A stretch of 64,000 bases of DNA from assembly GCA_030835135.1 (NCBI GenBank), contig JAUQWO010000006.1, positions 1-64,000 of the forward strand, written 5' to 3'. The notes beneath the pieces were generated by a model. That model was not told the origin of the DNA. It was given only the letters and a program-made list of their open reading frames with translations, and searched no databases. The first letter of the stretch is position 1. Every line of letters starts with the position of its first letter. Origin of the DNA: Bacteroidota bacterium (GTDB taxonomy: Bacteria; Bacteroidota; Ignavibacteria; UBA10030; UBA6906). This document shows, in pieces, positions 1-64,000 of this stretch. The position numbers and the translations under genes were made by a program.

Positions 1-3
1 TCG

Positions 4-76
4 AGCGGGAGACGGGACTCGAACCCGCGACCAACAGCTTGGAAGGCTGTGACTCTACCAACTGAGTTACTCCCGC
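4..76 (-). tRNA. tRNA-Gly (anticodon TCC)
   Basis: On the minus strand the segment folds as a standard 73-nt tRNA. The 7-bp acceptor arm GCGGGAG/CTCCCGC spans 70-76 and 5-11, the T arm carries GGTTCGAGTC, and the anticodon loop CTTCCAA reads TCC. The discriminator is T and the CCA end is not encoded. It is the last of three tRNAs transcribed leftward (Thr, Tyr, Gly). Confidence 0.95.
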
Positions 77-100
77 AAACCAACCCTTCTTCGCTTCCAC

Positions 101-137
101 TTCAGATATCTGATATCTGAATTCTGATATCTGAATT
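101..137. repeat. AT-rich palindromic repeat between tRNA genes
   Basis: Between tRNA-Gly and tRNA-Tyr lies an AT-rich block with overlapping copies of GATATCTGA. Arm TTCAGATATC (101-110) is the exact reverse complement of GATATCTGAA (112-121), and a further GATATCTGAA copy follows at 126-135. The composition is unlike the GC-rich surroundings. It can form a hairpin in the tRNA precursor. Whether it is dispersed elsewhere in the genome cannot be seen here. Confidence 0.6.
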
Positions 138-143
138 TGTCCG

Positions 144-226
144 TGGGCAGGGAAGGATTCGAACCTCCGAAGGCCGAAGCCGACAGATTTACAGTCTGTT
201 GCGTTTGACCGCTTCGCTACCTGCCC
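144..226 (-). tRNA. tRNA-Tyr (anticodon GTA)
   Basis: This is an 83-nt class II tRNA on the minus strand with acceptor arm GGGCAGG/CCTGCCC (220-226 and 145-151) and an extended variable arm. The anticodon loop CTGTAAA gives GTA, and the T arm contains GGTTCGAATC. The discriminator is A and CCA is not encoded. It lies between the Thr and Gly tRNAs of the same transcript. Confidence 0.95.
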
Positions 227-261
227 GATACACAAAGATCAGTACCGCCCTTCCATGCCAG

Positions 262-334
262 AGCTGGCGATGGGACTCGAACCCGCAACCTGCTGATTAC
301 AAATCAGCTGCTCTACCGATTGAGCTACGCCAGC
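262..334 (-). tRNA. tRNA-Thr (anticodon TGT)
   Basis: This 73-nt minus-strand tRNA has acceptor arm GCTGGCG/CGCCAGC (328-334 and 263-269), D-loop AGCTCAATCGGTAGAGC, anticodon loop TTTGTAA reading TGT, and T arm GGTTCGAGTC. CCA is not encoded. It is the first tRNA of the Thr-Tyr-Gly transcript. That order commonly precedes an EF-Tu gene, which would lie to the left, outside the window. Confidence 0.95.
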
Positions 335-407
335 AGACAAAACACCCCTTCGTCACCCCCGACTCTTGCGAGATGACTACGGGCTCCCTTTGACGGCTAA
401 GCACAGT

Positions 408-435
408 AATATAAGAAACTTTTACAAATAGTCAA
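408..435 (-). promoter_or_regulatory. sigma-70-type promoter of the tRNA cluster
   Basis: On the minus strand TTGACT (430-435) is followed after 16 bp by TATATT (408-413), about 70 nt upstream of tRNA-Thr. The AT-rich stretch stands out locally. The same pattern recurs before several other genes in the window. Confidence 0.7.
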
Positions 436-465
436 CTACAAATGTGCGGGAAAACAGAAGAAATC

Positions 466-2310
466 TCAGCGGAGGCCGGAAAGCCGGGACCGCAGCACTA
501 CCGAGGTTGGATCCATCGAAATCCCCCAATTATAGGCTTTTTTTGCCTCTTCCGCAAGGCCATGCTGCAAATAATAATCCCCCCTGGCAAGCCCCGCGTT
601 GCCATACAACCGCCAGATCATGTCCTCCAACCGCCCACTCCTCCGGAACGGCCTCGGCCGGAACTCCAGGAACGCCGTCGCATGGAACATCGTATCACGA
701 ACGACCCGCATCGCCAACCCCTCCGGCACCCGTACCATCCCCACCGTGAACTCCGGCTCGATCTCCGGCGTCACGTACACCGGCCGGTCCTCCATCCCCT
801 GGACGATCATCGCCCGGATCATCCCCACGTACCGCGCCTCGATCACCTGCCCGTCGTACGGCACACCCGCCTCGAACTTCGCCAACTCCCGCCCGAACAG
901 CTCCACCTCCGTCGCCACCTTCTCCATGAACGCCGGCGACTTCGCCGCAAGTTCCTTCAGATACCACGACCGCCGCAACAATTCCTTGTCGATCACCAGC
1001 ACGTCCCGGCGCTCCTGCCGTACCTCCTGCACATAGTACGATGCCGAGACCCAGTAGTCCCATTGATACGACAGCACCAGCGCCCCGGGCTGCACCGACG
1101 CGAACATGTTCGCGGTGTAGTCCGCCACCAGATGATCCGACGATTCGTCGACGTCACCATAGTGCACCACACAAGGCAGGAACCCCACCGCCACCAGCAC
1201 CACCCCGGCCCCGACACGGGGCACCCCCGCCGCCTTCACCAACCACCCACCCACAACCAGCAACCCGGCACCAGCCCACAACCCCACACACACGTACGCC
1301 AGGAGGTAGTATGAGTCGATATCCTGGATATCATAATTGACCGCATACAGGACACAGACCACGAACATGATCAGGGTGCCCACGGCGACCTGCCGGTCCT
1401 TCATCCACAGCACCACGAGGCCGATGACCCCGAGCAGAAGCCCCGCGACCGCGAACTCCCCCGGGATCCCCTGCACGAATGCGCCCAGATGCTTCATGGC
1501 CACATCCGACGATGAGAAGATCCAGACCCGGTACTGCTTGCCGCTCAGGTGCGAAAGCAGGCGACCGACCGAGGAGGGGTCCCCCCAGTTGCACAACGGT
1601 GAGGCCGATGCACGCAGCGGCAAATACAGATACACCGACAACCCGAGAACGAACGCCGGGACCAGTCGCACCACACCGCGAGCCATCCCACGCCATGAAC
1701 CCACCGAGGTGCCATATAAATAGAGGACCCCGGGGACGAGCAGGATGGTGGTCATGTGGTTGGTGAAGCTGAGCCCGAGCATGAATGCAGCAAGGACCCA
1801 GAGCACCATCGACCTCTGAGAGCGTGCATGGAGAACAAGGACCAGGACGAGAGACACCATCAGCAGGTGGAGCGAGTACACCTCCACCGCCAGTGCCTGG
1901 ACCCAGAAGGTCCGCGAGAATGCCAGGAAGAGCACGCCACCCGCCGCCGCGAACGGCACAAGCTCACCCGGCACCTGCAGCTTCCTGGCCGACCCCGCCA
2001 TGGTGGCCAGCGCCGCCTTATAATAGAAGACGAGCGACGCAGCACACAAGACCGCGGCCATCACATTCAGCCGGAACGCCTCCTCCCCCCCGAACGGAAT
2101 GTGCGCAAACACCCACCCGACCAGCGTGAACAATGGGTAGCCCGTCGGGTGCGCGATCCCCAGCGTGTGCACAACGGTCACCAGTTCGCCGCTGTCGATG
2201 AACCCGATCCCGGGCATCAGGGTCCGAAGATACACGACGAATGCACACGCTGCAACGGCAATGCCCGGCAGGAGCGGATGGCGGAAGAGTCGAGAAAGGA
2301 CTGTCATCAT
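466..2310 (-). CDS. DUF2723 multi-pass membrane protein (glycosyltransferase-like)
   Basis: This is a polytopic membrane protein of about 614 residues. The N-terminal helix is followed by the DUF2723 hallmark: residues FIDSGELVT, then AHPTGYPLFTLVG. About ten further hydrophobic segments fill the first 420 residues, and a soluble C-terminal part follows. The family resembles protein O-mannosyltransferase-type GT-C enzymes (the animal TMEM260 group) and is common in FCB bacteria. A glycosylation role is likely but the substrate is unknown. I chose the start at 2310 because its ATG overlaps the glnE stop as ATGA. The frame runs open further upstream only inside glnE. The gene is probably translationally coupled to glnE. 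Confidence 0.85.
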   Translation of the reverse strand: MMTVLSRLFRHPLLPGIAVAACAFVVYLRTLMPGIGFIDSGELVTVVHTLGIAHPTGYPLFTLVGWVFAHIPFGGEEAFRLNVMAAVLCAASLVFYYKAALATMAGSARKLQVPGELVPFAAAGGVLFLAFSRTFWVQALAVEVYSLHLLMVSLVLVLVLHARSQRSMVLWVLAAFMLGLSFTNHMTTILLVPGVLYLYGTSVGSWRGMARGVVRLVPAFVLGLSVYLYLPLRASASPLCNWGDPSSVGRLLSHLSGKQYRVWIFSSSDVAMKHLGAFVQGIPGEFAVAGLLLGVIGLVVLWMKDRQVAVGTLIMFVVCVLYAVNYDIQDIDSYYLLAYVCVGLWAGAGLLVVGGWLVKAAGVPRVGAGVVLVAVGFLPCVVHYGDVDESSDHLVADYTANMFASVQPGALVLSYQWDYWVSASYYVQEVRQERRDVLVIDKELLRRSWYLKELAAKSPAFMEKVATEVELFGRELAKFEAGVPYDGQVIEARYVGMIRAMIVQGMEDRPVYVTPEIEPEFTVGMVRVPEGLAMRVVRDTMFHATAFLEFRPRPFRRSGRLEDMIWRLYGNAGLARGDYYLQHGLAEEAKKAYNWGISMDPTSVVLRSRLSGLR

Positions 2311-5237
2311 GATCCCGGTGTGGTGGTTTCCATCCTCCCCGCGATCTCGAGAAAAAGAGACCGCACATTCCTCATCGTCGCGTCGGTACGCGCCGCGAGT
2401 TCCGGGCCGCGCAACCGCATGGCGCACCGCGCCAGGGTCTCCAATGCTCCTTCCACCGGAAGGATCGAGCCATGCTCGCCCAGTGTGATACGGATGAACA
2501 GCTCGAGCCGCCGGTAGAACGCATACGCGTCGGCAAGCAACTCTCGTTCAGCCGCGCTGATCAGCGTAGGTGGGGCAGCGCGCACGACGGTGAACACATC
2601 CGCTCCCCGCACCTCCGGACCGACCGCCCCGGCGAGTTGCAGCATCTGCACGAGGAACTCGATATCCACCATGCCTCCCGCCCCGAGCTTGATATCGATG
2701 ATCGCCGCGCCCCGCGTCCGCGTGCGCGATTCCATCTTCTTGCGCATCTCCACGGTGGTCTGGATCCATCCTGCGGGCATGGGAGCACCAAACACAAATT
2801 CCCGCACATCGTCCAGCACCGCGCGACCGAGAGCCTCATCCCCCGCGATCCAGCGGAGACGTGTCAGCGATTGCCGCTCCCACAGCGATGCCCGTTGCGC
2901 AAGATAGACCCGGTATGCGGATCGATCGGTCACGAGTGGGGCATTCCTCCCTTCCGGACGGAGACGCATGTCCACCTCGTACAGGCGCCCCCGGTCCGTC
3001 ACGGCGGTCAGCGCCCGCACGGTCTCACTCGCCAGGCGCTCCAATCCACTGAGATCGTCGGGATCCTCCCCCGCACCGATGCACAACAGGTCCACATCGG
3101 CATCGAAGGTCAATTCACGGCTCCCGAGTTTTCCGAGGGCAAACACGGCAAGGCGCGGGGTCTCCTGGCCGGGGTGCCGGGCATGCAGCGTCTGCCGGAT
3201 CACCGACTCGGCGATCAGCGAGAGTTCGGCGGTCAGCTCCTCATAGCGGGACAGGCCGAACACGAATCGCAACCCGGCCCGCACTTCGTTGAACAGCCGG
3301 AAGAGAACCGGGTCGTCCGTCGGAGCCAGCGCATCCGGCGCAAGCGGCTCCAACCCGGCCGGATCATTGGCGACGGTCTCCAGCAGCACCGGATGGTCGC
3401 CCAGAGCCCTGGCAAACCGCGGACTCGCAGCGCAGGTTTCGAGGAGGAAGCGCCGGAAGCGGGGGTCCTGGATCTGGGCGTAGAACGACCCGGGAAATCT
3501 CTGCGCCCCGCTGATGAGCGTGATGCTGTGCAGCGTCAGGTCGGGGTCGGGCGTTGAGGCGATATCATTGAACAGGACCGTTGCGATCTGGCGGAACGCG
3601 GTGCGCGCACGGGTATCGGCTTCCCGGGTACCGGTGAGCGTTGAGCCGAACGCCAACGATCGCATGTTCCGCAACGCCTGCCGCACGTCACGGAACCCGA
3701 GGTCGATCAGGATCCGCTGGGTCGCCTCCTCCGTCAGCACGCCGTCGATGGCCGCTTCTAGCCCTGCAGCCACCTGCTCTTCTCCTCCCTGCAACACCTT
3801 CGTGAAGACCGAGCGCACATGTCGGAGGTGATCGCGCATCTCCTGGTTCAGGATCGATGCAGACGGCAGTCCTACACGGCGGGCGAGCAATCCCCGTTCG
3901 CGTTCATCGGACGGAACGGTATGCGTCTGCGTATTCTGCATGATCTGCAAACGGTGCTCGATGGTGCGGTAGAAGGTGTACGCCTTCGCCAGTCCGCGCG
4001 CGTCGCGGACCGGTATCTTGCCGTCATCCCCGAGCGCAACCAGTGCCCCAAGGGTGTTGCCGCCACGCAGGCGCGGGTTCTTGCCGGCATGCAGGAGCTG
4101 GAGCGCCTGCGCGATGAACTCGATATCCCTGATCCCCCCGGGCATCAGTTTGATGTTCGTCGTCTCGCCCAGTGTCGACTCGATGCGCGCCTTCATGCGC
4201 ACGATCGCTTCCGCGGGGTGTTCGAGGAATGCGCGGGGATACACAAAGGGTTCGAGTGCGCGGAGGAATGTCGCGCTCAACTGCGCATCGCCACCGACGT
4301 GCCGTGCCTTGATGAGCATCTGCCGTTCCCAGAGCTCGCCGCGCGACTCATAGTACAGCAGATAACTCTCCAGGGAGCGGGCAAGCGGACCCGCCCCGGA
4401 TTCAGGACGCAGCCGCATGTCCACCCGGAACAGATGCCCCTCGCCGGTCGCCCGCGACAGATGCTGGACGATGCGCTCGCCGAGAGCGTGGAAGAATGCC
4501 AAGGCTCGTTCCGGATCGTCGCCGGGACCGGGATCACCGTACACGAAGAGCAGGTCGATGTCGGAGCTGTAGTTCAACTCCCCTCCCCCGAGCTTGCCGA
4601 GCCCGATCACGGAGAACGGCAGGTCAGGTGCGTGCCCCTCCTTTGCCCGTGCCTGGTCCAGAGCCCAGCGCACCGCCGCGTCGATCATCGCATCGGCCAA
4701 CCTCGAGAGCTCGGCGGTCACAGAGACAAGGTCGGCAAGACCCAGAACATCCCGCGCACCGATCCGCAGGATCTGCCGGCGGAACAGACGCCGCAGGGCG
4801 TCCATGCGCCGTTCAGCAGTGAGGAACATGCCGGTGATCCCGGCCGTCTCCTCCGCCAATTCCGCGGCGGAAACAGGGGTATTGAGCACCGCGGACGCGG
4901 TCAGCCACCGGAACAGGCCGGGATCACGGACGAGGATGTCGGCAAAGAACCGTGAATTCCCCAGGACCCGCATGAGCATATCGAGGAGGACGGGATACTC
5001 GACCAGATCGGTGAACAGCGATGACCTGCTGGTGCTGACCTCGCAGTACCGGAGCAGGTTGGTCAGCCCAAGGTCGGGATCGGGTGAGGAATGAAGGATG
5101 GTCTGGATCGACCGCGAGAAGTCGTCGAGCGATGCCCGGCTCCCTGAACCGAGGAACAGCTCATGCAAGGCGCGGAGATTCCGCTCCCCGCTCCGGGCAT
5201 CATGGAAGAGATCCAGGGGGAGTTCGGGTGCGCTCAT
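2307..5237 (-). CDS. glnE: bifunctional glutamine synthetase adenylyltransferase/adenylyl-removing enzyme
   Basis: GlnE adenylylates glutamine synthetase when nitrogen is plentiful and removes AMP when it is scarce. The 976-residue length matches the family (about 950). Both nucleotidyltransferase halves are visible: GLGKLGGGELNYSSDIDLL at residues 212-230 (adenylyl-removing half) and ALGKLGSRELTFDADVDLL at about 700-719 (adenylylating half). Each keeps the paired aspartates. The repeated partner motifs MRLRPE and LWERQ also appear twice. I chose ATG 5237 (MSAPELPLDLF). An in-frame GTG 51 bases further upstream would add a poorly conserved leader. The downstream DUF2723 gene overlaps by 4 bases. 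No glnA or glnB is in the window. Confidence 0.95.
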   Translation of the reverse strand: MSAPELPLDLFHDARSGERNLRALHELFLGSGSRASLDDFSRSIQTILHSSPDPDLGLTNLLRYCEVSTSRSSLFTDLVEYPVLLDMLMRVLGNSRFFADILVRDPGLFRWLTASAVLNTPVSAAELAEETAGITGMFLTAERRMDALRRLFRRQILRIGARDVLGLADLVSVTAELSRLADAMIDAAVRWALDQARAKEGHAPDLPFSVIGLGKLGGGELNYSSDIDLLFVYGDPGPGDDPERALAFFHALGERIVQHLSRATGEGHLFRVDMRLRPESGAGPLARSLESYLLYYESRGELWERQMLIKARHVGGDAQLSATFLRALEPFVYPRAFLEHPAEAIVRMKARIESTLGETTNIKLMPGGIRDIEFIAQALQLLHAGKNPRLRGGNTLGALVALGDDGKIPVRDARGLAKAYTFYRTIEHRLQIMQNTQTHTVPSDERERGLLARRVGLPSASILNQEMRDHLRHVRSVFTKVLQGGEEQVAAGLEAAIDGVLTEEATQRILIDLGFRDVRQALRNMRSLAFGSTLTGTREADTRARTAFRQIATVLFNDIASTPDPDLTLHSITLISGAQRFPGSFYAQIQDPRFRRFLLETCAASPRFARALGDHPVLLETVANDPAGLEPLAPDALAPTDDPVLFRLFNEVRAGLRFVFGLSRYEELTAELSLIAESVIRQTLHARHPGQETPRLAVFALGKLGSRELTFDADVDLLCIGAGEDPDDLSGLERLASETVRALTAVTDRGRLYEVDMRLRPEGRNAPLVTDRSAYRVYLAQRASLWERQSLTRLRWIAGDEALGRAVLDDVREFVFGAPMPAGWIQTTVEMRKKMESRTRTRGAAIIDIKLGAGGMVDIEFLVQMLQLAGAVGPEVRGADVFTVVRAAPPTLISAAERELLADAYAFYRRLELFIRITLGEHGSILPVEGALETLARCAMRLRGPELAARTDATMRNVRSLFLEIAGRMETTTPGS

Positions 5238-5290
5238 GTTCCAGGGTACGGAAAAAAGAGGAGAGAGAAAAGGGCACACCACACCCACGT

Positions 5291-5319
5291 TTGCTTTTCC
5301 CCACGTCCGTCGCTATATT
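5291..5319 (+). promoter_or_regulatory. promoter for the EthD/propeller/DUF1573 genes
   Basis: TTGCTT (5291-5296), a 17-bp spacer and TATATT (5314-5319) lie in the divergent gap between glnE and the EthD-like gene, 33 bp before the ATG at 5352. The spacing is ideal for a housekeeping sigma factor. Confidence 0.65.
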
Positions 5320-5351
5320 TTTGCATCGATCATTCACGACATGGGCCCGGC

Positions 5352-5654
5352 ATGATCACACTGGTAGCACTCTATAAACGCCCCTCTGACGACGGGGACT
5401 TCGAGAAGCATTTCCTGGAGATCCATGTCCCCCTGCTGCGCCAGTTCCCCGGGCTGCGCGCGCTGCATGTCGTCCGGGTCACGGGTGCACCGATCGGTGA
5501 AAGCAAATTCAGCTTCCTGGTCGAGGCATCCTTCGACACCCGTGCCGCGATGGACGCAGCACTTGCCTCACGCGAAGGAAAGGCCGTTGCACGCGACCTG
5601 ATGGCCTTCGCCGCAGACCTCGTCACCGTCTTCCACGGTGAACCGCTCGCGTGA
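5352..5654 (+). CDS. EthD family protein
   Basis: This 100-residue protein begins MITLVALYKRP and contains the EthD-type pattern: a dimeric alpha/beta-barrel fold with FEKHFLEIHVPLLRQFPGL, where the His-x-x-x-His/Pro stretch is characteristic. EthD relatives are small ferredoxin-fold dimers. Some assist ring-cleavage or ether-degrading oxygenases, but most have no known substrate. The start is the first ATG after the promoter. The frame can be extended upstream, but only across the promoter. The stop overlaps a possible GTG of the next gene. The biochemical role here is unknown. Confidence 0.75.
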   Translation: MITLVALYKRPSDDGDFEKHFLEIHVPLLRQFPGLRALHVVRVTGAPIGESKFSFLVEASFDTRAAMDAALASREGKAVARDLMAFAADLVTVFHGEPLA

Positions 5655-5671
5655 ACTTCACGAGGACTACC

Positions 5672-7678
5672 ATGGATCCTGAGGGTCGTCACACCGTTCG
5701 TCGCACGTCCATCATCCTGTGGTGCGTGGCCATCGGCACAATGGCTGCGGGTCTGTCATGCTCCTCCCCGACATCCAGAGGTGTTCACTGGGAGGCGTTG
5801 CCCGGACCCTACGCGCTGAACGTCTCCGCCGTCCATCCTCTGGGAACCGGCATGACGGTCTTTGCCGGACTTACCAATGGCGAGACCGCCGTCTCGTTCG
5901 ACGCGGGCAAGAGCTGGAGTTACCGGACCCCGGTGGCGCGGGGGTATCCGGTCGGTGGATTCACACCGGATCCGGACGATCGCAACGGGATCTACGCGAT
6001 GACGGAACGCGGCCTTTTCCGTTCGACGGACAGTGCGCGCACGTGGCAGGTGGTGCCGCTCACACCTCCCGGCCAACTGCCCATCGCGGTCCTGTCCTTC
6101 ACCTACGATCCATGGAAGCCCGAACGCCGCTTCATTGGCACCGAGGGCCATGGGATCTTCCGGTCCACCGATGCCGGAGCGACCTGGCACCCCGTACCGC
6201 AGCAGAAGGATTCATTGCTGGCCTTTGCCACCGTCTGGACGATCGTCGTTGACCCCGGCCGGCCGGACCGCATCCTTGCAGCGGCGGGAACGTTCGGATT
6301 GTTGACCTCCACGGACGGAGGCGACACATGGACGGCGCTCGCGCGTGGCGCGACACAGCTCGGGGCGCGCTCGACGCACCTCCTGATCCATCCACGTGAA
6401 AGCAACACGCTCCTGCTGGGAACCGATGCGGGGAGTATCTTCCGCACGACCAACGGTGGTGAGTTGTGGAGCCCGGTCCATCCCGGCGCGGCAGGCAACA
6501 CGATCCGTTCGTTGCATGGCGATCCGCACCTCGCCGGCGTCGTGTACGCGGGCACCAGGAAGGGTCTCTTGGTCTCCCGCGATTTCGGCGAGAGCTGGCA
6601 GTCCCTCGGCGCCGGACTCCCGAAGTTGAGTGCTGCGGCGGTCCCGGCACCGGCAGGTACACGCCTGTTCGCCTTTGGCAGCGCGATCGGACTCCTGTCG
6701 TCGCTGGACCGTGGTGCGACCTGGGCGCCTGCCGATGACCAGCTTGGCGGAGCGACCGCCACTCTTCTCGTCTTCGACCCTGCGGACGCCGGATATTTCG
6801 CCGCCGCAGGAGATGCGCTCATCCACTTCCGTCCCGACTCCGCACGGTGGCTCCCGGTCGGCGAAGGGTTGAACGGTGGGCAGGTCACATCGATCTCCAT
6901 CGATCCCCGCCAGCGCCACTACATGTATGCAACGACCGTCGCCGGGACATTCCGCAGCACCGACGCAGGGATGCACTGGCAGGAATTCGCACGCTCGATC
7001 CCGGCCACCCCGACGCTCCTCGTACAGCACCCCTGGTTCCCGACACGGATGCTCGCATCCACGGACAGGGGCATCTTCAACAGCACCGATCGCGGAGCGA
7101 CCTGGAGGGAATCGCGGCCCAGCGGCAAGACCCCACCCGCGAGGTCCTTCTCGTTCCTCCCCTCCAACGCGGGTTCCGTGTTCGCCCCCGCGTCGCCCTC
7201 AGCCGTTCTCATCACGGCGGACGGCGGCATCTCGTGGGAGGTCACACGATACGGGTTGGGCACCGACTCGCTGTCGTTCGTCACGCTGGACCCAACAGAT
7301 ACCAAGGTCATGTATGCCTGGACCGCGGCCGGGACCTGTTACCGGTCGCTGACCGCGGGCACGGAATGGAGCAGGTTCTCTCCTCCGTGGGAGATGACCG
7401 ACCGGGTGCTCTTCGGCCGCGATCAACAGGACCCATCCAGTTTCGTCGCGCTGGTGAATGACCGCGTGGTGTTCCTGACGATCGACGGAGGCACGACATG
7501 GACCCGCACGTTCGAACAGACCCTTCCCGGGACCCCGGTATCGCTTGCATGGCACGCGGGTCACGGGGTCCTGATCGCCGGGGTACGCGACCGCGGCGTG
7601 TTCCGCCTCCGCCTCGCGGCGTTCCTGCCGCACACGCAGGAAGCACCGAAGAATTACCCGAAGTCCACAGATTACTAG
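5672..7678 (+). CDS. Asp-box (BNR/sortilin-type) beta-propeller lipoprotein
   Basis: A 668-residue exported protein. A hydrophobic leader ends in the lipobox-like AGLSCSS, so the mature N-terminus is probably a lipidated cysteine. The body holds about eleven Asp-box repeats of the S/T-x-D-x-G-x-T-W type, for example FDAGKSW, STDAGATW, STDGGDTW, SLDRGATW, STDRGATW and TIDGGTTW, spaced 40-60 residues. This predicts one or two beta-propellers like those of Vps10/sortilin, HCF136 or sialidase-like proteins. No catalytic domain or C-terminal sorting domain is evident. I chose ATG 5672 because GAGGA lies 5 nt upstream. A GTG at 5651 overlapping the previous stop is the alternative. Function is unknown; a ligand-binding or scaffold role is likely. 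Confidence 0.8.
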   Translation: MDPEGRHTVRRTSIILWCVAIGTMAAGLSCSSPTSRGVHWEALPGPYALNVSAVHPLGTGMTVFAGLTNGETAVSFDAGKSWSYRTPVARGYPVGGFTPDPDDRNGIYAMTERGLFRSTDSARTWQVVPLTPPGQLPIAVLSFTYDPWKPERRFIGTEGHGIFRSTDAGATWHPVPQQKDSLLAFATVWTIVVDPGRPDRILAAAGTFGLLTSTDGGDTWTALARGATQLGARSTHLLIHPRESNTLLLGTDAGSIFRTTNGGELWSPVHPGAAGNTIRSLHGDPHLAGVVYAGTRKGLLVSRDFGESWQSLGAGLPKLSAAAVPAPAGTRLFAFGSAIGLLSSLDRGATWAPADDQLGGATATLLVFDPADAGYFAAAGDALIHFRPDSARWLPVGEGLNGGQVTSISIDPRQRHYMYATTVAGTFRSTDAGMHWQEFARSIPATPTLLVQHPWFPTRMLASTDRGIFNSTDRGATWRESRPSGKTPPARSFSFLPSNAGSVFAPASPSAVLITADGGISWEVTRYGLGTDSLSFVTLDPTDTKVMYAWTAAGTCYRSLTAGTEWSRFSPPWEMTDRVLFGRDQQDPSSFVALVNDRVVFLTIDGGTTWTRTFEQTLPGTPVSLAWHAGHGVLIAGVRDRGVFRLRLAAFLPHTQEAPKNYPKSTDY

Positions 7679-7704
7679 TCACGTCCACGAAAGATCGTAC
7701 GGTC

Positions 7705-8406
7705 ATGATGTCTCAGCGCATTGCGGGTCTCATGGGGGCCATCCTCCTCACCTCCATCATCGGGTACGCCCAGCCGGCCATCCAGATCGTGGAGAACAAA
7801 TCCTTCGATTTCGGAGAGCTCCTCCGGGGCACGATCGCCGAGAAGAAAGTGCTGCTGAAGAATACCGGCACCGAGGTCCTGCAATTGGCGGACATCGAGG
7901 CATCGTGCGGATGCACGGGCACCGCGCCGTCGCAGCGTTCGATACCTCCGGGACAATCGGCGGTCATCTCGATCTCGTTCAACTCGCGCAACTTCACCGG
8001 CAAAGTGCACAAGACCGTCACCGTCCATTCCAATGCCACGAATGATCCGCGGGTGGTGATCGAGTTCACCGCCTACGTTATCGATGAGATCCTGCTCACG
8101 CCCGGACACTTCTGGTTCAAGGACGCCGAGGTCGGCCGGAGGGCCACACAGGCCATGACCATCAAGAACAACGGCAAAGAGCCGTTGAAGATCACCGGCT
8201 GGCGGTGCCAGCTCGGCGGACTCAAGCTCACGATCCCGGCCGAACCGATCGAACCGGGCGCAACGGCGGACGTGTCGGCGGAGTTCACCCCCGAAAAGGT
8301 GAATGCGATCCTTTCGGAGGGGATGTTCCTGACGACCTCAAATGCCCGGCAACCCGAGATCTTCATCCCCATCTACGGGAACGTGAAGGAATTCAAGTTC
8401 CAGTAG
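7705..8406 (+). CDS. secreted DUF1573 domain protein
   Basis: A 233-residue protein with an N-terminal signal peptide ending near YAQPA. Next comes a DUF1573 (HYDIN/ASH-like immunoglobulin-fold) module: FDFGELLRGTIAEKKVLLKNTG, then the characteristic SCGCTG at about residue 70 and the pattern IPPGQSAVISISFNS. A second Ig-like half covers the C-terminus. DUF1573 proteins are abundant in FCB and Planctomycete genomes; they are exported and of unknown function. Two adjacent ATGs (7705 and 7708) are possible. The gene follows the propeller gene by 26 bp and precedes a terminator, so it probably ends that operon. Confidence 0.85.
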   Translation: MMSQRIAGLMGAILLTSIIGYAQPAIQIVENKSFDFGELLRGTIAEKKVLLKNTGTEVLQLADIEASCGCTGTAPSQRSIPPGQSAVISISFNSRNFTGKVHKTVTVHSNATNDPRVVIEFTAYVIDEILLTPGHFWFKDAEVGRRATQAMTIKNNGKEPLKITGWRCQLGGLKLTIPAEPIEPGATADVSAEFTPEKVNAILSEGMFLTTSNARQPEIFIPIYGNVKEFKFQ

Positions 8407-8455
8407 CCGGTCCCGCAACAAACCCGGGTATCCCATCGTCCTACAAGAGGACGGC

Positions 8456-8485
8456 CAGACCCGCCGATCGTTCCCGGCGGGTCTG
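8456..8485 (+). terminator. hairpin terminator after the DUF1573 gene
   Basis: An 11-bp perfect stem pairs CAGACCCGCCG (8456-8466) with CGGCGGGTCTG (8475-8485) across an 8-nt loop, about 50 bp after the stop codon. The following CCCATTTC is only weakly T-rich, so efficiency is uncertain. Confidence 0.6.
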
Positions 8486-8538
8486 CCCATTTCTGACCCG
8501 CTCTCCCTGTTGCCCGGCGCGCCCCTGCCCCGGGAGTC

Positions 8539-8566
8539 AACGTTCCCCCGGAGGCGCGTGTCTAAC
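8539..8566 (+). promoter_or_regulatory. candidate ECF-sigma autoregulatory promoter
   Basis: AACGTT (8539-8544) and TCTAAC (8561-8566), separated by 16 bp, sit about 30 bp before the ECF sigma start codon. An AAC-containing -35 with a GTGTCTAA-type -10 matches the general pattern of ECF-dependent promoters (AAC...TCTAA) and differs from the TTGxxx/TATATT promoters elsewhere in the window. It fits positive autoregulation. The call rests on pattern alone. Confidence 0.55.
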
Positions 8567-8597
8567 CATCAGATCCGGATAATCCAGGAAACCCCGC

Positions 8598-9152
8598 ATG
8601 CCCGCTGCTGACGAGCAGCAGTTGATCCGTGAGGCACAGAACGGGAATCGTAGCGCATTTCGCTGTCTGGTCGAGCGCCACATGAGGCAGGCCTACAACG
8701 TCGCATACGGTTTCGTGCAGGACCAGGAAGCAGCGCACGATGTCGTGCAGGATGCCCTGGTGCGGACGTATCATGCCCTGCCGGGTTTCCGCGGTGATGC
8801 GGAGTTCGCAACATGGCTCCACCGGATCGTCACCAACGTGGCCCTCAATCAGATCCGGTCACGGAACGCGCGCTCCAGGCGGGAGATCCGGGTGGACGAG
8901 ATCGCGGAACCCGGCACGACACAGGATCACGACATCCACGCTCGGCAGGTGCGTGATCATCTCGATGAAGCCCTGCGCACCCTGCCGCACTTGCAGCGAA
9001 CGGTCGTGACGCTCCGGCACATCGAAGGACTGTCCACGCGCGAGGTGAGCACGATCCTGCGGTGTTCCGAAGGGACCGTGAAGACCCATTTGTTCCGGGG
9101 GCTCAAGAAATTGCGGGAGAAGTTGCAGTATCTCCGGGAGGACCTTGCATGA
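8598..9152 (+). CDS. ECF-family RNA polymerase sigma factor
   Basis: A 184-residue sigma factor of the extracytoplasmic-function class with regions 2 and 4 only. Region 2 includes QDQEAAHDVVQDALVRTYHALPGFRGDAEFATWLHRIVTNVALNQIR, here spread over residues 40-85. Region 4 ends in the helix-turn-helix EGLSTREVSTILRCSEGTVKTHLFRGLKKLR. The start has AGGAA about 8 nt upstream. The stop overlaps the anti-sigma gene as ATGA, the usual arrangement for a sigma with its membrane anti-sigma factor. It probably directs transcription from 8539-8566 and thus of this four-gene module. RpoE/SigW-like by general layout; the precise ECF group was not determined. Confidence 0.93.
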   Translation: MPAADEQQLIREAQNGNRSAFRCLVERHMRQAYNVAYGFVQDQEAAHDVVQDALVRTYHALPGFRGDAEFATWLHRIVTNVALNQIRSRNARSRREIRVDEIAEPGTTQDHDIHARQVRDHLDEALRTLPHLQRTVVTLRHIEGLSTREVSTILRCSEGTVKTHLFRGLKKLREKLQYLREDLA

Positions 9153-9940
9153 CAATGCATACCACGATACAGATCCAGCTGTACGATTACCTTCAGGGAG
9201 GACTGTCCGCAACGGACCGCGAAGCGGTGGCCGTGCATCTGCGCTCGTGCCCTTCCTGCGCCGCGGAGGCCGAAGAACTGCAGGCGTTCATCGCCTCGCA
9301 GGAACCGGTCGCCTTCGATCCCGCGGCGTCGTTGCCCCCGGCGTTCTGGAACACGCTCCTGAACGAAGTGGACATGCAGATCGCTGCACAGGACCGGACG
9401 CAACCGTGGTACCGGAGGCTGGCCGGCTGGATGAGACCCGGCCCCACGCCACAATACCGCGTCGCCATCACGTTCGCGGCCCTTGTGATCGTTGCGGGCA
9501 GCGCCCTCATCACCTGGAAGGTGATGCGACACGCCCCCACCCCGGTGGCACCGGCCATTGCCGACGCGGTCGTGGTGGATTCCTCGGCCGCCGTCCGGCC
9601 CACGCGCCTGCAGAAGTACCTGCATCGTTCGCGGACCCTGCTCGTGGGCGTGGCAAACATGAAGCTGCCGGAGGATCAGACAACGGACCTTCAGGCCGAA
9701 CGCCTCGCGTCGCGCGAACTGGTGACGGAGGCGCGCGCACTGCGTGAGGAACCTCTGGATGTGAACTCCACCCGGCTGATCAACGATCTGGAAAAGATCC
9801 AGATCGAACTGGCGAACATGACCCCCGAAGATGCGTCACCGGGGGTCGCAATGATCCGACAGGGGATCGAATCCAAGAATCTCCTGTTCAAATTGCGGAT
9901 CGCGGAAACCCTCTATCAACAGGTGAAGTATGCGGAATAA
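9149..9940 (+). CDS. membrane anti-sigma factor with zinc-finger (ZAS) motif
   Basis: A 263-residue protein. The cytoplasmic N-terminus carries the anti-sigma zinc motif H-x3-C-x2-C (HLRSCPSC, about residues 26-33). One transmembrane segment follows around VAITFAALVIVAGSALITW (about residues 108-126), then a periplasmic domain rich in helix (SRELVTEARALREE, LINDLEKIQIELANM). It should bind the preceding sigma factor and release it on an envelope signal. The start ATG at 9149 overlaps the sigma stop, supporting coupled synthesis. No site-1/site-2 protease gene is adjacent; the PDZ protein two genes on is a possible partner. Confidence 0.88.
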   Translation: MTMHTTIQIQLYDYLQGGLSATDREAVAVHLRSCPSCAAEAEELQAFIASQEPVAFDPAASLPPAFWNTLLNEVDMQIAAQDRTQPWYRRLAGWMRPGPTPQYRVAITFAALVIVAGSALITWKVMRHAPTPVAPAIADAVVVDSSAAVRPTRLQKYLHRSRTLLVGVANMKLPEDQTTDLQAERLASRELVTEARALREEPLDVNSTRLINDLEKIQIELANMTPEDASPGVAMIRQGIESKNLLFKLRIAETLYQQVKYAE

Positions 9941-11093
9941 GACAGACCATCATACGGCCCCGCGGTGGGAGTGGGCTGTACGCGTGGCGATGCTCGCCGT
10001 CGGGGCGTTCCCGGCAGCAACGCTGGGACAGGAGGCGCCTCCGGCGGCGGCATCACCATTCGCATTCGTTGTGTTCACCCCCGCAATGGATGATCCGGCC
10101 TACGTCCTGTATCGCGAGGGATATGCCGCGGTGCTGGGCGAGCAGTGGGCGCGGGCGCGCAAGTCCTTTGCGGAGCTTCAGCGGCGTTACCCGGGGAGTG
10201 CGTTCGCGGATGACGCCGCATATTGGACCGCCTATTCATGGAAGGACCAGGACCCCGCGAAAGCGGCCACGCTGTACAGGAAACTCCTGCGCGACTTCCC
10301 CCAGAGCCCGTATCTGGACGACGCGGTCGCCGACCTCCGCATGCTCGAGGTCGGCCAGGAACTGGCACGCATGGAGGAGTTCCGTACGGCACCCATCCCG
10401 CGGCACGAGATCCGTATCGGCATCGGACAGGAGATCGGCCGGCTGCGCGAGGACCTCGGCAGACTGCGCGAATCGCAGCAGGTGATGGAAGAACACCGGC
10501 TGATGGTGTTCGGACACGGCGATACGATCATCATCCGCAGCATTCCACCGCAGATCGTCCGCACCCCGCAGCAACCGTTGGATCCCCAGGCGCGCATGCG
10601 CCTGAAGGCGATGCAGGAACTCGCGCAGTCCCGCGGCAATGCCGATGCCCCTCAGGCACTCAAGGAAGTGATCATGGATCCGCAGCAACCGCCTCAGCTT
10701 CGTCTCTCGGCGGTGTATTCACTCGGGTCGCTGCGGCAACCCGAAGCGCGGTCCGTCCTGCTGGAGATCGCCCGGACCGATGCAGCACCGGAATTCCAGC
10801 GGTCCGCCATCGAAGTGTATGCGCAGAGCGCACCGGAGCGGGGCAAGGCCGTCGAGGACCTGATCGCGCTGTTCCGCCAGTTCAGCGGCACCGGTCAGAC
10901 GCGCGATCCCCGGCTCGGCACCACGCTCTACGCCATCGCGTCGATCGGGAACGCGCGTGCGACGGATTTCCTTGCCGAGGTCGCCCGCACGCACTCCGAT
11001 GATGATGTGCGCAACAGCGCGGTGATGTACCTCGGCAGCATGGGCACAGAGCGTTCACGTGCGGCTCTTATCCGGTTGCTCCGCGAAGAATGA
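9930..11093 (+). CDS. exported TPR/HEAT-like repeat protein
   Basis: A 387-residue secreted protein (signal sequence near AMLAVGAFPAATLGQ). Residues 60-140 contain TPR-like helices typical of YbgF/BamD-style proteins (YREGYAAVLGEQWARARKSFAELQRRYPGS, split here over about 30 residues). A linker with a coiled-coil (GRLREDLGRLRESQQ) follows. The C-terminal 160 residues have HEAT-like repeats (LRLSAVYSLGSLRQPEARSVLLEI; VRNSAVMYLGSMGTERSRAALIRLL). It overlaps the anti-sigma gene by 11 bp and has AGGTG 5 nt before its ATG. No enzymatic motif is visible. It probably acts with the sigma/anti-sigma pair as a periplasmic scaffold or sensor, which is inference from context. Confidence 0.75.
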   Translation: MRNKTDHHTAPRWEWAVRVAMLAVGAFPAATLGQEAPPAAASPFAFVVFTPAMDDPAYVLYREGYAAVLGEQWARARKSFAELQRRYPGSAFADDAAYWTAYSWKDQDPAKAATLYRKLLRDFPQSPYLDDAVADLRMLEVGQELARMEEFRTAPIPRHEIRIGIGQEIGRLREDLGRLRESQQVMEEHRLMVFGHGDTIIIRSIPPQIVRTPQQPLDPQARMRLKAMQELAQSRGNADAPQALKEVIMDPQQPPQLRLSAVYSLGSLRQPEARSVLLEIARTDAAPEFQRSAIEVYAQSAPERGKAVEDLIALFRQFSGTGQTRDPRLGTTLYAIASIGNARATDFLAEVARTHSDDDVRNSAVMYLGSMGTERSRAALIRLLREE

Positions 11094-11161
11094 ACCGGCG
11101 CGTCAACGGACACACCCGGTGGCGTGTCCAACCCCCGGAACGTCACACAATGAGGAGACAG

Positions 11162-12151
11162 ATGATGCGTACATTGACAACACTTGTTCTGCTTCTGCCG
11201 CTGCTCCTTTCCGGCAGCGCGTGCAGCACCGCCGGCGAAGGTCCGCGCAAGGAAGCCAGGATCAGGCTGCGTTCCGCGGAAGACGGTCACCGCGGGTACC
11301 TCGGCGTCGCCATTCAGGACCTGCGCCCGGCACAGGCGAAGGAGATGAAACTCGGGGTCAAGACAGGGGCCCTCGTGACCGAGGTCGTGGACGAGAGTCC
11401 GGCCGCCGAGGCAGGGATCATGGAGCATGATGTGATCGTGGAGTTCAACAAGACCACGATCGATGATGCAGGCGAACTGACTCAGGCGGTCCGCGCCGTC
11501 GAACCCGGCATCAAGACCACGGTCACCGTGGTACGGAAGGACCAGAAGAAGACGCTCGCGGTAACGGTCGGTGCGCTTCCCGTGCCGCAGGCGCTCCGGC
11601 AGCTTCACGAGGTTCCGGTGCCACCGGTCCACGTGAACGTCTTCTCCTCGATGCATGCCGTGAACGGACTGACCCTCATGGATCTGAATCCGCAGCTTGC
11701 GGAGTATTTCGGCGCCCCTGCCGGCAAGGGAGTGCTTGTCGAAGAGGTACAGAAGAGAAGCGCGGCAAAGGAAGCCGGGTTCAAAGCGGGCGACGTTATC
11801 ATGAAGGTCGCTGACGAGGAGATCACGGAACCGGGGGATGTGCACAGTGCGCTGGCGGAGATGAAGGAAGGCGATTCCGTGGCCGTGGCCGTGCTGCGCC
11901 GGGGCACCCCGCTGACGCTCCGTATGGAGGTGGACGCAGCACCGGCTGCAGGCTTCTTCTATCGCCATGGCACGCCGGCCGTCCCCCACGGGGCGCCCGA
12001 CATGAAGGTATTTCAATTGGACCGGATGAAGCTGCAGCAGGATCTGCGGCACCTGCAGGAGGAATTGCGGAGCGTGGGACGGGAGATTCGTGGAAGGGTG
12101 GAAAAGCTCCGCAACACTGTGAAGAAGGAACTGCATTCGGCGATGAGCTGA
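11162..12151 (+). CDS. exported tandem-PDZ protein
   Basis: About 329 residues with an N-terminal signal (LLLPLLLSGSACS; the cysteine may be lipidated, although the lipobox is weak). Two PDZ domains follow: GYLGVAIQDL ... GALVTEVVDESPAAEAGIMEHDVIVEFN, and AEYFGAPAGKGVLVEEVQKRSAAKEAGFKAGDVIMKV, each 70-90 residues. A basic helical tail ends the protein (LQQDLRHLQEELRS). DegP/HtrA proteases have two PDZ domains, but there is no trypsin-like domain and no catalytic Ser here, so it is a binding protein. ATG 11162 or 11165 follows AGGAG (11153-11157). The frame is open back to an ATG at 11090 that overlaps the previous stop. It probably ends the ECF module. Confidence 0.8.
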   Translation: MMRTLTTLVLLLPLLLSGSACSTAGEGPRKEARIRLRSAEDGHRGYLGVAIQDLRPAQAKEMKLGVKTGALVTEVVDESPAAEAGIMEHDVIVEFNKTTIDDAGELTQAVRAVEPGIKTTVTVVRKDQKKTLAVTVGALPVPQALRQLHEVPVPPVHVNVFSSMHAVNGLTLMDLNPQLAEYFGAPAGKGVLVEEVQKRSAAKEAGFKAGDVIMKVADEEITEPGDVHSALAEMKEGDSVAVAVLRRGTPLTLRMEVDAAPAAGFFYRHGTPAVPHGAPDMKVFQLDRMKLQQDLRHLQEELRSVGREIRGRVEKLRNTVKKELHSAMS

Positions 12152-12299
12152 GGCAGCGAAGGGCGGCGGGAGGGGTGGCTGGAAGGTTCTCCTCCCGCAT
12201 GATGGGGCCGGTGTGTTGTTCCGGAACATGGTACGTTCATCCGGAGCGGCACCCCGGCCCCGGTGTTCCCCCCCCCCGAAAACGCGTGGCATTATCATA

Positions 12300-12328
12300 T
12301 TGATGAAGTCCTCCCTTTTCCCTATCTT
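12300..12328 (+). promoter_or_regulatory. promoter for the 12412 lipoprotein gene
   Basis: TTGATG (12300-12305), a 17-bp spacer and TATCTT (12323-12328) lie 84 bp before the ATG in an AT-richer part of the 260-bp gap. The rest of that gap holds a weak GC-rich hairpin (12166-12198) with no T-run and nothing else recognised. Confidence 0.5.
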
Positions 12329-12411
12329 GGCACGACCTGCCCGGCTCACCGGCACATGACAACGGCATTGATTCTCCATCAACACGTCAACTTACAGTAA
12401 AAGGGAACGCC

Positions 12412-13422
12412 ATGACCAACGTGCGTAACACCGTAGGACTTTCGATCGCAGTGCTGCTGGTGAGCCTGTTCGTTCTCGGCTGCGGAGGAAAGAAAGAGGT
12501 CACCCCCCTTCCGGTCGGAGCCATGCAGGAGTATCGCGATCCGCAGTACGGGTTCCACTTCGTCCATCCCCAGGGCTGGGTGGCCGGTGGCGAAGCCGGC
12601 CGGCCCCGGATCTACAACACGCTCGAAGCAGGGCAGCGGTTCATGGATCCGACGGGCCCGTATCCCGATGGCGTCCTGATGAGCGTGGACGTGATCAGGG
12701 CCAGCAACCCCGCCGAGCAGAAGACGGCGATCCTTGCCGAACTGACCAGCTCCGGATTCGTGCTGGGTCAGCCCGCCCCGACCACCATTGCCGGCAAGCC
12801 CGCAACGAAGGTCCCGTACACAGCGAACCACAGTGCCAAGATCAAAGAGACCGGTCACCACATCTATCTGGAGCTCGACACGGTCCTGTACGACATCGCA
12901 TTCCGCGGCTTCGGTGACCTGTATGCGTCACATGCGACCATCTTTGATTCCGTCGCAGCCAGCTTCACACTACCGCGCGCCGTTGAACCGGGCCGCGATG
13001 CGACCCTCCCCTCCGATGTGTTCACGGACTATGATGCCAAGCTGTTCTCCTTCCAGTACCCGGACAACTTCAACTTCGAGAACGCAGCCAAAGGGAACAA
13101 CGATCTCGCACTGAGTCTGCGCGGCGTGCGGCAGGATTGTTCGGTGCAGTTCATCGTGTTCGGCGCCAAGGGCCTGACCACCGAGAAGGTTGTCGAGCAG
13201 AACAAGGGCAAGTATCCGGGCGCGGTGCAGGGCAAGGCAACCATCGGCGGCCAGCCTGCCATCACGCTCACCTATACCGCCGCAAGGGACGTCCAGCGCC
13301 GCGTGTACTTCATGGTGAAGGATGACAAGGTCTATCGCGTCATCCTGGATTGGTTCAAGCCGCAGAGCAGCGAGTACCTCGCGGCCTACGACAAACTGAT
13401 TTCCTCCATCAAGATCAAGTAG
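12412..13422 (+). CDS. lipoprotein with PsbP/DUF1795-like tandem domains
   Basis: A 336-residue lipoprotein: signal peptide, then lipobox FVLGC with Cys at residue 24. Two similar halves each start with a Y/FGFHFVHPQGW-like strand (YRDPQYGFHFVHPQGW; DYDAKLFSFQYPDNF) and end in a hydrophobic strand before IFDSVAASFTL or DKLISSIKIK. This pattern is common in PsbP/DUF1795-type exported proteins, whose fold is known but whose function mostly is not. It is followed after 6 bp by the ybjQ-like gene, so the two are likely co-transcribed. The family match is from motif impression only. Confidence 0.65.
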   Translation: MTNVRNTVGLSIAVLLVSLFVLGCGGKKEVTPLPVGAMQEYRDPQYGFHFVHPQGWVAGGEAGRPRIYNTLEAGQRFMDPTGPYPDGVLMSVDVIRASNPAEQKTAILAELTSSGFVLGQPAPTTIAGKPATKVPYTANHSAKIKETGHHIYLELDTVLYDIAFRGFGDLYASHATIFDSVAASFTLPRAVEPGRDATLPSDVFTDYDAKLFSFQYPDNFNFENAAKGNNDLALSLRGVRQDCSVQFIVFGAKGLTTEKVVEQNKGKYPGAVQGKATIGGQPAITLTYTAARDVQRRVYFMVKDDKVYRVILDWFKPQSSEYLAAYDKLISSIKIK

Positions 13423-13428
13423 GAACCC

Positions 13429-13758
13429 ATGGATCAGCATATGGTCACCACCGCGTTCACGCTGGACGGTTACCGGGTCGTCCGTACGCTCGGCATCGTC
13501 CGCGGGATCACCGTTCGCTCCCGTTCGATCGTCGGCAACATCGGCGCCGGCATCCAGACGATCTTCGGCGGAAACATCACCCTTCTGCAGGAACTCTGCG
13601 AGAAGGCCCGGCAGGAGGCCTATACCCTCCTGCTGCAGCACGCGCAGGAGATGGGCGCGAATGCCATCATCGGCATGCGCTATGATGCCAATGAGGTCAT
13701 GTCCGGCGTGACGGAGGTTCTCGCCTACGGCACCGCCGTTGTTGTGGAAAAGGTCTGA
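13429..13758 (+). CDS. YbjQ/UPF0145 family protein
   Basis: A 109-residue cytoplasmic protein. It shows the UPF0145 (DUF74) pattern: [41 protein letters not shown], and the C-terminal [15 protein letters not shown] followed by [11 protein letters not shown]. Length matches the family (about 105). YbjQ proteins form pentameric rings and have no established function. AGGA lies just before the ATG. A strong hairpin follows the stop, so this gene probably ends the transcript begun at 12412. Confidence 0.9.
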
Positions 13759-13779
13759 CCCTTCACTGTCCCCTGGCCA

Positions 13780-13811
13780 CACCCGCCCCGTGCAACACCA
13801 CGGGGCGGGTG
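13780..13811 (+). terminator. strong GC hairpin after ybjQ
   Basis: A 13-bp perfect stem pairs CACCCGCCCCGTG (13780-13792) with CACGGGGCGGGTG (13799-13811) across a 6-nt loop. It begins 21 bp after the ybjQ stop and ends 23 bp before the next ATG. There is no T-run, so it may act as a pause, a Rho-assisted terminator or an mRNA end stabiliser. Confidence 0.6.
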
Positions 13812-13834
13812 ACGGTCATCCAGCTCCCGGATCC

Positions 13835-14824
13835 ATGATCCAGAAGTCACTGACATTCCTGCTCTTCCTGTGCGTCCTCGTCCTCACCGACGCGGCAAAT
13901 GGACAGGACCGCAAGATCCTCAGTCCCCGCGATTCCGTCGTCTTCGCGGTCGACACCAACATCGTCGCGATCTCCTACAGCCGGCCATCCATGCGTGGGC
14001 GCGTTATCATGGGCGATCTTGTGCCCTGGGGCCGCGTGTGGCGCACAGGCGCAAATCAGGCAACGCATCTGCGCACGACGTTCGATATGGTCCTCGGCGG
14101 GATGCCGGTGCCGCGCGGAACGTACACGGTGTGGACGATCCCGGGGAAGAAGGGCTGGACCATGATCCTGAACAAGCAGACGGGACAGTGGGGTACACAG
14201 TACGATGAGCGGCAGGACCTTGCCCGGTTCCCCGTGGCCATGCGGCGCATTCCTGCACCGGTGGACACCTTCACGATCTCCATCGATCGCGGGAAAGGTG
14301 TCTCCGGATCGATCATCCTCCGGTGGGAGAACACGCGTGTCTCGGTCCCCTTCGAACGCAGGGCAACACTCCCGCTGCTGAGCCCCGCCGATTCGGCGTT
14401 CGCACGCCTTGGCGGAGGCCGGCTCGCTATCCGGTATGGCCGTCCTGCCGTGCGCGGCCGAACGATCTGGGGAGTCGTCGTTCCCTGGGATTCGGTCTGG
14501 CGCACAGGCGCAAACCTCTCCACGTCCTTCACCACAACTGAGGATATCCGGTTCGGTGGGGTCCGCGTCCCCCGTGGCTCGTACACGCTCTATTCCATCC
14601 CCTCACCCCGGCGCTTCACGCTGATCATCAGCAAGCGCCCCCCCGGGACCCTCCCGGACTATGACAGCCGCCTGGACCTCATCCGGGTACCCATGACCGG
14701 TGGACAGGTGGCGAAGACCCTGGACCGTCTGACGTTCTGGTTCGATGCGCGCCATGGCGAAGCCGTGCGGCTCAATCTTGGCTGGGCCGACCGGACGTAT
14801 TCCGTCCGCCTCTCCACCCGCTAG
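13835..14824 (+). CDS. exported protein with two tandem DUF2911 domains
   Basis: A 329-residue protein with a signal peptide cleaved near NGQD. Two copies of DUF2911 follow. Each contains ISYSRPSMRGR.I.G.LVPWG.VWRTGANQAT (first copy) or IRYGRPAVRGRTIWG.VVPWDSVWRTGANLST (second), then GG..VPRG.YT and a strand ending in an aromatic Trp/Phe. DUF2911 proteins are typically single-domain, about 180 residues, frequent in Bacteroidota and relatives and without a known activity. The internal duplication makes a pseudo-dimer. The start ATG 13835 gives a clean signal peptide. No partner gene is obvious. Confidence 0.85.
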   Translation: MIQKSLTFLLFLCVLVLTDAANGQDRKILSPRDSVVFAVDTNIVAISYSRPSMRGRVIMGDLVPWGRVWRTGANQATHLRTTFDMVLGGMPVPRGTYTVWTIPGKKGWTMILNKQTGQWGTQYDERQDLARFPVAMRRIPAPVDTFTISIDRGKGVSGSIILRWENTRVSVPFERRATLPLLSPADSAFARLGGGRLAIRYGRPAVRGRTIWGVVVPWDSVWRTGANLSTSFTTTEDIRFGGVRVPRGSYTLYSIPSPRRFTLIISKRPPGTLPDYDSRLDLIRVPMTGGQVAKTLDRLTFWFDARHGEAVRLNLGWADRTYSVRLSTR

Positions 14825-14902
14825 GCACCGCACGTTACTGCTGTCGGCAACCACGTGCCCGGGTACTCCCGCATATGTTTCCCCACCATCGCGCTTCTCC
14901 CG

Positions 14903-14931
14903 TTGCTTATTCTCACATTGCAGCGTACATT
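14903..14931 (+). promoter_or_regulatory. promoter for the SDR-like gene
   Basis: TTGCTT (14903-14908), 17 bp, TACATT (14926-14931), ending 35 bp before the ATG at 14967. The next gene (hybrid kinase) follows by 4 bp and would share this promoter. Confidence 0.6.
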
Positions 14932-14966
14932 AGGGCACTAACATCCTCTCTAACCCGGGAGTACGC

Positions 14967-16682
14967 ATGGATATCCAGGGCAAAACGGTCTTGATCATCG
15001 GCGGCTGGGGACTCGTGGGGTCCGCAGTCTGCCGCAAGTTCATGGAAGAACATCCCCGCCGCCTCATCGTCACCTCACTCACCGAATCCGAAGCACGTGA
15101 AGCTGTCGCCGATCTCGAACGCCTCTATCCTGACGCAGGCAAGGGATTCTTCGTTCCCTGGTGGGGGAACATCTTCGTCCGCGACGAACTGAAGGATCTG
15201 CCACGAGACCGCATGCTCGCGAGCAAGAAGTACCGCGCGATGATGATCGAGGATATGCTCGAAGAACTCAGCGGGCCGGTCCTGGAACGGTCAAGTCTGT
15301 ACAGGCTCCTCCAGAAGTTCAAACCGGACATCGTGGTGGATTGCGTGAACTCCGCGACCGGCATCGCCTACCAGGACATCTTCCAATCGTCCCGCAGGGT
15401 CTTGAAAGAAGCAAAGGCGGTCCAACGGACACGCAAGGCGAAGCCGGACAAGCTCGTCGAAGTGACCGAGCAGCTGATCTGTACCCTGTACGTCCCCCAA
15501 CTCATCAGGCATGTCCAGCTCATGTACCGCTCGATGCAGCTCGCTGGGACGAAGATCTATGTGAAGATCGGGACCAGCGGAACCGGAGGTATGGGGCTGA
15601 ACATCCCCTACACCCACAGCGAGGAACGGCCGTCGCGCGTGCTGCTGTCGAAGTCGGCCGTGGCCGGCGCACACACCCTGTTGTTGTTCCTGATGGGCCG
15701 TACCCCGGATGCCCCGATCACCAAGGAGATCAAACCCACCGCGGCGATCGCCTGGAAAGCGATCGGCTACGGCGATATCACCAAGCGTGGCCGCGGCATT
15801 CCGTTGGAGGACTGTCCGGTGGCAGGGGCGGTGAAACTGACAAAGACCCTGAAGCCGTCTATGCCCGGCATCGCCCGCGCGCGCGGCGAGCAGCTCCGCT
15901 CGGTGTTCATCGATACCGGCGAGAACGGCTACTTCTCACGCGGGGAGTTCGAAGCGATCTCCACCCCCGGGCAGATGGAATTCGTGACGCCGGAGGAGAT
16001 CGCCGAGAGCACGGTGTTCGAGATCCGGGCCGGGAACACAGGCCACGACATCATCAACGCGCTCGACAATGCCACGCTCGCACCGACGTACCGCGCGGGG
16101 TACATGTTCCACAGCGCACTCAAAACGATGCGCAAGCTGGAGCAGGATCATGGGGTGGACTCCGTGGCGTTCGAGATGCTCGGACCGCCACGGCTCTCCA
16201 AGCTGCTGTACGAATCGTACCTCCTCAAGGTCTGTTTCGGCGACGTGAGGACGGTGGCACGCACCGAAACAAGCATCCTCAGCCGACGTCTGTTCGATCT
16301 GATCGAAGCGGACGACCAGCTCCGGTCGCAGATCATCTCCATTGGCATCCCGATCCTGCTGCCCGACGGCCGTTCACTGGTGCGCGCCTCGACCATCAAG
16401 ATACCGCCGGCACAGGGCCAGGAGGAATTCGCGGTCAACGCCTCCAGCATCGACCGCTGGGCGCACGATGGGTGGGTGGATCTCCGCGAGAAGAACATGA
16501 AGCACTGGCGCCAGCGGTTCGCGCAGATCATCAAGGAGGTGGAAGGACTTCCGGATGAGGAGACCAGCTCGCGGACGATGCACAACCGGGAATACTGGAA
16601 GAACCTCACCGAGATCGATCCCGGAAAGGTCTGTGGCTGGATCTTCACGTATGAAGAAAAGGGCAAACGGATGAAGGCATGA
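14967..16682 (+). CDS. NAD(P)-binding Rossmann (SDR-like) protein, unknown substrate
   Basis: A 571-residue soluble protein. The N-terminus has an extended-SDR dinucleotide site, VLIIGGWGLVGSAVCRKF (residues 8-25), followed by alternating strand/helix and VDCVNSATGIAYQD around residue 130, as in NAD-dependent epimerases. Length is about twice that of a normal SDR. The second half (from about residue 300) contains no motif I recognise. A Tyr-x3-Lys is not placed with certainty. The protein is followed after 4 bp by a hybrid histidine kinase, so it may be co-regulated with a signalling output. It could be a fused or extended sugar-nucleotide or carotenoid-type reductase; I do not assign a reaction. 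Confidence 0.6.
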   Translation: MDIQGKTVLIIGGWGLVGSAVCRKFMEEHPRRLIVTSLTESEAREAVADLERLYPDAGKGFFVPWWGNIFVRDELKDLPRDRMLASKKYRAMMIEDMLEELSGPVLERSSLYRLLQKFKPDIVVDCVNSATGIAYQDIFQSSRRVLKEAKAVQRTRKAKPDKLVEVTEQLICTLYVPQLIRHVQLMYRSMQLAGTKIYVKIGTSGTGGMGLNIPYTHSEERPSRVLLSKSAVAGAHTLLLFLMGRTPDAPITKEIKPTAAIAWKAIGYGDITKRGRGIPLEDCPVAGAVKLTKTLKPSMPGIARARGEQLRSVFIDTGENGYFSRGEFEAISTPGQMEFVTPEEIAESTVFEIRAGNTGHDIINALDNATLAPTYRAGYMFHSALKTMRKLEQDHGVDSVAFEMLGPPRLSKLLYESYLLKVCFGDVRTVARTETSILSRRLFDLIEADDQLRSQIISIGIPILLPDGRSLVRASTIKIPPAQGQEEFAVNASSIDRWAHDGWVDLREKNMKHWRQRFAQIIKEVEGLPDEETSSRTMHNREYWKNLTEIDPGKVCGWIFTYEEKGKRMKA

Positions 16683-16686
16683 TGGT

Positions 16687-18282
16687 ATGACGACAGCACC
16701 GTCTCTCGACCCCCGCTACGCGTCACCCCAGATCGTCAGCCCGCGCATCCTCATCGTCGAGGATGAGCGCATCGTTGCCGGCGACATCCGTTCCCGGCTC
16801 CGGAAGCTCGGCTATGCGGTCGTGGACATGGTCTCCACCGGAGAGGAAGCGATCCAGCGGGCGGAGACCCTCCACCCCGACCTCGTCCTCATGGACATCC
16901 GCATCGAAGGGCCCATGGATGGCATCCAGGCAGCGGAAGCCATCCGGGCCCGCTTCGACATCCCGGTGATCTATCTGTCAGCGTACGCGGACAAGCAGAC
17001 CGTGGAACGGGCCAAGGTCACCGAGCCGTTCGGCTACCTCATCAAGCCGTTCGAGGACACCGAACTCCACTCCTCGATCGAGGTCGCTCTCTACAAACGG
17101 AAGACCGAAGCCCAGCGGCGGGCACTGGAATCGCAACTCCTCCAGGCCCAGAAGATGGAATCGATCGGCACTCTGGTCGTCGGGCTCGCCCACAACCTGA
17201 ACAACATCCTGGCCATCATCCTCGGGTACTCGTCGCGGCTCGAACGCACCATGGATGACCCCGCCAAGATCTCGCAGAGCGTCACGGCCATCAACCAGGC
17301 CGTGCGCCGCGGGGCTTCTCTGATCCAGCAGCTGATCGGGGTGACCACCAAGGCCAATCTGCAGTTCACGTCGGTCGACGTGAACGGGCTGTTGCAGGAC
17401 CTGATGCACATGGTGATCGAGATCTTCCCGCGCACCATCACCTTCCACGAGCAGCTCGATCCGGTCAATCCGTTCGTTTCCGCCGACCAGAATCAGCTGC
17501 ACCAGGCGCTCCTGAACATCCTGCTGAATGCCCGTGACGCCCTTCCGCGGGGCGGCACCATCACGATCACCACGCGCATGCTGAACGGGGCGGACCTGAG
17601 GGTGCGCTTCCCCAACCCGAACGAGGGTCAGTATGTGTGCATCGAGATCATCGACAACGGCGACGGAATGGATCCCGATACCCTGCGGCACGCGTTCGAA
17701 CCCTTCTTCACAACACGCGACCGCGCCACCTCCACTGGCCTCGGACTCTCCGTGGTGTATGGCATCGTGACGAGCCACAAGGGGTACATCGACATTCAAA
17801 GCACGCCGGGGACCGGCACGCACGTCACACTGGCGTTTCCGGTGGAATCCCGCGCTCCGTCCTCCCTCGGCATGCCCTCCGAATCGCTGATCGCGCAACT
17901 CGGCGGCAGGGAGACCATTCTCGTGGTCGAGGATGAAGAGATGCTGCGCTCGCTGGTGCGCGAGATCCTGACGCGCGCGGGTTATGAAGTGCTCGAGGCG
18001 GTCGATGGCGAGGATGGGGTCCGCGTGTATCGTGAACACCACGACAGGATACATCTGGTGCTGCTGGATTTTGGATTGCCGAAACTGGCCGGCGACGAGG
18101 TGTTCGCCGAGCTCCGTCGCATCAACGAGGGCGTGCGTACCGTGTTCAGCACGGGGTACGTGAAGAAGGATAAGACCGATCAGTTGATGGCGCTGGGAGC
18201 CCGGGGGGTGGTGCACAAACCGTTCACCGTCACCGAGATGCTATCGACGATCCGGCGCGTACTGGACGGCGAGACGGTCTAG
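16687..18282 (+). CDS. REC - histidine kinase - REC hybrid protein
   Basis: A 531-residue cytoplasmic signalling protein with no membrane segment. Receiver 1: IVEDE (acid pocket near D26), phosphoacceptor D70 in LVLMDI, Lys in YLIKPF (K120). Kinase: H169 in GLAHNLNNILAIILGY, N-box NQLHQALLNILLNARDA (about 269-285), G1 DNGDGM, F-box FEPFFTT, G2 GLGLSVVYG. Receiver 2: VVEDEE, D461 in LLDFGLP, Lys in VVHKPF. The N-terminal receiver instead of a sensor suggests it is itself controlled by phosphorylation, with a phosphorelay out through the second receiver. It has no HTH output. Its stop overlaps the convergent Sel1 gene by 4 bp. Confidence 0.92.
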   Translation: MTTAPSLDPRYASPQIVSPRILIVEDERIVAGDIRSRLRKLGYAVVDMVSTGEEAIQRAETLHPDLVLMDIRIEGPMDGIQAAEAIRARFDIPVIYLSAYADKQTVERAKVTEPFGYLIKPFEDTELHSSIEVALYKRKTEAQRRALESQLLQAQKMESIGTLVVGLAHNLNNILAIILGYSSRLERTMDDPAKISQSVTAINQAVRRGASLIQQLIGVTTKANLQFTSVDVNGLLQDLMHMVIEIFPRTITFHEQLDPVNPFVSADQNQLHQALLNILLNARDALPRGGTITITTRMLNGADLRVRFPNPNEGQYVCIEIIDNGDGMDPDTLRHAFEPFFTTRDRATSTGLGLSVVYGIVTSHKGYIDIQSTPGTGTHVTLAFPVESRAPSSLGMPSESLIAQLGGRETILVVEDEEMLRSLVREILTRAGYEVLEAVDGEDGVRVYREHHDRIHLVLLDFGLPKLAGDEVFAELRRINEGVRTVFSTGYVKKDKTDQLMALGARGVVHKPFTVTEMLSTIRRVLDGETV

Positions 18283-19811
18283 AGTTCGTCGATGGAGTAG
18301 CGCGTCTCGTCAGGACGCAATGCATCATGCAGTCGCCGCAAGGCGCGGTACGCATCCTGGCTGCCGCGCCGGGCAGCCAGACGGTAAAGCCGTACGGCAT
18401 CCGAGGTCCGTACGGGGACCCCGATCCCTTTTTCGTAGCACCAGGCAAGCGCCATCTCGGCAAGGATCGAGCCGTCATCCGCCGCCTGTTCCAGGACCGA
18501 GAGCGCATTCGCGCGGGCCAGGCTGTCGGCGTCCTGCCGCAGGGTGACCACCGCGCGCCGGATCATCCCTTCCCTGCTCCCGGCCTCCGCGGATCGCGTC
18601 CAGAGCCGGAATGCTTCCGCCGGATCAGCCCCGACCCACCGCCCCGCATAATAGCACAACGCGAGTTCATTCATCGACGGGACATGCCCGCGGTCGACAC
18701 CCGCCTTGAGCATCTGGATCGCCTGGCTGGTCGTAAGCACGGCTTGCTCCTTGAACAGCAGCCCCTCATAGCCCAATCCCAGGAGAGCGACCCAGACATA
18801 TTGGGCTTCGAAATCATTGTGACGGGCTTGCGAGCGGATGTGCGCGATCACTCCTTGTTCCTGCACCAGGCGGGAGAGGAGCTGTGATGCGCGGGGCCAA
18901 TCCATCCGGAGCGCCCGGATGTAGTAGCTGCACGCGAGCACCACATCGCGCCGCACTCCGAGTCCCTTCTCATAGTTCCTGCCGAGGATGGCGAGGGCCT
19001 CCGGGCTTCCGGCCTGGGCCGCTGACGTTATCCCCTGCAACCGGAGAGAGTCGACACTGATCTCCTTCTCCAGCATGCTCGATAACCCCAGTGCTTTCCG
19101 CAACTCCGGGTCACTGCCGGTCAACACCGATGATACCAGTGCCTGCCCGGCCGCCGAGTCATCGTCGGATTCCATGAACAACGCAAGTGGTGATCGTGCC
19201 GAATCGCTCCCCGCGGCATTCTGTTGCGCTTCGCGGGCCGCAGCTCGTTCCAGTTCGGGCAGGGCTTCTTTCGCCGGCGCATATCCCCCTTCCGCAGCCT
19301 TCCGGACCCAATACAGGGCGGCGGTGAAGTCGCGCGGGACGACAAGGTTCTCGGTGTACTGCAGACCCACAACGAACTCGGCCTCATGCATGCCCGCTTC
19401 GGCGCTGATCAGGAATGCCTTGTAGGACTCGAAGGGATTCCAGGAAACGCCCCAGCCGTGATAGAGCAGGATACCGAGGTTGAACCGCGACGAGATCATG
19501 TTTTGCTCGGCAGCCTTGAAGAACCAATAGGCAGCCTTCGTGCTGTCCGCCTCCACCCCGCGGCCGAGCAGATAACGCACCCCGAGTTCCTGTTGCGCCA
19601 CAGGGTCGCCGGCATTGGCTTTCCGTGACACGAGAAATGCCTGCCAGATATCATAGAGAGCATCGGAGGGAAGAAGCAGTGGCGGCGCGCTGACCGCGCG
19701 CCGCTTGAAGACGGGACTATCCGGGAGTTGCCGGTCGACCTGCGCGGTGACCGGCACACTGACCAATCCTATGAGCATCGTCAGCAGGACGAAGCGTAGC
19801 GGTGCCCGCAC
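18279..19811 (-). CDS. exported Sel1-repeat protein
   Basis: A 510-residue protein with a signal peptide (cleavage near VTAQ). It carries several Sel1-like repeats: AQQELGVRYLLGRGVEADSTKAAYWFFKAAEQ, ALAILGRNYEKGLGVRRD.VLACSYYIRA, SMNELALCYYAGRWVGADPAEAFRLWTRSAEAG, and AEMALAWCYEKGIGVPVRTSDAVRLYRLAARRG, each about 36 residues. Sel1 repeats are TPR-like helical pairs used in protein-protein binding. The location is periplasmic or outer-membrane-associated. It lies 9 bp downstream of a MacB-type permease gene, so it is probably the last gene of the exporter operon, although its role there is unknown. Confidence 0.85.
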   Translation of the reverse strand: MRAPLRFVLLTMLIGLVSVPVTAQVDRQLPDSPVFKRRAVSAPPLLLPSDALYDIWQAFLVSRKANAGDPVAQQELGVRYLLGRGVEADSTKAAYWFFKAAEQNMISSRFNLGILLYHGWGVSWNPFESYKAFLISAEAGMHEAEFVVGLQYTENLVVPRDFTAALYWVRKAAEGGYAPAKEALPELERAAAREAQQNAAGSDSARSPLALFMESDDDSAAGQALVSSVLTGSDPELRKALGLSSMLEKEISVDSLRLQGITSAAQAGSPEALAILGRNYEKGLGVRRDVVLACSYYIRALRMDWPRASQLLSRLVQEQGVIAHIRSQARHNDFEAQYVWVALLGLGYEGLLFKEQAVLTTSQAIQMLKAGVDRGHVPSMNELALCYYAGRWVGADPAEAFRLWTRSAEAGSREGMIRRAVVTLRQDADSLARANALSVLEQAADDGSILAEMALAWCYEKGIGVPVRTSDAVRLYRLAARRGSQDAYRALRRLHDALRPDETRYSIDEL

Positions 19812-19820
19812 CCTGACTCC

Positions 19821-21077
19821 CTATTCGTACCGGAGAGCTTCGATAGGATCCAGGTTGGCTGCCTTCCATGCCGGATAGACGCCGAACAGAAGTCCCACGA
19901 ATGAACAGACAATGATGCCGATCGCCGCCCAGTCCCACGGGATCACGGCAGGGACCTCGAGCAGCACCCCGACGATATTGCCGGTGAGGATGCCGGCCGC
20001 AACGCCCAGCACGCCGCCGATCTCGCTGAGGATGATGGCCTCGATCATGAACTGTGCGAGGATGTCCTTCCGCAGCGCCCCGATGGCCTTGCGGATCCCG
20101 ATCTCCCGCGTCCGCTCCGTCACAGAGACGAGCATGATGTTCATGATCCCGACGCCCGCCGCCAGGAGGGCGATGGAACTCACGAGCAGGACACCCATGC
20201 GCAGGTAGAGCGTGAATTCATTGAACTGCTTGATCAGGGAATCGTTGGAGTAGTAGGCGAAGTCGTCTTCCGCACCCGGATCGACCTTCCGGGCCGCGCG
20301 CAGGACCGACCGCACCTGTTCGATGGTGTCATCGAGCAGCTCTTTGCTGCGGGCCTTCACCATGATGTTCACACTGCGGTTGGCCTTCCCGTATTTCGCC
20401 ATGTAGGTCGTGATCGGGATCGCACCGAACAGGTCCTGGTTCCCGCCCAACGCGCCGCCCTTCTTGGCGAACACCCCGATCACCTGATAGATCGTGCCGT
20501 CAACCCTGATCTCTTCTCCGATCGGACTGATGCTCGGGGGGAACAGTTTCTCCACTGCCGCCTGTCCGAGGATCATCACCTTCCTGCCCTCGTCCACGTC
20601 CTGCGGGGAGAAAGAGCGGCCGACATCCACGACCCAGTCGTTCGTCACGAGCCCTTCCAGATTCTCCCCGCCGACCTGCATGTTCGGATTGGTCTTCTGT
20701 CCCCGCCAGACAAACACTTTCCCGAAGCTCCAGACCTCGATCCCGACCGCTTCGGCAAGCGTTGCACGCTCCTGCACCGCTTCCGCCTGCTCGATCGTAA
20801 TGTCCTTCCTGTTGCGGAACCGCCGGCGGTCATCCGGACCCGTATTGAACGCAGGGAATTTCTGCACCTGGAACGTGTTCGCTCCGAGCTGCATCATCCC
20901 TTCTTCGATGCTGTTCTTGAGCACCCCGACGGCGGTCATCACGGAGATGATCGAGAAGACACCCACGGCGATGCCGAGGAGGGTCAGGATCGAGCGCAAC
21001 TTGCTCGTCCGGACCGCCGAGAGGGCCATTTGCAGGCTCTCCCTGAAATTCGCCAGCTCCATTGCGATCTTACTCAT
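19821..21077 (-). CDS. MacB/FtsX-type ABC transporter permease (second)
   Basis: A 418-residue permease of the MacB/LolE class. It has an N-terminal transmembrane helix ([25 protein letters not shown]), a periplasmic MacB_PCD domain of about 220 residues, and three C-terminal helices including the FtsX signature [25 protein letters not shown]. It ends in the typical A[12 protein letters not shown]. It overlaps the upstream permease gene by 8 bp. With the ATPase, adaptor and TolC genes it forms a tripartite exporter. Two different permeases imply a heterodimeric membrane part, unlike homodimeric MacB. The substrate is not evident. Confidence 0.92.
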
Positions 21078-22296
21078 ACCGGAGGGCCTCCACAGGATCC
21101 ATCTTGGCCGCGCGGTACGCCGGGAGGAACCCGGACACCACCCCGACGAGGAGGGAAATGGTGATCGAGATGAACACGACCGACAGCGGCATCGCCGTCG
21201 GCAGGACCTGGTCCACGATGAGACTCAGCGGGAACGCGATCATCAATCCGATGATGCCGCCGATCAGACAAAGTGCCGCGGCCTCCACGAGGAACTGGAG
21301 CAGGATCGTGCGCTGACGCGCCCCGATCGCTTTCCGGATGCCGATCTCCTTCGTCCGCTCGGTCACCGAGACGAACATGATGTTCATGATGCCGATGCCG
21401 CCCACGAAGAGGGACAGGCCGGTGATGAACAGACCGATCGAGGCGATGGTCAGACTGATCGGCGCGAAGGTCTCGGTGAGCAGCTCCTGCTGGTTGATGC
21501 TGAAGTCGCTTTTCTTGCCGGGCGCGATGTGCCGGAGTTTCCGCATGATCCCTTCGAGCTCGAGCTTCGCATCCTCCATTTGCTGGATGTCGGCAACGCG
21601 CACCTGGATCGTCACATCCCGCCGGCGTCCGCCGAAGTGCGATTCGAACGACAGGAGCGGGATGAACACCCGGTTGTCCGAGGTGAACACGCCGAACAGG
21701 CCGCCCTGCTTTTCGAACACCCCCAGCACGGTATAGGGATATCCTCCCACGCGGATCACTTTCCCGATCGGATCCTCGCGCGGGAAGAGCGTCTCCGCGA
21801 CATTCGCGCCAATGGTACAGACCGGGCGGCCGCCGCTCGACTCTTCCGCGGTGAAGAAGCGGCCATCAGCCAGCGTGACGCCCGCGGCGTTCATGTACTG
21901 ATAGGTGGTGCCGCTGACGAAGGCATCCTCCATGCTGAGGTCGCCCAGGTTCACGCGCCGGCGCGTACCCACAACGGGTGCGACCGCGTCGCTGAACTGC
22001 GACTGCCGTTCGATCTTCGCCGCGAAGTTCGTCTCCAGCATGCGCCGGTTGCGGATGAGTGCCCAATCCTCATTGCCGACCCACGGAAAGCGCTGGATGT
22101 ACAGAACGTCGGTCCCGAATGCCGCCGCGCTCCGCGCGAAGGCGCGGTTCACGCCTTCGATCGCGGTGGACATCAACGTCACCGAGACAATGCCGATCAC
22201 GATCCCGAGCGTGGTCAGCACCGACCGCATCTTGTTGGCCCTGACCGCGCGGAACGAGATCAGGAGCCCCTCTTTCAACTCTGTGAGAAGATACAT
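21070..22296 (-). CDS. MacB/FtsX-type ABC transporter permease (first)
   Basis: A 408-residue permease with the same architecture as its downstream neighbour: helix [21 protein letters not shown] at the N-terminus, a large periplasmic domain (MacB_PCD), then [25 protein letters not shown] and two further helices. It ends PVEALRYE. The two permeases are clearly paralogous but diverged in the periplasmic domain. Translation is coupled to the next gene by an 8-bp overlap, and the ATPase gene lies 17 bp upstream. It is the other half of the predicted exporter channel. Confidence 0.92.
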
Positions 22297-22313
22297 CCGT
22301 CAGTTCCTTCCGG

Positions 22314-23033
22314 TCAGGACGCGGTGGCTGCCGTCTTGACCCTGCGTTTCTGGACCGGTTCGTCGGTCTCGATCTTGCCGTCGCGCAAACGCACCACCCG
22401 GTGCGCATGCTCCGCAATGTCCGCCTCGTGCGTCACCAGGATGATGGTGTTCCCCTGGTGGTGCAATTCCTCGAAGAGCGCCATGATCTCTTCGCCCGTC
22501 TTCGTGTCCAGGTTCCCCGTCGGCTCATCCGCCAGGATGATCGAAGGCCGGGTCACGAGAGCGCGCGCCACCGCCACACGCTGGCGCTGCCCACCCGACA
22601 GCTCATTGGGCTTGTGATGGACGCGGTCGCCCAGCCCCACATGGTCGAGCGTCTCGAGCGCCCGCTGCCGCCGTTCCGACGATGACACGCCACCATAGAT
22701 CAGGGGAAGCTCGACGTTGTGCAACGCGTCCGACCGTGGCAACAGGTTGAACGTCTGGAACACGAACCCGATCTCCTTGTTCCGGACCCGGGCAAGGTCG
22801 TTGTCGCCCATCTCGCTGACATTCACGCCGTTGAACTGGTACAGCCCCGATGTCGGCGTATCGAGACAGCCGATGATGTTCATCAGGGTGGACTTGCCCG
22901 AACCGGACGGGCCCATGATCGCGACATACTCATTCTTCCCGATGGCCAGGGAGACCCCGCGGAGCGCCAGCACCTGCTCCGCCCCGCCCATGTCATAGGT
23001 CTTGACGATGTCCCGCAGTTCAATGACGTTCAT
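22314..23033 (-). CDS. MacB/LolD-type ABC transporter ATPase
   Basis: A 239-residue nucleotide-binding subunit. Walker [10 protein letters not shown] (about residues 41-49), Q-loop in [11 protein letters not shown] signature [15 protein letters not shown], Walker [13 protein letters not shown], and switch His in VTHEAD are all intact. It belongs to the LolD/MacB/FtsE group that powers mechanotransmission rather than classical import. It starts one base after the adaptor stop (TAACATG) and precedes the two permease genes by 17 bp. The C-terminal tail is short and basic. Confidence 0.95.
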
Positions 23034-23034
23034 G

Positions 23035-24303
23035 TTACGCGCCCTCGCCGGTTTTCTTCACAGCCGATTTCTTCTGCTCGTCCACCCGCACCTTCGCACC
23101 ATCCTCGAGTTCACGGTTGATCGCCTTGTAGCTGCCGGACACGACCTGCGCACCCTCCGGCAATCCTTCGGTGATCTCCATGTAGGAATCGTCGCTGATG
23201 CCCCGCCGCACGGGCATGGCCTTGACCACCCCACCGTCGACCACGAACACGATCTCCTTCGCCTTGTTCTCATCCTTCTTCTTCGGCGTCGTTCCCGATG
23301 CCATCACCATGCCGCTCTGGCCATCACCCTCGCCAGGCTTCACGTCCACTTTGGGCATGCGGGTCGTCACGCTCTGGATCGGCACCGTCAGCACATTCGG
23401 CTTGGTCTCGGTCTCGATATCCGCCGTCATCGACATGCCCGGACGGAGCTGGATGTCGGCGTTCACGATCCGCATCTTGACCTCGAAATTCGTTACCTCT
23501 TCCTGCGTCCCGGCCCCCTTCGAGGTGGCCGTGTTCGCGATCTCATACACCACCGCGGTCACCTTGCGGTCCGGGAAGGCATCCACTTCGATGCGGGCAG
23601 TATCGCCGACCGTCACCATGATCACATCGTTCTCGCTGACCTCGACGCGGGCTTCCATCCGCGACAGGTCCGCAATCGTCATCACATCGGTTCCCTGGAA
23701 CTGTTGCGTACCGAGCACCCGTTCGCCGAGTTCGGAGTTCAACTGGCTGACGGTGCCGTTCATCGGGGCGATGACAGTGGTCTTCCGGAGGCTCTCGTTC
23801 GCCTGGTTCAGCGATGCGGTGGCCTGGGCATAGGCGGCTTTGTTCGACTCATACGCGGCGCGGGCGACATCGAATTCGGACTCGGAGACGAGGCCCTTCT
23901 TGAAGAGCGATTCCACGCGGCGGAACTCGGGTTCGCTCTTGCTGAGACCGGCCTTGGCAGAGAGCAGGCCGGCAGCGAACTGATCGCGCTGCGCGATATA
24001 GATGTCGGGCTTGATCTTCATCAGCACGTCGCCCTTCTTCACCTTCTGACCTTCTTTCACCGGCAGGGCCACGATCTCGCCGCTGACCTCGGGGGTGATC
24101 TTCACCATGACCTCGGGCTGGATCTTGCCGGTCGCGGTCACGATCTGCGTGACGGTCCGCATCTGGGCCTTTTCCACCTGGACGGTGATGACCGGTTCCT
24201 TCTTGCTGCTGAACCAGAGCAGCACGCCCAGGACCGCCACGAGCAGGCCGATCCCCAAAAAGATGAAGAGCTTCTTCCGGGACTTCTTACCGTTCTTTGC
24301 CAT
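23035..24303 (-). CDS. MacA/HlyD-type periplasmic adaptor (membrane fusion protein)
   Basis: A 422-residue adaptor. An N-terminal membrane anchor ([22 protein letters not shown]) follows a basic tail. The barrel/lipoyl half-motif [38 protein letters not shown] is at about 55-95. An alpha-hairpin follows ([22 protein letters not shown] ... [18 protein letters not shown]), then the second lipoyl half [21 protein letters not shown] and a beta-barrel. A Lys/Glu-rich insert ([12 protein letters not shown]) sits near the C-terminus. It links the MacB-like permeases to the TolC-like channel encoded just upstream. ATG 24303 is preferred because GGAG lies 8 nt upstream; a GTG two codons earlier is too close to it. 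Confidence 0.93.
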
Positions 24304-24326
24304 TGCCACTTCTCCTTGAACTTCCG

Positions 24327-25664
24327 TTAGTAGGTCCGCTCACCCAGGACGTATTCCACATTCCGCTTGGCGATGATATAGTTGTACGAGGCATTCACGA
24401 CATTTGCTTCGGCGCCGACGAAATTCGCGCTGGCCACCAGCAGGTCCAGCAACGTGCCCGCACCAAGATTGTACCGCTCCTCCGCGATCTTCCGGTCCTC
24501 GGATGCCGAGGTCAAACCCTTCTGACTCACTTCATACTGCTTCATGGCAGCATCGAGGTCGAGCAGCGCCTTCTTCACTTCCACACTGATGTTGCGCTTC
24601 GCCTGGGCGACCGAGATCTCGGCGTTGCGTTCCGAGGCCGCCGCACTCTGGATCGCCTGGTTCGTGGCAAAGCCATCGAAGAGGGTCCAGTTCAGCCGCA
24701 GGCCCCAGAAGATCGTCTTGTAGTCGAACAACCTGCTGAATTCTTCGTTGTTCCCATTCAGGCCCGCCGTGGCGCTGAGCGTGGGGAAATACCCTGAACG
24801 CGCGATCGTCACGCTGGACGACGACGCATCGAGGTTCTCCATCGCACCCAGGAGGTCCGGACGCGCCTGCAACGCGGTGTTCGTGAGAACACCAAGGTCG
24901 CGGTACCGGGCGCGGGTCGCACCGAGCTCCGTGGAGTCCAGCGTCGTCGAGATCATGGCATCCGCGAACCGGTAGTCATCGGCGACATTCAACCCTATGA
25001 GCGCAACAAGATCGGCGTTCGCTTTGTCGAATGCGTTCTGCGCATTGATCAGACTCAGTTCATCCGATGCGACCTGCGACTGCTGACGGTAGACATCAGC
25101 CAGCGACAGTGCGCCAACGCGGTTGGATTCGACGATGCGCTCGAGCTGCCGGCGGTCGCGCTTCAGATTCTCTTCGCTGACCTTCACCAGTTGCTCCTGG
25201 CGCAGAACGTTCAGATAGGAACTTTCCACCTGGAAGACGATCGACTGCTTCGTGCGAACCAGCGTATGGCCCGTCGCGTCAGATGTCGCCTGTGCCCGGT
25301 TCAGGTTCGCCTCACGCTCAAAGCCGTCAAAGAGCGTCAACCCGGCATTCACACCGGCCGAGAAGCTCCCCACCGTCTGCTTCGCGTTCGATCCAGGGAT
25401 CGCGACACCCTGCGTATAGATCGGCCCCTCCATCTGGGTGCGGGTCCACGACCCGGAAGCGCTCAGCGTGGGCAGGTACCGGCCATACGCGGCCAGCACA
25501 CCGCTCTCGGTCGAGGACGCGTTGTTCTCTGCCTGGACCACGTTCAGGTTGCGCTCGAGGGCGATCTTCGTGGCCTCGTCAAGGGTCAATGTCCTGGTCT
25601 GCGCTCCGGCAACAACGGCCGCAAACACCAGTGCAACACTCAGGGCTATGAGACGCACACTCAT
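24327..25664 (-). CDS. TolC-family outer membrane efflux protein
   Basis: A 445-residue outer membrane channel with signal peptide (VVAGAQ). It has two repeated OEP domains: LTLDEATKIALERNLNVVQAENN near the N-terminus, and a matching internal repeat at the Leu-Gly-Ala-rich helices. FPTLSATAGLNGNN and NWTLFDGFATNQAIQSA fall where TolC proteins carry conserved strands. It ends with a helical hairpin motif YNLGAGTLLDLLVASANFVGAE. It is the first gene of the exporter operon (TolC, adaptor, ATPase, two permeases, Sel1 protein). ATG 25664 has GGAG 6 nt upstream; an ATG four codons earlier overlaps that site. No clear promoter was recognised in the 154-bp gap. Confidence 0.93.
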   Translation of the reverse strand: MSVRLIALSVALVFAAVVAGAQTRTLTLDEATKIALERNLNVVQAENNASSTESGVLAAYGRYLPTLSASGSWTRTQMEGPIYTQGVAIPGSNAKQTVGSFSAGVNAGLTLFDGFEREANLNRAQATSDATGHTLVRTKQSIVFQVESSYLNVLRQEQLVKVSEENLKRDRRQLERIVESNRVGALSLADVYRQQSQVASDELSLINAQNAFDKANADLVALIGLNVADDYRFADAMISTTLDSTELGATRARYRDLGVLTNTALQARPDLLGAMENLDASSSSVTIARSGYFPTLSATAGLNGNNEEFSRLFDYKTIFWGLRLNWTLFDGFATNQAIQSAAASERNAEISVAQAKRNISVEVKKALLDLDAAMKQYEVSQKGLTSASEDRKIAEERYNLGAGTLLDLLVASANFVGAEANVVNASYNYIIAKRNVEYVLGERTY

Positions 25665-25818
25665 GGTACACTCCATCTCTTGGTAGTTGTGGGACGAAAG
25701 GACAGGTGCATGCTGGGGATGGTCCTGGACTGTGGGAAAAACACCAGGAGAAATGCCTTCGTTCCTCGGTTGGGCCTGATCCATTCCCAGAATTAGACGT
25801 TTCTCACGCGGCAAAGTT

Positions 25819-27240
25819 TCATGAAAGAGAGGCCTTTTTGAGGATTTCATCCTTGATTTCAAGCAAATATGCCATCGCCGCATCGTGCTCATTCGGGATC
25901 TTCCCGTCCAGAATGGCTTCCTCAATGGCATCCTTGAGCTGGCCCACCAGGCGGCTCGGACCGATGCCGCACACGGCCATGATCTCCTCACCCCTGACCG
26001 GCGGCTGCCAGTTGCGGATCCGGTCCTTCTCCTCCACCTCCCGGATCTTCACCATGACCAGATCATAATTCCGGAGGTAGCGGGTGACCAGCGAGGGATT
26101 CTTCGACGTGATATCCGCCCGGCATAATACCATGAGATCGTCGATCGCCGGACCTGCCTCGAACATCAGCCGGCGTACCGCGGAATCCGTGACCTCCTCA
26201 TCCACCAGCACCATCGGCCGCAGATGCAGGCGGACAAGCTTCTCCACATATGGCAGCTGGGCATGCGGCAGACGCAGGCGCTGGAACACCTTCTTCATCA
26301 TCCGAGCCCCGATCTCCTCATGGCCGTGGAAGGTCCAACCCACTCCTTCCTGGTACGCCTTCGTCCGCGGCTTCGCGATGTCATGCACCAACGCGGCGAA
26401 CCGCAGCCAGACATTCTCCGTCACCGCGCTGATGTTGTCCACGACCTTGCACGTGTGCCGGAAGACATCCTTGTGGTGGTGGTCCTTCACCTGATCCACC
26501 CCGGCCATCTGGGCGATCTCGGGGAACACCCGGTGCATCAGTCCGGTCTGGTACATCAGATGCAGACCGATGGATGGACGGGGGGCCTTGAGGAGCTTCA
26601 GAAACTCGTCCGTGATGCGTTCCTGCGAGACGATGCTGATACGGTCCTTCATTGAACCCACGGCATCCAGGACCGCGGGCTCGATCTGACAGTCGAGTTG
26701 CGCCGCAAAACGGACCGCGCGCATCATCCGCAGGGGATCATCGTCGAATGTCTGCTCGGGATCGAGGGGCGTGCGCAGGAGTCTGGCCTCGAGGTCCGCC
26801 CGGCCTCCGAGTGGGTCATGCAACGTCCCGAATGCACCGGCATTCAGTGCCACCGCCATCGCGTTCACCGTGAAGTCGCGGCGCAGCAGGTCCTCTTCCA
26901 GCGTTGCGGGCACCACGTCCGGCTTCCGTGAATCCTCCGTGTACTTCTCCTTCCGCGCACCCACGAACTCCAGCTTTCCATCGCCGACCGGGATCATGGC
27001 CGTGCCGAAGCGCTCATACGCCACGACGGTCCCGATGGCAAGCTCGCGTGCAACCTCATGGGCGAAGGCAATGCCATCGCCCATCACCAGGATGTCGATA
27101 TCCTGGACCTCCGTGCCAAGCACGAGATCGCGCACGTATCCCCCGACCACATACACGGTGGTCCCGGTGCGGTCCGCGACCGTACCGATCCTGCGGAGGA
27201 GGCTATGGGTGATGGTGATATGCGCGGCGGGCTGGGTCAT
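25819..27240 (-). CDS. CCA-adding enzyme / poly(A) polymerase family nucleotidyltransferase with HD domain
   Basis: A 473-residue enzyme. The class II nucleotidyltransferase head has GGYVRDLVLG (about 33-42), catalytic DIDI (about 48-51) and RRDFTVNAMA (about 119-128). The ERhxxExxxxL-like region and RMMRAVRFAAQL follow, then an HD hydrolase domain with HTCKVVDN and ALVHDIAKP plus His/Asp ligands. The tail resembles the tRNA-binding arm. It repairs or adds the 3' CCA of tRNAs, which fits this genome since none of the four tRNA genes seen encodes CCA. Poly(A) polymerase activity cannot be ruled out from sequence. The downstream oxidoreductase stop lies directly next to this start. Confidence 0.9.
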   Translation of the reverse strand: MTQPAAHITITHSLLRRIGTVADRTGTTVYVVGGYVRDLVLGTEVQDIDILVMGDGIAFAHEVARELAIGTVVAYERFGTAMIPVGDGKLEFVGARKEKYTEDSRKPDVVPATLEEDLLRRDFTVNAMAVALNAGAFGTLHDPLGGRADLEARLLRTPLDPEQTFDDDPLRMMRAVRFAAQLDCQIEPAVLDAVGSMKDRISIVSQERITDEFLKLLKAPRPSIGLHLMYQTGLMHRVFPEIAQMAGVDQVKDHHHKDVFRHTCKVVDNISAVTENVWLRFAALVHDIAKPRTKAYQEGVGWTFHGHEEIGARMMKKVFQRLRLPHAQLPYVEKLVRLHLRPMVLVDEEVTDSAVRRLMFEAGPAIDDLMVLCRADITSKNPSLVTRYLRNYDLVMVKIREVEEKDRIRNWQPPVRGEEIMAVCGIGPSRLVGQLKDAIEEAILDGKIPNEHDAAMAYLLEIKDEILKKASLS

Positions 27241-28233
27241 TCAACCAGGGTACCGTTGCTGACTGATCTTCTGCATGATATGCGTTGCCACCTCCAATGC
27301 CCGGCGCGCATCATCCGCGGTCACGGCGGGAACGGTCCCGGTGCGCACCGCCTGCACGAAGAGCGCGAGCTCATGCTGCAGCGCGTTGACCTCCTTCACC
27401 TCGGGCTGCTCGTACACGATCTTCTTCCGGTTCTTCCCGAGTCCCATTTCGCCGAGCACCATCGCCCCACGCACATCACCGGCATCCTCCGGCATGAGAC
27501 GGAATACCTCGGCCAACCCCTCCGAGAAGTCCAGGGAGATGTACGCGTTCGGCTGGAACATGCGCATCTTCCGCATGCCGCGCTGGGAGATGCGGCTCGC
27601 GGTGACGTTCGCGACGCATCCGTTCTCGAACTGAATGCGGGCATTGGCAATGTCGATGTTGTCCGAGACCACGGCCACGCCGCTTGCATCGATCTGCCGG
27701 ACGGGCGACTTGACGAAGGAAAGGATCAGGTCGATATCATGGATCATGAGATCCAGCACCACCGCCACATCCGTCCCGCGCGGCTTGAATTGCGCCAGCC
27801 GGTGCGATTCAATGAACAACGGCTGCATCGGAAATCCTTCCAGGGCAAGGATCGCCGGGTTGAACCTCTCGATGTGACCCACCTGCACGGTCACGTTCGC
27901 CGCCGCCGCCATGCGGCACAACTCCTCCGCTTCCGCGACGGTTTCGGTGATCGGCTTTTCCAGGAACACGTGCAGCTTCCGGCCGAGCGCCTCCCGCGCC
28001 ACGGCAAAATGGGCCGTCGTCGATGTCGCGATCGTCACGGCATCCACCGCCGCCAGCAGGTCGTCCTGCGTGGCGAACACCCGCGTGCCGAATTCGGACG
28101 CGACCGCTGCCGCTTTGGCGGGATCCATATCATGGACGCCGGCGAACTGTACGCCATCCATGGCAGTAAGCATCTTGGTATGCAGGCGGCCCAGATGGCC
28201 AACACCGATGACACCGACGCGAAGGGGTTCCAT
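27241..28233 (-). CDS. Gfo/Idh/MocA family oxidoreductase
   Basis: A 330-residue NAD(P)-dependent oxidoreductase. The N-terminal Rossmann fold has VGVIGVGHLGRLH (residues 6-18). The family's catalytic-lysine signature appears in VFLEKPITET (about 94-103), and a C-terminal alpha/beta domain contains DLMIHDIDLILSF with the conserved His. The C-terminal half resembles sugar-nucleotide dehydrogenases found near lipid A genes in FCB and deltaproteobacterial genomes (GnnA-like), but that is only an impression. AAGGAG lies 7 nt before ATG 28233. It sits 10 bp downstream of the HAD gene, and the two are probably co-transcribed. Confidence 0.85.
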   Translation of the reverse strand: MEPLRVGVIGVGHLGRLHTKMLTAMDGVQFAGVHDMDPAKAAAVASEFGTRVFATQDDLLAAVDAVTIATSTTAHFAVAREALGRKLHVFLEKPITETVAEAEELCRMAAAANVTVQVGHIERFNPAILALEGFPMQPLFIESHRLAQFKPRGTDVAVVLDLMIHDIDLILSFVKSPVRQIDASGVAVVSDNIDIANARIQFENGCVANVTASRISQRGMRKMRMFQPNAYISLDFSEGLAEVFRLMPEDAGDVRGAMVLGEMGLGKNRKKIVYEQPEVKEVNALQHELALFVQAVRTGTVPAVTADDARRALEVATHIMQKISQQRYPG

Positions 28234-28243
28234 GGTCTGCTCC

Positions 28244-28942
28244 TTAGGCACAACCTGCGGGTCCCGGATGGCTCCGGCACCATGAGACGAACGTAGCACC
28301 ATCGGCAAAGACCAGATCGGTCCCTGCCGCCAGCACCCGCTCACGATCATAGGCATCCCACACGACAGCGGCCATCAGCACACCGGCGTCACGCGAGGCC
28401 CCGACATCGGCCATGGAGTCGCCCACCATCACCGTCCCGCGCGGCGGCACAGCCAGGCCCTGGAGGATCTTCCGGATCCCCTCCCCATCGGGCTTGAACT
28501 TCGTCACGTCGTTCCCGGTGATGACCATATCAAAGAAATGGGTGAGGCCCAGCACCTCCAGTGTGATCTCGGTCGTGCGCCTCCCTTTCCCCGTGCACAC
28601 CCCCAGGGCGACCCCCCGGCCCTTCAGCACTTCGAGTGCTTCCCGCATGCCGTCATGCAGTTTCGCCATGCGTGTGTGATGCGTCCGGTAGAACACGCAC
28701 AACTCCTCCATGGCCTGCGGCACCAGAGCCGCACCGAACGCCTTCTCCAGCGCACCTTCCTCCGGAGGGCCGAAGAGCCCTATGATCTCGGCCGGCGTGA
28801 ACGACCGGCCAAGGTGCTTGCCGGCCAGATGATTAAAGGTGGCAAAGATGAGCTCATTGGTGCTCGTCAGCGTGCCATCGATGTCGAAGATCACGCACGA
28901 GAGTCGTTCGGGAATGGTCATATGGGTGCGGTCGATGGACAT
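28244..28942 (-). CDS. HAD-superfamily phosphatase (phosphoglycolate phosphatase-like)
   Basis: A 232-residue hydrolase of HAD subfamily IA. Motif I is VIFDIDGTLTSTNE (nucleophile Asp and second Asp), motif II Ser/Thr in GVCTGKGRRTTE, motif III Lys in TKFKPDGEG, motif IV MVGDSMADVGASRDAG. The helical cap lies between motifs I and II. PGP/Gph- or PpaX-like enzymes share this layout; the substrate is not determined. ATG 28942 leaves a leader of only about 11 nt from the predicted transcript start. ATG 28921 (MTIPERLS) is a reasonable alternative, and neither has a good Shine-Dalgarno. Confidence 0.85.
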   Translation of the reverse strand: MSIDRTHMTIPERLSCVIFDIDGTLTSTNELIFATFNHLAGKHLGRSFTPAEIIGLFGPPEEGALEKAFGAALVPQAMEELCVFYRTHHTRMAKLHDGMREALEVLKGRGVALGVCTGKGRRTTEITLEVLGLTHFFDMVITGNDVTKFKPDGEGIRKILQGLAVPPRGTVMVGDSMADVGASRDAGVLMAAVVWDAYDRERVLAAGTDLVFADGATFVSWCRSHPGPAGCA

Positions 28943-28959
28943 GGCGATACCAGATATGT

Positions 28960-28988
28960 AATATACACACACCCTGCCCGAATTTCAA
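28960..28988 (-). promoter_or_regulatory. promoter of the HAD/oxidoreductase genes
   Basis: On the minus strand TTGAAA (28983-28988), 17 bp, TATATT (28960-28965), placed 18 bp before ATG 28942 in the divergent gap with the RlmI-like gene. Confidence 0.65.
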
Positions 28989-28994
28989 TTCACC

Positions 28995-29023
28995 TTGCTC
29001 TTGAGACGGGGTATCAGTACCTT
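28995..29023 (+). promoter_or_regulatory. promoter of the RlmI-like gene
   Basis: TTGCTC (28995-29000), 17 bp, TACCTT (29018-29023), 28 bp before ATG 29051. It sits back to back with the HAD promoter. Confidence 0.5.
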
Positions 29024-29050
29024 TGATGATACACGACGAAACGAGCACCC

Positions 29051-30235
29051 ATGACCTTCCCGTTCCCCCCCGCGACCATCACGCTTCGTAAGAATGAAGA
29101 CCGGCGCATCCTGTCTGGGCACCCCTGGGTGTTCAGCAACGAGATACGCGAAACAGAGGGTGCTCCTGCAGCCGGCGATGTCGTGGGTGTGCGCAACGCC
29201 GCCGGCAAACCCCTCGGGATCGGCCTGTTTCATCCCCACTCGCTCATCACCGTCCGGCTGCTCTCGCGAACCCCGATGGAGATCGATGCGGCGTTCTTCC
29301 GTACACGTCTCCAGGAGGCACAGGCGCTGCGCGAGCGCATCTTCCCCGGCAGCACGGTGTACCGGCTGGTCCACGGCGAGGCGGACTTCCTGCCCGGTCT
29401 GATCATCGACCGGTTCAACGACCACTGTGTGATCCAGGCACTGTCCTTCGGGATGGATGCGCGTCTGCCCATGATCTGCGACGTGCTCGAAGAACTCTTC
29501 CACCCCGCGGCCATCATCGAACGCAACGATCCGCCATTACGGACTCTCGATCAGCTCCCCCTCCGCAGGGGCGTGCTGCGGGGCGAGTCGTCGCCTGTGA
29601 CGTTCACCGACGGTGAGCTCCGGTTCACGGTGGACCTGCTTGCCGGACAGAAGACCGGCTACTTCCTTGACCAGAGGATGAACCGCCTGACCATCCGGCA
29701 GTTCAGCAAGGGTGCGCGGGTCCTGGATTGCTTCAGCAACGACGGCGGGTTCGGACTGCAGGCAGCACATGCGGGAGCGACGGAGGTCGTGGGTATCGAC
29801 AGCTCCGGCGAGGCGATCGCGCGCGCCAGGGTGAATGCAGCACAGAACGGGATCACCGTGGCCCGCTTCGAGGAGACGGATGTGTTCACCTCGCTCGCCG
29901 AACGTGCGGAACGTGGTGAACTGTACGATGTGATCGTGCTCGATCCGCCGTCCTTCACAAAGAACAGGAAGACCGTCCCCGCCGCCAAGAAGGGATACCG
30001 GGAACTCCATCAACTCGCATTCCGGGTCCTCACCCCGGGTGGCTACCTTCTCAGTGCCTCATGCTCACATCACATCCTCCCGGACACGTTCCTGGATGTC
30101 ATCCGCGACGCAGCGGTCCGGTCCGAGCGGCGCATCCAGCTCCTGGAATGGCACGGGGCATCGCCCGACCATCCCACGCTGCCCGCCGTCCCGGAGACCG
30201 GGTACCTGAAATTCGGCGTCTTCCGGGTCCTGTGA
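29051..30235 (+). CDS. class I SAM-dependent rRNA methyltransferase, RlmI/RlmK-like
   Basis: A 394-residue methyltransferase. An N-terminal PUA domain (LRKNEDRRILSGHPWVFSNEI) leads into an RlmI central domain (VYRLVHGEADFLPGLIIDRFND). The SAM-binding fold has motif I VLDCFSNDGGFGLQAA, acidic residue in EVVGIDSS, motif IV VIVLDPPSF, and a C-terminal SASCSHHI. This is the architecture of E. coli RlmI, which makes 5-methylcytosine 1962 in 23S rRNA. DQRMNR after TGYFL is the classical conserved stretch. It lies divergently to the HAD gene with no other gene in the transcript. Confidence 0.9.
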   Translation: MTFPFPPATITLRKNEDRRILSGHPWVFSNEIRETEGAPAAGDVVGVRNAAGKPLGIGLFHPHSLITVRLLSRTPMEIDAAFFRTRLQEAQALRERIFPGSTVYRLVHGEADFLPGLIIDRFNDHCVIQALSFGMDARLPMICDVLEELFHPAAIIERNDPPLRTLDQLPLRRGVLRGESSPVTFTDGELRFTVDLLAGQKTGYFLDQRMNRLTIRQFSKGARVLDCFSNDGGFGLQAAHAGATEVVGIDSSGEAIARARVNAAQNGITVARFEETDVFTSLAERAERGELYDVIVLDPPSFTKNRKTVPAAKKGYRELHQLAFRVLTPGGYLLSASCSHHILPDTFLDVIRDAAVRSERRIQLLEWHGASPDHPTLPAVPETGYLKFGVFRVL

Positions 30236-30264
30236 TTGCATTTGGCCGGTCGAGAACCTATTTT
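30236..30264 (+). promoter_or_regulatory. promoter of the outer-membrane protein gene
   Basis: TTGCAT (30236-30241) directly after the RlmI stop, 17 bp, TATTTT (30259-30264), 49 bp before ATG 30314. Confidence 0.65.
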
Positions 30265-30313
30265 TAGGTCATGGTGTTGTGGATGATGCAGCATCATTAT
30301 TAAAGAGGATCTC

Positions 30314-31087
30314 ATGGTTCACAGGAATGGCCTGCGACTGCTCTGCGCCGTCGTGCTCGTGCTGGCGGCTTCCTTCACAGCCCTCTCTCAAACGAACCGG
30401 ACCGGGTGGGAACCCATCCAGGGTCCGGACACCCTCCGGGCAGGACAGGAACCGGTTGACCCGACCTCTCCTGGACTCTATCCCAACGTCTGGAGCATCG
30501 ATATCCTGATCTCCAACGATGGCTTCGGGCTCGGGGGCTCGTACCGGCGTTCATTCACCCAGGACCTGTCCGGATTCGTCAGCCTGAGCGTCTCCGAATC
30601 CAAGGACGAACGGGAGTTCGAGTACATCGACCCCTACTACGGCGTCTCCTACACCCCCGGCAAACTCAACCGCTTCCTCGTCATGCCTCTGATGGTCGGT
30701 GTGCAGCTGCGCCTGTTCCGGGAAGATATCGTCGACACGTTCCGCCCCTATATCAATGCAGGGGCAGGCCCCGCCATGATCTACCAGATGCCCTATGTCG
30801 AGTTCATCGACCGCGGCGATGGGGTGAAGACGGAAGAGCAGGTGGAGTTCTTCAAGAGTATCGGCCGGGGACACCCCCAGTACACCGCGGGCGGGTTCAT
30901 CGGGTTCGGGTCGAATTTCGGGACCGAGCGCAGCAATATCTTCGGGGTGAATTTCCGGTACTACATGACCTACGTGTTCGGCGAAGGACTCCCTTCGTTG
31001 TATGATGTCCGGACCGGCAATGTCTCCGCCACCAAGAAGTCCTTCGGCGGGTTCGTGATCAGTCTGAACATCGGCATGGCCCTCTAG
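30314..31087 (+). CDS. predicted outer-membrane beta-barrel protein
   Basis: A 257-residue secreted protein with signal peptide ending TALSQ. After a Pro-rich linker the sequence alternates aromatic and polar residues in about 8-10 strands (WSIDILISNDGFGLGGSYRRSF; GFVSLSVSES; RFLVMPLMVGVQLRLF; GGFIGFGSNFG; IFGVNFRYYMTYVFG) and ends in a hydrophobic strand GFVISLNIGMAL. This is typical of small outer-membrane barrels (OmpW/OmpA-like fold) of FCB bacteria, annotated only as outer-membrane proteins. It has its own promoter and terminator, so it is monocistronic. No specific function can be given. Confidence 0.65.
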   Translation: MVHRNGLRLLCAVVLVLAASFTALSQTNRTGWEPIQGPDTLRAGQEPVDPTSPGLYPNVWSIDILISNDGFGLGGSYRRSFTQDLSGFVSLSVSESKDEREFEYIDPYYGVSYTPGKLNRFLVMPLMVGVQLRLFREDIVDTFRPYINAGAGPAMIYQMPYVEFIDRGDGVKTEEQVEFFKSIGRGHPQYTAGGFIGFGSNFGTERSNIFGVNFRYYMTYVFGEGLPSLYDVRTGNVSATKKSFGGFVISLNIGMAL

Positions 31088-31094
31088 AATGGCG

Positions 31095-31140
31095 AAAGGC
31101 ACTGACGCGCGCGTGCTCGCCGCCGCGCATCAGTGCCTTT
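31095..31140. terminator. bidirectional hairpin terminator
   Basis: An 11-bp outer stem pairs AAAGGCACTGA (31095-31105) with TCAGTGCCTTT (31130-31140), with GC-rich inner pairing in the 24-nt loop. It lies just after the plus-strand barrel gene and downstream of the convergent uvrA, so it can serve both strands. Confidence 0.7.
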
Positions 31141-31208
31141 CAATGTTCAGGCAGATGCAATATATGCCGGGCCGGCCCCCGCTGCAGTGACGCCCGTCAC
31201 GCCCGCCC

Positions 31209-34037
31209 TCAGTCCTGCCCCTTCTTCCCCCTGCTTCGTCGTTCCGGGATCCCGAGGATCCGCGCCAGATGCTGCCCCGTGAAGGAACGCATGACCTTCG
31301 CGACGCTCTCCGGTGTTCCCTCCGCCACCAGTTCACCGCCACCCGCACCTGCTTCCGGACCAAGATCGATCACCCAGTCGGCACACTTGATCACATCCAG
31401 ATTGTGCTCGATGATCACGACGGAGTTCCCGGCATCGATGAGGGCATTGAAGCACTGCAGCAACTTCACGATATCATCGATGTGCAACCCGGTCGTCGGC
31501 TCATCGAACAGGAAGAGCGTGTGCTTCTCGGCCGGCGGTGAGGCAAGGTGCGCGGCGAGTTTGATGCGCTGGGCTTCGCCACCGGAGAGCGAGGTGGCAG
31601 GCTGGCCAAGCCGGATGTAGCCCAGGCCCACGTCGCGCAACACCTTCAGCTTCGCGGCGATCTTCCGCCCGGCCGCGTCCGCACCGAAGAACTGACTGGC
31701 TTCGTCCACGGTCATGCCGAGCACGTCGTCGATGTTCTTCCCCCGGTACTTCACATCCAGGATCTCTTTCTTATAGCGCTTCCCCTTGCACACATCACAC
31801 GGGAGATACAGGTCGGCAAGGAATTGCATCTCCACTTTCACGACGCCGTCCCCTTCGCAGGCATCGCACCTGCCGCCGGGCACATTGAACGAGAAGGCCC
31901 CCGGCTTGAACCCGTGCACCCGCGCCGCCGCGGTCCCCGCGAAGAGCGTCCGGATCAGGTCGAACGTCTGGATATAGGTGACAGGATTCGACCGTGGCGT
32001 GCGACCGATCGGCGACTGATCGACCATCTCGATGGCGCTCAGGTGCTCGACGCCTTCGATCGCGGCATGACGCCCGGCCTTCTCCCCACCCTGCCCCAGC
32101 GCACGCAGCAATCCCTTGTGCAGCACTTCATGCACCAGGGTGCTCTTGCCACTGCCACTCACACCCGTGATGCACACCAGCGCATGCAACGGGATCGCAA
32201 CGTCGATGTGTCGGAGGTTGTGTTCGGCCGCGCCGATGACCTTCACCGCGAATCCATCGACGGGCCGGCGTTCCGTGGGAACGCTGATCGCCTTGCGGCC
32301 GGACAGGTACGCACCGGTCAGGCTCGCCGCATCCACCAGGATCTCCGCCGGGGTCCCGTTAAAGATCACTTCACCACCCTGCTCCCCGGCACGTGGACCC
32401 ATATCCACGATCACATCGCTCGCCCGCATCATGTCCAGATCGTGTTCCACCACGATCACCGTGTTCCCCGCTGCCCGTAATCGGTGCAGGATCCCGATCA
32501 ACCGGTCGTTATCGCGCGGGTGCAGCCCGATACTCGGCTCATCGAGGACATACACGGCGCCAACGAGCGACGATCCGAGCGATGTGGCCAGATTGATGCG
32601 TTGCGATTCGCCGCCGGATAATGTGCTGGAGAGCCGGTCCAGGGTAAGATATCCGATCCCGACATCGTCCAGATAGGCAAGGCGCTTGTGGAGCTCGTCC
32701 AGGATACGTTTTGCGATGCCCGCCTCGAACGGCGTCAGCGGCACAGCCCGAAGAAATGCCCGGGCATCGGAGACCGTCATGCTGACGACATCATGGATGC
32801 GTTTCCCCGCAAGCCGGACGCTCAGGGCTTCCGGACGGAGGCGGGCCCCCTCGCATGCCGGACAGGTCGTATATGCGCGGTACCGGCTCAGCATCACACG
32901 GTAGTAGATCTTGTAGGCCTTCTTCTCCACCATCGTGAAGAAGGCATCCAGGCCGTCATACTCCCCGTGTCCCTCCCGGATGATGCGGAGTTCATCATCG
33001 GTCAGCTCGCCGAACGGCACATCCACCCGGACGCCAGCTGACGGCGCAGCGCGCAGGAGCGAGCGCAGATACTCCTTGAATTTCGGCGTGGACCAGGGAT
33101 GGATGGCCCCTTCACGCAGCGTCTTGCGCTTGTCGGGCGCGACGAGGTCCATGTCGATCCCGATCGCGCGGCCAAATCCCTGACACGACGGGCACGCGCC
33201 AAAAGGGTTGTTGAAGGAGAAGAGCCGGGGATCGGGTTCCTCATACGCGATATGGCAGTCCGCGCAGGCGAAGTTCCTGTTGAAGTTCAGACGCTCCATG
33301 GGATCCAGCAGCATCAGGGCCGCGATCCCATTCCCCGATGCAAACGCCGTTTCGATGGAATCCGCAAGCCGGTTGTCCGTTTCTTCCTCCCGGAAGACGA
33401 GACGGTCCACGAGCACATCCACGTCCGCCGGACGGGTACGCGCCGGAAGCGTACCGGTATTCAGATCCACGATCTCTCCACCGACCACCACCCGGAAGAA
33501 CCCTTCCTTCTTGAGGTTCGCCAGGGCGACCTGCAGGGTCTCCTTGGGATGGATGGGCAGGGGGAAGGTGACGTACATCCGCACATCCTTCCCTCCGCGC
33601 TCCTTTCTGGCGCGCGCAAGCGCGGCCCACACCGTGTCCACGGAATCACGTTCCACGCGCTTTCCGCACTTCAAACAGAAGGTCTGCCCGACGCGAGCAT
33701 ACAGGAGACGGAGATAGTCGTACACTTCGGTGGACGTGCCGACCGTGGAGCGGGGGTTGCGGGTATTGGTCTTCTGCTCGATCGCCATTGCCGGACTGAT
33801 GCCCTGGATCAGATCCACATCGGGCTTGTCCATCCGTTCCAGGAACTGGCGGGCATAGGACGACAGGCTTTCCACATAGCGGCGCTGGCCCTCGGCGTAG
33901 ATCGTATCGAATGCGAGGCTCGATTTGCCGGAGCCGCTGACGCCAGTGATGACGATGAGGGCATTCCGCGGAAGCTCAAGCGAGACATTCTTGAGGTTGT
34001 GGACGCGCGCGCCCTTGATGATCAGACGATCGAACAC
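31209..34037 (-). CDS. uvrA: excinuclease ABC subunit A
   Basis: UvrA is the damage-sensing ATPase of nucleotide excision repair. The 942 residues match E. coli (940). ATPase I: Walker [16 protein letters not shown] (31-45), then zinc module cysteines ([25 protein letters not shown] with [23 protein letters not shown]) and signature [13 protein letters not shown]. ATPase [13 protein letters not shown] and zinc module [17 protein letters not shown] with [10 protein letters not shown], then [13 protein letters not shown] and Walker [14 protein letters not shown] chose the GTG at 34037 because [18 protein letters not shown] aligns with the family N-terminus. The frame is open far upstream but without an ATG near the conserved part. 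No clear promoter was recognised. Confidence 0.96.
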
Positions 34038-34173
34038 TGTGGTCGGGGACCTGTCGTGGGACGGAAGAGGGAGAAAACTAAAACAATTCGGAGTGGAAAG
34101 CAAGGAACCACACACGGCAGGAGACGCACGTCCCGGGACAGAGGTGCGGCCACGGGGGGAGCCGAAATGACAC

Positions 34174-34200
34174 GGCCCCTGCACCGGAGGTGCAGGGGCC
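34174..34200 (-). terminator. terminator of the pilus-like operon
   Basis: A 12-bp perfect stem pairs 34174-34185 with 34189-34200 around a 3-nt loop, 26 bp beyond the stop of the last operon gene on the minus strand. It is followed on that strand by TGTCATTTC, a modest T-richness. Confidence 0.65.
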
Positions 34201-34225
34201 GCACACACGATCACGCAACCACCGA

Positions 34226-35677
34226 TCAGCGCACCGTACCGCCGAACGTGTAGCCGATCGAGCCGTTCACATTCGGCCCGGTGACGTTGATCACGATGTT
34301 CACCGGAGTCGGATCGGTGATGCTCCACGTGCCGTCCTTCAGGATGAACGTGAAATCCGTGGTCCCCGGACCCGAGAAGATCACATCCGGCAACTTCACG
34401 GAACCATTGGACCCGAAGATGGTGGTGACCTGGTTCTGCTGGATCCCTTCCGACGGTGGCGGTGGGATCAGCGCCGACACCGAGATGATCGTCCCCTCGG
34501 CAAGCGGATGCCCGAGCTCGTCGGACACGCGGAAGGAGAATGTCTGCGAGCCGCCGTTCGCGACATCGAAGGTCGCGGGACTGATGTTGCTGATGACGCC
34601 ATGACCGCTCCAGAGGATGAGCGTGCTATCCTGGACGACCGTACCACCCTGTCCGAGCGTCCGCGCAACCACATAGTGGTACCCATCGCCGTACACCGGC
34701 GCAGCGAATGTACTGTACGGGGAAGGATTGCCGCTATACAGGTTCACCGTACCGAATCCGTTCTTATCCGTGAACACGGACGGCTGCACGACGCCGGCGC
34801 TGCTGCGGAAGTAGACCGCGGTGCCGGGAGCCACCGGATTGCTGTACATGTCGCCGGCAAGGATCGTGATCGGCTGAACCTGTCCGAGCTCATGCAGTGC
34901 GGCAAAATTGTGCGCCACGGGAGCGATCGAGAAATGCGATTGCACCGGGAATCCGCCGTTGATGACCAGGCGGACCGGGCTGGACGTGATCGTCCGCGAT
35001 CCCACGGTGGCCGAGGCGGTCACCTGCACGACCCCGGAACGCGTGCCCGCATTGAACGTGATGTGTGCCTGGCCTGCCGCGTTGGTCGTGACGGCATCCG
35101 GCGACACGTATTCACCTCCACCGGGCCCGTTGGTCGACGTGAATGTCAGCTTCACGGCATGCGCCGCATCGATCGCCAGCCCGAGGGAATCGCGCACCTC
35201 GAACGACAGGACCGACGTTTCCTTGCCACCGACGCCGTACACCGACACCTCCTGCGGACTCGAACCGAGGAACGCGATCGTCTGTGCCAGCCCGCTCGTG
35301 CTGCCGGTCCCCGGCGAGACCACCGACTTCGGCGTCATGCTCAATTGCAGGACGAGCACGGAACCTGCCCGCAGCGACACGGTGAAGGTCGTATCGCGGT
35401 ACCCGGTCTTCCGCAGGGTCACCGCGGCGGTCGCGATGCTGTCGGTCGAGAAGGATGCGCGGAAACTCCCGTTGGCATCCGTGGTGGTCGACACCGACCC
35501 GGCCGACACACTCTGTGCGGTCACCGCGACGTCCGCAAGGACTGCGAGAGTCGCCGCATCAGACACGATGCCGTTCAACACCCCCTCGCCCTGCGACGCC
35601 GTCGTGTTGTCTTCCTTGCAGCCGCCGAACAGCAACACGCCCACTGTCAACACGGCTATGATCCAGATTCGTGACAT
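34226..35677 (-). CDS. Ig-like (Big_1/invasin-type) surface lipoprotein
   Basis: A 483-residue lipoprotein with lipobox LLFGGC (Cys near residue 20). A carboxypeptidase-regulatory-like domain (GVLNGIVSDAATLAVLADVAVTAQ) comes first. At least two bacterial Ig-like (Big_1 type) domains follow, marked by FEVRDSLGLAIDAAHAVKLTFTSTNG with AVTTNAAGQAHITFNAGT, and by ILAGDMYSNPVAPGTAVYFRSSAG with VFTDKNGFGTVNLYSGNP. A further beta-domain closes the protein. It starts 46 bp after the secretin stop with AGGA 6 nt before its ATG, and is the last gene of the pilus-like operon. A surface adhesin or pilus-tip or secretin-associated role is inferred from position only. Confidence 0.75.
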   Translation of the reverse strand: MSRIWIIAVLTVGVLLFGGCKEDNTTASQGEGVLNGIVSDAATLAVLADVAVTAQSVSAGSVSTTTDANGSFRASFSTDSIATAAVTLRKTGYRDTTFTVSLRAGSVLVLQLSMTPKSVVSPGTGSTSGLAQTIAFLGSSPQEVSVYGVGGKETSVLSFEVRDSLGLAIDAAHAVKLTFTSTNGPGGGEYVSPDAVTTNAAGQAHITFNAGTRSGVVQVTASATVGSRTITSSPVRLVINGGFPVQSHFSIAPVAHNFAALHELGQVQPITILAGDMYSNPVAPGTAVYFRSSAGVVQPSVFTDKNGFGTVNLYSGNPSPYSTFAAPVYGDGYHYVVARTLGQGGTVVQDSTLILWSGHGVISNISPATFDVANGGSQTFSFRVSDELGHPLAEGTIISVSALIPPPPSEGIQQNQVTTIFGSNGSVKLPDVIFSGPGTTDFTFILKDGTWSITDPTPVNIVINVTGPNVNGSIGYTFGGTVR

Positions 35678-35723
35678 CGACGTTCCTCTCACACTTGTGA
35701 CACTTCAGTGCTCACTGCACGTG

Positions 35724-36962
35724 TTATTTCGTACCGCGCACGGACCGGTCCTTGCCCATCATATCCTGGCGCCAGCGGCCGATGAGATCATCCTCGCGGG
35801 TCCGCTGGGTGATGCGTTCCTGCAGGGTCGGCACCAGCTCCGCCTTCAGGAGGATCACCAGTTCCTTCTTCACGACTTCATCCTTGTCGTACCCGAACAG
35901 ATACCGCAGGCCGAGCACGTACCAGGGCAGGTCCTTCAGGAATGGCAGACCCGTCCGCACGGTGTTCGACTCATTGTTATACAATCCGCCGATCAGCGTT
36001 TCCTCACCGTCCAGGAGGAGCAGATTGGTCTGCGCCTGGGTCTTGTTGATGATCGTGCTCACCGCACCCGGGGTCACCGAACTGCGCTCGACATCCACAC
36101 GCACGTGGATGAACGGCACGCCCTGTTCCACGATCACCTGCGGCTGGACCTTGATGATCGTGCCCGCACTGTAGAACTTGTCGATCAGGTTGCCCGCGAA
36201 ATCCCGCTCACGGATCGAGAAATCCTGACCCACCTGAATGCGCCCCTCTTCACCGGAGCGCACGATCAGCTGGGGACCGGAGAGGATCTCGCCGAGCTTA
36301 TAGTCCGAGAAGAACTTGGCCACGAAGTTCATGTTCGCGAACTTCACCTTCGGGGTCACCTCGGTCTTGAAGATCGCATTGCTGACGTTGTCGGCGCCGT
36401 TGAATTCCGCGCCGATGGCCACATCGGACGTGCTCTTCATGAACGACCAGTTCAGGCCGACCTCATCCAGACGGCTCAGGTTCACCTCGAAGAACACCGC
36501 CGACAGTTTGATCTCACGGCTGCGGAAGGTCGCGAGTTCTTTCTGGATCTCCGTCACCACCGTGCCCGACTGCACCGGCCGGCCCTCACCGACGGGTCCC
36601 AGGGTGCTTTCGCCCGTGGTGCCCGACGTGATCTGGATGTAGCTTTCATACTCGGAGAACGCGAGGCTGTTCTTCCGGCAGATCGTCTCCAGCGCCTCAC
36701 GCCACGGGAACCCCTGGATGTCCACGTTGATCGGCATCGAACGGCGTTCGGTGTCGATGATGATCTTGCCCGTGGTCTTCTTGCTGACCTCGCTGATGAT
36801 CGACAGGGCCTTGTCCAGTGTCGTGGACGGGGCGATGGACACCAGTTCCGCCGGTGGCGTATAGTCGCGCGTGATCTTGCGCTCGGCCTGTGACTGCCCG
36901 TCGGCTGCCGTCCCCACGAGACACACCAGGGCGACAACTGCTACCACGAATGATGCTTTCAT
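35724..36962 (-). CDS. short PilQ/GspD-type secretin
   Basis: A 412-residue outer-membrane secretin (PilQ is usually over 600). After a signal peptide (GTAADGQSQ) comes a short N-domain resembling the STN/secretin N-module (LVSIAPSTTLDKALSIISEVSKKTTGKIIID with MPINVDIQGFPWREALETI). The secretin core ends in LLLLDGEETLIGGLYNNES and LPFLKDLPWYVLGLRYLFG, then VKKELVILLKAELV. AMIN domains and additional N-domains are absent. It forms the outer-membrane pore of a type IV pilus or type II-like machine. It starts 7 bp after the PilO-PilP gene stop and has a GAGGAG site before ATG 36962. Confidence 0.85.
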   Translation of the reverse strand: MKASFVVAVVALVCLVGTAADGQSQAERKITRDYTPPAELVSIAPSTTLDKALSIISEVSKKTTGKIIIDTERRSMPINVDIQGFPWREALETICRKNSLAFSEYESYIQITSGTTGESTLGPVGEGRPVQSGTVVTEIQKELATFRSREIKLSAVFFEVNLSRLDEVGLNWSFMKSTSDVAIGAEFNGADNVSNAIFKTEVTPKVKFANMNFVAKFFSDYKLGEILSGPQLIVRSGEEGRIQVGQDFSIRERDFAGNLIDKFYSAGTIIKVQPQVIVEQGVPFIHVRVDVERSSVTPGAVSTIINKTQAQTNLLLLDGEETLIGGLYNNESNTVRTGLPFLKDLPWYVLGLRYLFGYDKDEVVKKELVILLKAELVPTLQERITQRTREDDLIGRWRQDMMGKDRSVRGTK

Positions 36963-36969
36963 GCTCTCC

Positions 36970-37878
36970 TCACCGTTTAGTCTGACCATTGACTTTCGCC
37001 TGCGGACCATAGCGGATCACCATCTCCACCTTCTCGATGATGCCGCCCTTGTTCAACGTGCATTCCACACGCCCACCCTCGGGGTCGACGCGCGTCACGT
37101 AGCCCAGATACACCTCATCACCCTCGTTGATCGTTCTGATCGTGTTGTTCTGGTCCAGCACGAATGCCTTGCCGGGGATCACCGCCTTGAGTTCCGAACG
37201 CTGGACCTCCACGAGATCATGGATGTTCGGCGGGATGCCGGATGCGATGACCGGCGTGAACGGATCCACCGTCAGTGCGTTCGGCGTGAGCGACCGTTCG
37301 CCGAGGGAACTCGACAGTTCGGAGACCGATGAGAAATACGCATGCACGGTCATATCGAAGGTCACCAGGACCTGACCGAGTTCGTGCTCCGCATCGGGGG
37401 CCACTTCCACACCCTTCATGGTGATGGAGTGGATCTTGTACAGACGGCGGTCGTTCTCCAGATACCAGATGAACCGGTAGAGGTTATCGAACGGCGCTTC
37501 CCCACGCAGTCCGTACGTGTTGTACCCGTAGTTCGCGAGCATGGTCGTTCCGGTATAGACCATGTTGAGCTTCACCTCGCCGCTGAGATCGATCAGGTGG
37601 CTGAAGTAGGCATAGCTCTGTGAACTGACATCCGCGGGCGGGATATCCTTGTTGCGGCCATCCCACCGCTTCTGGGTATCGTTCAGCACCGCACTCAGGT
37701 CATTGAACTGGTTGACCAGGTTCGGGGTGTTCTGCAGTTCCTCATCGATCTTGGCGACCTCGGCCTCGAGGGCCTTGATCTTCTTCGGCAGATGGAACGC
37801 ACGAATGTACGTGCCGACCGAGAGGATCAGGAACAGCAGGATCCCGAGGGCGATGCTATTGCGTAATTTATATGACAC
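36970..37878 (-). CDS. PilO-PilP-like fusion protein
   Basis: A 302-residue inner-membrane protein. A transmembrane helix near residue 10 (ALGILLFLILSVGTYIRAF) is followed by a coiled-coil (PKKIKALEAEVAKIDEEL) and a ferredoxin-like region as in PilO. The C-terminal 80 residues (VIPGKAFVLDQNNTIRTINEGDEVYLGYVTRVDPEGGRVE) look like the PilP beta-sandwich that contacts the secretin. In most systems PilO and PilP are separate. The gene begins at GTG 37878 with AGGAG about 7 nt upstream; no ATG lies close in frame. It sits between the PilM-PilN fusion and the secretin, exactly the pilMNOPQ order. Confidence 0.78.
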   Translation of the reverse strand: MSYKLRNSIALGILLFLILSVGTYIRAFHLPKKIKALEAEVAKIDEELQNTPNLVNQFNDLSAVLNDTQKRWDGRNKDIPPADVSSQSYAYFSHLIDLSGEVKLNMVYTGTTMLANYGYNTYGLRGEAPFDNLYRFIWYLENDRRLYKIHSITMKGVEVAPDAEHELGQVLVTFDMTVHAYFSSVSELSSSLGERSLTPNALTVDPFTPVIASGIPPNIHDLVEVQRSELKAVIPGKAFVLDQNNTIRTINEGDEVYLGYVTRVDPEGGRVECTLNKGGIIEKVEMVIRYGPQAKVNGQTKR

Positions 37879-37903
37879 GGCCTCTCTCCTTTCCTCGTGA
37901 TAG

Positions 37904-39466
37904 CTACTGTCCCACCGCCGACGACGACGGTACCTTGATCCGGTACTTGTACACCGTCTGTTCCCGGATCTCCTGCACGCTGACCTCCTCGAGGAGGGCG
38001 TTGTCAAAGAGCGTCGCCAGACGCGGGATCCGCGTGCGGTAGGTCGTGAATCCATTCATCATGAGATCGGCATCCTTGCCGGCCGTCATGTCCGTGAGCC
38101 AGATCGCGTTCATATCCTCAACGCCGTGGCTCAGCTGCGTCAGGACCTTGCTCCACCGTTCGCTGCCCGGCACAAGACTGTCATACAACGCCATGGAGGT
38201 CTTGTAGCGCGTCAGCTGGTCTTCCAGCGCCTGGATCGAGTTCGCCAGCGTGAGGTTCTCCGCTTTCTGGCTCTCCTTCAGGACCAGCACATCGCTGAGT
38301 TCCTTGATCTCCCTCGACTTCGACGTGATGGACCACGTGAAGAAGAAGGTCATGGCGAACAGCGCCAGCAACAGCGCATAGCCATGCCAGGCCAGTTTGA
38401 ACACACGCTGTCCTTCACGGACCGACGCCGGGAGGACATTGACATGGTAGATGGCCGAACTGCCCGGGTCCAGCACCTGCATGGCGGCACCGATCGGGAC
38501 CGCGAATTCCGACAGCGCCTCCTGCTGCTCGGGGCTGAGACCGCTCGCATCCAGCCGGGGCATGCTCAGATACTCGATCTCCTGGTCCGGCAACTGCTGG
38601 GAGAGGAAATCCCGGAACCCGACCCGGTGGCACTCACCCGCAAGGATGATGCGCCGGATGTGCGGAATGGCCAGATTGTCCTGCTCCAGGAGCAGACGCG
38701 AATACACCGTGTTCTGCAGGTTCGGGGAATCGTACCCCTCGCCGATGATCGGGGCGAACTGATGGAAATGCGCGCCGCGCATGAAGATCAGACGCGTGAA
38801 TTCGGTGCCTACATAGATCACGACCGTGACGTCCTGCTCTTCGAACTCATAGTTCGCACGGACCACGTTCATCATCGACACGTCCGCGCTGGTCACGCCG
38901 GAAATGAGCGGCAGGCGGTTCCCGATGTACCCCTTGATGTTCTCCAGGGCGTTGATCAGACTGAGCCCGTCCTCACGGACGATGCAGAGCAGGTTCCCTT
39001 CATCGGTCTTGATCGCATCGACCGCGTCGGACGCCGGCTGAAACGCGCGCGTCGAACGGAGTTCCGTCAGGATCCGGTCCTTCAGCCTCTTCCCCTTCAG
39101 GCCGAAATCGCTCTCGAGGATGTGGTAGTAGATCGAGGGCTCGGAGATGGCGTAGGTCAGCGAGTACTTGTGGCGGGGATAGTTCGCAATGAGACCCAGC
39201 AGCACCGCATTGTTGTCCTCGCTCGACTCGGGGGTCGTTTCCGGCACGGGCGCGTTCGCGAACGCGAACGCATCGTTCGGGTCCGTGATCGTCGCCGCCG
39301 CCTCCTCCACCAGCTTCCGGTCATGCAGCTTCTGCATGAGGGTCGCCGTCTTCAGCTCGTTGATCACGATATGCTTCCGTGACACGGAGAGGTGCGCGAG
39401 CTTGACATCCAGCCCGTCCACGAACAACCCGAGCACCGTCTTTCCTGTACCCATCACCGTGGCCAT
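37904..39466 (-). CDS. PilM-PilN-like fusion protein
   Basis: A 520-residue protein joining two pilus-assembly parts. Residues 1-340 form a PilM-like actin-fold ATPase (TVLGLFVDGLDVKLAHLS; YVGTEFTRLIFMRGAHFHQF; RIILAGECHRVGFRDFL). A transmembrane helix at about 367-385 (YALLLALFAMTFFFTWSI) follows, then a PilN-like coiled-coil and periplasmic part (SREIKELSDVLVLKESQKAENLTLA ... TRYKTSMALYDSLVPG). The normal pair is cytoplasmic PilM bound to the N-terminus of PilN. The fusion places PilM at the membrane permanently, but here PilM precedes the PilN helix. The PilT gene ends 39 bp upstream. Confidence 0.82.
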   Translation of the reverse strand: MATVMGTGKTVLGLFVDGLDVKLAHLSVSRKHIVINELKTATLMQKLHDRKLVEEAAATITDPNDAFAFANAPVPETTPESSEDNNAVLLGLIANYPRHKYSLTYAISEPSIYYHILESDFGLKGKRLKDRILTELRSTRAFQPASDAVDAIKTDEGNLLCIVREDGLSLINALENIKGYIGNRLPLISGVTSADVSMMNVVRANYEFEEQDVTVVIYVGTEFTRLIFMRGAHFHQFAPIIGEGYDSPNLQNTVYSRLLLEQDNLAIPHIRRIILAGECHRVGFRDFLSQQLPDQEIEYLSMPRLDASGLSPEQQEALSEFAVPIGAAMQVLDPGSSAIYHVNVLPASVREGQRVFKLAWHGYALLLALFAMTFFFTWSITSKSREIKELSDVLVLKESQKAENLTLANSIQALEDQLTRYKTSMALYDSLVPGSERWSKVLTQLSHGVEDMNAIWLTDMTAGKDADLMMNGFTTYRTRIPRLATLFDNALLEEVSVQEIREQTVYKYRIKVPSSSAVGQ

Positions 39467-39505
39467 AGTCCCTGTCTTTCGCTTGTGATGTTCCCGGGTG
39501 TCCGC

Positions 39506-40738
39506 TTATTCCGCGGTCGGGGACATATTCAACAATTGCTGGAAGCGCCGCTTGTTGTTCGCTGCCACCATGGCGTTGTCCAGCGAGATCTTCTTGTTCG
39601 TATATAACCGCTTCAGGTCCTGCTCCAGCGTGATCATCCCGATGTCGCCCGACTCGGCCATCATCTGGTAGATCTCGCCCGTGTTGTTGTTCTTGATCGC
39701 GGCCCGGACCGACGGGATCATGACGAGCACCTCTTTTGCCAGAACGAGTTTCCCCTCCAGGCTCGGTACCAGCTTCTGCGACATCACGCAACTCAGCGTG
39801 TCGGCCAGACGGATACGCACACGCTCCTGTTCGATCGGCGGCACCTCGCCAATGATACGGTCGATGGTCTCGACCGCCGACGCCGTATGCAGCGTCGAAA
39901 ACACCTTGTGGCCGGAGTCCGTGATCTCCAGCGCTGTCATGATGGTGTCCGGATCCCTCATCTCACCGATCGTGATGATGTCCGGGTCCTGCCGCAGGGC
40001 CTGGATGGCCCCATCCTTGAACGACAGCACATCACGGCCCACCTCACGGTGACGGATGATGCAGCGGTCAGGCGTGTGCACGTACTCCACAGGCGACGCA
40101 ATGATCACGATGTGGCCATCCACCGTGTGATTGTTCGCATCGATGATGCTGTCCAGCGTGGTGCTCTTGCCGGAGCCGGTGATTCCGGTGATCAACGTCA
40201 ATCCCTGCGTCGTGTGCGCCAGACTCAGCACCCGCGTCACGTTCGGGTGGAATTCCAGGGCCTTGTACGGGCGGATCACATTGTTGATCGCGCGCATGTT
40301 CATGGCCAGATGGTCCAGGTCGAAACAGACGTTGCACCGGAACCGGAACATCCTGTCGTCCTCGATCACGCTGTACGAGAGGTCCAGGTTGCGGTTCTCG
40401 TACAGGAACAGACGCTGCCGCTCGATGAGCACGCTCTGAATCAGCACACTGCATTCGTCCAGGGTGAATGTGCCCAGCTCCTTGGCCGGCCGCTTTTCGC
40501 CGTAGATGCGGTACCAGATGTATTTGGATGTGCCATACCCCCCCAGGTCGATGTCGGAGGCGTTGATCCTCGACATCCGCATGAGGAGGCTGTCCATGAG
40601 CTTCCGGAGCGCACTGCGTTCTGCAGGCGACTGGCGTGACACCAGGTCGCCAATGAGCATTTGACGTTCCATTCCCGGAGCGGTGTCCGGGACATTCGCT
40701 GCGATCTCCTGCAACATGCGTACAGCTGTTTCGATCAT
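39506..40738 (-). CDS. PilT-family retraction-type ATPase with altered Asp box
   Basis: A 410-residue hexameric motor ATPase. Walker A GITGSGKST (185-193), Walker B IITIGEMRD with E259, and His box STLHTAS (H284) are intact. The Asp box, normally IEDPIE, is here IIASPVEY (A214, S215 in place of Glu-Asp), so the acidic pair is lost. The N-terminus is about 60 residues longer than a standard PilT and lacks any recognised extra domain. It lies just after a strong terminator and before the PilM-PilN gene, so it starts a second transcription unit. ATG 40738 has GGAG 8 nt upstream. Its fit to PilT versus PilU is not settled. Confidence 0.88.
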   Translation of the reverse strand: MIETAVRMLQEIAANVPDTAPGMERQMLIGDLVSRQSPAERSALRKLMDSLLMRMSRINASDIDLGGYGTSKYIWYRIYGEKRPAKELGTFTLDECSVLIQSVLIERQRLFLYENRNLDLSYSVIEDDRMFRFRCNVCFDLDHLAMNMRAINNVIRPYKALEFHPNVTRVLSLAHTTQGLTLITGITGSGKSTTLDSIIDANNHTVDGHIVIIASPVEYVHTPDRCIIRHREVGRDVLSFKDGAIQALRQDPDIITIGEMRDPDTIMTALEITDSGHKVFSTLHTASAVETIDRIIGEVPPIEQERVRIRLADTLSCVMSQKLVPSLEGKLVLAKEVLVMIPSVRAAIKNNNTGEIYQMMAESGDIGMITLEQDLKRLYTNKKISLDNAMVAANNKRRFQQLLNMSPTAE

Positions 40739-40801
40739 TACAGCCACTCCCCGTAGTTCTGCACAATTGACAAACTCAATAGACGTGCCACAGATCACAC
40801 C

Positions 40802-40854
40802 AAAAAAACAAGCCTCTGGCGCGGATTACAGCGATTGACGCAGCGCACAGAGGC
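40802..40854 (-). terminator. Rho-independent terminator inside the pilus-like locus
   Basis: On the minus strand, stem GCCTCTG/CAGAGGC (40848-40854 with 40812-40818) encloses a loop with extra GCGC pairing. It is followed by TTGTTTTTTTG (T7 at 40802-40808). It lies 31 bp after the stop of the 416-residue pilin-like gene and separates it from the pilT unit. Confidence 0.75.
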
Positions 40855-40884
40855 CAATATCAACCACACACGGAATATTCTACA

Positions 40885-42135
40885 CTATTCGTACCACGCA
40901 AGGATCTCGTAGGCTTTCGTTGTAGGAAAGTACGGCGGGGCTGAGGTGCGAAACCGCTCGTCAAACCGCAGATTCACCTTCAATCCCTTGGTGATCGAGG
41001 AGTTCGTTGTCGCATAGATATCATTCACGGTCCACCCACCATAGGTGTACAGCGTACCGAGGTTCCGCGTTGCCAGATTCTCCACCTCGATGGAGGCAGC
41101 ATAGCTGAAGAGCGCCGCCATGACCGTGAAATTCGGCCCGTGTCCGGTGGCCGTATTGTCCGCGATCGTGATCTTCTGATTGGCCACGATCCCGAGCATG
41201 TCGGTGGAGGCGGGGTTCGTCCGGGGATCCGAGTTGTACGTGATGTTGTCGTCGATGACGACCTGTCCGCGTGAGGTGCTCTGGGTGTCGATCGCCCCGA
41301 TCGTGAACCGGCCTTTGACGGTCCCTTTCACATGCAACTTGCCGCTACTGTTGTTGAGGACGATGGCCCCGTTCGGTGCAAGGGCTGTCGCCAGCACGGT
41401 CGTATCGGGCCCTGCGGGGCCACGCTTATAGGTGATGGAATCACCTTTGAAGTGCAGATACAGGTCGTCGTTCCCGGTGAAACTCTTCCCCCCCGCCGAT
41501 GCCTTTTCACGGAGTTTGGAATAGTCCCGGTTCAGCGGAATACTTACGCCGGTCTCGACCCCCGCATTGAAGATCGGGTGCCCGCTCCACGACGTGCTGT
41601 CCACGTTGTTCTTGCACGTAGCCTTGCCCCCGAAGTACGGATACCCGTGGGTCCGCAGGGTCCCCTCCACGTGTGTCGGCCCGAAAATGGAGTCGTACGT
41701 TGCCCAGTACACGGCCGAGCCGGCTGCCCCGGCGTACATCGCAAATTTCGCGAAATTGCTCGGGCGCAGGATCGCGATCACCGTCGCCGTACTGTCACGG
41801 AAGGTCGCCACGGACCGCAGCGTCAACCGCCGATCACCCGTCAGAGGGTCCACACTGGTCGTGGAATCCACCGTCACCACGAACGACCCGCCGTTGAACT
41901 GCACGGGCGTGGTGTATCCGTTGAACCAGGCATTGCCATTGATGAGCGGGGGATACAGGAAGATGTAGTTTGCCGCCATGTTGGCGCCGGAGATCGCGAT
42001 GTTCCGCGCCGTCTCCTGGTCGTAATAGGTGATGGCATTGTCATAGGCCTGCACGCTGATGTCCGACATGAGCAGTCCGCTCATCAGGAGAAGCGCACTG
42101 TAGCCCATCACAAGTATGAGAGAGGCTTTGCCCAT
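40885..42135 (-). CDS. large MG-start minor-pilin-like protein (PilX/DUF4900-like)
   Basis: A 416-residue protein that begins MGKASLILVMGYSALLLMSGLLM, split here, so Met-Gly is followed by a hydrophobic helix. The rest is a beta-rich extracellular domain with SFVVTVDSTTSVDPLTGDRRLTLRSVATF, several Gly/Asn-rich strands and a Cys-poor core. The layout resembles the PilX-N/DUF4900 class of large minor pilins, but similarity is weak and from impression only. It is the last gene before the internal terminator and follows two smaller MG-start genes (spacings 13 and 21 bp). A pilus-tip or priming role is inferred. Confidence 0.65.
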   Translation of the reverse strand: MGKASLILVMGYSALLLMSGLLMSDISVQAYDNAITYYDQETARNIAISGANMAANYIFLYPPLINGNAWFNGYTTPVQFNGGSFVVTVDSTTSVDPLTGDRRLTLRSVATFRDSTATVIAILRPSNFAKFAMYAGAAGSAVYWATYDSIFGPTHVEGTLRTHGYPYFGGKATCKNNVDSTSWSGHPIFNAGVETGVSIPLNRDYSKLREKASAGGKSFTGNDDLYLHFKGDSITYKRGPAGPDTTVLATALAPNGAIVLNNSSGKLHVKGTVKGRFTIGAIDTQSTSRGQVVIDDNITYNSDPRTNPASTDMLGIVANQKITIADNTATGHGPNFTVMAALFSYAASIEVENLATRNLGTLYTYGGWTVNDIYATTNSSITKGLKVNLRFDERFRTSAPPYFPTTKAYEILAWYE

Positions 42136-42148
42136 CGCTCATGTTCCC

Positions 42149-42793
42149 CTAGCGGTTTCGGTAATTGCGGGATGACAACCGGAGTTGCTGCCAGAACGCT
42201 GATGAATACTGCGTATTGATCGGCGCCGTCTCCACGAGTTCGCCGGCAACGACATTCTCCACGATCAGGGAGATCTGGATCGTCTGGATCCGTTGAAGAT
42301 TCGCCGCGGTCACGGGGACGCCGAGTTCGTTCCCCTGGCCATCGTAATAGCGGAACTTGAACGAGGTCACGCCGAGATTGGAGCCCTTCGCGGCATCATT
42401 GTTCACGACCCGGTACAGCAGCCGGTCGCGCGGGTTCATGGTCCCCGCAAGCTCCGAGGTCGGGCCGAGATAATAGTAGATACTGTCCACCACACCGTCC
42501 GGCCCGGCCCCGGTCAGATTCACGTCCGTCAGGAACTTCAACCGCATGCTGTCCGCAAGGATGATCGCCCGCGTCGGATCGGGAATATTGTTCGGCTCCA
42601 TGCAGAAACCGATCTTCCGGAAATCATACTCCAGGAGGCGTGTCACTTCCACGAGGTTCTCCTGCACCAGAAGTTCCCCCCCGTAGGTCTGCATGTTCTC
42701 GGAATTCGCCACGCTGATGCGTATCGACGTGAGGAGGAGCCACCCGAAGAGAACGATGGAACCGATGAGATCGATGATGACCTGGGAACCCAT
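42149..42793 (-). CDS. MG-start minor-pilin-like protein, 214 residues
   Basis: A 214-residue protein starting MGSQVIIDLIGSIVLFGWLLL, that is Met-Gly and then a long hydrophobic helix, with no classical prepilin leader and no Glu at position 5 after the Gly. An amphipathic helix (SENMQTYGGELLVQENLVEVTRLLEYDF) and a beta-rich end (FKFRYYDGQGNELGVPVTAANLQRIQTIQISLIVE) follow, the pattern of PilW/minor pseudopilins. It sits between two other MG-start genes. The assignment as a minor pilin is based on topology and context. Confidence 0.65.
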   Translation of the reverse strand: MGSQVIIDLIGSIVLFGWLLLTSIRISVANSENMQTYGGELLVQENLVEVTRLLEYDFRKIGFCMEPNNIPDPTRAIILADSMRLKFLTDVNLTGAGPDGVVDSIYYYLGPTSELAGTMNPRDRLLYRVVNNDAAKGSNLGVTSFKFRYYDGQGNELGVPVTAANLQRIQTIQISLIVENVVAGELVETAPINTQYSSAFWQQLRLSSRNYRNR

Positions 42794-42814
42794 GGGCGAA
42801 CCCGCTCTCTGTGG

Positions 42815-43318
42815 CTATCGGAAATACCAGTAACTATAGACGGTCTGGAACGTCAACGTGTCGCGCATGAACGGGCTCGACACCCACACCCGGAGACGCT
42901 TATGATAGGTCCGGGATGCCGAGGTGACGACCGCATTCGATGAGATCGTGACATAATCCACGGAGTCCCGGATCAGATAGGTTGCCGACCGGAAATAGAC
43001 GCTGTCGCCGGTGATCGTCTTCGAGAACCCGTTATAGTCATCGAAATCGTCGAAGGTCGCTTCTGCCTCCGTACCTTCCTTCCCGAGCGTGGAGCTCAGC
43101 GACGAGACGCTGTTGACGTCGCTGGACACCGTTTTCTCGTCGAAAGCCTTCCCCAGGGCCTGCTCCATCTGGGAGACGCCGAGCGAACTCGCCATGATCA
43201 CGTACTCCGTGGTCTCCACCGACGATCCGCTGTCCAGGGTGGTGTTGTTCATCATCAGCAACACGCTCCCCAGCAGCGCCATCGCCAGCACACTCAACAG
43301 CATTTGTCCAAGTCCCAT
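42815..43318 (-). CDS. MG-start minor-pilin-like protein, 167 residues
   Basis: A 167-residue protein starting MGLGQMLLSVLAMALLGSVLL. The anchor helix follows the initial Met-Gly directly. Next is a Ser/Thr/Asp-rich region and a C-terminal beta segment (RSATYLIRDSVDYVTISSNAVVT; RVWVSSPFMRDTLTFQT). No recognised domain. It starts only 3 bp after the PilB stop, so it is co-transcribed with pilB, and is followed 21 bp later by the 214-residue MG-start gene. The function is inferred as a minor pilin or pseudopilin. Confidence 0.62.
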   Translation of the reverse strand: MGLGQMLLSVLAMALLGSVLLMMNNTTLDSGSSVETTEYVIMASSLGVSQMEQALGKAFDEKTVSSDVNSVSSLSSTLGKEGTEAEATFDDFDDYNGFSKTITGDSVYFRSATYLIRDSVDYVTISSNAVVTSASRTYHKRLRVWVSSPFMRDTLTFQTVYSYWYFR

Positions 43319-43321
43319 GGC

Positions 43322-45115
43322 TCAGTCGTCCGTTGTCGCTGCTGCGATCTCTTCAAGTGTGGTCTGCCCGGCGATGATCCGCTCGATGCCCGACCGCCGG
43401 AGCGTCCACATCCCGTCTTTCATTGCCTGCTCGCGGATCTTGTCTTCATCGATATCGTTGCCCGACTTCGCGATCATCGCCCGGATCTCGCGCGAGAAGA
43501 ACAGCGCTTCGTGAATGGCGGCGCGCCCCTTGTAGCCGGAATTGCACCGTTCACACCCCTGGGCCTCGCAGATCGTGCCATTCTGAAGATCCGCCTCGGC
43601 GAACCCGAAGGACGTGTAGACGTCATGGTCGATCTCATTCGGCGCCAGCTGCTTCTTGCAATGCGGGCAGAGCGTCCGGACCAGTCGCTGCGCCACGATG
43701 ATGTTGATCGCATACGCGATCAGGAACGGCTCGATGCCCATCTTGTACAGACGGGAGACCGCGCTGGGCGCATCGTTGGTGTGCAGGGTCGAGAAGGTAA
43801 GGTGGCCCGTGTTCGCGAGCTTGATCGCGATCTCCGCCGTACTCTTGTCACGCATCTCACCCACAAGCACGATATCCGGGTCGTGACGCAGGATGCCGCG
43901 GATGGCCTGGTCGAAGTTCATCTTGGGGCCGATACGAAGCTGCCGCGCGCCCTTGATGATGTACTCCACCGGGTCCTCCACGGTCAGCACGTTCACCGTC
44001 GGATCGATCACCTGGTGCAAGGCCGCGATCAGCGTCGTACTCTTGCCGCTTCCTGTCGGACCGGTCAGAATGACGATCCCCTGGGGCTTGGCTATGGCCC
44101 TGTTGAAGAAGTCCTTCGCCGGACCCTGCAAACCGAGCTTGTTCAGGTCGGTGATGACCTTCCGGTCGTCCAGGACACGGATGACGATACTCTCGTACTT
44201 GTGCCGGAACTCGATCCCCACGATCGGCATGATGGACACGCGGAACCGGATCATGTGATCGTCGATCAGGCGCTGGATGAACCCGTCCTGCGACATCTCA
44301 CGTTCGAAGCGGTCGACGTTCTTGGAACGGTCTTTCACCACCGCGGCAACGGCCTCGGGCATCGTCTTCTCCTGCACGTGCCAGAGCTTCAGATTGCCGT
44401 CGTTCCGGAACCAGAATTCGGTCCGGTTCCCTTCCTTGGCGATGATATGAATATCGGACGATCCCTGGCGGACGGCCTCGACGAGGGCACCTTCCACCAG
44501 GTTGACGAGGGCGCTCTTGCTGATCTCGGCTTCGAGGGCCTCTTCATCGACCAGCGCATCGTCCTCTTCCTCCTTCACCTGGATCCCGACCTGGGAATCC
44601 TCGAGGAGCTTCAGGAACTCGTTCTCCGGCGGGATCACCTGCTCGAGCAGGCTCTGGAGGTCCTTCAGGCGGCAATACGCCACCTCATACTTCTTGGCCG
44701 CAAATTCGCGCGCGATGATCGGGATCCGCCGGTCCGTCGGGTCCGCGGAAATGATGATCAGCTTGTCCGGCTGCTTCTCATCGTACTTCAGGGGAAGCAT
44801 GCGCGACTGAACGACCATGTCACGGACGTTCTGCGCGAGACCGTCGACGAACTTCTTGATGAAGTCGATCCGGGTCCTGTCGATCACTTCATCGGCGAGG
44901 TAGATCTCCCGGAAGGCGTACAGGTCCGCGACCTCGCGGAACACGGCATCATGGTCGGCACCGAAGTCATTGACCAGGATCTGTCCGAGATTACGACGGT
45001 TCTTCTTGTCCTCAGAGTCTTTGACCCGCAGAGACTTTTCGAGCGTCTCGTAATCGATCACGCCCTTCTTGAGGAGGGCGAAACCGATCTTGTCCGTGAT
45101 ATCGATGGGCGGCAT
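43322..45115 (-). CDS. PilB/GspE-type assembly ATPase
   Basis: A 597-residue assembly motor. N-terminal MshEN/GspE_N-like region (FALLKKGVIDYETLEKSL, LGQILVNDFG). Walker A GPTGSGKST (352-360), Asp box TVEDPVEY (E380, D381), Walker B IVLVGEMRD (E420), His box STLHTND (H445), and zinc cysteines C483/C486 and C521/C524 are all intact, so it should be the active extension ATPase. Starts at ATG 45115, nine bases after the PilC gene stop. The N-terminus is acidic between residues 180 and 197, unlike a standard PilB. It is the intact paralogue of the degenerate copy at 47782-49590. Confidence 0.95.
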   Translation of the reverse strand: MPPIDITDKIGFALLKKGVIDYETLEKSLRVKDSEDKKNRRNLGQILVNDFGADHDAVFREVADLYAFREIYLADEVIDRTRIDFIKKFVDGLAQNVRDMVVQSRMLPLKYDEKQPDKLIIISADPTDRRIPIIAREFAAKKYEVAYCRLKDLQSLLEQVIPPENEFLKLLEDSQVGIQVKEEEDDALVDEEALEAEISKSALVNLVEGALVEAVRQGSSDIHIIAKEGNRTEFWFRNDGNLKLWHVQEKTMPEAVAAVVKDRSKNVDRFEREMSQDGFIQRLIDDHMIRFRVSIMPIVGIEFRHKYESIVIRVLDDRKVITDLNKLGLQGPAKDFFNRAIAKPQGIVILTGPTGSGKSTTLIAALHQVIDPTVNVLTVEDPVEYIIKGARQLRIGPKMNFDQAIRGILRHDPDIVLVGEMRDKSTAEIAIKLANTGHLTFSTLHTNDAPSAVSRLYKMGIEPFLIAYAINIIVAQRLVRTLCPHCKKQLAPNEIDHDVYTSFGFAEADLQNGTICEAQGCERCNSGYKGRAAIHEALFFSREIRAMIAKSGNDIDEDKIREQAMKDGMWTLRRSGIERIIAGQTTLEEIAAATTDD

Positions 45116-45124
45116 GGGCTTCTG

Positions 45125-46504
45125 TTATGTTAACGGGCGATCCACATGCAATTCGAATACCTGTCCGGCCGCGGGGTTCTTCGGCCTGATCGTAGCGGTC
45201 TCGGACGACACGATCGTCAGCGCCGTCAACACGATCATGATGATCATCGAGATCCAGAGCTGGATGAACTCGATGACGTTCTTCATCTTGTACGTCGTCT
45301 CTTTCTCGTAGTACTCCGCAAGTTGCAGCGCCGTGGTCTTGACCGTGCCGGTCTCCGCGCCGGAGTGGAAGCGGGAGACGGCGGTCTTCGTGAACACCCC
45401 GGTGGCTTCGAACGCCTCGGTGATACCGGCGCCCTTCTGGACCATGAGGGGGATCGCGATCGCCTTGATGCGCGCTTCCATGTACTTGTTGCCGCACGCC
45501 TCGGCGGCCATGCGGATGACCTCGATGTTCTCGCCCGAGCCGCTGTACAGGGCGTAGAAGACGCGGCAGAAGATCTCGATGGAGGTCTTATGCAGGAGCT
45601 GACCGATGACCGGGATGCTCCAGATGTACTGATCGCGCAACAGACGGCCCTTCTCGGTGGAGAGCCAGCGGACGAACAGCACCGTCGGGATCGTGAAGCC
45701 CAGGATGAGCCACAGCATGTTGGAGACCAGGAAGTCCGAGATCTGCAATGTCGTCTTGGTCATCGGCGGCAGATCGATCTTGAACTTCACGAACAGCTTG
45801 GCGGTGGCCGGGAAGATGTATCCGACATAGTAGATCACTGCACCGAACAGGACGGCGAGGGTGATGAGGGGCGTGATCAGGGCACTCTTCAGGTTCTTCT
45901 TGAATTCCGTCTGGCGCTCGAGGAACTTGGCGGTGCTCTCATAGATCTCGGCCATATTACCGCTCTTGGAGGCCAGCCCCAGCATGTGAGCGGCGAAGCG
46001 CCCGAGCACGGCCTCGTGCTTCACGAAGGCCTTCTCACTGTCGCGCCCCTGCTTCAATTCGATGTTGATGTCCTTGATCGCCTCGCGGAGGGTCCTGTTC
46101 TCGATGTCGTTGATCAGGAGCGCGAGGATCTCGTTGAACGGCAGCTTCTGCCGGATCAGGTCGGCGCTGACGCGCACGAACGTGACGATCTCCGTGGACG
46201 GCGGTTTGGCCTTGAATTCGAAGAGGCGTTTCTGCACGCTGATGACGCGGTAGCCCATCTTCGTGAGCGCTTCTTCGACCTCGGCGCGGGTGAAGGCCTT
46301 CTGTTCGCCCATGACGGGCTTCTCCGCACCGCGTTGGACCTTGTACATCCAGGTGGAGCGCGGGATCACATGGAGAAGTTTGAACTTGCGCGCCGTGGCA
46401 AGCTGTCCTGCCTTCTGTTTGGCGGACCGGATCGACTCCGCCTCGAGCAGACCCTGCACCGGCTTCCCGGCAAGCGTGATACCCTCTATCCTGAATTCTG
46501 GCAT
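45125..46504 (-). CDS. PilC/GspF-type inner-membrane platform protein
   Basis: A 459-residue platform protein. An N-terminal segment of about 100 residues (residues RIEGITLAGKPVQGLLEAES) precedes two GspF domains with FVRVSADLIRQKLPFNEILALL and IFCRVFYALYSGSGENIEVIRMAAEA, and hydrophobic helices at about 215 (LITLAVLFGAVIYYVGYIF), 275 and 420. It couples PilB to pilin extraction. ATG 46504 follows AGGTGG by 6 nt. The PilB gene begins 9 bp after its stop. An upstream GTG in frame would add three residues. Confidence 0.92.
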   Translation of the reverse strand: MPEFRIEGITLAGKPVQGLLEAESIRSAKQKAGQLATARKFKLLHVIPRSTWMYKVQRGAEKPVMGEQKAFTRAEVEEALTKMGYRVISVQKRLFEFKAKPPSTEIVTFVRVSADLIRQKLPFNEILALLINDIENRTLREAIKDINIELKQGRDSEKAFVKHEAVLGRFAAHMLGLASKSGNMAEIYESTAKFLERQTEFKKNLKSALITPLITLAVLFGAVIYYVGYIFPATAKLFVKFKIDLPPMTKTTLQISDFLVSNMLWLILGFTIPTVLFVRWLSTEKGRLLRDQYIWSIPVIGQLLHKTSIEIFCRVFYALYSGSGENIEVIRMAAEACGNKYMEARIKAIAIPLMVQKGAGITEAFEATGVFTKTAVSRFHSGAETGTVKTTALQLAEYYEKETTYKMKNVIEFIQLWISMIIMIVLTALTIVSSETATIRPKNPAAGQVFELHVDRPLT

Positions 46505-46658
46505 GCGTGCCACCTGTCAGTGTAATGAACTTCGTAAACGCGAAAAGGCACCTCTCCCTGGCGCTGATCTGTCGTCTCCCGGCTCCCACTCTCTGCCCTG
46601 GTGCCGACCACGTTTGGAAAAGGACCTCACCAACCCCAGCGGTTCTCCGTGCAGCCCG

Positions 46659-47045
46659 CTAGTTCAATTCCGAGACAAGGATCGAATCGGCACGCACCTG
46701 AACGGCCACCTTCACCGGATGGGCGCGATCATACCCGATCTCGATCCCGACGCCCTCGATCGTCACCTGGGTGCCGGTCGCGCCGGACACCGTGAACGAC
46801 CCGTTCTGATTCGCATCGGCTGTCGAGGTGAGAGTGAATCCCACAAAGGAATTGCCGCCACCACCGAGACACCGGGGCTTCTTCTGGTACACCTGCGCCT
46901 TCGAGGCATAGGCGGTCAGGTCATTGGCAATGGCATCACGATTGGCAGCAGCGGCACCGTCACCGAACATGATGACCCCGATGGAGATCATCAGTCCGAT
47001 CATCAGCACCCCTACTATCAGCAACAACATCTGCTGACTGCCCAT
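46659..47045 (-). CDS. MG-start pilin-like protein (second)
   Basis: A 128-residue small protein starting MGSQQMLLLIVGVLMIGLMI, a Met-Gly followed at once by a hydrophobic helix. Next is the shared block ANRDAIANDLTAYASKAQVY and a glycine-rich bend (CLGGGGNSF), then beta strands ending VRADSILVSELN. It is clearly paralogous to the 136-residue protein one gene upstream (shared ANRDA.xNDL, LGGGGN, VTIEGVGxE). It resembles a major pilin in size but lacks the standard leader and Glu5. There is no assignment to a known pilin family with confidence. Confidence 0.7.
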   Translation of the reverse strand: MGSQQMLLLIVGVLMIGLMISIGVIMFGDGAAAANRDAIANDLTAYASKAQVYQKKPRCLGGGGNSFVGFTLTSTADANQNGSFTVSGATGTQVTIEGVGIEIGYDRAHPVKVAVQVRADSILVSELN

Positions 47046-47096
47046 CGCTCGCCTGCTCCGTTAGTTCAGTGAACAACCACACCGTGAAGGAACATT

Positions 47097-47125
47097 GCAG
47101 GGGGGCCCCGACCGGGGCCCCCTGC
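47097..47125 (-). other. GC-rich hairpin between the two pilin-like genes
   Basis: A near-perfect stem of about 12 bp (one bulged G) around a short loop lies in the 90-bp gap after the first pilin-like gene. It has no T-run. Its position suggests a 3' stabiliser or a partial terminator that gives more of the first pilin than of the downstream genes. Confidence 0.5.
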
Positions 47126-47135
47126 GGGCACATCG

Positions 47136-47546
47136 TTAGTGCACGATCACGACGCTATCCGACCGCGTATTCGACACATGGATCTCCATGGTCACGTAGT
47201 TGGTCCCATCCACCATTTCCGTACCGACGCCCTGGAGCACCACACCCGTGGCATTACCGGCCGACGTGATGGAGTACGTGCCGTTGGCATTGGTTTCACG
47301 GTTCGTCAGCTTGCGCAGACCGGCGGCATCAGCAGTCAGGCCGGTGAAGTTGTTGCCACCACCACCGAGGGCTGTCGGGCGACGATAGAACTGCTGCGCA
47401 CGGGCCGCAAGGTTGACCAGGTCATTCGTGACCGCATCACGGTTCGCGCTGATCGCGTTGTCCGTGAACATCGTGATACCAACCGCCACTGCGATACCGA
47501 CAACGATGACGCCGAGGATGATCAGAAGAAGCTGCTGCTGTCCCAT
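47136..47546 (-). CDS. MG-start pilin-like protein (first; possible major pilin)
   Basis: A 136-residue protein beginning MGQQQLLLIILGVIVVGIAV, so the Gly-2 is followed by three Gln and a 20-residue hydrophobic helix. A helix with ANRDAVTNDLVNLAARAQQFY and a bend LGGGGNNF follow, then a beta domain ending VTMEIHVSNTRSDSVVIVH. It is first of the two small pilin-like genes and has a good AAGGAG site. It may be the major subunit. No Glu5 and no processed leader of the usual length are present, so processing, if it occurs, would be after Gly-2. Family membership is not established. Confidence 0.72.
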   Translation of the reverse strand: MGQQQLLLIILGVIVVGIAVAVGITMFTDNAISANRDAVTNDLVNLAARAQQFYRRPTALGGGGNNFTGLTADAAGLRKLTNRETNANGTYSITSAGNATGVVLQGVGTEMVDGTNYVTMEIHVSNTRSDSVVIVH

Positions 47547-47714
47547 GATGTAACTCCTTTATGATGTTGGTGGTGTTAGCGAACTACAGTGTTGTGTGCG
47601 ACTTCGTTCGTTGGTTGGTAGAAGAGCAAGCGCTGTGCCAACGTCACACTCACCGGCCCGTCTCCAATGCCGCGCGAAATCGCGGGAACAGCACATCCGG
47701 CACGGATCACTTTT

Positions 47715-47738
47715 ACCGCATGCGGTCAATCTGACCGC
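47715..47738. other. palindromic hairpins upstream of the pilin genes
   Basis: ACCGCATGCGGT (47715-47726) is a perfect 12-bp palindrome. It overlaps an adjoining hairpin GCGGTCA/TGACCGC (47722-47728 with 47732-47738). Both lie in the 235-bp gap between the degenerate PilB gene and the first pilin. They may be a regulator site or an intrinsic terminator without a T-run; the rest of the gap shows nothing else I recognise. Confidence 0.4.
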
Positions 47739-47781
47739 CATCGTTTGTAGGAATGGTATGGACTTCGGTGTCATGAACGCA

Positions 47782-49590
47782 TCACACGGTGAATGCAAGG
47801 AGTTCCTCGACCGTTGTCGAGCCCGCGACGAACAGATCCTGCGCCTGCCGCGACATGGTGACCAATCCGCCCACCTCCGCTGCCGCCTCGATCTGAGAGT
47901 CATCCGCATGCCCCGCTTCCTGCACGAGTACGTGCCGTACCTCCTGCGTCATCGCGAATGCCTCGTAGAGCATCCATCGACTGCTATACCCTCCCTTGCA
48001 ATCGATGCACCCCACCGCACGGTAGGTCACCGGCGGTTCCACCTTCACCCGCAATCGTTCGAGCTGCTCCATCTGCAGATTCTCGGGGTACGGCTTGCGG
48101 CACCGCGGACACAACAAGCGCAGCGACTGCTGGGCGACGATCCCCGTGACGGCTTCGGATGCGCGGAATGGAGACCCACACAGATCGATCAGATGCGTGA
48201 GTGCCTTGGCTGCACTCCGGACCGGGAGGGTAGCAAGGACCATGTGGCCGATATTGGCCAACCGCACCGCGATCTCCGCCCTGCCCGGCGTCGTAAGATC
48301 ACCGAGCATGATGATGTCAGGGTCGTGATCGGTGATGATCGCTAACGCGTCATCGGCGCTCAGCCGTGGATTCAATTTGACCTGCCGGGCTCCGTCGATG
48401 ATGAACTGCGTGCGGTCCTGGATGACGAGCGCGTTCACGGCATTCTTTATCAACGCACGGAGCACTGCAACCTGTGTTGATGCCGCGCCGTCACGTGCAC
48501 TCCCGGCGAAGACCAACAACCCATGCGACGCCGCCATCGCGTTGCGGATCACGCGGTCCACATGCGGGTCACACCCGAGGCCGTCGAGACCGGGGAGGAT
48601 GTTCGCATCGCGGAAGATGCGCAGCACGATCGACTCGAAGCGCGATTGACTGTCGCGCGTCAGGAGTGGCAGCACGGAGACCGCGATGCGCACCGGAACA
48701 TTCTCCACCGTGCGTTCGATCGTCCCCTGCTGCGCGGCCTGCCGTTCGTACCGGTCGATCCCGATCGACCGCTCCTTCAGCGCTGTCGCGACCGCTTCGC
48801 ACCGGACATCATCGATCGATGCCCAGAGGGCGAGATGGCCATCGAGACGGAACATGACCTCGGTCTTCCGCGAACCGCGCGGCGTGATGTGCACCTCCGA
48901 AGCGTTCGAGCGGATCGCATCGAGGATCACGTTGTCGATCTGCACGTTGATCTTCGCGCGCGCGATCTCCCGGTCCATCAGCGACTCGAAGTCACCTTCC
49001 GAGACCTTGGCGGCCGCGGTCGCGGCCGGATCGGCAGTGTCCTTGGCATTGCTGGAGGAGACCTGACGCCAGTACTCGGCCCATTCAGCCTCCTTCATGT
49101 AGCAGATCTCGAACCGCTTATACGGAAAAACCCTTGCAAATTCATGTATTTCGCGGTCTGCCGGGTTCGGCGTGACGAGCACGACCTTGTCGGGCTGGTT
49201 CTCCGCGATGTCAAACGGGAGGAGCTTCAGCTTGAGCAGCTGCTGGAAGGTCGCCTCCGGCAGGCTCCGCACGATCTTGTGCACGTCAGAGAGCAGGAGC
49301 CGGCGCACGCTCCTGTCGAGCAGCGTGACGGTGCGGAACGCATAGTATTGGGCCACGGCCTGGCGCAGCGGATCGGCGGGAACATTCAGGACCTGTTCGA
49401 GGATCTCAACGAGTCCGCGCTTGTCCTTCTCGTTCTTCCGTTTCCACTCGGTGGCATCGACCGCATGCTGCTTGCTGATGACGCCGCTGCGCGCGAGGTG
49501 CTCGAGCAGGGACGTCAGCGGTGGCGCTGCACCGGCAGGCGCCGATCGCGGGACCGGCGCATTTTCTACCGTCTCGAACGGAGCGTCCAT
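47782..49590 (-). CDS. degenerate PilB/GspE-like protein, ATPase motifs lost
   Basis: A protein of about 602 residues collinear with the active PilB downstream, but with its catalytic motifs gone. Walker A, normally GPTGSGKST, is GSARDGAAST (Lys to Ala); Asp box VEDPVEY is IQDRTQF; Walker B GEMRD is GDLTT; His box STLHTND is ATLPVRS. The zinc pairs CPRC (about 494-497) and CIDC (about 528-531) are retained. It therefore cannot hydrolyse ATP like PilB and is more likely a regulator or an assembly subunit. ATG 49590 overlaps the REC stop by one base (TGATG); a GTG at 49593 overlaps by four. It is co-translated with the receiver protein. Confidence 0.85.
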   Translation of the reverse strand: MDAPFETVENAPVPRSAPAGAAPPLTSLLEHLARSGVISKQHAVDATEWKRKNEKDKRGLVEILEQVLNVPADPLRQAVAQYYAFRTVTLLDRSVRRLLLSDVHKIVRSLPEATFQQLLKLKLLPFDIAENQPDKVVLVTPNPADREIHEFARVFPYKRFEICYMKEAEWAEYWRQVSSSNAKDTADPAATAAAKVSEGDFESLMDREIARAKINVQIDNVILDAIRSNASEVHITPRGSRKTEVMFRLDGHLALWASIDDVRCEAVATALKERSIGIDRYERQAAQQGTIERTVENVPVRIAVSVLPLLTRDSQSRFESIVLRIFRDANILPGLDGLGCDPHVDRVIRNAMAASHGLLVFAGSARDGAASTQVAVLRALIKNAVNALVIQDRTQFIIDGARQVKLNPRLSADDALAIITDHDPDIIMLGDLTTPGRAEIAVRLANIGHMVLATLPVRSAAKALTHLIDLCGSPFRASEAVTGIVAQQSLRLLCPRCRKPYPENLQMEQLERLRVKVEPPVTYRAVGCIDCKGGYSSRWMLYEAFAMTQEVRHVLVQEAGHADDSQIEAAAEVGGLVTMSRQAQDLFVAGSTTVEELLAFTV

Positions 49591-49970
49591 CACTGCGCCT
49601 CGGGTTCGATCGTGCGGCGGAGCGAGTCGATCAATGTGAGGACCTTGTCGATCGGTGTGGTCTTGCTGAAAAAGAAATCACGGTCCGGATCCACGACGAG
49701 GTTGCGTGTGCTCTCGTCGTCGTACCCGGACATGAAGATGAAGGGGATGTCGGGAGCGTCCGTGAACTCGCGGACGTAGTCATGGAACCGGACGCCGTCG
49801 AGCGTCGGCATGAAGACGTCAGAGATGATCACATCGGCCTTGTCGAATTCAAGGGCCTCGCGCGCTTGTTTGCCATTCTCTGCAAGGAGGACCTCATAAC
49901 CCGAATCACGGAGAACTTCCCCCATGACATTGAGGTAGCCTCGTTCGTCGTCCACAAGCAGGATCTTCAT
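49590..49970 (-). CDS. single-domain response regulator (REC only)
   Basis: A 126-residue receiver with no output domain. Acid pocket VDDE near residues 6-9, phosphoacceptor Asp in DVIISDVFMP (about D51), Ser/Thr in FMSGYD and the conserved Lys in FFSKTT. It overlaps the degenerate PilB gene, so the two are probably made in fixed proportion. A standalone REC with a PilB-like partner suggests that phosphorylation gates pilus assembly. No cognate kinase is adjacent; the hybrid kinases elsewhere in the window are candidates. It is the first gene of the pilus-like cluster. No strong promoter was recognised in the 230 bp before it. Confidence 0.88.
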   Translation of the reverse strand: MKILLVDDERGYLNVMGEVLRDSGYEVLLAENGKQAREALEFDKADVIISDVFMPTLDGVRFHDYVREFTDAPDIPFIFMSGYDDESTRNLVVDPDRDFFFSKTTPIDKVLTLIDSLRRTIEPEAQ

Positions 49971-50202
49971 GCCTTCTCACCTTTGCTGGTACATAGACCA
50001 CTATCATTGCTGGCGAAATTATCGCAATAACTGCGCCAGAATCCGGAGTGAAAATGGCTGGAAATCGATGGAAGAGCGAAATTGAGGAGAAGGGGGGAAA
50101 TGGAGCGCGAAAACGCGTACATTGACTGTGGTTGCGGCGGGACTTCGTTCCGATGAAGGACATCGGAACTCAGCCTGCGAATGCAGCGGGATGGTGTCCT
50201 CG

Positions 50203-50276
50203 TGGGCCCTGCAGGACTTGAACCTGCGACCGACAGATTATGAGTCTGCTGCTCTAACCAACTGAGCTAAGGGCCC
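50203..50276 (-). tRNA. tRNA-Ile2 (anticodon CAT, lysidine type)
   Basis: A 74-nt minus-strand tRNA with acceptor GGGCCCT/AGGGCCC (50270-50276 and 50204-50210) and anticodon loop CTCATAA reading CAT. The body (CTTAGCTCAGTTGGTTAGAGC, GACTCATAATC, GGTTCAAGTCC) matches the minor Ile-CAU tRNA rather than initiator or elongator Met. CCA is not encoded. It needs a tRNA(Ile)-lysidine synthetase elsewhere. Confidence 0.88.
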
Positions 50277-50312
50277 GGGTGTCTCGTGATGCAGGGAAGG
50301 CATCACGGACAA

Positions 50313-50341
50313 AATATACGAAACCATGGGGTCTACGGCAA
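50313..50341 (-). promoter_or_regulatory. promoter of tRNA-Ile2
   Basis: On the minus strand TTGCCG (50336-50341), 17 bp, TATATT (50313-50318), 37 bp before the tRNA start. A hairpin CGTGATGC/GCATCACG (50285-50307) lies in the leader. Confidence 0.7.
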
Positions 50342-50513
50342 GGACGGAAAAATCGCCAAGAAAGTGGCGGGCATGTCCGCTCATGCCCTCCGGCACAACA
50401 TCCGGACTCCCGGTGCGATATATTGGAACCACAGCGTTACACGGCTGCAACGCACTACCTGCGGGAGATCCGCCCCGCTCCAGAGATCACGAGGACACAC
50501 TCAGGACCATATC

Positions 50514-50693
50514 ATGAAAAAGGCCACTCACGCCGATGCCGTGCTTATCGCACGCTCCATGAACATGAAAGTTGATGTCGTATGGGACATCATCGGGGGG
50601 ATGAATTATTCGTCCTATTCCGAGCTGGTGATGGCGGTGCTCATCTGCCTCAAGCCACTCCCCATCGAGCGTCTCAGCTCCCCGGGCAAATGA
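50514..50693 (+). CDS. small protein, paralogue A (59 residues)
   Basis: Starts MKKATHADAVLIARSMNMKVDVVWDIIGG and runs on for 30 more residues. It has no transmembrane segment or signal. It is paralogous to the 61-residue protein one gene downstream: both share RATHA-A/D-A-V, a helix with VARAL/IARSM, (V)VW-x-I/V, a Gly turn and a YT/YS-x-L-V helix. AGGA lies about 7 nt before the ATG, and a TATATT (50419-50424) upstream could be a -10. The predicted fold is a small helical bundle, perhaps a nucleic-acid- or protein-binding domain. No family recognised. Confidence 0.65.
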   Translation: MKKATHADAVLIARSMNMKVDVVWDIIGGMNYSSYSELVMAVLICLKPLPIERLSSPGK

Positions 50694-50731
50694 TACATTC
50701 TCGTCGCGCTAATAACGGAGATAGGGTTGTG

Positions 50732-50917
50732 ATGGACCATCGTAGAGCCACCCATGCCGAAGCCGTGTATGTCGCCCGCGCCCTGAACCTGCCCATCGAA
50801 ACGGTCTGGCAGGTCGTGCAGGGACGGCCCTATGCAACATACACGGACCTTGAACTCGTCGTCCACGCTGCCGCCCTGCGCCGCCCAACGGACCAGCAAC
50901 GGTCGGCATCACGCTGA
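50732..50917 (+). CDS. small protein, paralogue B (61 residues)
   Basis: Begins MDHRRATHAEAVYVARALNLPIETVWQ and continues for about 34 residues. Paralogous to the preceding 59-residue protein by shared motifs and equal length. The tail is basic (PTDQQRSASR), whereas paralogue A has a shorter tail. GGAG is 11 nt before ATG 50732; an in-frame GTG at 50729 has better spacing (8 nt). The two genes lie 38 bp apart in the same direction and are probably co-expressed. Function unknown. Confidence 0.65.
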   Translation: MDHRRATHAEAVYVARALNLPIETVWQVVQGRPYATYTDLELVVHAAALRRPTDQQRSASR

Positions 50918-50939
50918 GATCCTCAGCCCCGGGGTTCTG

Positions 50940-50968
50940 TTGACATCCACTCGGGATTTCCTTACATT
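50940..50968 (+). promoter_or_regulatory. promoter of the zinc-ribbon/rpsU genes
   Basis: TTGACA (50940-50945), 17 bp, TACATT (50963-50968). This gives a leader of about 85 nt before ATG 51063, with an AGGAGG-like site (CAGGAGG) just before that ATG. Confidence 0.7.
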
Positions 50969-51062
50969 ATGAAACGATTCTCTGCACTACCCGCCCGGGA
51001 TCCAGGGTCCTCAGTTACGCCTCGCCGGGACTGTACTGCACCGTTTTTCGCAGGAGGTTCAC

Positions 51063-51455
51063 ATGGCAAAAGGAAAATACATTGTGCATCACTGTGGTCA
51101 TTGCGACCGTGATGCGCGGATGGAACTGATTGGATCAGCGGAAAATCAGCCCGACCGTTCCTGGTATCGCTGCACGCGATGCCGGCACGTGTCGCTGATC
51201 AACCTGGAAGAACTGAAGCGGGAAATAGAGGTGGCAAAGAAGAAGCTGGAACGCACTGACGCCGCCGACTATGAACCCGGCAAGACCTATCGGGTCGGAG
51301 AAGCGATCTTTCATACGGATTGGGACGATATCGGCAAGATCATCTCCAAGGAACGCACCTCCGGCGGCGGTAGCGCCATCGTGGTGTCGTTCGAGCGGCT
51401 CGGCGAACGCCGGCTTCTGGAGAATGTGGCCATCGATCCCGAACCCCAAGAATGA
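51063..51455 (+). CDS. zinc-ribbon protein upstream of rpsU
   Basis: A 130-residue protein. The N-terminus has two cysteine pairs, CGHC (11-14) and CTRC (37-40), forming a probable zinc ribbon. A charged helix (LEELKREIEVAKKKLERT) follows, then a beta-rich domain YRVGEAIFHTDWDDIGKIIS and VVSFERLGERRLLENV that resembles an RNA-polymerase-binding Tudor-like (CarD-like) fold. Strong SD AGGAGG lies 5-6 nt upstream. It precedes rpsU by 21 bp in the same transcript. A transcription- or translation-linked role is inferred; the family is not identified. Confidence 0.65.
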   Translation: MAKGKYIVHHCGHCDRDARMELIGSAENQPDRSWYRCTRCRHVSLINLEELKREIEVAKKKLERTDAADYEPGKTYRVGEAIFHTDWDDIGKIISKERTSGGGSAIVVSFERLGERRLLENVAIDPEPQE

Positions 51456-51462
51456 CCCCGAA

Positions 51463-51470
51463 GGGAGGTG
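51463..51470 (+). promoter_or_regulatory. unusually strong Shine-Dalgarno site of rpsU
   Basis: GGGAGGTG lies 6 nt before TTG 51477, a near-full match to the anti-SD. It decides the rpsU start, because an in-frame GTG overlaps the SD itself and is unlikely to be used. Confidence 0.7.
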
Positions 51471-51476
51471 TATCGA

Positions 51477-51671
51477 TTGGTCGGCATTGTCGTTTCAGAG
51501 AATGAACCCATCGATCGTGCGATAAAGCGTTTCAAGAAGAAGTACGAGCGCTCTGGCGTACTGAAAGAGTTCAAGAAGCGCGCCTATTTCACGAAGCCCT
51601 CCGTCAAGAAACGGATGAAGCGTCTGAAAGCCATCCGTCGCGCACTGCGCAACGCAGCAGAAGCATCCTGA
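51477..51671 (+). CDS. rpsU: 30S ribosomal protein S21
   Basis: A 64-residue basic protein, [27 protein letters not shown], continuing with [24 protein letters not shown] and a basic tail, as in bS21. It binds the 30S platform near the 3' end of 16S rRNA. I chose TTG 51477 because it aligns with the family N-terminus (Met-Val/Pro-x-V-x-V) and has GGGAGGTG 6 nt upstream. The alternative GTG 51468 would place the start inside the SD. It follows the zinc-ribbon gene and is capped by a very strong terminator. Confidence 0.95.
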
Positions 51672-51676
51672 TGGAC

Positions 51677-51710
51677 AACAAAGAACCCACCTTCCGGTGG
51701 GTTCTTTGTT
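51677..51710. terminator. strong bidirectional terminator after rpsU
   Basis: A 15-bp perfect stem (51677-51691 with 51696-51710) closes on the tetraloop TTCC. On the plus strand the stem ends in CTTTGTT followed by GTTGT. On the minus strand it is likewise T-rich, so it can also end the convergent H1-like transcript. Confidence 0.85.
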
Positions 51711-51782
51711 GTTGTACTCTGCTGCGGCAGATCCGCCCCCCCTCCGGCAATCCGGGAAGGGTGGAAACTACCCCGGGCGGGA

Positions 51783-51992
51783 TTACTCCTGCGGACCTTC
51801 GGCTGCCGGAGCGCCACCATCTGCCGCCTTGCGCTCCTGCACCTCCTTGCGGATCTCCTGCGCCTTCCGCTTCAGTTCGTTCATGTGCTTGCGCACACGC
51901 GTCCCGGCGGACTTGTTCCCCTTCTCATAGAATTTTACGAAGTCCTTCTCGAACGTCGCAAGAAGGTCTTTCAGTTCCTGAAGTCTGTCCAT
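51783..51992 (-). CDS. histone H1-like (Hc1-type) DNA-binding protein
   Basis: A 69-residue, Lys-rich, helical protein. It starts MDRLQELKDLLATFEKDFVKFYEKGN and continues with KSAGTRVRKHMNELKRKAQEIRKEVQE and an Ala-rich acidic tail. This matches the small histone H1-like family known from Bacteroidota, related to the N-terminal part of chlamydial Hc1. It probably binds and compacts DNA. GGAGGG lies about 8 nt before the ATG. The gene ends 73 bp before the convergent rpsU terminator and begins 30 bp after the deoxyhypusine-synthase-like stop, so it may share that promoter. Confidence 0.82.
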   Translation of the reverse strand: MDRLQELKDLLATFEKDFVKFYEKGNKSAGTRVRKHMNELKRKAQEIRKEVQERKAADGGAPAAEGPQE

Positions 51993-52022
51993 CGGTGTCC
52001 CTCCTTGGGATGGATGATTGAT

Positions 52023-53129
52023 TTATCTGGAACGTGTACTGGCTTTTTCATACTCGCGCTGCAACAGCGCCATGGCCTCTTCCCGGCGATCGTATAGGCG
52101 CTTGAGACGCCGCTTCTTCTTCCGGGCAAGAGCATACGACGTGAGGATCGGCATCGCCACCGTGGAATCCAGGTAGACCACGACGGTATCCGGCAACATC
52201 GACGGGTCGACCTTCCCCCAGCTCACGGCTTCCGACGGCGTTGCACCGGAAAGCCCCCCGGTGTCAGGCCGCGCGTCCGTGATCTGCAGAAAATAATCGT
52301 GCCCCTTTTCTTTGATGTTGAGCACTTCCTGGATCTGCGGTTCGGTCTGCAACATGAAATTCTTCGGCGAACCGCCCCCGAAGATCAGCACGCCACTCTT
52401 GCCACCCCTGCGTTTCGCATCCAGCACGAGCGCCGCGGTCTCATTGACGTCCCGCAGGACATCGATCTGTACGCCGAACCCCGCAAGGGATGCCTCGGCA
52501 ATGTTCATCCCGATGGAGCTGTCGCCAGGGGACGAGGTGTACACCGGCACGCCACTGCGGTATGCCGCCGCAAGTATGCTCGCGTTCTTCACGCCAAGCA
52601 CGCGTTCACGCTCCGCAACGTATTTGCCCATCAAATAGTGCATTTCGGCGGTACCCATCCGGCGCTGAAATTCGGGATTGCGCATGACCGTCCGGAAGAA
52701 GTCGTCGGTGCTCAAAAGCACCTCATAATCGAAGAGAATGTCGTAGATCCGGATGACCCCCTCTTTCCGCAACAGGCGGTCATCCACGAACGGCGTTCCC
52801 TTGTGAAGGGTCCGGCCGATCGAGAAATGCGTGTCATGATACAGATTCGCACCAGTACTGACGATCCAATCCACGAATCCGTTCTCGATGAGCGGCACGA
52901 CACACGACCCGCCCAGACCAGCAGGCGTCAATGCACCCGTCAGACTCATTCCAACCGTCACGTCCTTCTCAAGCATGCGACCAGTGAACAATTGGCATGC
53001 TTCGCCGAGACGACCCGCATTGTAGGCCTGAAAATACTGCTCGACCAGAACGGTTACGGGCACATTGGCCGGGATCGGCTTCGTCGCAATTGCCTTCCCT
53101 TTAAGGAATCTACTCTTATGGGCTTTCAT
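52023..53129 (-). CDS. deoxyhypusine synthase family protein
   Basis: A 368-residue NAD-dependent enzyme of the DHS family, which moves an aminobutyl group from spermidine. Conserved features: [15 protein letters not shown] near residue 60, [31 protein letters not shown], and the Lys-containing SWGKVDP (catalytic lysine of human DHS lies in the equivalent SWGK). Bacteria lack eIF5A, so the acceptor is unknown; bacterial homologues can be homospermidine-type synthases. The gene has its own predicted promoter and is followed 30 bp later by the H1-like gene. Confidence 0.88.
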
Positions 53130-53146
53130 TCAAACGTGGGATGAGG

Positions 53147-53175
53147 AATATAGGGTTAACCAAGTATGCTCCAAA
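53147..53175 (-). promoter_or_regulatory. promoter of the DHS-like gene
   Basis: On the minus strand TTTGGA (53170-53175), 17 bp, TATATT (53147-53152), 18 bp before ATG 53129. The -10 is good and the -35 weak. Confidence 0.45.
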
Positions 53176-53212
53176 ATGCGTTATTTTGAGGACGAACGCA
53201 AGCACTTTTTCC

Positions 53213-53241
53213 TTGACAAGGGGGTGATAATGTATTATTTT
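53213..53241 (+). promoter_or_regulatory. promoter of the fur-feoAB operon
   Basis: TTGACA (53213-53218), 17 bp, TATTTT (53236-53241), 69 bp before ATG 53310. The AT-rich context contrasts with neighbouring genes. The operator directly follows the -10. Confidence 0.65.
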
Positions 53242-53263
53242 TATTTAGACTAATTCTAAATAA
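53241..53263 (+). promoter_or_regulatory. perfect inverted-repeat operator (Fur-like box)
   Basis: TTATTTAGA (53241-53249) and TCTAAATAA (53255-53263) are exact reverse complements with 5 nt between. The site covers the start-point region just after the -10, where a bound repressor would block transcription. Its position before fur, feoA and feoB suggests Fur autoregulation by iron. A DtxR/MntR-type regulator cannot be excluded by sequence alone. Confidence 0.7.
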
Positions 53264-53309
53264 CTGACGCCGTGAACGCACTGAGGCGAAGGACGCAAGG
53301 GACCAGAGA

Positions 53310-53756
53310 ATGAACCCAGAGGCCGCACACGATATTCTGACAAAACACCTGCGGGCGAGCGGCAATCTGCGCTCGACGTCGTCCCGCATGGCTGTTCTCG
53401 ACGCTGTCATGGCAAGCCAGGGACATTTCGATGCGGAAGGGCTCTATTACCGGATGATCTCCAATGGCACCCGGATCTCCAAAGCCACCGTCTACAATAC
53501 GCTGGATCTCCTTCAGGAATGCGGGCTGGTGTCGAAATACCGCTTCGCCGAAAACAGCTCGCGCTACGAGAAGGCGTTCGGCCGACCCCATCACCACCAC
53601 CTGGTCTGCCTCCAGTGTGGAGATATCATCGAGTTCGTCAATGAACGCCTCAACCGCATTCAGGAAGACGTGTGCAACGAGAAAAACTTCGTTCCCCAGA
53701 GTTCCAGCCTCCAGGTCTTCGGAACGTGTGGAAAATGCCGGAAATCGAGAGGATAG
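53310..53756 (+). CDS. fur: Fur-family metal-responsive repressor
   Basis: A 148-residue repressor. Winged helix with LRSTSSRMAVLDAVMAS and recognition helix SKATVYNTLDLLQECGLV (57-74). Metal-binding: HHHHLVC around residues 94-100, CLQCG (C100, C103) and CGKC (C140, C143), giving the usual structural zinc site. It is Fur-like, although Zur or PerR specificity cannot be read from sequence. As first gene of the feo operon behind a matching operator it probably represses itself and Fe(II) uptake when iron is ample. It precedes feoA by 10 bp. Confidence 0.9.
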   Translation: MNPEAAHDILTKHLRASGNLRSTSSRMAVLDAVMASQGHFDAEGLYYRMISNGTRISKATVYNTLDLLQECGLVSKYRFAENSSRYEKAFGRPHHHHLVCLQCGDIIEFVNERLNRIQEDVCNEKNFVPQSSSLQVFGTCGKCRKSRG

Positions 53757-53766
53757 GGATATCATC

Positions 53767-54018
53767 ATGCGTACAGAGATCGTTTCGCTGAGTTCACTGG
53801 CTCCGGGTGAATCGGGTACCGTACAGGGGATGCATGGGCTCGCACGCAATGCCCGCCAACGCCTCCTCGAAATGGGACTCATGCAGGGCGTCCGCATCCG
53901 CCTCGTCCGGCGCGCACCCATGGGAGACCCTCTGGAGATCCATCTCAAAGGATATCGCCTCATGCTGCGCGATAGCGAGGCATGCTCCATTTTCCTCGAA
54001 CGCGAATGCACCATATGA
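53767..54018 (+). CDS. feoA: ferrous iron transport protein A
   Basis: An 83-residue SH3-like protein: LSSLAPGESGTVQGMHG, then ARQRLLEMGLMQGVRIRLVRRAPMGDPLEIHLKGYRLMLRD, the standard FeoA core. It binds the cytoplasmic side of FeoB and supports Fe(II) import. Its stop overlaps the feoB start as ATGA. Position between fur and feoB confirms it. Confidence 0.93.
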   Translation: MRTEIVSLSSLAPGESGTVQGMHGLARNARQRLLEMGLMQGVRIRLVRRAPMGDPLEIHLKGYRLMLRDSEACSIFLERECTI

Positions 54019-56138
54019 CACCCGCGATGGACCTGGACCCGGCCACGCGTCTCGTGGCCCTGGTCGGCAATCCCAATTCCGGGAAGACCACGCTGTTCAA
54101 CGCGCTCACCGGACTCCACCACAAGGTGGGCAACTATCCGGGGGTCACCGTCGAGAAAAAGGAAGGCCGTGTCAGCGTCGACGGCCGGCTTGCATTCACA
54201 CTCCTCGACCTGCCCGGCACGTACAGCCTCCATGCGCAATCGCCCGACGAGCGCGTGGCGACCGACATCCTGCTCGGGCGGACAACCCATACACCCCCGC
54301 CCCATCTCGTGCTGTGCGCCGTCGACGCCACGAACCTCGAACGGAATCTGTACCTCGTGACGCAGGTCGTGGATCGCCATCTGCCCCTGGTCGTCGCGCT
54401 GACCATGAGCGACCTTGCGAAGGACCAGGGCGTGTGCATCGACGCCAGAACGCTCTCCCGTCATCTCGGATGCCCCGTGGTCCCCGTCGTGGCACAGAAA
54501 GGCGAAGGACTCGAGGCTCTCCGCCAGGCGATCACATCCGTCTCTCTCACCAACGGCCATCGCCCACCGTGGTGTGCAACGGATGCGCTCCATCGGGAGT
54601 GGGAATCGGTACGCGATCATCTGCACAGGGTCTCCCATGTGCCGTTGCCCCTGGCAAGCCATGAAGCGATCGAACTCCTCTCCTCCCCCGAGGCCCTCGC
54701 CGAACGCACCGACCGCCACGATCCCGCCCTCGCATCACTGCTCCGCGCATCCGTGGAAAAGCTGGACTACCTTGGCATCGACCGTCAATCGGCATTCGTG
54801 GAATCCCGGTACACATGGATCCGCGCCGTGCTCGCCTCCGCGGTCTCGTCACCCGACCACGCACGTGCGCGCCTGACCGACCGGATCGACCGCATCGTGA
54901 CGCACAGGGTCTGGGGGTTCCTGATCTTCCTCCTCGTCATGGCCACGATGTTTCAGAGCATTTTCAGCTGGGCCACCATCCCCATGGAATGGATCGGCTC
55001 TGCGTTTGAAGCACTCAGCGCGTTCGTCACCTCCATGTTGCCACCGGGAGACCTCCGGGAGCTGATCGTCCACGGTGCGATCGCCGGCGTCGCCGGTGTG
55101 GTCACCTTCCTGCCGCAGATCGTCTTCCTGTTCTTCTTTCTCGGACTGCTGGAGGATTCCGGGTACATGGCGCGCGCCGCGTTCATCATGGACAAGCTGA
55201 TGAGCAAGGTCGGGTTGCACGGCAAGTCCTTCATCCCGCTGCTCGGATCGTTCGCCTGTGCCATCCCCGGCATCATGGCCACGCGCACCATCGACAATCC
55301 GAAGGACCGTCTCGCGACCATCCTGGTGGCACCCCTGATGAGTTGCAGTGCGCGCCTCCCGGTGTATTCCCTCCTCATCGGCGCATTCATCCCGGGCACG
55401 CTGCTGCTCGGCGTCTTCTCCGTGCAGGGGATCACGTTGCTGTCCCTCTACCTCTTCGGTATGGTGATGGCACTCCTGATGGCATGGGCGTTCAAAAAAA
55501 CGTTCCTGCGCGGCGCGCCACCGCTCTTCATCATGGAATTGCCCGCCTACCGGCTCCCCTCGCTGCGCACCGTGCTGTATCAGGTCTGGGAGCGTTCACT
55601 GGCATTCCTCAAGACCGCCGGCACGATCATCCTCGGCGTATCGATCCTGCTCTGGGCACTCACCGCCTATCCGAAGGTTAGCGAGGATGCACCACGCTCC
55701 GCCCAGCTCGAACAGAGCTACGCTGGGCGCGCCGGCAAGGCCATCGAGCCGTTGATCCGGCCGCTCGGATTCGACTGGAAGATCGGGATCGGCCTGATCT
55801 CCTCGCTGCTCCAGCGCGAGGCGTTCGTGAGCGCGATGGCCACGATCTATAACGTGCGCGGCCCGGAGTCCACCGGCGATGGACGGACGGTCTATGATGC
55901 GATGCGTGACGACAGGGACCCGTCCACCGGCATGCCGACATTCTCCGTCCTGACCGCAGTGAGCCTGATGATCTACTATGTCCTCGCCATGCAGTGCCTG
56001 TCCACGGTCGCGGTGGTCCGGCGCGAGACCAACAGCTGGCGATGGCCGGCGGTCCAGATCGGCTACATGACCGCGCTGGCCTATGGCATCACCTTGCTCG
56101 TGTATCAGGGCGGATCGTTGCTCGGATGGGGAGGATAG
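54015..56138 (+). CDS. feoB: ferrous iron transporter FeoB
   Basis: A 707-residue Fe(II) transporter. The N-terminal G domain has G1 GNPNSGKTT (18-26), G2 Thr in VGNYPGVTVEKKEG, G3 DLPGTYSL and G4-like TMSD. A helical GDI-type domain follows, then the membrane part with two Gate motifs (residues EDSGYMARAAFIMDK; GKSFIPLLGSFACAIPGIMATR) and GLISSLLQREAFVSAMATIYN. Length is somewhat below E. coli (773). ATG 54015 overlaps the feoA stop. The membrane helices extend to the C-terminus, and a Cys-rich accessory gene follows at once. Confidence 0.95.
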   Translation: MTPAMDLDPATRLVALVGNPNSGKTTLFNALTGLHHKVGNYPGVTVEKKEGRVSVDGRLAFTLLDLPGTYSLHAQSPDERVATDILLGRTTHTPPPHLVLCAVDATNLERNLYLVTQVVDRHLPLVVALTMSDLAKDQGVCIDARTLSRHLGCPVVPVVAQKGEGLEALRQAITSVSLTNGHRPPWCATDALHREWESVRDHLHRVSHVPLPLASHEAIELLSSPEALAERTDRHDPALASLLRASVEKLDYLGIDRQSAFVESRYTWIRAVLASAVSSPDHARARLTDRIDRIVTHRVWGFLIFLLVMATMFQSIFSWATIPMEWIGSAFEALSAFVTSMLPPGDLRELIVHGAIAGVAGVVTFLPQIVFLFFFLGLLEDSGYMARAAFIMDKLMSKVGLHGKSFIPLLGSFACAIPGIMATRTIDNPKDRLATILVAPLMSCSARLPVYSLLIGAFIPGTLLLGVFSVQGITLLSLYLFGMVMALLMAWAFKKTFLRGAPPLFIMELPAYRLPSLRTVLYQVWERSLAFLKTAGTIILGVSILLWALTAYPKVSEDAPRSAQLEQSYAGRAGKAIEPLIRPLGFDWKIGIGLISSLLQREAFVSAMATIYNVRGPESTGDGRTVYDAMRDDRDPSTGMPTFSVLTAVSLMIYYVLAMQCLSTVAVVRRETNSWRWPAVQIGYMTALAYGITLLVYQGGSLLGWGG

Positions 56139-56139
56139 C

Positions 56140-56334
56140 ATGAACTGGCAGGAACCTGCTGCACTCGTCGTCGTGGCCGGGACGTTCCTCCTGATACTCG
56201 TGCAGAGGATCAGACGCTTTCGTCAGCGGGGCATGAGCCGGTGTGGGACCTCGTGTCACTGCCCGCCCCTTGCTTCCGCGGACACCAAGCCGTATCTTGC
56301 ATCACCACCAATTGGAATGGAGAATCGATCGTGA
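56140..56334 (+). CDS. FeoB-associated Cys-rich membrane protein
   Basis: A 64-residue protein with one transmembrane helix (ALVVVAGTFLLILVQRI), a basic stretch (RRFRQRG) and then Cys residues in SRCGTSCHC. This matches the small FeoB-associated Cys-rich family that often follows feoB. GGGGAGG lies directly before ATG 56140, and the feoB stop is one base away. It may help assemble or load iron at FeoB. Its 3' end overlaps the next gene start as GTGA. The C-terminal half is less typical. Confidence 0.75.
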   Translation: MNWQEPAALVVVAGTFLLILVQRIRRFRQRGMSRCGTSCHCPPLASADTKPYLASPPIGMENRS

Positions 56335-56654
56335 GTGAGACCATCAATGCGTCCGTGAACGAAGCCCAGGTGTACGACGCGCTCAGACAGTGCTACGATC
56401 CCGAGATCCCGGTGAATGTCGTGGAACTCGGCCTCATCTATGACGTGAAGATCATCGACGACTGGGTGGGGGTGAAGATGACGCTGACGACACCGGGGTG
56501 CGGGATGAGCGGCATGATCGCCCAGGATGTGCGGAACCGGGTACTGCACCTTCCGGGTGTCAAAGAAGCCGATGTGCGCATCGTGTGGGAACCTGCCTGG
56601 ACACCCGAGCGGATGTCGCCCGAGGCACGGAAGAAGCTGGGCATGAAAGGGTGA
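56331..56654 (+). CDS. DUF59/MIP18 family iron-sulfur assembly protein (SufT-like)
   Basis: A 107-residue single-domain DUF59 protein. Conserved blocks: VYDALRQCYDPEIPVNVVELGLIYDV (with DPE and ELGLIY) and MTLTTPGCGMSGMIAQDVRNRV with the family's single Cys. It ends VRIVWEPAWTPERMS. SufT/PaaD/MIP18 relatives mature Fe-S proteins. Here it is the last gene of the iron operon, linking Fe(II) import to Fe-S assembly. GTG 56331 overlaps the previous stop as GTGA and has GGAG 8 nt upstream. Confidence 0.88.
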   Translation: MSETINASVNEAQVYDALRQCYDPEIPVNVVELGLIYDVKIIDDWVGVKMTLTTPGCGMSGMIAQDVRNRVLHLPGVKEADVRIVWEPAWTPERMSPEARKKLGMKG

Positions 56655-56676
56655 GAGCAGAACTCACGGACGGCGG

Positions 56677-58110
56677 TCAGGACACCTGCACCGCCGCCGT
56701 CCTCAGTGTACGCCTCAGTTCGAGAAGCGGACGGTAGTCAGGGTCCGCGTCCCGCCAGATGTGCAGCAGCCGTTGGCCGATCTCCTTCGCCATTGCCTTG
56801 TCCCCCATCCCCGTGTAGACCGTGGTCAGCGTGAGCAGGACCTCCGGCGCCTCCGGATTCACCGCTAATGCCTGCTCGATGGCATCCATCGCGCCATCCC
56901 AGTTGCGGGCCGCGGCCTGCGCACGCGCAAGATGGAGGTAGACCCGTCCGCGGCTGAGGGGATTCGCCAGCTCGAGCGCCTCATCGCAAGCTGCCTTCGC
57001 GGAGTCCAAGTCCCCCGCCTCCGTGAACACCCGGGCGCGGATCAGGTGATACACCTCCATGTACTGCGTCCCTGCCAATCCCCGCCGCTGGATCTCCGCA
57101 GAGGTGCTGTCGATCACCTCGTGGGCCTCGGTAAAACGGCCGAGACGGCTCAACGCCAGCGCCAGCTGATATGCCTGGTTGATGGTGGATGAATCCACGA
57201 GCGCCGCGGCACGCAGCCGGGCGATGGCGTCGCCATAGTGCCCGCGCTGGATGTCGAGTACCCCGCGCACCCGCAGCATGCCGGATTCCCTGGCACTACT
57301 CGGGGGCAACATATTCGTCGCCTCCTCGAATTGCCGTTCGGCATCGCGCAGCCGCCCCTTGATGAGATAGACGGTCCCGATCTCCCGGACCGCGTACCAG
57401 TAGTCCGGTTTGATGGCCAGGGCCGCCCGGTATTGTGCCAGCGCCTCGTCGTAGCGTCCGGCGCGGACCAGGATGTCGGCATAGGATGCGCGCGGGTCGG
57501 GTTGGTCCGGCGCCATGCGGATGTACCGCTGCATGTACTCCACGGCCTTCTCCTGCTCGCCAAGGGTCGAGTAGGCGTACCCGAGCGACATCACGCCGAG
57601 CGCGAATCCGGTATCGCGTTCGACGCTCTGCGCGTAGGCCTGGACCGCCGCTTCATACTTGCGGTCGCCTTCGTAGCATTGACCACGGATGAGGCGCAGT
57701 TCGGGGTCATCCGGGTACCGGGAAATGAGGGAATCAGCGAGGGAAGCTTCGTCGTGCCGGCGGTCGAAGATCCGGTAGGACCACAGACGGATGATGTCCC
57801 GTTCGCGGGGAGTGGCGTGCGCGGCATGCATCTGTGCGCGGCCGATGGCGGCGCGGGCAGCGGTGAAATCGCCGGTGGAGGAGAGCAGCTGGGCCTTCCG
57901 CCCCCAGGCCGCCGCGAAGGTGGAGTCGCGATGCAAGGCACTGTCGATCGCCGCGAAGGCCTCGGGGTAGAGGAATCGCTGCCAGGCCTGCACCCCCTTC
58001 TCATACCAGACGACCGCGGAGGGGTCGGTCGTCGTCCAGCCAACCTCATCCGTGCATCCGGCGATGAGCGTTGCCACGATCACCATCACCGCCGCGCTGC
58101 ACGTTCTCAC
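56677..58110 (-). CDS. TPR-repeat lipoprotein
   Basis: A 477-residue lipoprotein with lipobox LIAGC (Cys 19). At least eight TPR repeats follow, of which good ones are AQAYAQSVERDTGFALGVMSLGYAYSTLGEQEKAVEYMQ, ASYADILVRAGRYDEALAQYRAALAIKP, AREIGTVYLIKGRLRDAERQFEEATN and LARAQAAARNWDGAMDAIEQALAVNPEAPEVLL. It is periplasmic, anchored to a membrane, and provides a binding scaffold. GTG 58110 overlaps the stop of the lone DHp gene as GTGA. It is the third gene of the sensor-kinase operon, so it may link envelope state to the kinase. Confidence 0.85.
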   Translation of the reverse strand: MRTCSAAVMVIVATLIAGCTDEVGWTTTDPSAVVWYEKGVQAWQRFLYPEAFAAIDSALHRDSTFAAAWGRKAQLLSSTGDFTAARAAIGRAQMHAAHATPRERDIIRLWSYRIFDRRHDEASLADSLISRYPDDPELRLIRGQCYEGDRKYEAAVQAYAQSVERDTGFALGVMSLGYAYSTLGEQEKAVEYMQRYIRMAPDQPDPRASYADILVRAGRYDEALAQYRAALAIKPDYWYAVREIGTVYLIKGRLRDAERQFEEATNMLPPSSARESGMLRVRGVLDIQRGHYGDAIARLRAAALVDSSTINQAYQLALALSRLGRFTEAHEVIDSTSAEIQRRGLAGTQYMEVYHLIRARVFTEAGDLDSAKAACDEALELANPLSRGRVYLHLARAQAAARNWDGAMDAIEQALAVNPEAPEVLLTLTTVYTGMGDKAMAKEIGQRLLHIWRDADPDYRPLLELRRTLRTAAVQVS

Positions 58111-58406
58111 GGGTGTCCCCCGTCCGGTGGTTGTCCGCCCGGCGGCACTTCCGTCAGTGCCCGCATCCGGCGGATATGCTCTTCGAGTCTGTCGATCGCC
58201 TGACTCATGGTCTCGTAGTACTGTTCGCGCTTTTCCGCATCCGGCTTCATCGTCCGCAGCACATGCATCGCCAGACGCAGGATGCCGATCGGACTTGCGA
58301 TATCGTGGGCGAGCGCCCGGATCTCCTTGCGCTCTGCATCGATGAACTGCAGCAACTCATCGGCTGTCAGGTCGCCCGGGGTGCGGTCATCGGGAGGTGC
58401 GGACAT
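58107..58406 (-). CDS. standalone histidine-kinase DHp (HisKA-like) domain protein
   Basis: A 99-residue protein with the DHp helix-turn-helix hairpin only: EIRALAHDIASPIGILRLAMHVL, with the phosphoacceptor His at residue 34, then a second helix (EYYETMSQAIDRLEEHIRRM). There is no ATPase domain, no receiver and no sensor. It could serve as a phosphotransfer intermediary or a dimer partner for the hybrid kinase just upstream, which lies 2 bp away. ATG 58406 is preferred; a GTG at 58418 would add four residues and overlap the upstream gene. Confidence 0.72.
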   Translation of the reverse strand: MSAPPDDRTPGDLTADELLQFIDAERKEIRALAHDIASPIGILRLAMHVLRTMKPDAEKREQYYETMSQAIDRLEEHIRRMRALTEVPPGGQPPDGGHP

Positions 58407-58408
58407 CG

Positions 58409-60841
58409 TCAGGGCCACCTCGCGTTTTCGACATTGGTGATCTCCCGGAGCAGGTCCTTCTTCGTGAACTGGGCCTTGCTCATGAGCCCGGAGACCGACG
58501 TGCCCAGCTGTTCCTGCATATCCTCGTCCACATCCATGGAGGTCAGCACGATGATCGGGATGTTGCGCGTGGCCGGCACCTGCCGGAGTTGCTGCGCCAC
58601 GGCGAACCCGGACATCCCCGGCATGAGCAGATCGAGCATCACCACATCGGGTCGTTCGTGGATCGCCATCGCGACACCATCCGCCCCATCATTCGCCTTC
58701 AGCACACGGTACCCTTCATTCTCCAGGATCACCTGCACGAGATCGGCAGCCGCTTTGTCGTCGTCCACCACGAGCACCGTGGGACGCTTCGCATCGCGGC
58801 CGGGAAGCACATGCACACGGTCCATCGCCTGGACGAGTTCCTCACGGTTCACCGGTTTCACAAAATACTCTGCCGCACCCAGGCTGAACCCGAGGCTCTT
58901 CTCGTCTATTATAGATACGATGATCACGGGAATATGTTTGCAGAGCGGATGCTTTTTCAGCTCTTTCATCACCGTCCACCCATCCTTGCCCGGCAGCACC
59001 AGGTCCAGGGTAATGACGTTGGGATGGAGCCGTTTCGCCATATCGACGGCATCGGCCCCATTCCGGGCGATCTCCGCCCGGTACCCGGCGGATTCAATGT
59101 ACACTTTGAGCAGGTCACCCGCCTGGGGCGAGTCCTCGACGATCAGGGCCAGCGGCTTCTCGCCGCCTTCCTTTCGCCAGTTCTCGCGCTTCAGTGCATC
59201 CAGCAGCATGCCCGCCTGCATGATGCGTTCGGAGGTGGCATCCACGATGAGCGGGATGCGGAACGACACCGTCGTCCCCTTCTCCCACTCGCTCTCGATC
59301 CAGATCGTGCCGCCGTGGAGCTCGACGAGTTTCCGGGTGATCGCCAGGCCGAGCCCCACACCGTCGCGGTTCTGCGCCTTCCCGCTTTCGGCGCGGCGGA
59401 ACGGACGGAACAGTCCGGCGATCTCTTCCGGACGGATGCCCCGGCCATGGTCCTTCACGCTGAACACCATATCGTTGCCGACGCGGCGGGACGTGACCTC
59501 CACTTCGCCGCCGTCGCGGCTGAACTTCACGGCATTGGAAACGAGGTTGATCAGAATCTGCTTGAAGCGCGTCTGGTCCACGACAAGTTCGTCGAGTTCC
59601 GGATCCGGCGCCCACGTCAGACGTATCCGCTTCGCCGCGATCGGGCCGGCGAGAACGCGCTGCACCGCCTCTTCGAAATACGGCGTGGGATAGGTCGCCA
59701 CGTGCAATTCGAGCTGCCCGGCCTCGATCTTGGAGAGGTCGAGGATGTCGTTGAGGATCTGCTGCAGATGCCGGCCGCTCACCTGGATGTTCTTCATGAA
59801 CTCGCGCATCGTCTCGGGCGGCAGATCGTGCAGGTCCGAGGTCAGCAATTCCGAGAAGCCGATGATCGAATTCAGCGGCGAGCGGAGTTCGTGACTGAAC
59901 ATGGCCAGGAACTTCTTGAGGGTATCGCTCGCTTCCACGGTCTTCTCTGTCTGCGCTTCGAGCTCGAGGTTCTTCATGCGCAGGTCATCGATCAGCTTGC
60001 GCCGGCTGAGGCCGACGGCCAGATCGTTCGCGATGACCGTGAGGATCGCCAGACGCTGCTCGATGTACGAGGGGTCCTTGATCGTCATGAGCTCGATGAC
60101 GCCATGCACCTCCTGCTGCACGAGCAGGGGGATGGAGACGACGGAGCGCAGATGGAGATCGCTCACGGTGCCATCCAGCAGCCTGCCCAGCGTGCCCTCC
60201 GCAAGCGCACCGGTAACCACCGGTTCCTTCGTGTACGCGGAGCGCGCGGCAAGGGTCGTGGCACCCGCATGCACGCGCTGATGCACGAGCTCGACGGGGA
60301 AATCGATGTCGAGCGATGCCGGGGCGACGAGCCGGAGTTCGTTCGCGCGCGCATCATAGAGATACACGCACACGAGATGGGACGGGATCCCTTCCATGGC
60401 CGCGATCACATTCGCGCAGCGCTGGCTCAGATCATCCACGGAGCTCGCCGTGTTCACCGCCTGGGAGATCTCGACCAGCACCTCCTTCTGCATCTGCTCC
60501 TGCTTGTGTTCCGTCACATCCTGGAAGAAGACCGAGAGGCCGCTCTCCGCGGGGTAGATGCGGATGTCGTACCATTTCTCGAACCGCTCATCGCGGTAGG
60601 CGGAATCGATCGATTGGAATGTGCGCGTTTCCATCGCGAGCCGGTATTTCTCGCCGATGGCGGCTTCCCGTGCATTCGGAAACACATCAAAGACGCTTCT
60701 CCCCAGCACATCCGCTGCCGCCATTCCCGTCCCCGCTTCCGATGCTTTGTTCCAGTACGTGATGCGGTATTCGGCATCCATGGCGAAAAAGCCGCCACTG
60801 ATGCTTTCGAGAATGCTTTCGTAGGAGATCGATGTGGACAT
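58409..60841 (-). CDS. PAS-GAF-HK-REC-REC hybrid sensor kinase
   Basis: An 810-residue cytoplasmic hybrid kinase. PAS domain at residues 10-110 (MDAEYRITYWNKASE; VFDVFP), GAF at about 120-280 (SVVSIPLLVQQEVHGVIEL), HisKA with H317 in MFSHELRSPLNSIIGF, N-box RFKQILINLVSNAVKFS, G1 DHGRGI and G2 GLGLAITRKLV. Two receivers follow: VEDSP with D in VITLDLVLPGKDG, and VDDDK with D in VVMLDLLMPGMSG. It has no membrane segment, so it senses a cytoplasmic ligand or redox signal. It is first in a three-gene operon with the lone DHp protein and the TPR lipoprotein. No DNA-binding regulator is adjacent. Confidence 0.93.
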   Translation of the reverse strand: MSTSISYESILESISGGFFAMDAEYRITYWNKASEAGTGMAAADVLGRSVFDVFPNAREAAIGEKYRLAMETRTFQSIDSAYRDERFEKWYDIRIYPAESGLSVFFQDVTEHKQEQMQKEVLVEISQAVNTASSVDDLSQRCANVIAAMEGIPSHLVCVYLYDARANELRLVAPASLDIDFPVELVHQRVHAGATTLAARSAYTKEPVVTGALAEGTLGRLLDGTVSDLHLRSVVSIPLLVQQEVHGVIELMTIKDPSYIEQRLAILTVIANDLAVGLSRRKLIDDLRMKNLELEAQTEKTVEASDTLKKFLAMFSHELRSPLNSIIGFSELLTSDLHDLPPETMREFMKNIQVSGRHLQQILNDILDLSKIEAGQLELHVATYPTPYFEEAVQRVLAGPIAAKRIRLTWAPDPELDELVVDQTRFKQILINLVSNAVKFSRDGGEVEVTSRRVGNDMVFSVKDHGRGIRPEEIAGLFRPFRRAESGKAQNRDGVGLGLAITRKLVELHGGTIWIESEWEKGTTVSFRIPLIVDATSERIMQAGMLLDALKRENWRKEGGEKPLALIVEDSPQAGDLLKVYIESAGYRAEIARNGADAVDMAKRLHPNVITLDLVLPGKDGWTVMKELKKHPLCKHIPVIIVSIIDEKSLGFSLGAAEYFVKPVNREELVQAMDRVHVLPGRDAKRPTVLVVDDDKAAADLVQVILENEGYRVLKANDGADGVAMAIHERPDVVMLDLLMPGMSGFAVAQQLRQVPATRNIPIIVLTSMDVDEDMQEQLGTSVSGLMSKAQFTKKDLLREITNVENARWP

Positions 60842-60891
60842 AGCGTGCGAGGCACCTGAAATAATGTCAGGGGAGGGAACACGACGGAGGC

Positions 60892-60920
60892 TAAATAGTG
60901 AATATTATTGATAAATGCAA
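60892..60920 (-). promoter_or_regulatory. promoter of the sensor-kinase operon
   Basis: On the minus strand TTGCAT (60915-60920), 17 bp, TATTTA (60892-60897), 51 bp before ATG 60841. Confidence 0.65.
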
Positions 60921-60976
60921 GGGGTGGTTGAACCGTCACTTGAGACGGAGGCGACTATGGCCATATCCGGCCACTG

Positions 60977-60996
60977 CCTGCGGAGTGCTCCGCAGG
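60977..60996 (-). terminator. hairpin after purC
   Basis: CCTGCGGA (60977-60984) pairs with TCCGCAGG (60989-60996) around a 4-nt loop, flanked by CCGG/CCGG pairing that extends it. It lies about 30 bp after the purC stop on the minus strand, without a T-run. Confidence 0.45.
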
Positions 60997-61024
60997 TCCG
61001 GAAAGGCGGGAGGAATTGGTGCCG

Positions 61025-61924
61025 TTATTGGAGAGAACTGCCGGTAATGAGGGTCAGCGCTTCGCCGTACTTCTGCGCGGTCGTCGCAATGACATCCGCC
61101 GGCAACGATGGCGCCGGCGGCCGCTTGTCCCACGTGATCGCCGTCAGGTAATCACGCACGAACTGCTTGTCGAAACTCGGTTGCGCCCCGCCGGGAGCGT
61201 ATGCCGCCATGGGCCAGAAGCGCGAGGAGTCCGGCGTCATCGCCTCGTCGATCCAGACCAACCCACCCCTCTCGTCCACACCGAACTCGAATTTGGTATC
61301 GGCGATGATGATCCCGCGCGTCCGCGCATGGGCCACACCTTCCGTGTACAGACGGATCGAGACATCCCGGACCTCGCGGGCACGGTCGGCACCGAGGATC
61401 GCCGACATCTGTTCGAACGTGATGTTCTCGTCGTGCTCGCCGATCGCCGCCTTCGTGGTCGGCGTGAAGATCGGCTCGGGGAGTTCGTCCGACTCACGGA
61501 GTCCGGCGGGAAGCGTGATGCCGCACACGCTGCCCGTCCGTTTGTACTCGCTCCATCCCGACCCCGACAGATAGCCGCGGACGATGCACTCGACGGGCAG
61601 CGGACGGGAGGCACGGACCAGCATCGAGCGCCCGCCGAAGATATCGGGACGTGACCGGAACGGCTCGGGCAGGTCTTCCTGCGCGATGGAGATCAGATGA
61701 TGGGGGACGACATGCGCCAGTTTCTGGAACCAGAACGCCGAGATGCGGGTGAGCACTTCTCCCTTCCCGGGGATGCCGTCCGGGAGAATAACGTCGAATG
61801 CGGACAAACGATCCGTGGCACAGAGCAGCAGGCGGTCGCCCAGGGCATAGATGTCGCGGACTTTCCCCTGCTGTGACGGTGTGAAGGCTCCACCGGCGGT
61901 GGAGGTAATGACGGGTGCGGGCAT
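61025..61924 (-). CDS. purC: phosphoribosylaminoimidazole-succinocarboxamide synthase
   Basis: A 299-residue SAICAR synthase, which joins CAIR and aspartate with ATP in purine synthesis. Features: GKVRDIYALGD, ATDRLSAFDVILPDGIPGKGEVLTRIS, the signature VECIVRGYLSGSGWSEY, the TP-rich FTPTTKA, DTKFEFGVDE and DEAMTPDSSRFWP. Longer than E. coli PurC (237) but normal for the yeast-like subclass. A 13-bp gap separates it from the 133-residue unknown gene upstream, so they may share a transcript. Confidence 0.95.
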   Translation of the reverse strand: MPAPVITSTAGGAFTPSQQGKVRDIYALGDRLLLCATDRLSAFDVILPDGIPGKGEVLTRISAFWFQKLAHVVPHHLISIAQEDLPEPFRSRPDIFGGRSMLVRASRPLPVECIVRGYLSGSGWSEYKRTGSVCGITLPAGLRESDELPEPIFTPTTKAAIGEHDENITFEQMSAILGADRAREVRDVSIRLYTEGVAHARTRGIIIADTKFEFGVDERGGLVWIDEAMTPDSSRFWPMAAYAPGGAQPSFDKQFVRDYLTAITWDKRPPAPSLPADVIATTAQKYGEALTLITGSSLQ

Positions 61925-61936
61925 GGAGGTCTGTGA

Positions 61937-62338
61937 TCAGCGCTCGAAACTTGCACCCAGGATCTCTTCGATCGTGCCGCGCACGATCTGCGAGGTCGGC
62001 GGCGCCGCGACCGATGCGCGGCTGATGCTCTCGAGCTTCAACCCGCGCCACTCGGACTCGATCTTCGCATTCACGAAATCCTGAACGGTCTTCTGGATGT
62101 TCTTGATGTGCCCTTTCCCCTTGCGCAACGAGTCGACGAACAGATCGACCTTGATCTCGTGGCTCGAAATGCGCGTCGGCACAAGCATGTAATTCAACGA
62201 TCCGGACGTGCGCCAGGCGTATGTGCGTTCGAGTCTGTTGAACGTTGAGGGGATCTGCAACATCGTGCGTTCATCTGCGCGGGGGACAAGTGTGATCGTC
62301 ACCCGTTCCACCTTATGTGCGTCTCGTGCGAGAGACAT
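61937..62338 (-). CDS. unknown 133-residue protein, co-oriented with purC
   Basis: Begins MSLARDAHKVERVTITLVPRAD, then a central segment FNRLERTYAWRTSGSLNYMLV and charged helices (KVDLFVDSLRKGKGHIKNIQKTVQDF; NAKIESEWRGLKL). No signal, transmembrane segment or recognised motif. ATG 62338 is chosen because AAGGAG (62348-62353) lies 9 nt upstream, after a promoter that would start transcription near 62390. Longer frames starting upstream (TTG 62425, GTG 62392) run through the promoter. Purine or translation context (purC, aat) does not define a role. Confidence 0.6.
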   Translation of the reverse strand: MSLARDAHKVERVTITLVPRADERTMLQIPSTFNRLERTYAWRTSGSLNYMLVPTRISSHEIKVDLFVDSLRKGKGHIKNIQKTVQDFVNAKIESEWRGLKLESISRASVAAPPTSQIVRGTIEEILGASFER

Positions 62339-62396
62339 GCGGATGTACTCCTTGACACCTTGAGATGCTGCTGCGAGAAGGAATTGATTCACACAC

Positions 62397-62425
62397 AATA
62401 TACCCACAAACAAAAGGCTATGCAA
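62397..62425 (-). promoter_or_regulatory. promoter of the 61937 gene and purC
   Basis: On the minus strand TTGCAT (62420-62425), 17 bp, TATATT (62397-62402), an exact-spacing pair. It lies inside a possible longer reading frame, which argues for the downstream ATG as the start. Confidence 0.7.
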
Positions 62426-62506
62426 GGGGAGATCGGCGGGTTTTCGCCAGATGTGACGCAGCGCACATCCTGGATCACAGAAATTGACGCGAATTGTGAC
62501 GGCACA

Positions 62507-63118
62507 TCAACCGGGGAACGAAACGTCCGATTCCAGTGCGTTCTCGAGGAGTATCAGGTATTCATGGCGGGAGACCTCGATCGCACCAAATTGCGCGAGG
62601 TGGGGGGTGATGTATTGCGCATCCAACAGCGAAAAACCGGCCGTTTCGAGCCGCATCATGAGCGTGGCAAGAGCGACCTTGGAAGTTCCAGAACTCCTGC
62701 TGAACATTGACTCTCCAAAGAATGCCCCACCGATCGCCACACCATACAGCCCCCCCATGAGTTCTCCCCCCTCCCACGCCTCCACGCTGTGTCCATACCC
62801 CGCCCGGAACAGTGCCGTGTACACATCGATGATCTCCTCAGAGATCCAGGTCTCTTCGCGTTCCGCACACGCCCGCATCACCTCCTCGAACGAGGTGTCA
62901 ACCCGCACTTCGCATCGTCCGTCGCGTACAAGTTTGCGCACACTCCGCGGGATGTTCGCGGAGCGGACCGGAATGATGCCGCGGGGATCGGGCGAGTACC
63001 AGGACAGCGGTCCGGTCCGGCTCTCCGCCATCGGAAAGAACCCGATCCGATACGCATCGAGAAGAATGTCAGGGGTGAGGATCTCGTGTTGACGGCGGCC
63101 GGTCACGGGAGTGGTCAC
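62507..63118 (-). CDS. aat: leucyl/phenylalanyl-tRNA-protein transferase
   Basis: A 203-residue enzyme of the N-degron pathway that attaches Leu or Phe to proteins with N-terminal Arg or Lys. Conserved features: LLDAYRIGFFPMAES, WYSPDPRGIIPV, EAWEGGELMGGLYGVAIGGAFFGESMFS, SKVALATLMMRLETAGFSLLDAQYITPHLAQFGAIEVSRHEYLILLENAL, in the usual order. Start ATG 63118 overlaps the stop of the upstream oxidoreductase by 4 bp. ClpS/ClpA are not in the window. Confidence 0.94.
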   Translation of the reverse strand: MTTPVTGRRQHEILTPDILLDAYRIGFFPMAESRTGPLSWYSPDPRGIIPVRSANIPRSVRKLVRDGRCEVRVDTSFEEVMRACAEREETWISEEIIDVYTALFRAGYGHSVEAWEGGELMGGLYGVAIGGAFFGESMFSRSSGTSKVALATLMMRLETAGFSLLDAQYITPHLAQFGAIEVSRHEYLILLENALESDVSFPG

Positions 63119-64000
63119 TCGTCCATGCGGACCACCACCTTGCCGACCGATTGGCGGTTCTGCAGGTAGCGGTGCGCGTCCACGATCTCACGGAACGGGA
63201 ACACCTTGCCGACCAGCGGCCGCAAAGCGCCCAGACGATACCACGTCAGCAACTCCCCTGCTGCCTCTTCGAAGTACCGCTCCTTGCCCGTGATGAGTCC
63301 GAGGTTGAATCCGAAGATGCCCTTATTGATGTGGATCAGGCCGGGCGGGAAGATCGGCTTCATCTGCTCATAGGCATCGGCGATCATCGAGCGCGTCAGG
63401 CTCCCGTCGGCGGTCGTCATGGACGAGACGCCAAGCAACAGGTACCGTCCCATCGGCGCCAGCAGCCCCCAGCTCTTCTTGAATACCTCGCCACCCACCG
63501 AGTCCATCACCACATCCACACCATACCCACCGGTGATCGAGTCGACCTTCTTCTCAAACGCATCCGTGGTGTAATTGATCACATGATGCGCGCCGAAGCT
63601 CTTCGCCAACTCCACCTTCTCATCCGTCCCCGCGGTCGCGAAGACCTCCGCATTCAGATGCCTGCCGATCTGCACGGACGCGAGTCCCACCCCACCCGCC
63701 GCGGCATGCACAAGGATCCGTTCGCCGGTATGCAGATTCGCCAGCCGCACCAGGCCATGGTACGCGCTCAGCATCGAGACCAGGAAGGATGCCGCTTCCT
63801 CATAGGACATCTGTTCGGGAGCAGCGGTGGCATAGTACTGATTCACGAGGACATACTCCGCATGACTGCCGAGTTTACTGTACCCCATGATGCGCTCGCG
63901 GCCCGAGAACTTCGTGACCCCGGAACCGATACGTACCACGTCGCCGGAGAATTCCAGTCCGGGGATATACGGAGGCTTCGGCGTGCCGGGATACGCACCG
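63115..64000 (-). CDS. NAD(P)H quinone oxidoreductase / MDR-family protein (5'-truncated by the window)
   Basis: The 3' 295 codons of a medium-chain reductase. Visible: GroES-like end (PYIPGLEFSGDVV at the window edge), then GSHAEYVLVN, the Rossmann motif VHAAAGGVGLASVQIGRHLNAEVFATAGT, and MDSVGGEVFKKSWGLLAPMGRYLLLG. It ends VGKVFPFREIVDAHRYLQNRQSVGKVVVRMDE. No structural-zinc cysteine cluster is seen, so the quinone oxidoreductase (Qor/VAT1-like) branch is more likely. The frame continues without stop past base 64000. It lies in the same direction as aat, with a 4-bp overlap. Confidence 0.82.
   Translation of the reverse strand, partial: GAYPGTPKPPYIPGLEFSGDVVRIGSGVTKFSGRERIMGYSKLGSHAEYVLVNQYYATAAPEQMSYEEAASFLVSMLSAYHGLVRLANLHTGERILVHAAAGGVGLASVQIGRHLNAEVFATAGTDEKVELAKSFGAHHVINYTTDAFEKKVDSITGGYGVDVVMDSVGGEVFKKSWGLLAPMGRYLLLGVSSMTTADGSLTRSMIADAYEQMKPIFPPGLIHINKGIFGFNLGLITGKERYFEEAAGELLTWYRLGALRPLVGKVFPFREIVDAHRYLQNRQSVGKVVVRMDE

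Follow-up and report, generated by a model that had tools for sequence, protein, structure and literature searches.

In the window analysed here, the whole stretch of 64,000 nucleotides, five pilin-like open reading frames (ORFs) lie in one type IV pilus operon, and assembly and retraction ATPases, a platform protein and a secretin are encoded alongside them. The features, all on the minus strand, are as follows.

49590..49970, minus strand: CheY-like response regulator (Response_reg 5e-20)
47782..49593, minus strand: PilB paralogue without Walker A (T2SSE 7.4e-50)
47136..47546, minus strand: pilA1, leaderless major pilin (MGQQQLLL...), from start conservation, an AlphaFold model and PAK pilin (Z 9.0)
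46659..47045, minus strand: pilA2, second major-pilin paralogue (MGSQQMLL...), 42% identity to pilA1
45125..46513, minus strand: PilC/GspF platform protein (Pfam T2SSF 5.4e-31; GspF 2.4e-42, below the GspF cut-off)
43322..45115, minus strand: PilB assembly ATPase (Pfam T2SSE 1.2e-99; TIGR02538 PilB 1.5e-122, below its cut-off)
42815..43318, minus strand: mg3, putative minor pilin (MGLGQMLL...), from gene order and N-terminal helix
42149..42793, minus strand: mg4, minor pilin (MGSQVIID), with a conserved Asp at the Glu5 place
40885..42135, minus strand: mg5, large ComZ-like pilin with a predicted inserted beta-solenoid (MGKASLIL), from AlphaFold and a Foldseek ComZ match
39506..40798, minus strand: PilT retraction ATPase (TIGR01420 9e-94; 314.5 bits, 4.6 bits under the cut-off of 319.1)
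37904..39466, minus strand: PilM-PilN fusion-like protein, PilN part matched, PilM part putative
36970..37905, minus strand: PilO-like protein (weak match), with a putative C-terminal PilP-like domain
35724..36962, minus strand: secretin, PilQ-like (Pfam Secretin 5.6e-26)
34226..35692, minus strand: lipoprotein-like protein with Big_1/invasin domains (Big_1 1.6e-11)

The machinery is recognisably that of a type IV pilus. The traffic ATPase and polytopic platform protein of type IV filaments are present as PilB-type and PilC/GspF-type proteins, as are PilT, PilN and the secretin of type IVa pili (T4aP), and Walker A is found in 52/52 distinct PilT-type ORFs. A profile of 20 relatives of 37904..39466 matched PilN of 3jc8 (E 2.1e-5), and residues 336-470 only matched the Amuc_1101 PilM-like family (2.5e-7). 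For 36970..37905, the profile of 20 relatives gave a weak PilO match, again in 3jc8 (E 0.0036), and Pfam PilO matches 2/20 members of the family. PilM and PilP parts may be present as well, judged by sequence order and without a profile match. The PilB paralogue 47782..49593 is probably a pseudo-ATPase, as the motif G....GK[ST] is absent from it and from 6 relatives (7/34 of the ORFs closest to it). Among 90 loci, a few of which hold the same contig twice, a gene similar to the response regulator occurs in 27, and this regulator may possibly control the pilus; the Big_1/invasin gene is a cluster member in 11/90. The scan of conserved neighbours, which left out some small clusters, returned a tRNA synthetase, a TPR protein, a sigma-54 response regulator, a histidine kinase, a dehydrogenase and a sugar nucleotidyl transferase, and two neighbours with no Pfam match.

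A sequence-only reading of this DNA had listed the five pilin-like ORFs and their starts, and we confirm both: in every case Met-Gly leads directly into the membrane helix. From the shared start it had also suggested one export and assembly route for the five, and they do share an operon with pilus machinery. The nearest in-frame upstream stop lies 4, 5, 1, 7 and 1 open codons before the five ATGs, with no start codon among those 1-7 codons, so that each ATG is the earliest ATG/GTG/TTG in its ORF. The absence of a normal leader from these five pilins is thus upheld, and AAAGGAG lies 7 bases 5' of the pilA1 ATG. Among other ORFs of at least 200 aa in the same loci, residue 2, counted from the first possible start, is Gly in 25/814 (3.1%). 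Given this control rate and the conservation of the major pilin start across the phylum, Met-Gly occurs more than chance would allow.

The major pilin, which we call the MG pilin after its start, was found in 101/296 sampled genomes of the phylum, and relatives that carry it include Ignavibacteria, Kryptonia, Calditrichota, KSB1 and LCP-89. Because the phylum search used a query beginning MGQQQLLL, and that motif also served to find the named loci, these figures may miss some homologues whose starts differ. A plasmid search with one distant pilin as query gave no match. In the phylum set, a start codon immediately precedes GxQQ in 79/79 distinct homologues (ATG 72, GTG 5, TTG 2), and upstream of it the frame stays open for a median of 4 codons, at most 5 in 54/79 and at most 10 in 69/79; in a wider set the open stretch is at most 5 codons in 102/160. 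In 119/158 cases the start follows a Shine-Dalgarno-like motif, compared with 542/7729 internal control positions. Residues 1-24 are strongly conserved. Gly2, Gln4 and Gln5 are invariant, and Leu occupies residue 8, the Glu5 place, in 77/79 of the phylum set and 159/160 of the wider one. Removal of Met alone does not account for the conserved Gly2. Lys, Arg, Asp and Glu are absent from residues 1-24 in 160/160, and residues 25-44 average 2.7 Asp/Glu and 1.2 Lys/Arg.

Hidden upstream leaders were considered and rejected. An in-frame upstream start exists in only 3/79 of the phylum set (L009, L030 and L061, within 25, 67 and 53 open codons) and in 9/161 of the wider set, and no common leader-like sequence is seen among them. 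One of these nine, L085, has ATA where the start is expected; L077 and L081 were set aside, their N-termini not being intact. A review defines type IV filaments by a class III leader, 6-26 residues long with Gly as its last residue, and by a Glu5 almost invariable in bacteria (PMC4471445). The major pilin has neither.

The minor pilins follow the pattern less strictly, and Met-Gly as a common start holds for the five ORFs of the window and is not universal beyond it. Counted from the first possible start, residue 2 is Gly in 12/31 distinct mg3 ORFs (the window's included), 11/30 mg4 and 23/31 mg5, and a Shine-Dalgarno-like motif, rarer than in the major pilin, is present in 10/31, 10/30 and 22/31, respectively. 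Even so, at the gene level the leader is absent from the major pilins and from most minor pilins. The window's mg3 and mg4 matched no family above cut-off in Pfam or NCBIfam profiles; mg4 found no PDB sequence match, and its family a single weak, unrelated Pfam match in 1/24 members. From its size and LEYDFRKIG motif, we take mg4 to be PilW/GspJ-like. That Glu5 is missing from all five pilins, as had been claimed, is literally true, but Asp8 of mg4 sits at the equivalent place. This Asp is invariant in 24/24 aligned relatives, whose starts were picked by a rule seeking an acidic residue and which leave out 6/30 distinct ORFs with an uncertain start or a fragment. It is residue 6 from Met (position 5 after Met removal) in 14/24 and residue 8 in 10/24. 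Two of the six left out, second mg4 copies in L056 and L057, have no acidic residue near the start.

Structure prediction points to a type IV pilin fold for pilA1, with a long N-terminal helix. The AlphaFold model (pLDDT 83.9) has a helix at residues 3-55 and four strands, and its best ten VIA-align rows are type IV pilins or pseudopilins. It aligns with full-length PAK pilin over residues 4-136 (rmsd 2.7, 119 residues) at the Z of 9.0 listed above, a value barely above what the alignment tool calls common. Foldseek alone gave no significant match, none being below E 0.9 and PAK pilin ranking 8 at E 2.1. Pfam and NCBIfam did not recognise pilA1 as a pilin above cut-off, and ComP_DUS matches 5/22 family members (best E 8.7e-5). 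Structural and profile alignments both put mature position 1 at residue 4, with slippage along the hydrophobic helix possible. The mg5 model (pLDDT 86.7) shows a pilin domain with an inserted beta-solenoid, the trait of ComZ-type pilins, and matches ComZ 6qvi both in Foldseek (E 2.3e-10, prob 1.00) and by structural alignment, with Z 17.2 across 318 residues, though at an rmsd of 10.5. Ice-binding proteins are similar to the solenoid as well (Z about 12 to 14.5). A position at the pilus tip is likely for mg5.

The window had been said to lack a prepilin peptidase (PilD). The contig of the window indeed encodes none, but Peptidase_A24 is matched twice elsewhere in the genome, on contigs C8 and C31, and the C8 gene adjoins a classical prepilin and a T2SSE ATPase. 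In the suggested search of relatives for PilD and the MG family, the dedicated peptidase that characterises type IV filaments is undetected in most sampled genomes with an MG pilin, Peptidase_A24 (PF01478) being absent from 90/101 at the sensitivity of a profile that found 12/14 control genomes positive. Twelve of these 90 are single-contig genomes; in one of the 12, G269, the MG match itself is weak (E 6e-4). When 17 of the 90 were re-searched for PF01478 at E up to 10, the best value was 0.04 and none rose above cut-off. The peptidase search covered PF01478 and PF06750. PF06750 is complete in 6/296 genomes, all six PF01478-positive, and beyond PilD genomes gave weak partial matches only (G184, G263, G223). 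In all 11 genomes with both MG pilin and PilD, the source genome included, an N_methyl pilin lies 0.6-1.5 kb from PilD, while an N_methyl match occurs in 2 of the 90 PilD-negative genomes (G074, G175). PilD is present in 18/45 genomes reached via the named loci, some of which are also among the 296. This distribution supports independence from a prepilin peptidase, although one could act on MG pilins in PilD-positive genomes.

Could the MG pilins nevertheless be processed? Met-Gly might be a minimal class III leader, cut after Gly by a prepilin peptidase, in which case only the start of otherwise ordinary, processed pilins would be unusual. The Gly before a hydrophobic run resembles class III signals, it is invariant in the major pilin, and the source genome encodes PilD elsewhere. 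We nonetheless consider this unlikely: 90/101 family-bearing genomes have no detectable PilD, the C8 PilD keeps company with its own classical prepilin and ATPase, and Gly2 is often absent from minor pilins of the same operon. Both alignments, slippage allowed for, also put mature position 1 at residue 4, where Gly2 would not be the -1 residue. Those two extra residues, together with the strict conservation of Gly2 and Gln4-Gln5, suit another proposal, in which an unrecognised non-A24 protease substitutes for PilD, removing one to three residues (e.g. back to Gln4) before assembly. An S41/CtpB-like peptidase gene does lie near the operon in 5/90 loci (L091, L094, L095, L101 and L103), but it is not seen there in the other 85, the window included, and all five genomes bearing it have PilD. 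As the other scanned conserved neighbours are not proteases (two lacking a Pfam match) and only Met precedes the mature position in 14/24 mg4 rows, such trimming seems very unlikely.

A different reading takes the N-terminal helix for a class I signal peptide that signal peptidase would remove, making the products periplasmic or secreted proteins rather than filament subunits. The N-terminus is indeed short and hydrophobic, and part of the family has A-x-A-like residues at 29-31. The major pilin nevertheless lacks the basic n-region of such peptides and does not keep to their small -3/-1 residues: residues 1-24 hold no basic residue in 160/160, and at the -3 place, residue 29, 78/160 carry an acidic residue (Asp in 70, Glu in 8). 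With residues 1-24 so strongly conserved, a modelled helix that continues to residue 55, an alignment to PAK pilin over residues 4-136 and genes located in a pilus operon, we regard cleavage of this kind as most unlikely.

We propose instead, with good though incomplete confidence, that the operon encodes a retractile type IV pilus whose pilins are translated almost mature and need no prepilin peptidase, a system known from genes and predicted structures. In this model, methionine aminopeptidase would remove Met to leave Gly1, and the neutral N-terminus and net-negative C-flank would fix an N-in orientation at SRP/Sec insertion. Because no charged leader anchors the helix in the membrane, PilB and PilC could pull it straight into the filament, and PilT would perform retraction. 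Invariant Gln4-Gln5 and Leu8 may pack the N-termini in the core, replacing N-methyl-Phe1 and Glu5, and ComZ-like mg5 at the tip may bind a surface or DNA. The sequence-only reading is thus partly supported. Its distinct filament class holds for the maturation of the subunits and not for the machine, which is T4P-like in PilB, PilC, PilT, PilN, secretin and, weakly, PilO; the difference is therefore placed in subunit maturation.

We also lean, less firmly, towards a broader view, in which a widespread class of type IV pili in Bacteroidota/Ignavibacteria and neighbouring phyla is assembled from mature-born subunits. Such pili would do without a leader and, at the same time, without prepilin peptidase, N-methylation and Glu5, all replaced in the core by an invariant Gly-x-Gln-Gln cap. 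If true, prepilin processing would be optional in the superfamily and outside its core mechanism. The review cited above describes type IV filament biogenesis as beginning with that processing and counts a dedicated prepilin peptidase as one of the conserved proteins (PMC4471445). The absence of the peptidase from a widespread bacterial system would reveal the real purpose of leader and peptidase, and a filament of leaderless pilins would put the Glu5 and N-methyl rule to a direct structural test. Such a system would also account for pilus genes that look incomplete in MG-pilin bacteria, which N_methyl and PilD searches miss. In the Melioribacter roseus genome paper, pilB/C/T/Q were found and pilA and pilD were not (PMC3534657); leaderless pilins without PilD would explain those missing genes. 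A literature search, with preprints and most subscription journals outside it, did not find the wording MGQQQLL, leaderless pilin or PilD-independent, and titles and abstract openings yielded no description of a leaderless-pilin system.

Among known systems, T4aP are alike in PilB, PilC, PilT, PilN, a PilO-like protein, secretin, the predicted pilin fold and minor pilins in the operon; the MG system differs in that a class III leader is missing, the major pilin has no Glu5 and, in 90/101 genomes, a prepilin peptidase is undetected. MSH pilus loci also lack the peptidase, but genomes with MSH are said to have a peptidase-encoding T2SS, T4aP or Tad (Denise et al. 2019, PMC6668835), whereas MG genomes mostly have none detectable. 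The type IV filament genes of Nanoarchaeota, as described in PMC4471445, may be set beside the MG system by gene description, although theirs is an archaeal lineage. Thermus ComZ, a competence pilin, is matched by the mg5 model (6qvi), but mg5 begins M(F)G[RK] and has no leader. An Ignavibacteriales genome appears among those with Geobacter-like pilins in PMC7399161, so classical pilins do occur in that order. Geobacter geopilin domain 1 and other solved type IV pilins match the MG profile over residues 9-48 (E 0.0019), but sequence similarity is weak and the MG major pilin has Leu8 at the Glu5 place.

The five open reading frames described by the sequence-only reading all lie at the stated coordinates on the minus strand and begin with Met-Gly, and its claim that the leader is Met-Gly only is borne out upstream: 4, 5, 1, 7 and 1 open codons separate each ATG from the preceding in-frame stop, with no ATG, GTG or TTG among them. 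Set against the range of 6 to 26 residues that PMC4471445 gives for class III leaders, a leader is, judged from these frames, excluded in four of the genes and very unlikely in the fifth. The pilus machinery occupies about 34.2 to 50.0 kb on the same strand.

47136-47546, minus: pilA1, major pilin (MGQQQLLL)
46659-47045, minus: pilA2
42815-43318, minus: mg3
42149-42793, minus: mg4
40885-42135, minus: mg5
About 34.2-50.0 kb, minus: PilB-type ATPase (NCBIfam score strong, below cut-off)
About 34.2-50.0 kb, minus: PilC/GspF (GspF NCBIfam score strong, below cut-off)
About 34.2-50.0 kb, minus: PilT-type ATPase (NCBIfam score strong, below cut-off)
About 34.2-50.0 kb, minus: protein with a PilN part, its PilM part inferred only
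About 34.2-50.0 kb, minus: PilO-like protein, its PilP part inferred only
About 34.2-50.0 kb, minus: secretin

Upstream of the pilins, a PilB paralogue (47782-49593) lacks the Walker A motif, as it does in six relatives (L064, L065, L071, L073, L074, L076), which suggests a pseudo-ATPase partner of PilB. Also nearby are a CheY-like response regulator (49590-49970; 27 of 90 loci have a similar gene close to this operon) and a deoxyhypusine synthase family protein (52023-53129; Pfam DS, E 7e-72).

The search of relatives that the sequence-only reading had suggested recovered the Met-Gly (MG) family widely: pilA1 relatives occur in 101 of 296 phylum genomes and 61 of 140 genera, with a query that itself starts with the motif and may favour relatives bearing it. 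From the loci read, together with the window, came 105 copies of the homologue, or 79 once duplicates are merged, and in all 79 a start codon directly precedes GxQQ (72 ATG, 5 GTG, 2 TTG), with a median of 4 open codons upstream (54 have 5 or fewer, 69 have 10 or fewer). Named genomes were scanned with two patterns, one being MGQQQLLL; this confirmed at least 408 relatives, from which 78 loci were kept. The matches listed are mostly Ignavibacteria and unclassified Bacteroidetes, with Kryptonia, Calditrichota, KSB1, LCP-89 and one Zixibacteria record also among them; binning error may account for two records of Patescibacteria type and one from Actinomycetota. Over both sets, 161 distinct major-pilin frames start with 155 ATG, 3 GTG, 2 TTG and 1 ATA; at most 5 open codons lie upstream in 102/160, and 119/158 have a Shine-Dalgarno-like motif ahead of the start, compared with 542/7729 control positions. 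For the minor pilins, the first start carries such a motif in 10/31 (mg3), 10/30 (mg4) and 22/31 (mg5). The pilA copy at L085 and L081 reads AAA ATA GGA CAA CAA, with ATA at the expected start codon. Gly2, Gln4 and Gln5 are invariant in the major pilin; as other small residues should equally permit removal of Met, Gly2 may matter for the structure or be modified.

The predicted pilA1 structure is a 53-residue helix with a four-stranded sheet, and the ten best VIA-align rows are all type IV pilins or pseudopilins. The first pair in its alignment with PAK is model residue 4 with chain residue 1, an offset of three that recurs in the profile match to geopilin. The claim that Glu5 is missing throughout is literally true, and the major pilin has Leu at the equivalent residue 8 in 159/160, but mg4 keeps an acidic residue there, Asp in all 24 rows of an alignment whose starts were picked by a rule seeking the acidic residue, and from which 6 of 30 frames, two without such a residue, were excluded. 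This Asp is residue 8 in 10 rows and residue 6, or position 5 after Met removal, in 14, ten of which have Gly, Ala, Ser or Thr second, residues that methionine aminopeptidase accepts. Read from the alignment, mg4 in those rows begins where the prepilin peptidase PilD would otherwise have cut.

PilD (PF01478) was matched in 38 of the 296 genomes. Among the 101 MG-positive genomes it was found in 11 and gave no match in 90, of which 12 are single-contig assemblies (one, G269, with a weak MG match only). Re-searching 17 of the 90 at E up to 10 gave a best value of 0.04, and no hit passed the cut-off; two PF01478-positive genomes included for comparison scored 5e-14 and 1e-11. PF06750, which forms the N-terminal part of bacterial PilD, is present in full in six of the 296 genomes, every one PF01478-positive, and is missing from five of the 11 genomes with both MG pilins and PilD. 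Each of these 11 has a classical N_methyl pilin (PF07963) at a distance of 0.6 to 1.5 kb from PilD, compared with 2 of the 90 that have such a pilin at all (Fisher p 5e-13). PilD thus tracks classical pilins rather than the MG family, and over all 296 genomes MG pilins and PilD show no association either way (p 0.58). One genome family (f24; G020, G036, G044 and others) has Peptidase_A24 with no MG pilins and no N_methyl matches. Five loci, all from PilD-positive genomes (L091, L094, L095, L101, L103), have an S41/CtpB-like peptidase gene near the pilus operon.

That no prepilin peptidase lies in the window holds for its whole contig, but the genome has PilD on contigs C8 and C31. On C8 a classical prepilin, whose leader ends ...AGEAG followed by FSLTELMIVLVIIG, PilD and a T2SSE ATPase stand in a row; C31 holds a second copy of the set, its shortened PilD adjoining a similar ATPase. 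At L142:10693-18341 and L143:7968-17346 these genes adjoin long YD/RHS-repeat-like proteins. Named loci led to 45 genomes, some also in the 296-genome sample, and 18 of the 45 have PilD; of the 20 examined for N_methyl, it was found in 16 of 18 PilD-positive and neither of 2 PilD-negative genomes. A metagenome assembly named Melioribacter roseus (L129, G335) has an MG pilin and gave no PilD match, in agreement with the published genome paper on the type strain (PMC3534657).

The absence of a leader, a peptidase undetected in most sampled genomes, conserved machinery and a predicted pilin fold support a model in which Met would be removed and the MG pilins would insert N-in, aided by a neutral N-terminus and a net-negative flank. 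PilB and PilC would assemble them directly, PilT would retract the putative pilus, and its tip could act as an adhesin or DNA receptor. Joint loss of leader, N-methylation and Glu5 is coherent, because both Glu5 and the methylated N-terminus exert their effect after the subunit has been cleaved. The solenoid of mg5 (40885-42135) is similar in structure to ice-binding proteins (Z about 12 to 14.5), and it is possible that it forms a ligand-binding face at the pilus tip. The tip is the likely position of mg5, as its model, a pilin with an inserted beta-solenoid, is closest to ComZ of Thermus.

Follow-up and report, generated by a model that had tools for sequence, protein, structure and literature searches.

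Control of the pilus extension motor PilB by receiver (REC) proteins is already known as such, from EmvR and PixE. EmvR, a single-domain receiver of Xanthomonas oryzae, binds PilB and inhibits the motor's ATPase, an effect that requires intact phospho-site residues (D15, D59 and T87; PMC11973254). In Synechocystis, the CheY-like PATAN-REC regulator PixE acts on the extension motor and has been proposed to bind PilB1 (PMC7690835). Motors without a working ATPase have also been described. PilZ docks on the N-domain of Xanthomonas citri PilB, and the PilB-PilZ-FimX complex still assembles with a PilB mutant that is dead in both Walker motifs, A and B (PMC8389850). Walker-A-dead PilB (K327A) of Myxococcus xanthus supports signalling despite impaired nucleotide binding (PMC5544727), and ATPase-dead PilT of Vibrio cholerae (PilT[WA]) remains a needed partner of its active paralogue PilU (PMC6762196). 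TfpB of Acinetobacter baylyi is a second PilB-type extension ATPase beside PilB in one pilus system (PMC8213720). A 2024 review of PilB control lists as open questions the reason for multiple PilB homologues in bacteria and the possible cooperation of extension motors (PMC11656802).

We analyzed a 64,000-nucleotide stretch of an Ignavibacteria genome (the window), which holds a pilus operon headed by a standalone REC gene and a second PilB-type gene, here called pilB2:

49590..49970, minus strand: standalone REC with intact phosphoacceptor residues, in the same position in 16 of 16 PilB2-carrying genomes
47782..49593, minus strand: PilB2, a predicted catalytically dead pseudo-ATPase of PilB/GspE fold, 603 aa, GTG start (homology, motifs, fold)
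49066..49521, minus strand: ND0/ND1 (MshEN-like) N-terminal docking domain of PilB2, residues 25-176 (structure match; the most constrained part of the dead copies)
47136..47546, minus strand: pilA1, pilin-like (position and conserved synteny)
46659..47045, minus strand: pilA2, pilin-like (position and conserved synteny)
45125..46513, minus strand: PilC platform protein (Pfam T2SSF)
43322..45115, minus strand: PilB1, intact extension ATPase (homology, motifs)
39506..40798, minus strand: PilT-like retraction ATPase (homology)

A sequence-only reading of this DNA had placed pilB2 at 47782-49590 and proposed an overlap with the REC gene. The locus was right but the coding sequence is 3 nt longer, reaching 49593, and the overlap of its start with REC is 4 nt. 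Across 21 genomes of the Ignavibacteria family, our comparison set, the operon order is REC, PilB2, pilA1, pilA2, PilC, PilB1, (minor pilins), PilT, PilM, PilO.

Several neighbouring genes deserve mention in their own right. The PilT-like ATPase has an Asp box reading A-S-P-V-E-Y versus the usual E-D-P-x-E, while its Walker A, Walker B and His box are intact; the form [AS]SP[IV]EY is kept in every family orthologue examined and in two outgroups of the order, and we regard the product as a conserved atypical retraction ATPase. A minor-pilin-like trio lies between PilB1 and PilT on the minus strand (40885-43318; genes at 42815-43318, 42149-42793 and 40885-42135). It is present in genera g1, g6, g7 and g9 and in one outgroup of the order, and missing at the PilB1-PilT site in g2, g3, g5, g8 and g10-g13; its 416-aa member is without an NCBIfam match. 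Just upstream of the REC gene is tRNA-Met(CAT) (50202-50276, minus strand), followed at 50286-50917 (plus strand) by two short ORFs that overlap and encode products with a related segment in common (ATHADAVLIARSMNMKVDVVWDII / ATHAEAVYVARALNLPIETVWQVV). The gene at 52023-53129 (minus strand) encodes a homospermidine biosynthesis protein (deoxyhypusine synthase-like), exceeding the cut-off of NCBIfam NF001980.

By descent and fold PilB2 belongs with PilB. It is collinear with PilB1, as the sequence-only reading had stated (30% identity over 581 aa, E 3e-101), and Pfam T2SSE matches it at 7e-50. An AlphaFold2 model (mean pLDDT 82) has the N2D and RecA-like core fold of PilB/GspE (PilT-like secretion ATPases) and superposes on PilB of Geobacter metallireducens (5tsh; Z 39.2, rmsd 2.7, 376 residues, 29% identity). 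PilB and PilF crystal structures match it across the entire N2D-core unit (Z 39). PilB2 falls short of the equivalog cut-offs for both PilB (TIGR02538; 193 versus 676 bits) and TfpB (NF053534; 174 versus 850 bits).

The four catalytic motifs occupy their canonical places in sequence alignments and are degenerate, and the zinc site is kept (all by alignment):

48475..48504, minus strand: degenerate Walker A, GSARDGAAST, residues 364-373
48403..48423, minus strand: degenerate Asp box, IQDRTQF, residues 391-397
48289..48324, minus strand: degenerate Walker B, DPDIIMLGDLTT, residues 424-435, with GDLTT ending at 435
48214..48234, minus strand: degenerate His box, ATLPVRS, residues 454-460
47998..48111, minus strand: zinc tetracysteine, C495, C498, C529 and C532

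The losses of the Walker A Lys and the His-box His stand as first quoted, and both zinc Cys pairs (495/498 and 529/532) are retained, as in the PilB/GspE clade. Two motifs are less destroyed than had been claimed. The Asp box has lost its Glu but keeps the Asp itself (E-D to Q-D), and the Walker B change from Glu to Asp is real but conservative, and confined to this copy, its sister G001 having Glu and G002 Ala. The counterpart of PilB1 R292, a candidate arginine finger, is also lost. A shifted or hidden P-loop, which would have overturned the claim of a dead ATPase, was looked for and not found: GK[ST] occurs nowhere in the 603 residues, and the structural superposition reveals no displaced Walker A. 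PilB2 thus has the fold and lacks the Walker A, catalytic Glu, Asp-box Glu, His box and arginine fingers that the family requires, which makes it a PilB/GspE homologue by descent and fold and, as predicted from these residues, not an ATPase by catalysis. Positions invariant in 17 intact sequences changed proportionately more inside the four motifs than outside them in all seven dead copies tested (p<0.02 in five of the seven).

The N-terminal domain resembles known docking domains. Residues 25-182 of the model match MshEN (5htl; Z 12.4, rmsd 3.1, 136 residues), the PilF GSPII-B domain and the PilZ-bound N-domain of Xanthomonas PilB (7lko; Z 11.2), all at Z 11-12. MshEN N-domains bind c-di-GMP through the motif RLGxx(L/V/I)2xxG.... 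Binding of c-di-GMP by PilB2 was considered and rejected, since even at best 6 of the 11 fixed positions of this motif mismatch.

In each of the 16 genomes that carry PilB2, REC is the gene immediately ahead of it. Seven copies in five genera are intact and have a P-loop (G009, G011, G012, G013, G014, G017, G019), counting G013, whose Walker B part lies in a contig gap. Eight copies in four genera are dead, all without a P-loop (G000, G001, G002, G004, G007, G008, G015, G018). For G005 only the N-terminal part of PilB2 is assembled; the tree groups it with the dead copies. G020, where the contig is broken at the locus, was left out of the presence/absence judgement. PilB2 is gone from genera g2, g5 and g9. 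The first two retain REC (G003 and G006, with spacers of 338 and 291 nt in place of PilB2), and g9 (G010, G016) has neither gene at the strength of our models. With PilB2 lost in the former and both genes in the latter, the module is dispensable.

Conservation of the pair, which the sequence-only reading had proposed to check, is seen in the dead copies of four genera, always next to REC. The idea that the REC link is special to the dead state fails: five sister genera have REC beside a catalytically intact PilB2, so the pairing predates the loss of catalysis. Nor can REC act solely through the dead protein, because it stays without PilB2 in two genera. It would then have another target, most likely PilB1 or PilC. 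REC itself is a CheY-like receiver with D7, D8, D51, S81 and K103 invariant in 14 sequences.

The REC model gave no comparably strong match outside the family among 197 genomes of the class, and a direct scan of genome contigs with the PilB2 protein gave no match. Outgroup operons of the order (L088, L089) have PilB1 and neither REC nor PilB2. Order-level PilB paralogues examined as possible pairs outside the family are intact and without this REC. Paralogues of this REC, likewise standalone and of its RFH-type subfamily, occur at L183:5712-6718 (G012:C16), G017:C6 and L182:5500-5934 (G000:C45), some RFH-type paralogues being in tandem arrays; no histidine kinase was recognised beside the nearest paralogues at the loci examined.

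Phylogeny sets PilB2, intact and dead, apart from PilB1 and other paralogues with support 100/100, and the dead copies form a single clade (100/100). The PilB1 tree agrees, with the corresponding genera forming a clade at 98/97. Placing G007, the most divergent dead copy, among the intact ones is rejected (p-AU 0.003). The P-loop Lys is replaced by Ala, Arg or Val across the dead copies, and erosion is uneven: the His-box His survives in G004 and the g7 copies, the catalytic Glu in G001 and the candidate arginine finger in G007 alone. Because the motifs are present in the intact sisters and in every outgroup PilB examined, the simplest history suggested by the alignments is one loss of the P-loop Lys, then further erosion to varying degrees. 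In this family PilB2 is an ancient second ATPase of PilB type, whose gene directly follows that for REC where the pilus operon begins; judging from its residues, it lost the means of ATP binding and hydrolysis on the line to one subclade.

Selection was assessed with a codon maximum likelihood model on the PilB2 tree, because synonymous saturation made YN00 dN/dS unusable for most pairs. Omega is 0.10 in both domains for the dead g1 crown, 0.026 (N-terminus) and 0.053 (core) for the dead g3+g7 crown, and 0.033 (N-terminus) and 0.026 (core) for intact copies; synonymous sites are close to saturation, which makes the exact values approximate but leaves the rejection of neutrality firm. A fit with omega = 1 is worse by 81-315 lnL units and is rejected, and with it a simple pseudogene, one of the outcomes named as refuting the earlier proposal of selective retention. 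The g1 copies are relaxed in both domains. In g3+g7 omega of the core is about twice that of intact copies (delta lnL 5.1), a relaxation not seen in the N-terminus (0.2).

These data also bear on slow redundancy decay, in which PilB2 is jobless in the subclade, on its way out, and persists for the present solely because selection removes misfolded or poisonous versions. The PilB2-free genera g2, g5 and g9 would be its end point, and the relaxed omega of g1, the faster divergence of PilB2 than of PilB1, and short C-terminal deletions in the dead copies G002 and G018 (real or assembly errors) fit it as well. Yet omega stays at about 0.03-0.10 across several genera and the reading frames are open throughout the four dead-copy genera despite near-saturating synonymous divergence; the frame break in G008 is an assembly gap of Ns. 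The dead state is also old, all Lys losses falling within one clade. Finally, the N-terminal domain is conserved as well as in intact copies (pairwise identity 56% in dead lineages, 51% in intact), while the catalytic half falls to about 34-35% from 85%. PilB1 of the dead lineages has the ordinary pattern (81% N-terminal domain, 91% catalytic half). This inversion points to the docking end as the part that selection holds most in dead PilB2, and we consider redundancy decay unlikely. By codon substitution and identity, dead PilB2 is kept under purifying selection in most of the genera concerned, most strongly on the N-terminal docking domain.

The reading we prefer, at a probability of about one half, is that an ancestral REC-linked second extension motor became, once, a pseudo-motor that serves as a regulator-docking partner of PilB1/PilC. 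PilB2 would be a subunit of the pilus base on which regulators dock: its ND0/ND1 domain would take part in REC signalling, and its retained motor-like core would sit on PilC or against PilB1, arguably through a ring interface that the residues suggest is still there. It may thereby change how often PilB1 drives extension, as a brake or licence switchable by phosphorylation. That REC binds, that it is phosphorylated and which way the effect runs are our inference. More tentatively, and with some doubt, we propose a natural pseudo-motor: a REC-linked PilB that has abandoned ATP hydrolysis and works on the active PilB1/PilC base as a brake or a licence under phospho-control.

The core might instead enter mixed rings, dead PilB2 and PilB1 forming hetero-hexamers that tune step number or force, with REC acting separately on PilB1 or some other target. 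Dead PilB2 still has the N2D/core fold and many of the invariant N2D residues, PilB1 and PilB2 share one operon, and cross-interactions of pilus ATPases are reported (PMC11656802). But PilB2 and PilB1 are only 30% identical, the arginine finger is gone except in G007, N2D and core of the dead copies are less conserved than the N-domain, and hetero-hexamers have been argued against for PilT/PilU (PMC6762196). Mixed rings seem improbable to us. We think it very unlikely that the role of PilB2 lies elsewhere than in pilus extension, as a signalling protein that works without nucleotide and controls polysaccharide or similar output. Myxococcus offers the precedent (PMC5544727) and the operon link to REC would suit it, but no polysaccharide genes were noticed in the operon and PilB2 is always encoded inside the pilus operon.

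Taken together, EmvR, PixE, X. citri PilB, Myxococcus PilB and PilT/PilU make a REC-linked pseudo-motor modulating PilB1 at PilC the most economical account. None is the same arrangement. The partner of EmvR is an active PilB, with no paralogue or dead motor (PMC11973254); PixE has a PATAN domain and its motor is active (PMC7690835); PilB K327A is an engineered mutant rather than a natural conserved paralogue (PMC5544727); and PilT[WA], also engineered, concerns retraction motors (PMC6762196). TfpB likely gives a picture of the ancestral intact PilB2, by analogy, although it genetically supports extension and no REC link is described for it (PMC8213720).

The claim that no REC and dead-PilB pair had been described holds for the conserved dead PilB and not for REC-PilB regulation, which has the precedents above. 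Our literature search for pilus systems with a pseudo-ATPase or a dead PilB found none described, which is weak evidence of absence because most subscription journals lay outside its coverage. We know of no earlier case of a conserved dead extension ATPase; if true, this one is apparently the first of its kind. Within one conserved operon the family covers all states of REC-PilB2 (an active motor, a dead one, REC alone, neither gene), so the non-catalytic and enzymatic roles of an extension motor should be separable here by comparison and part swapping.
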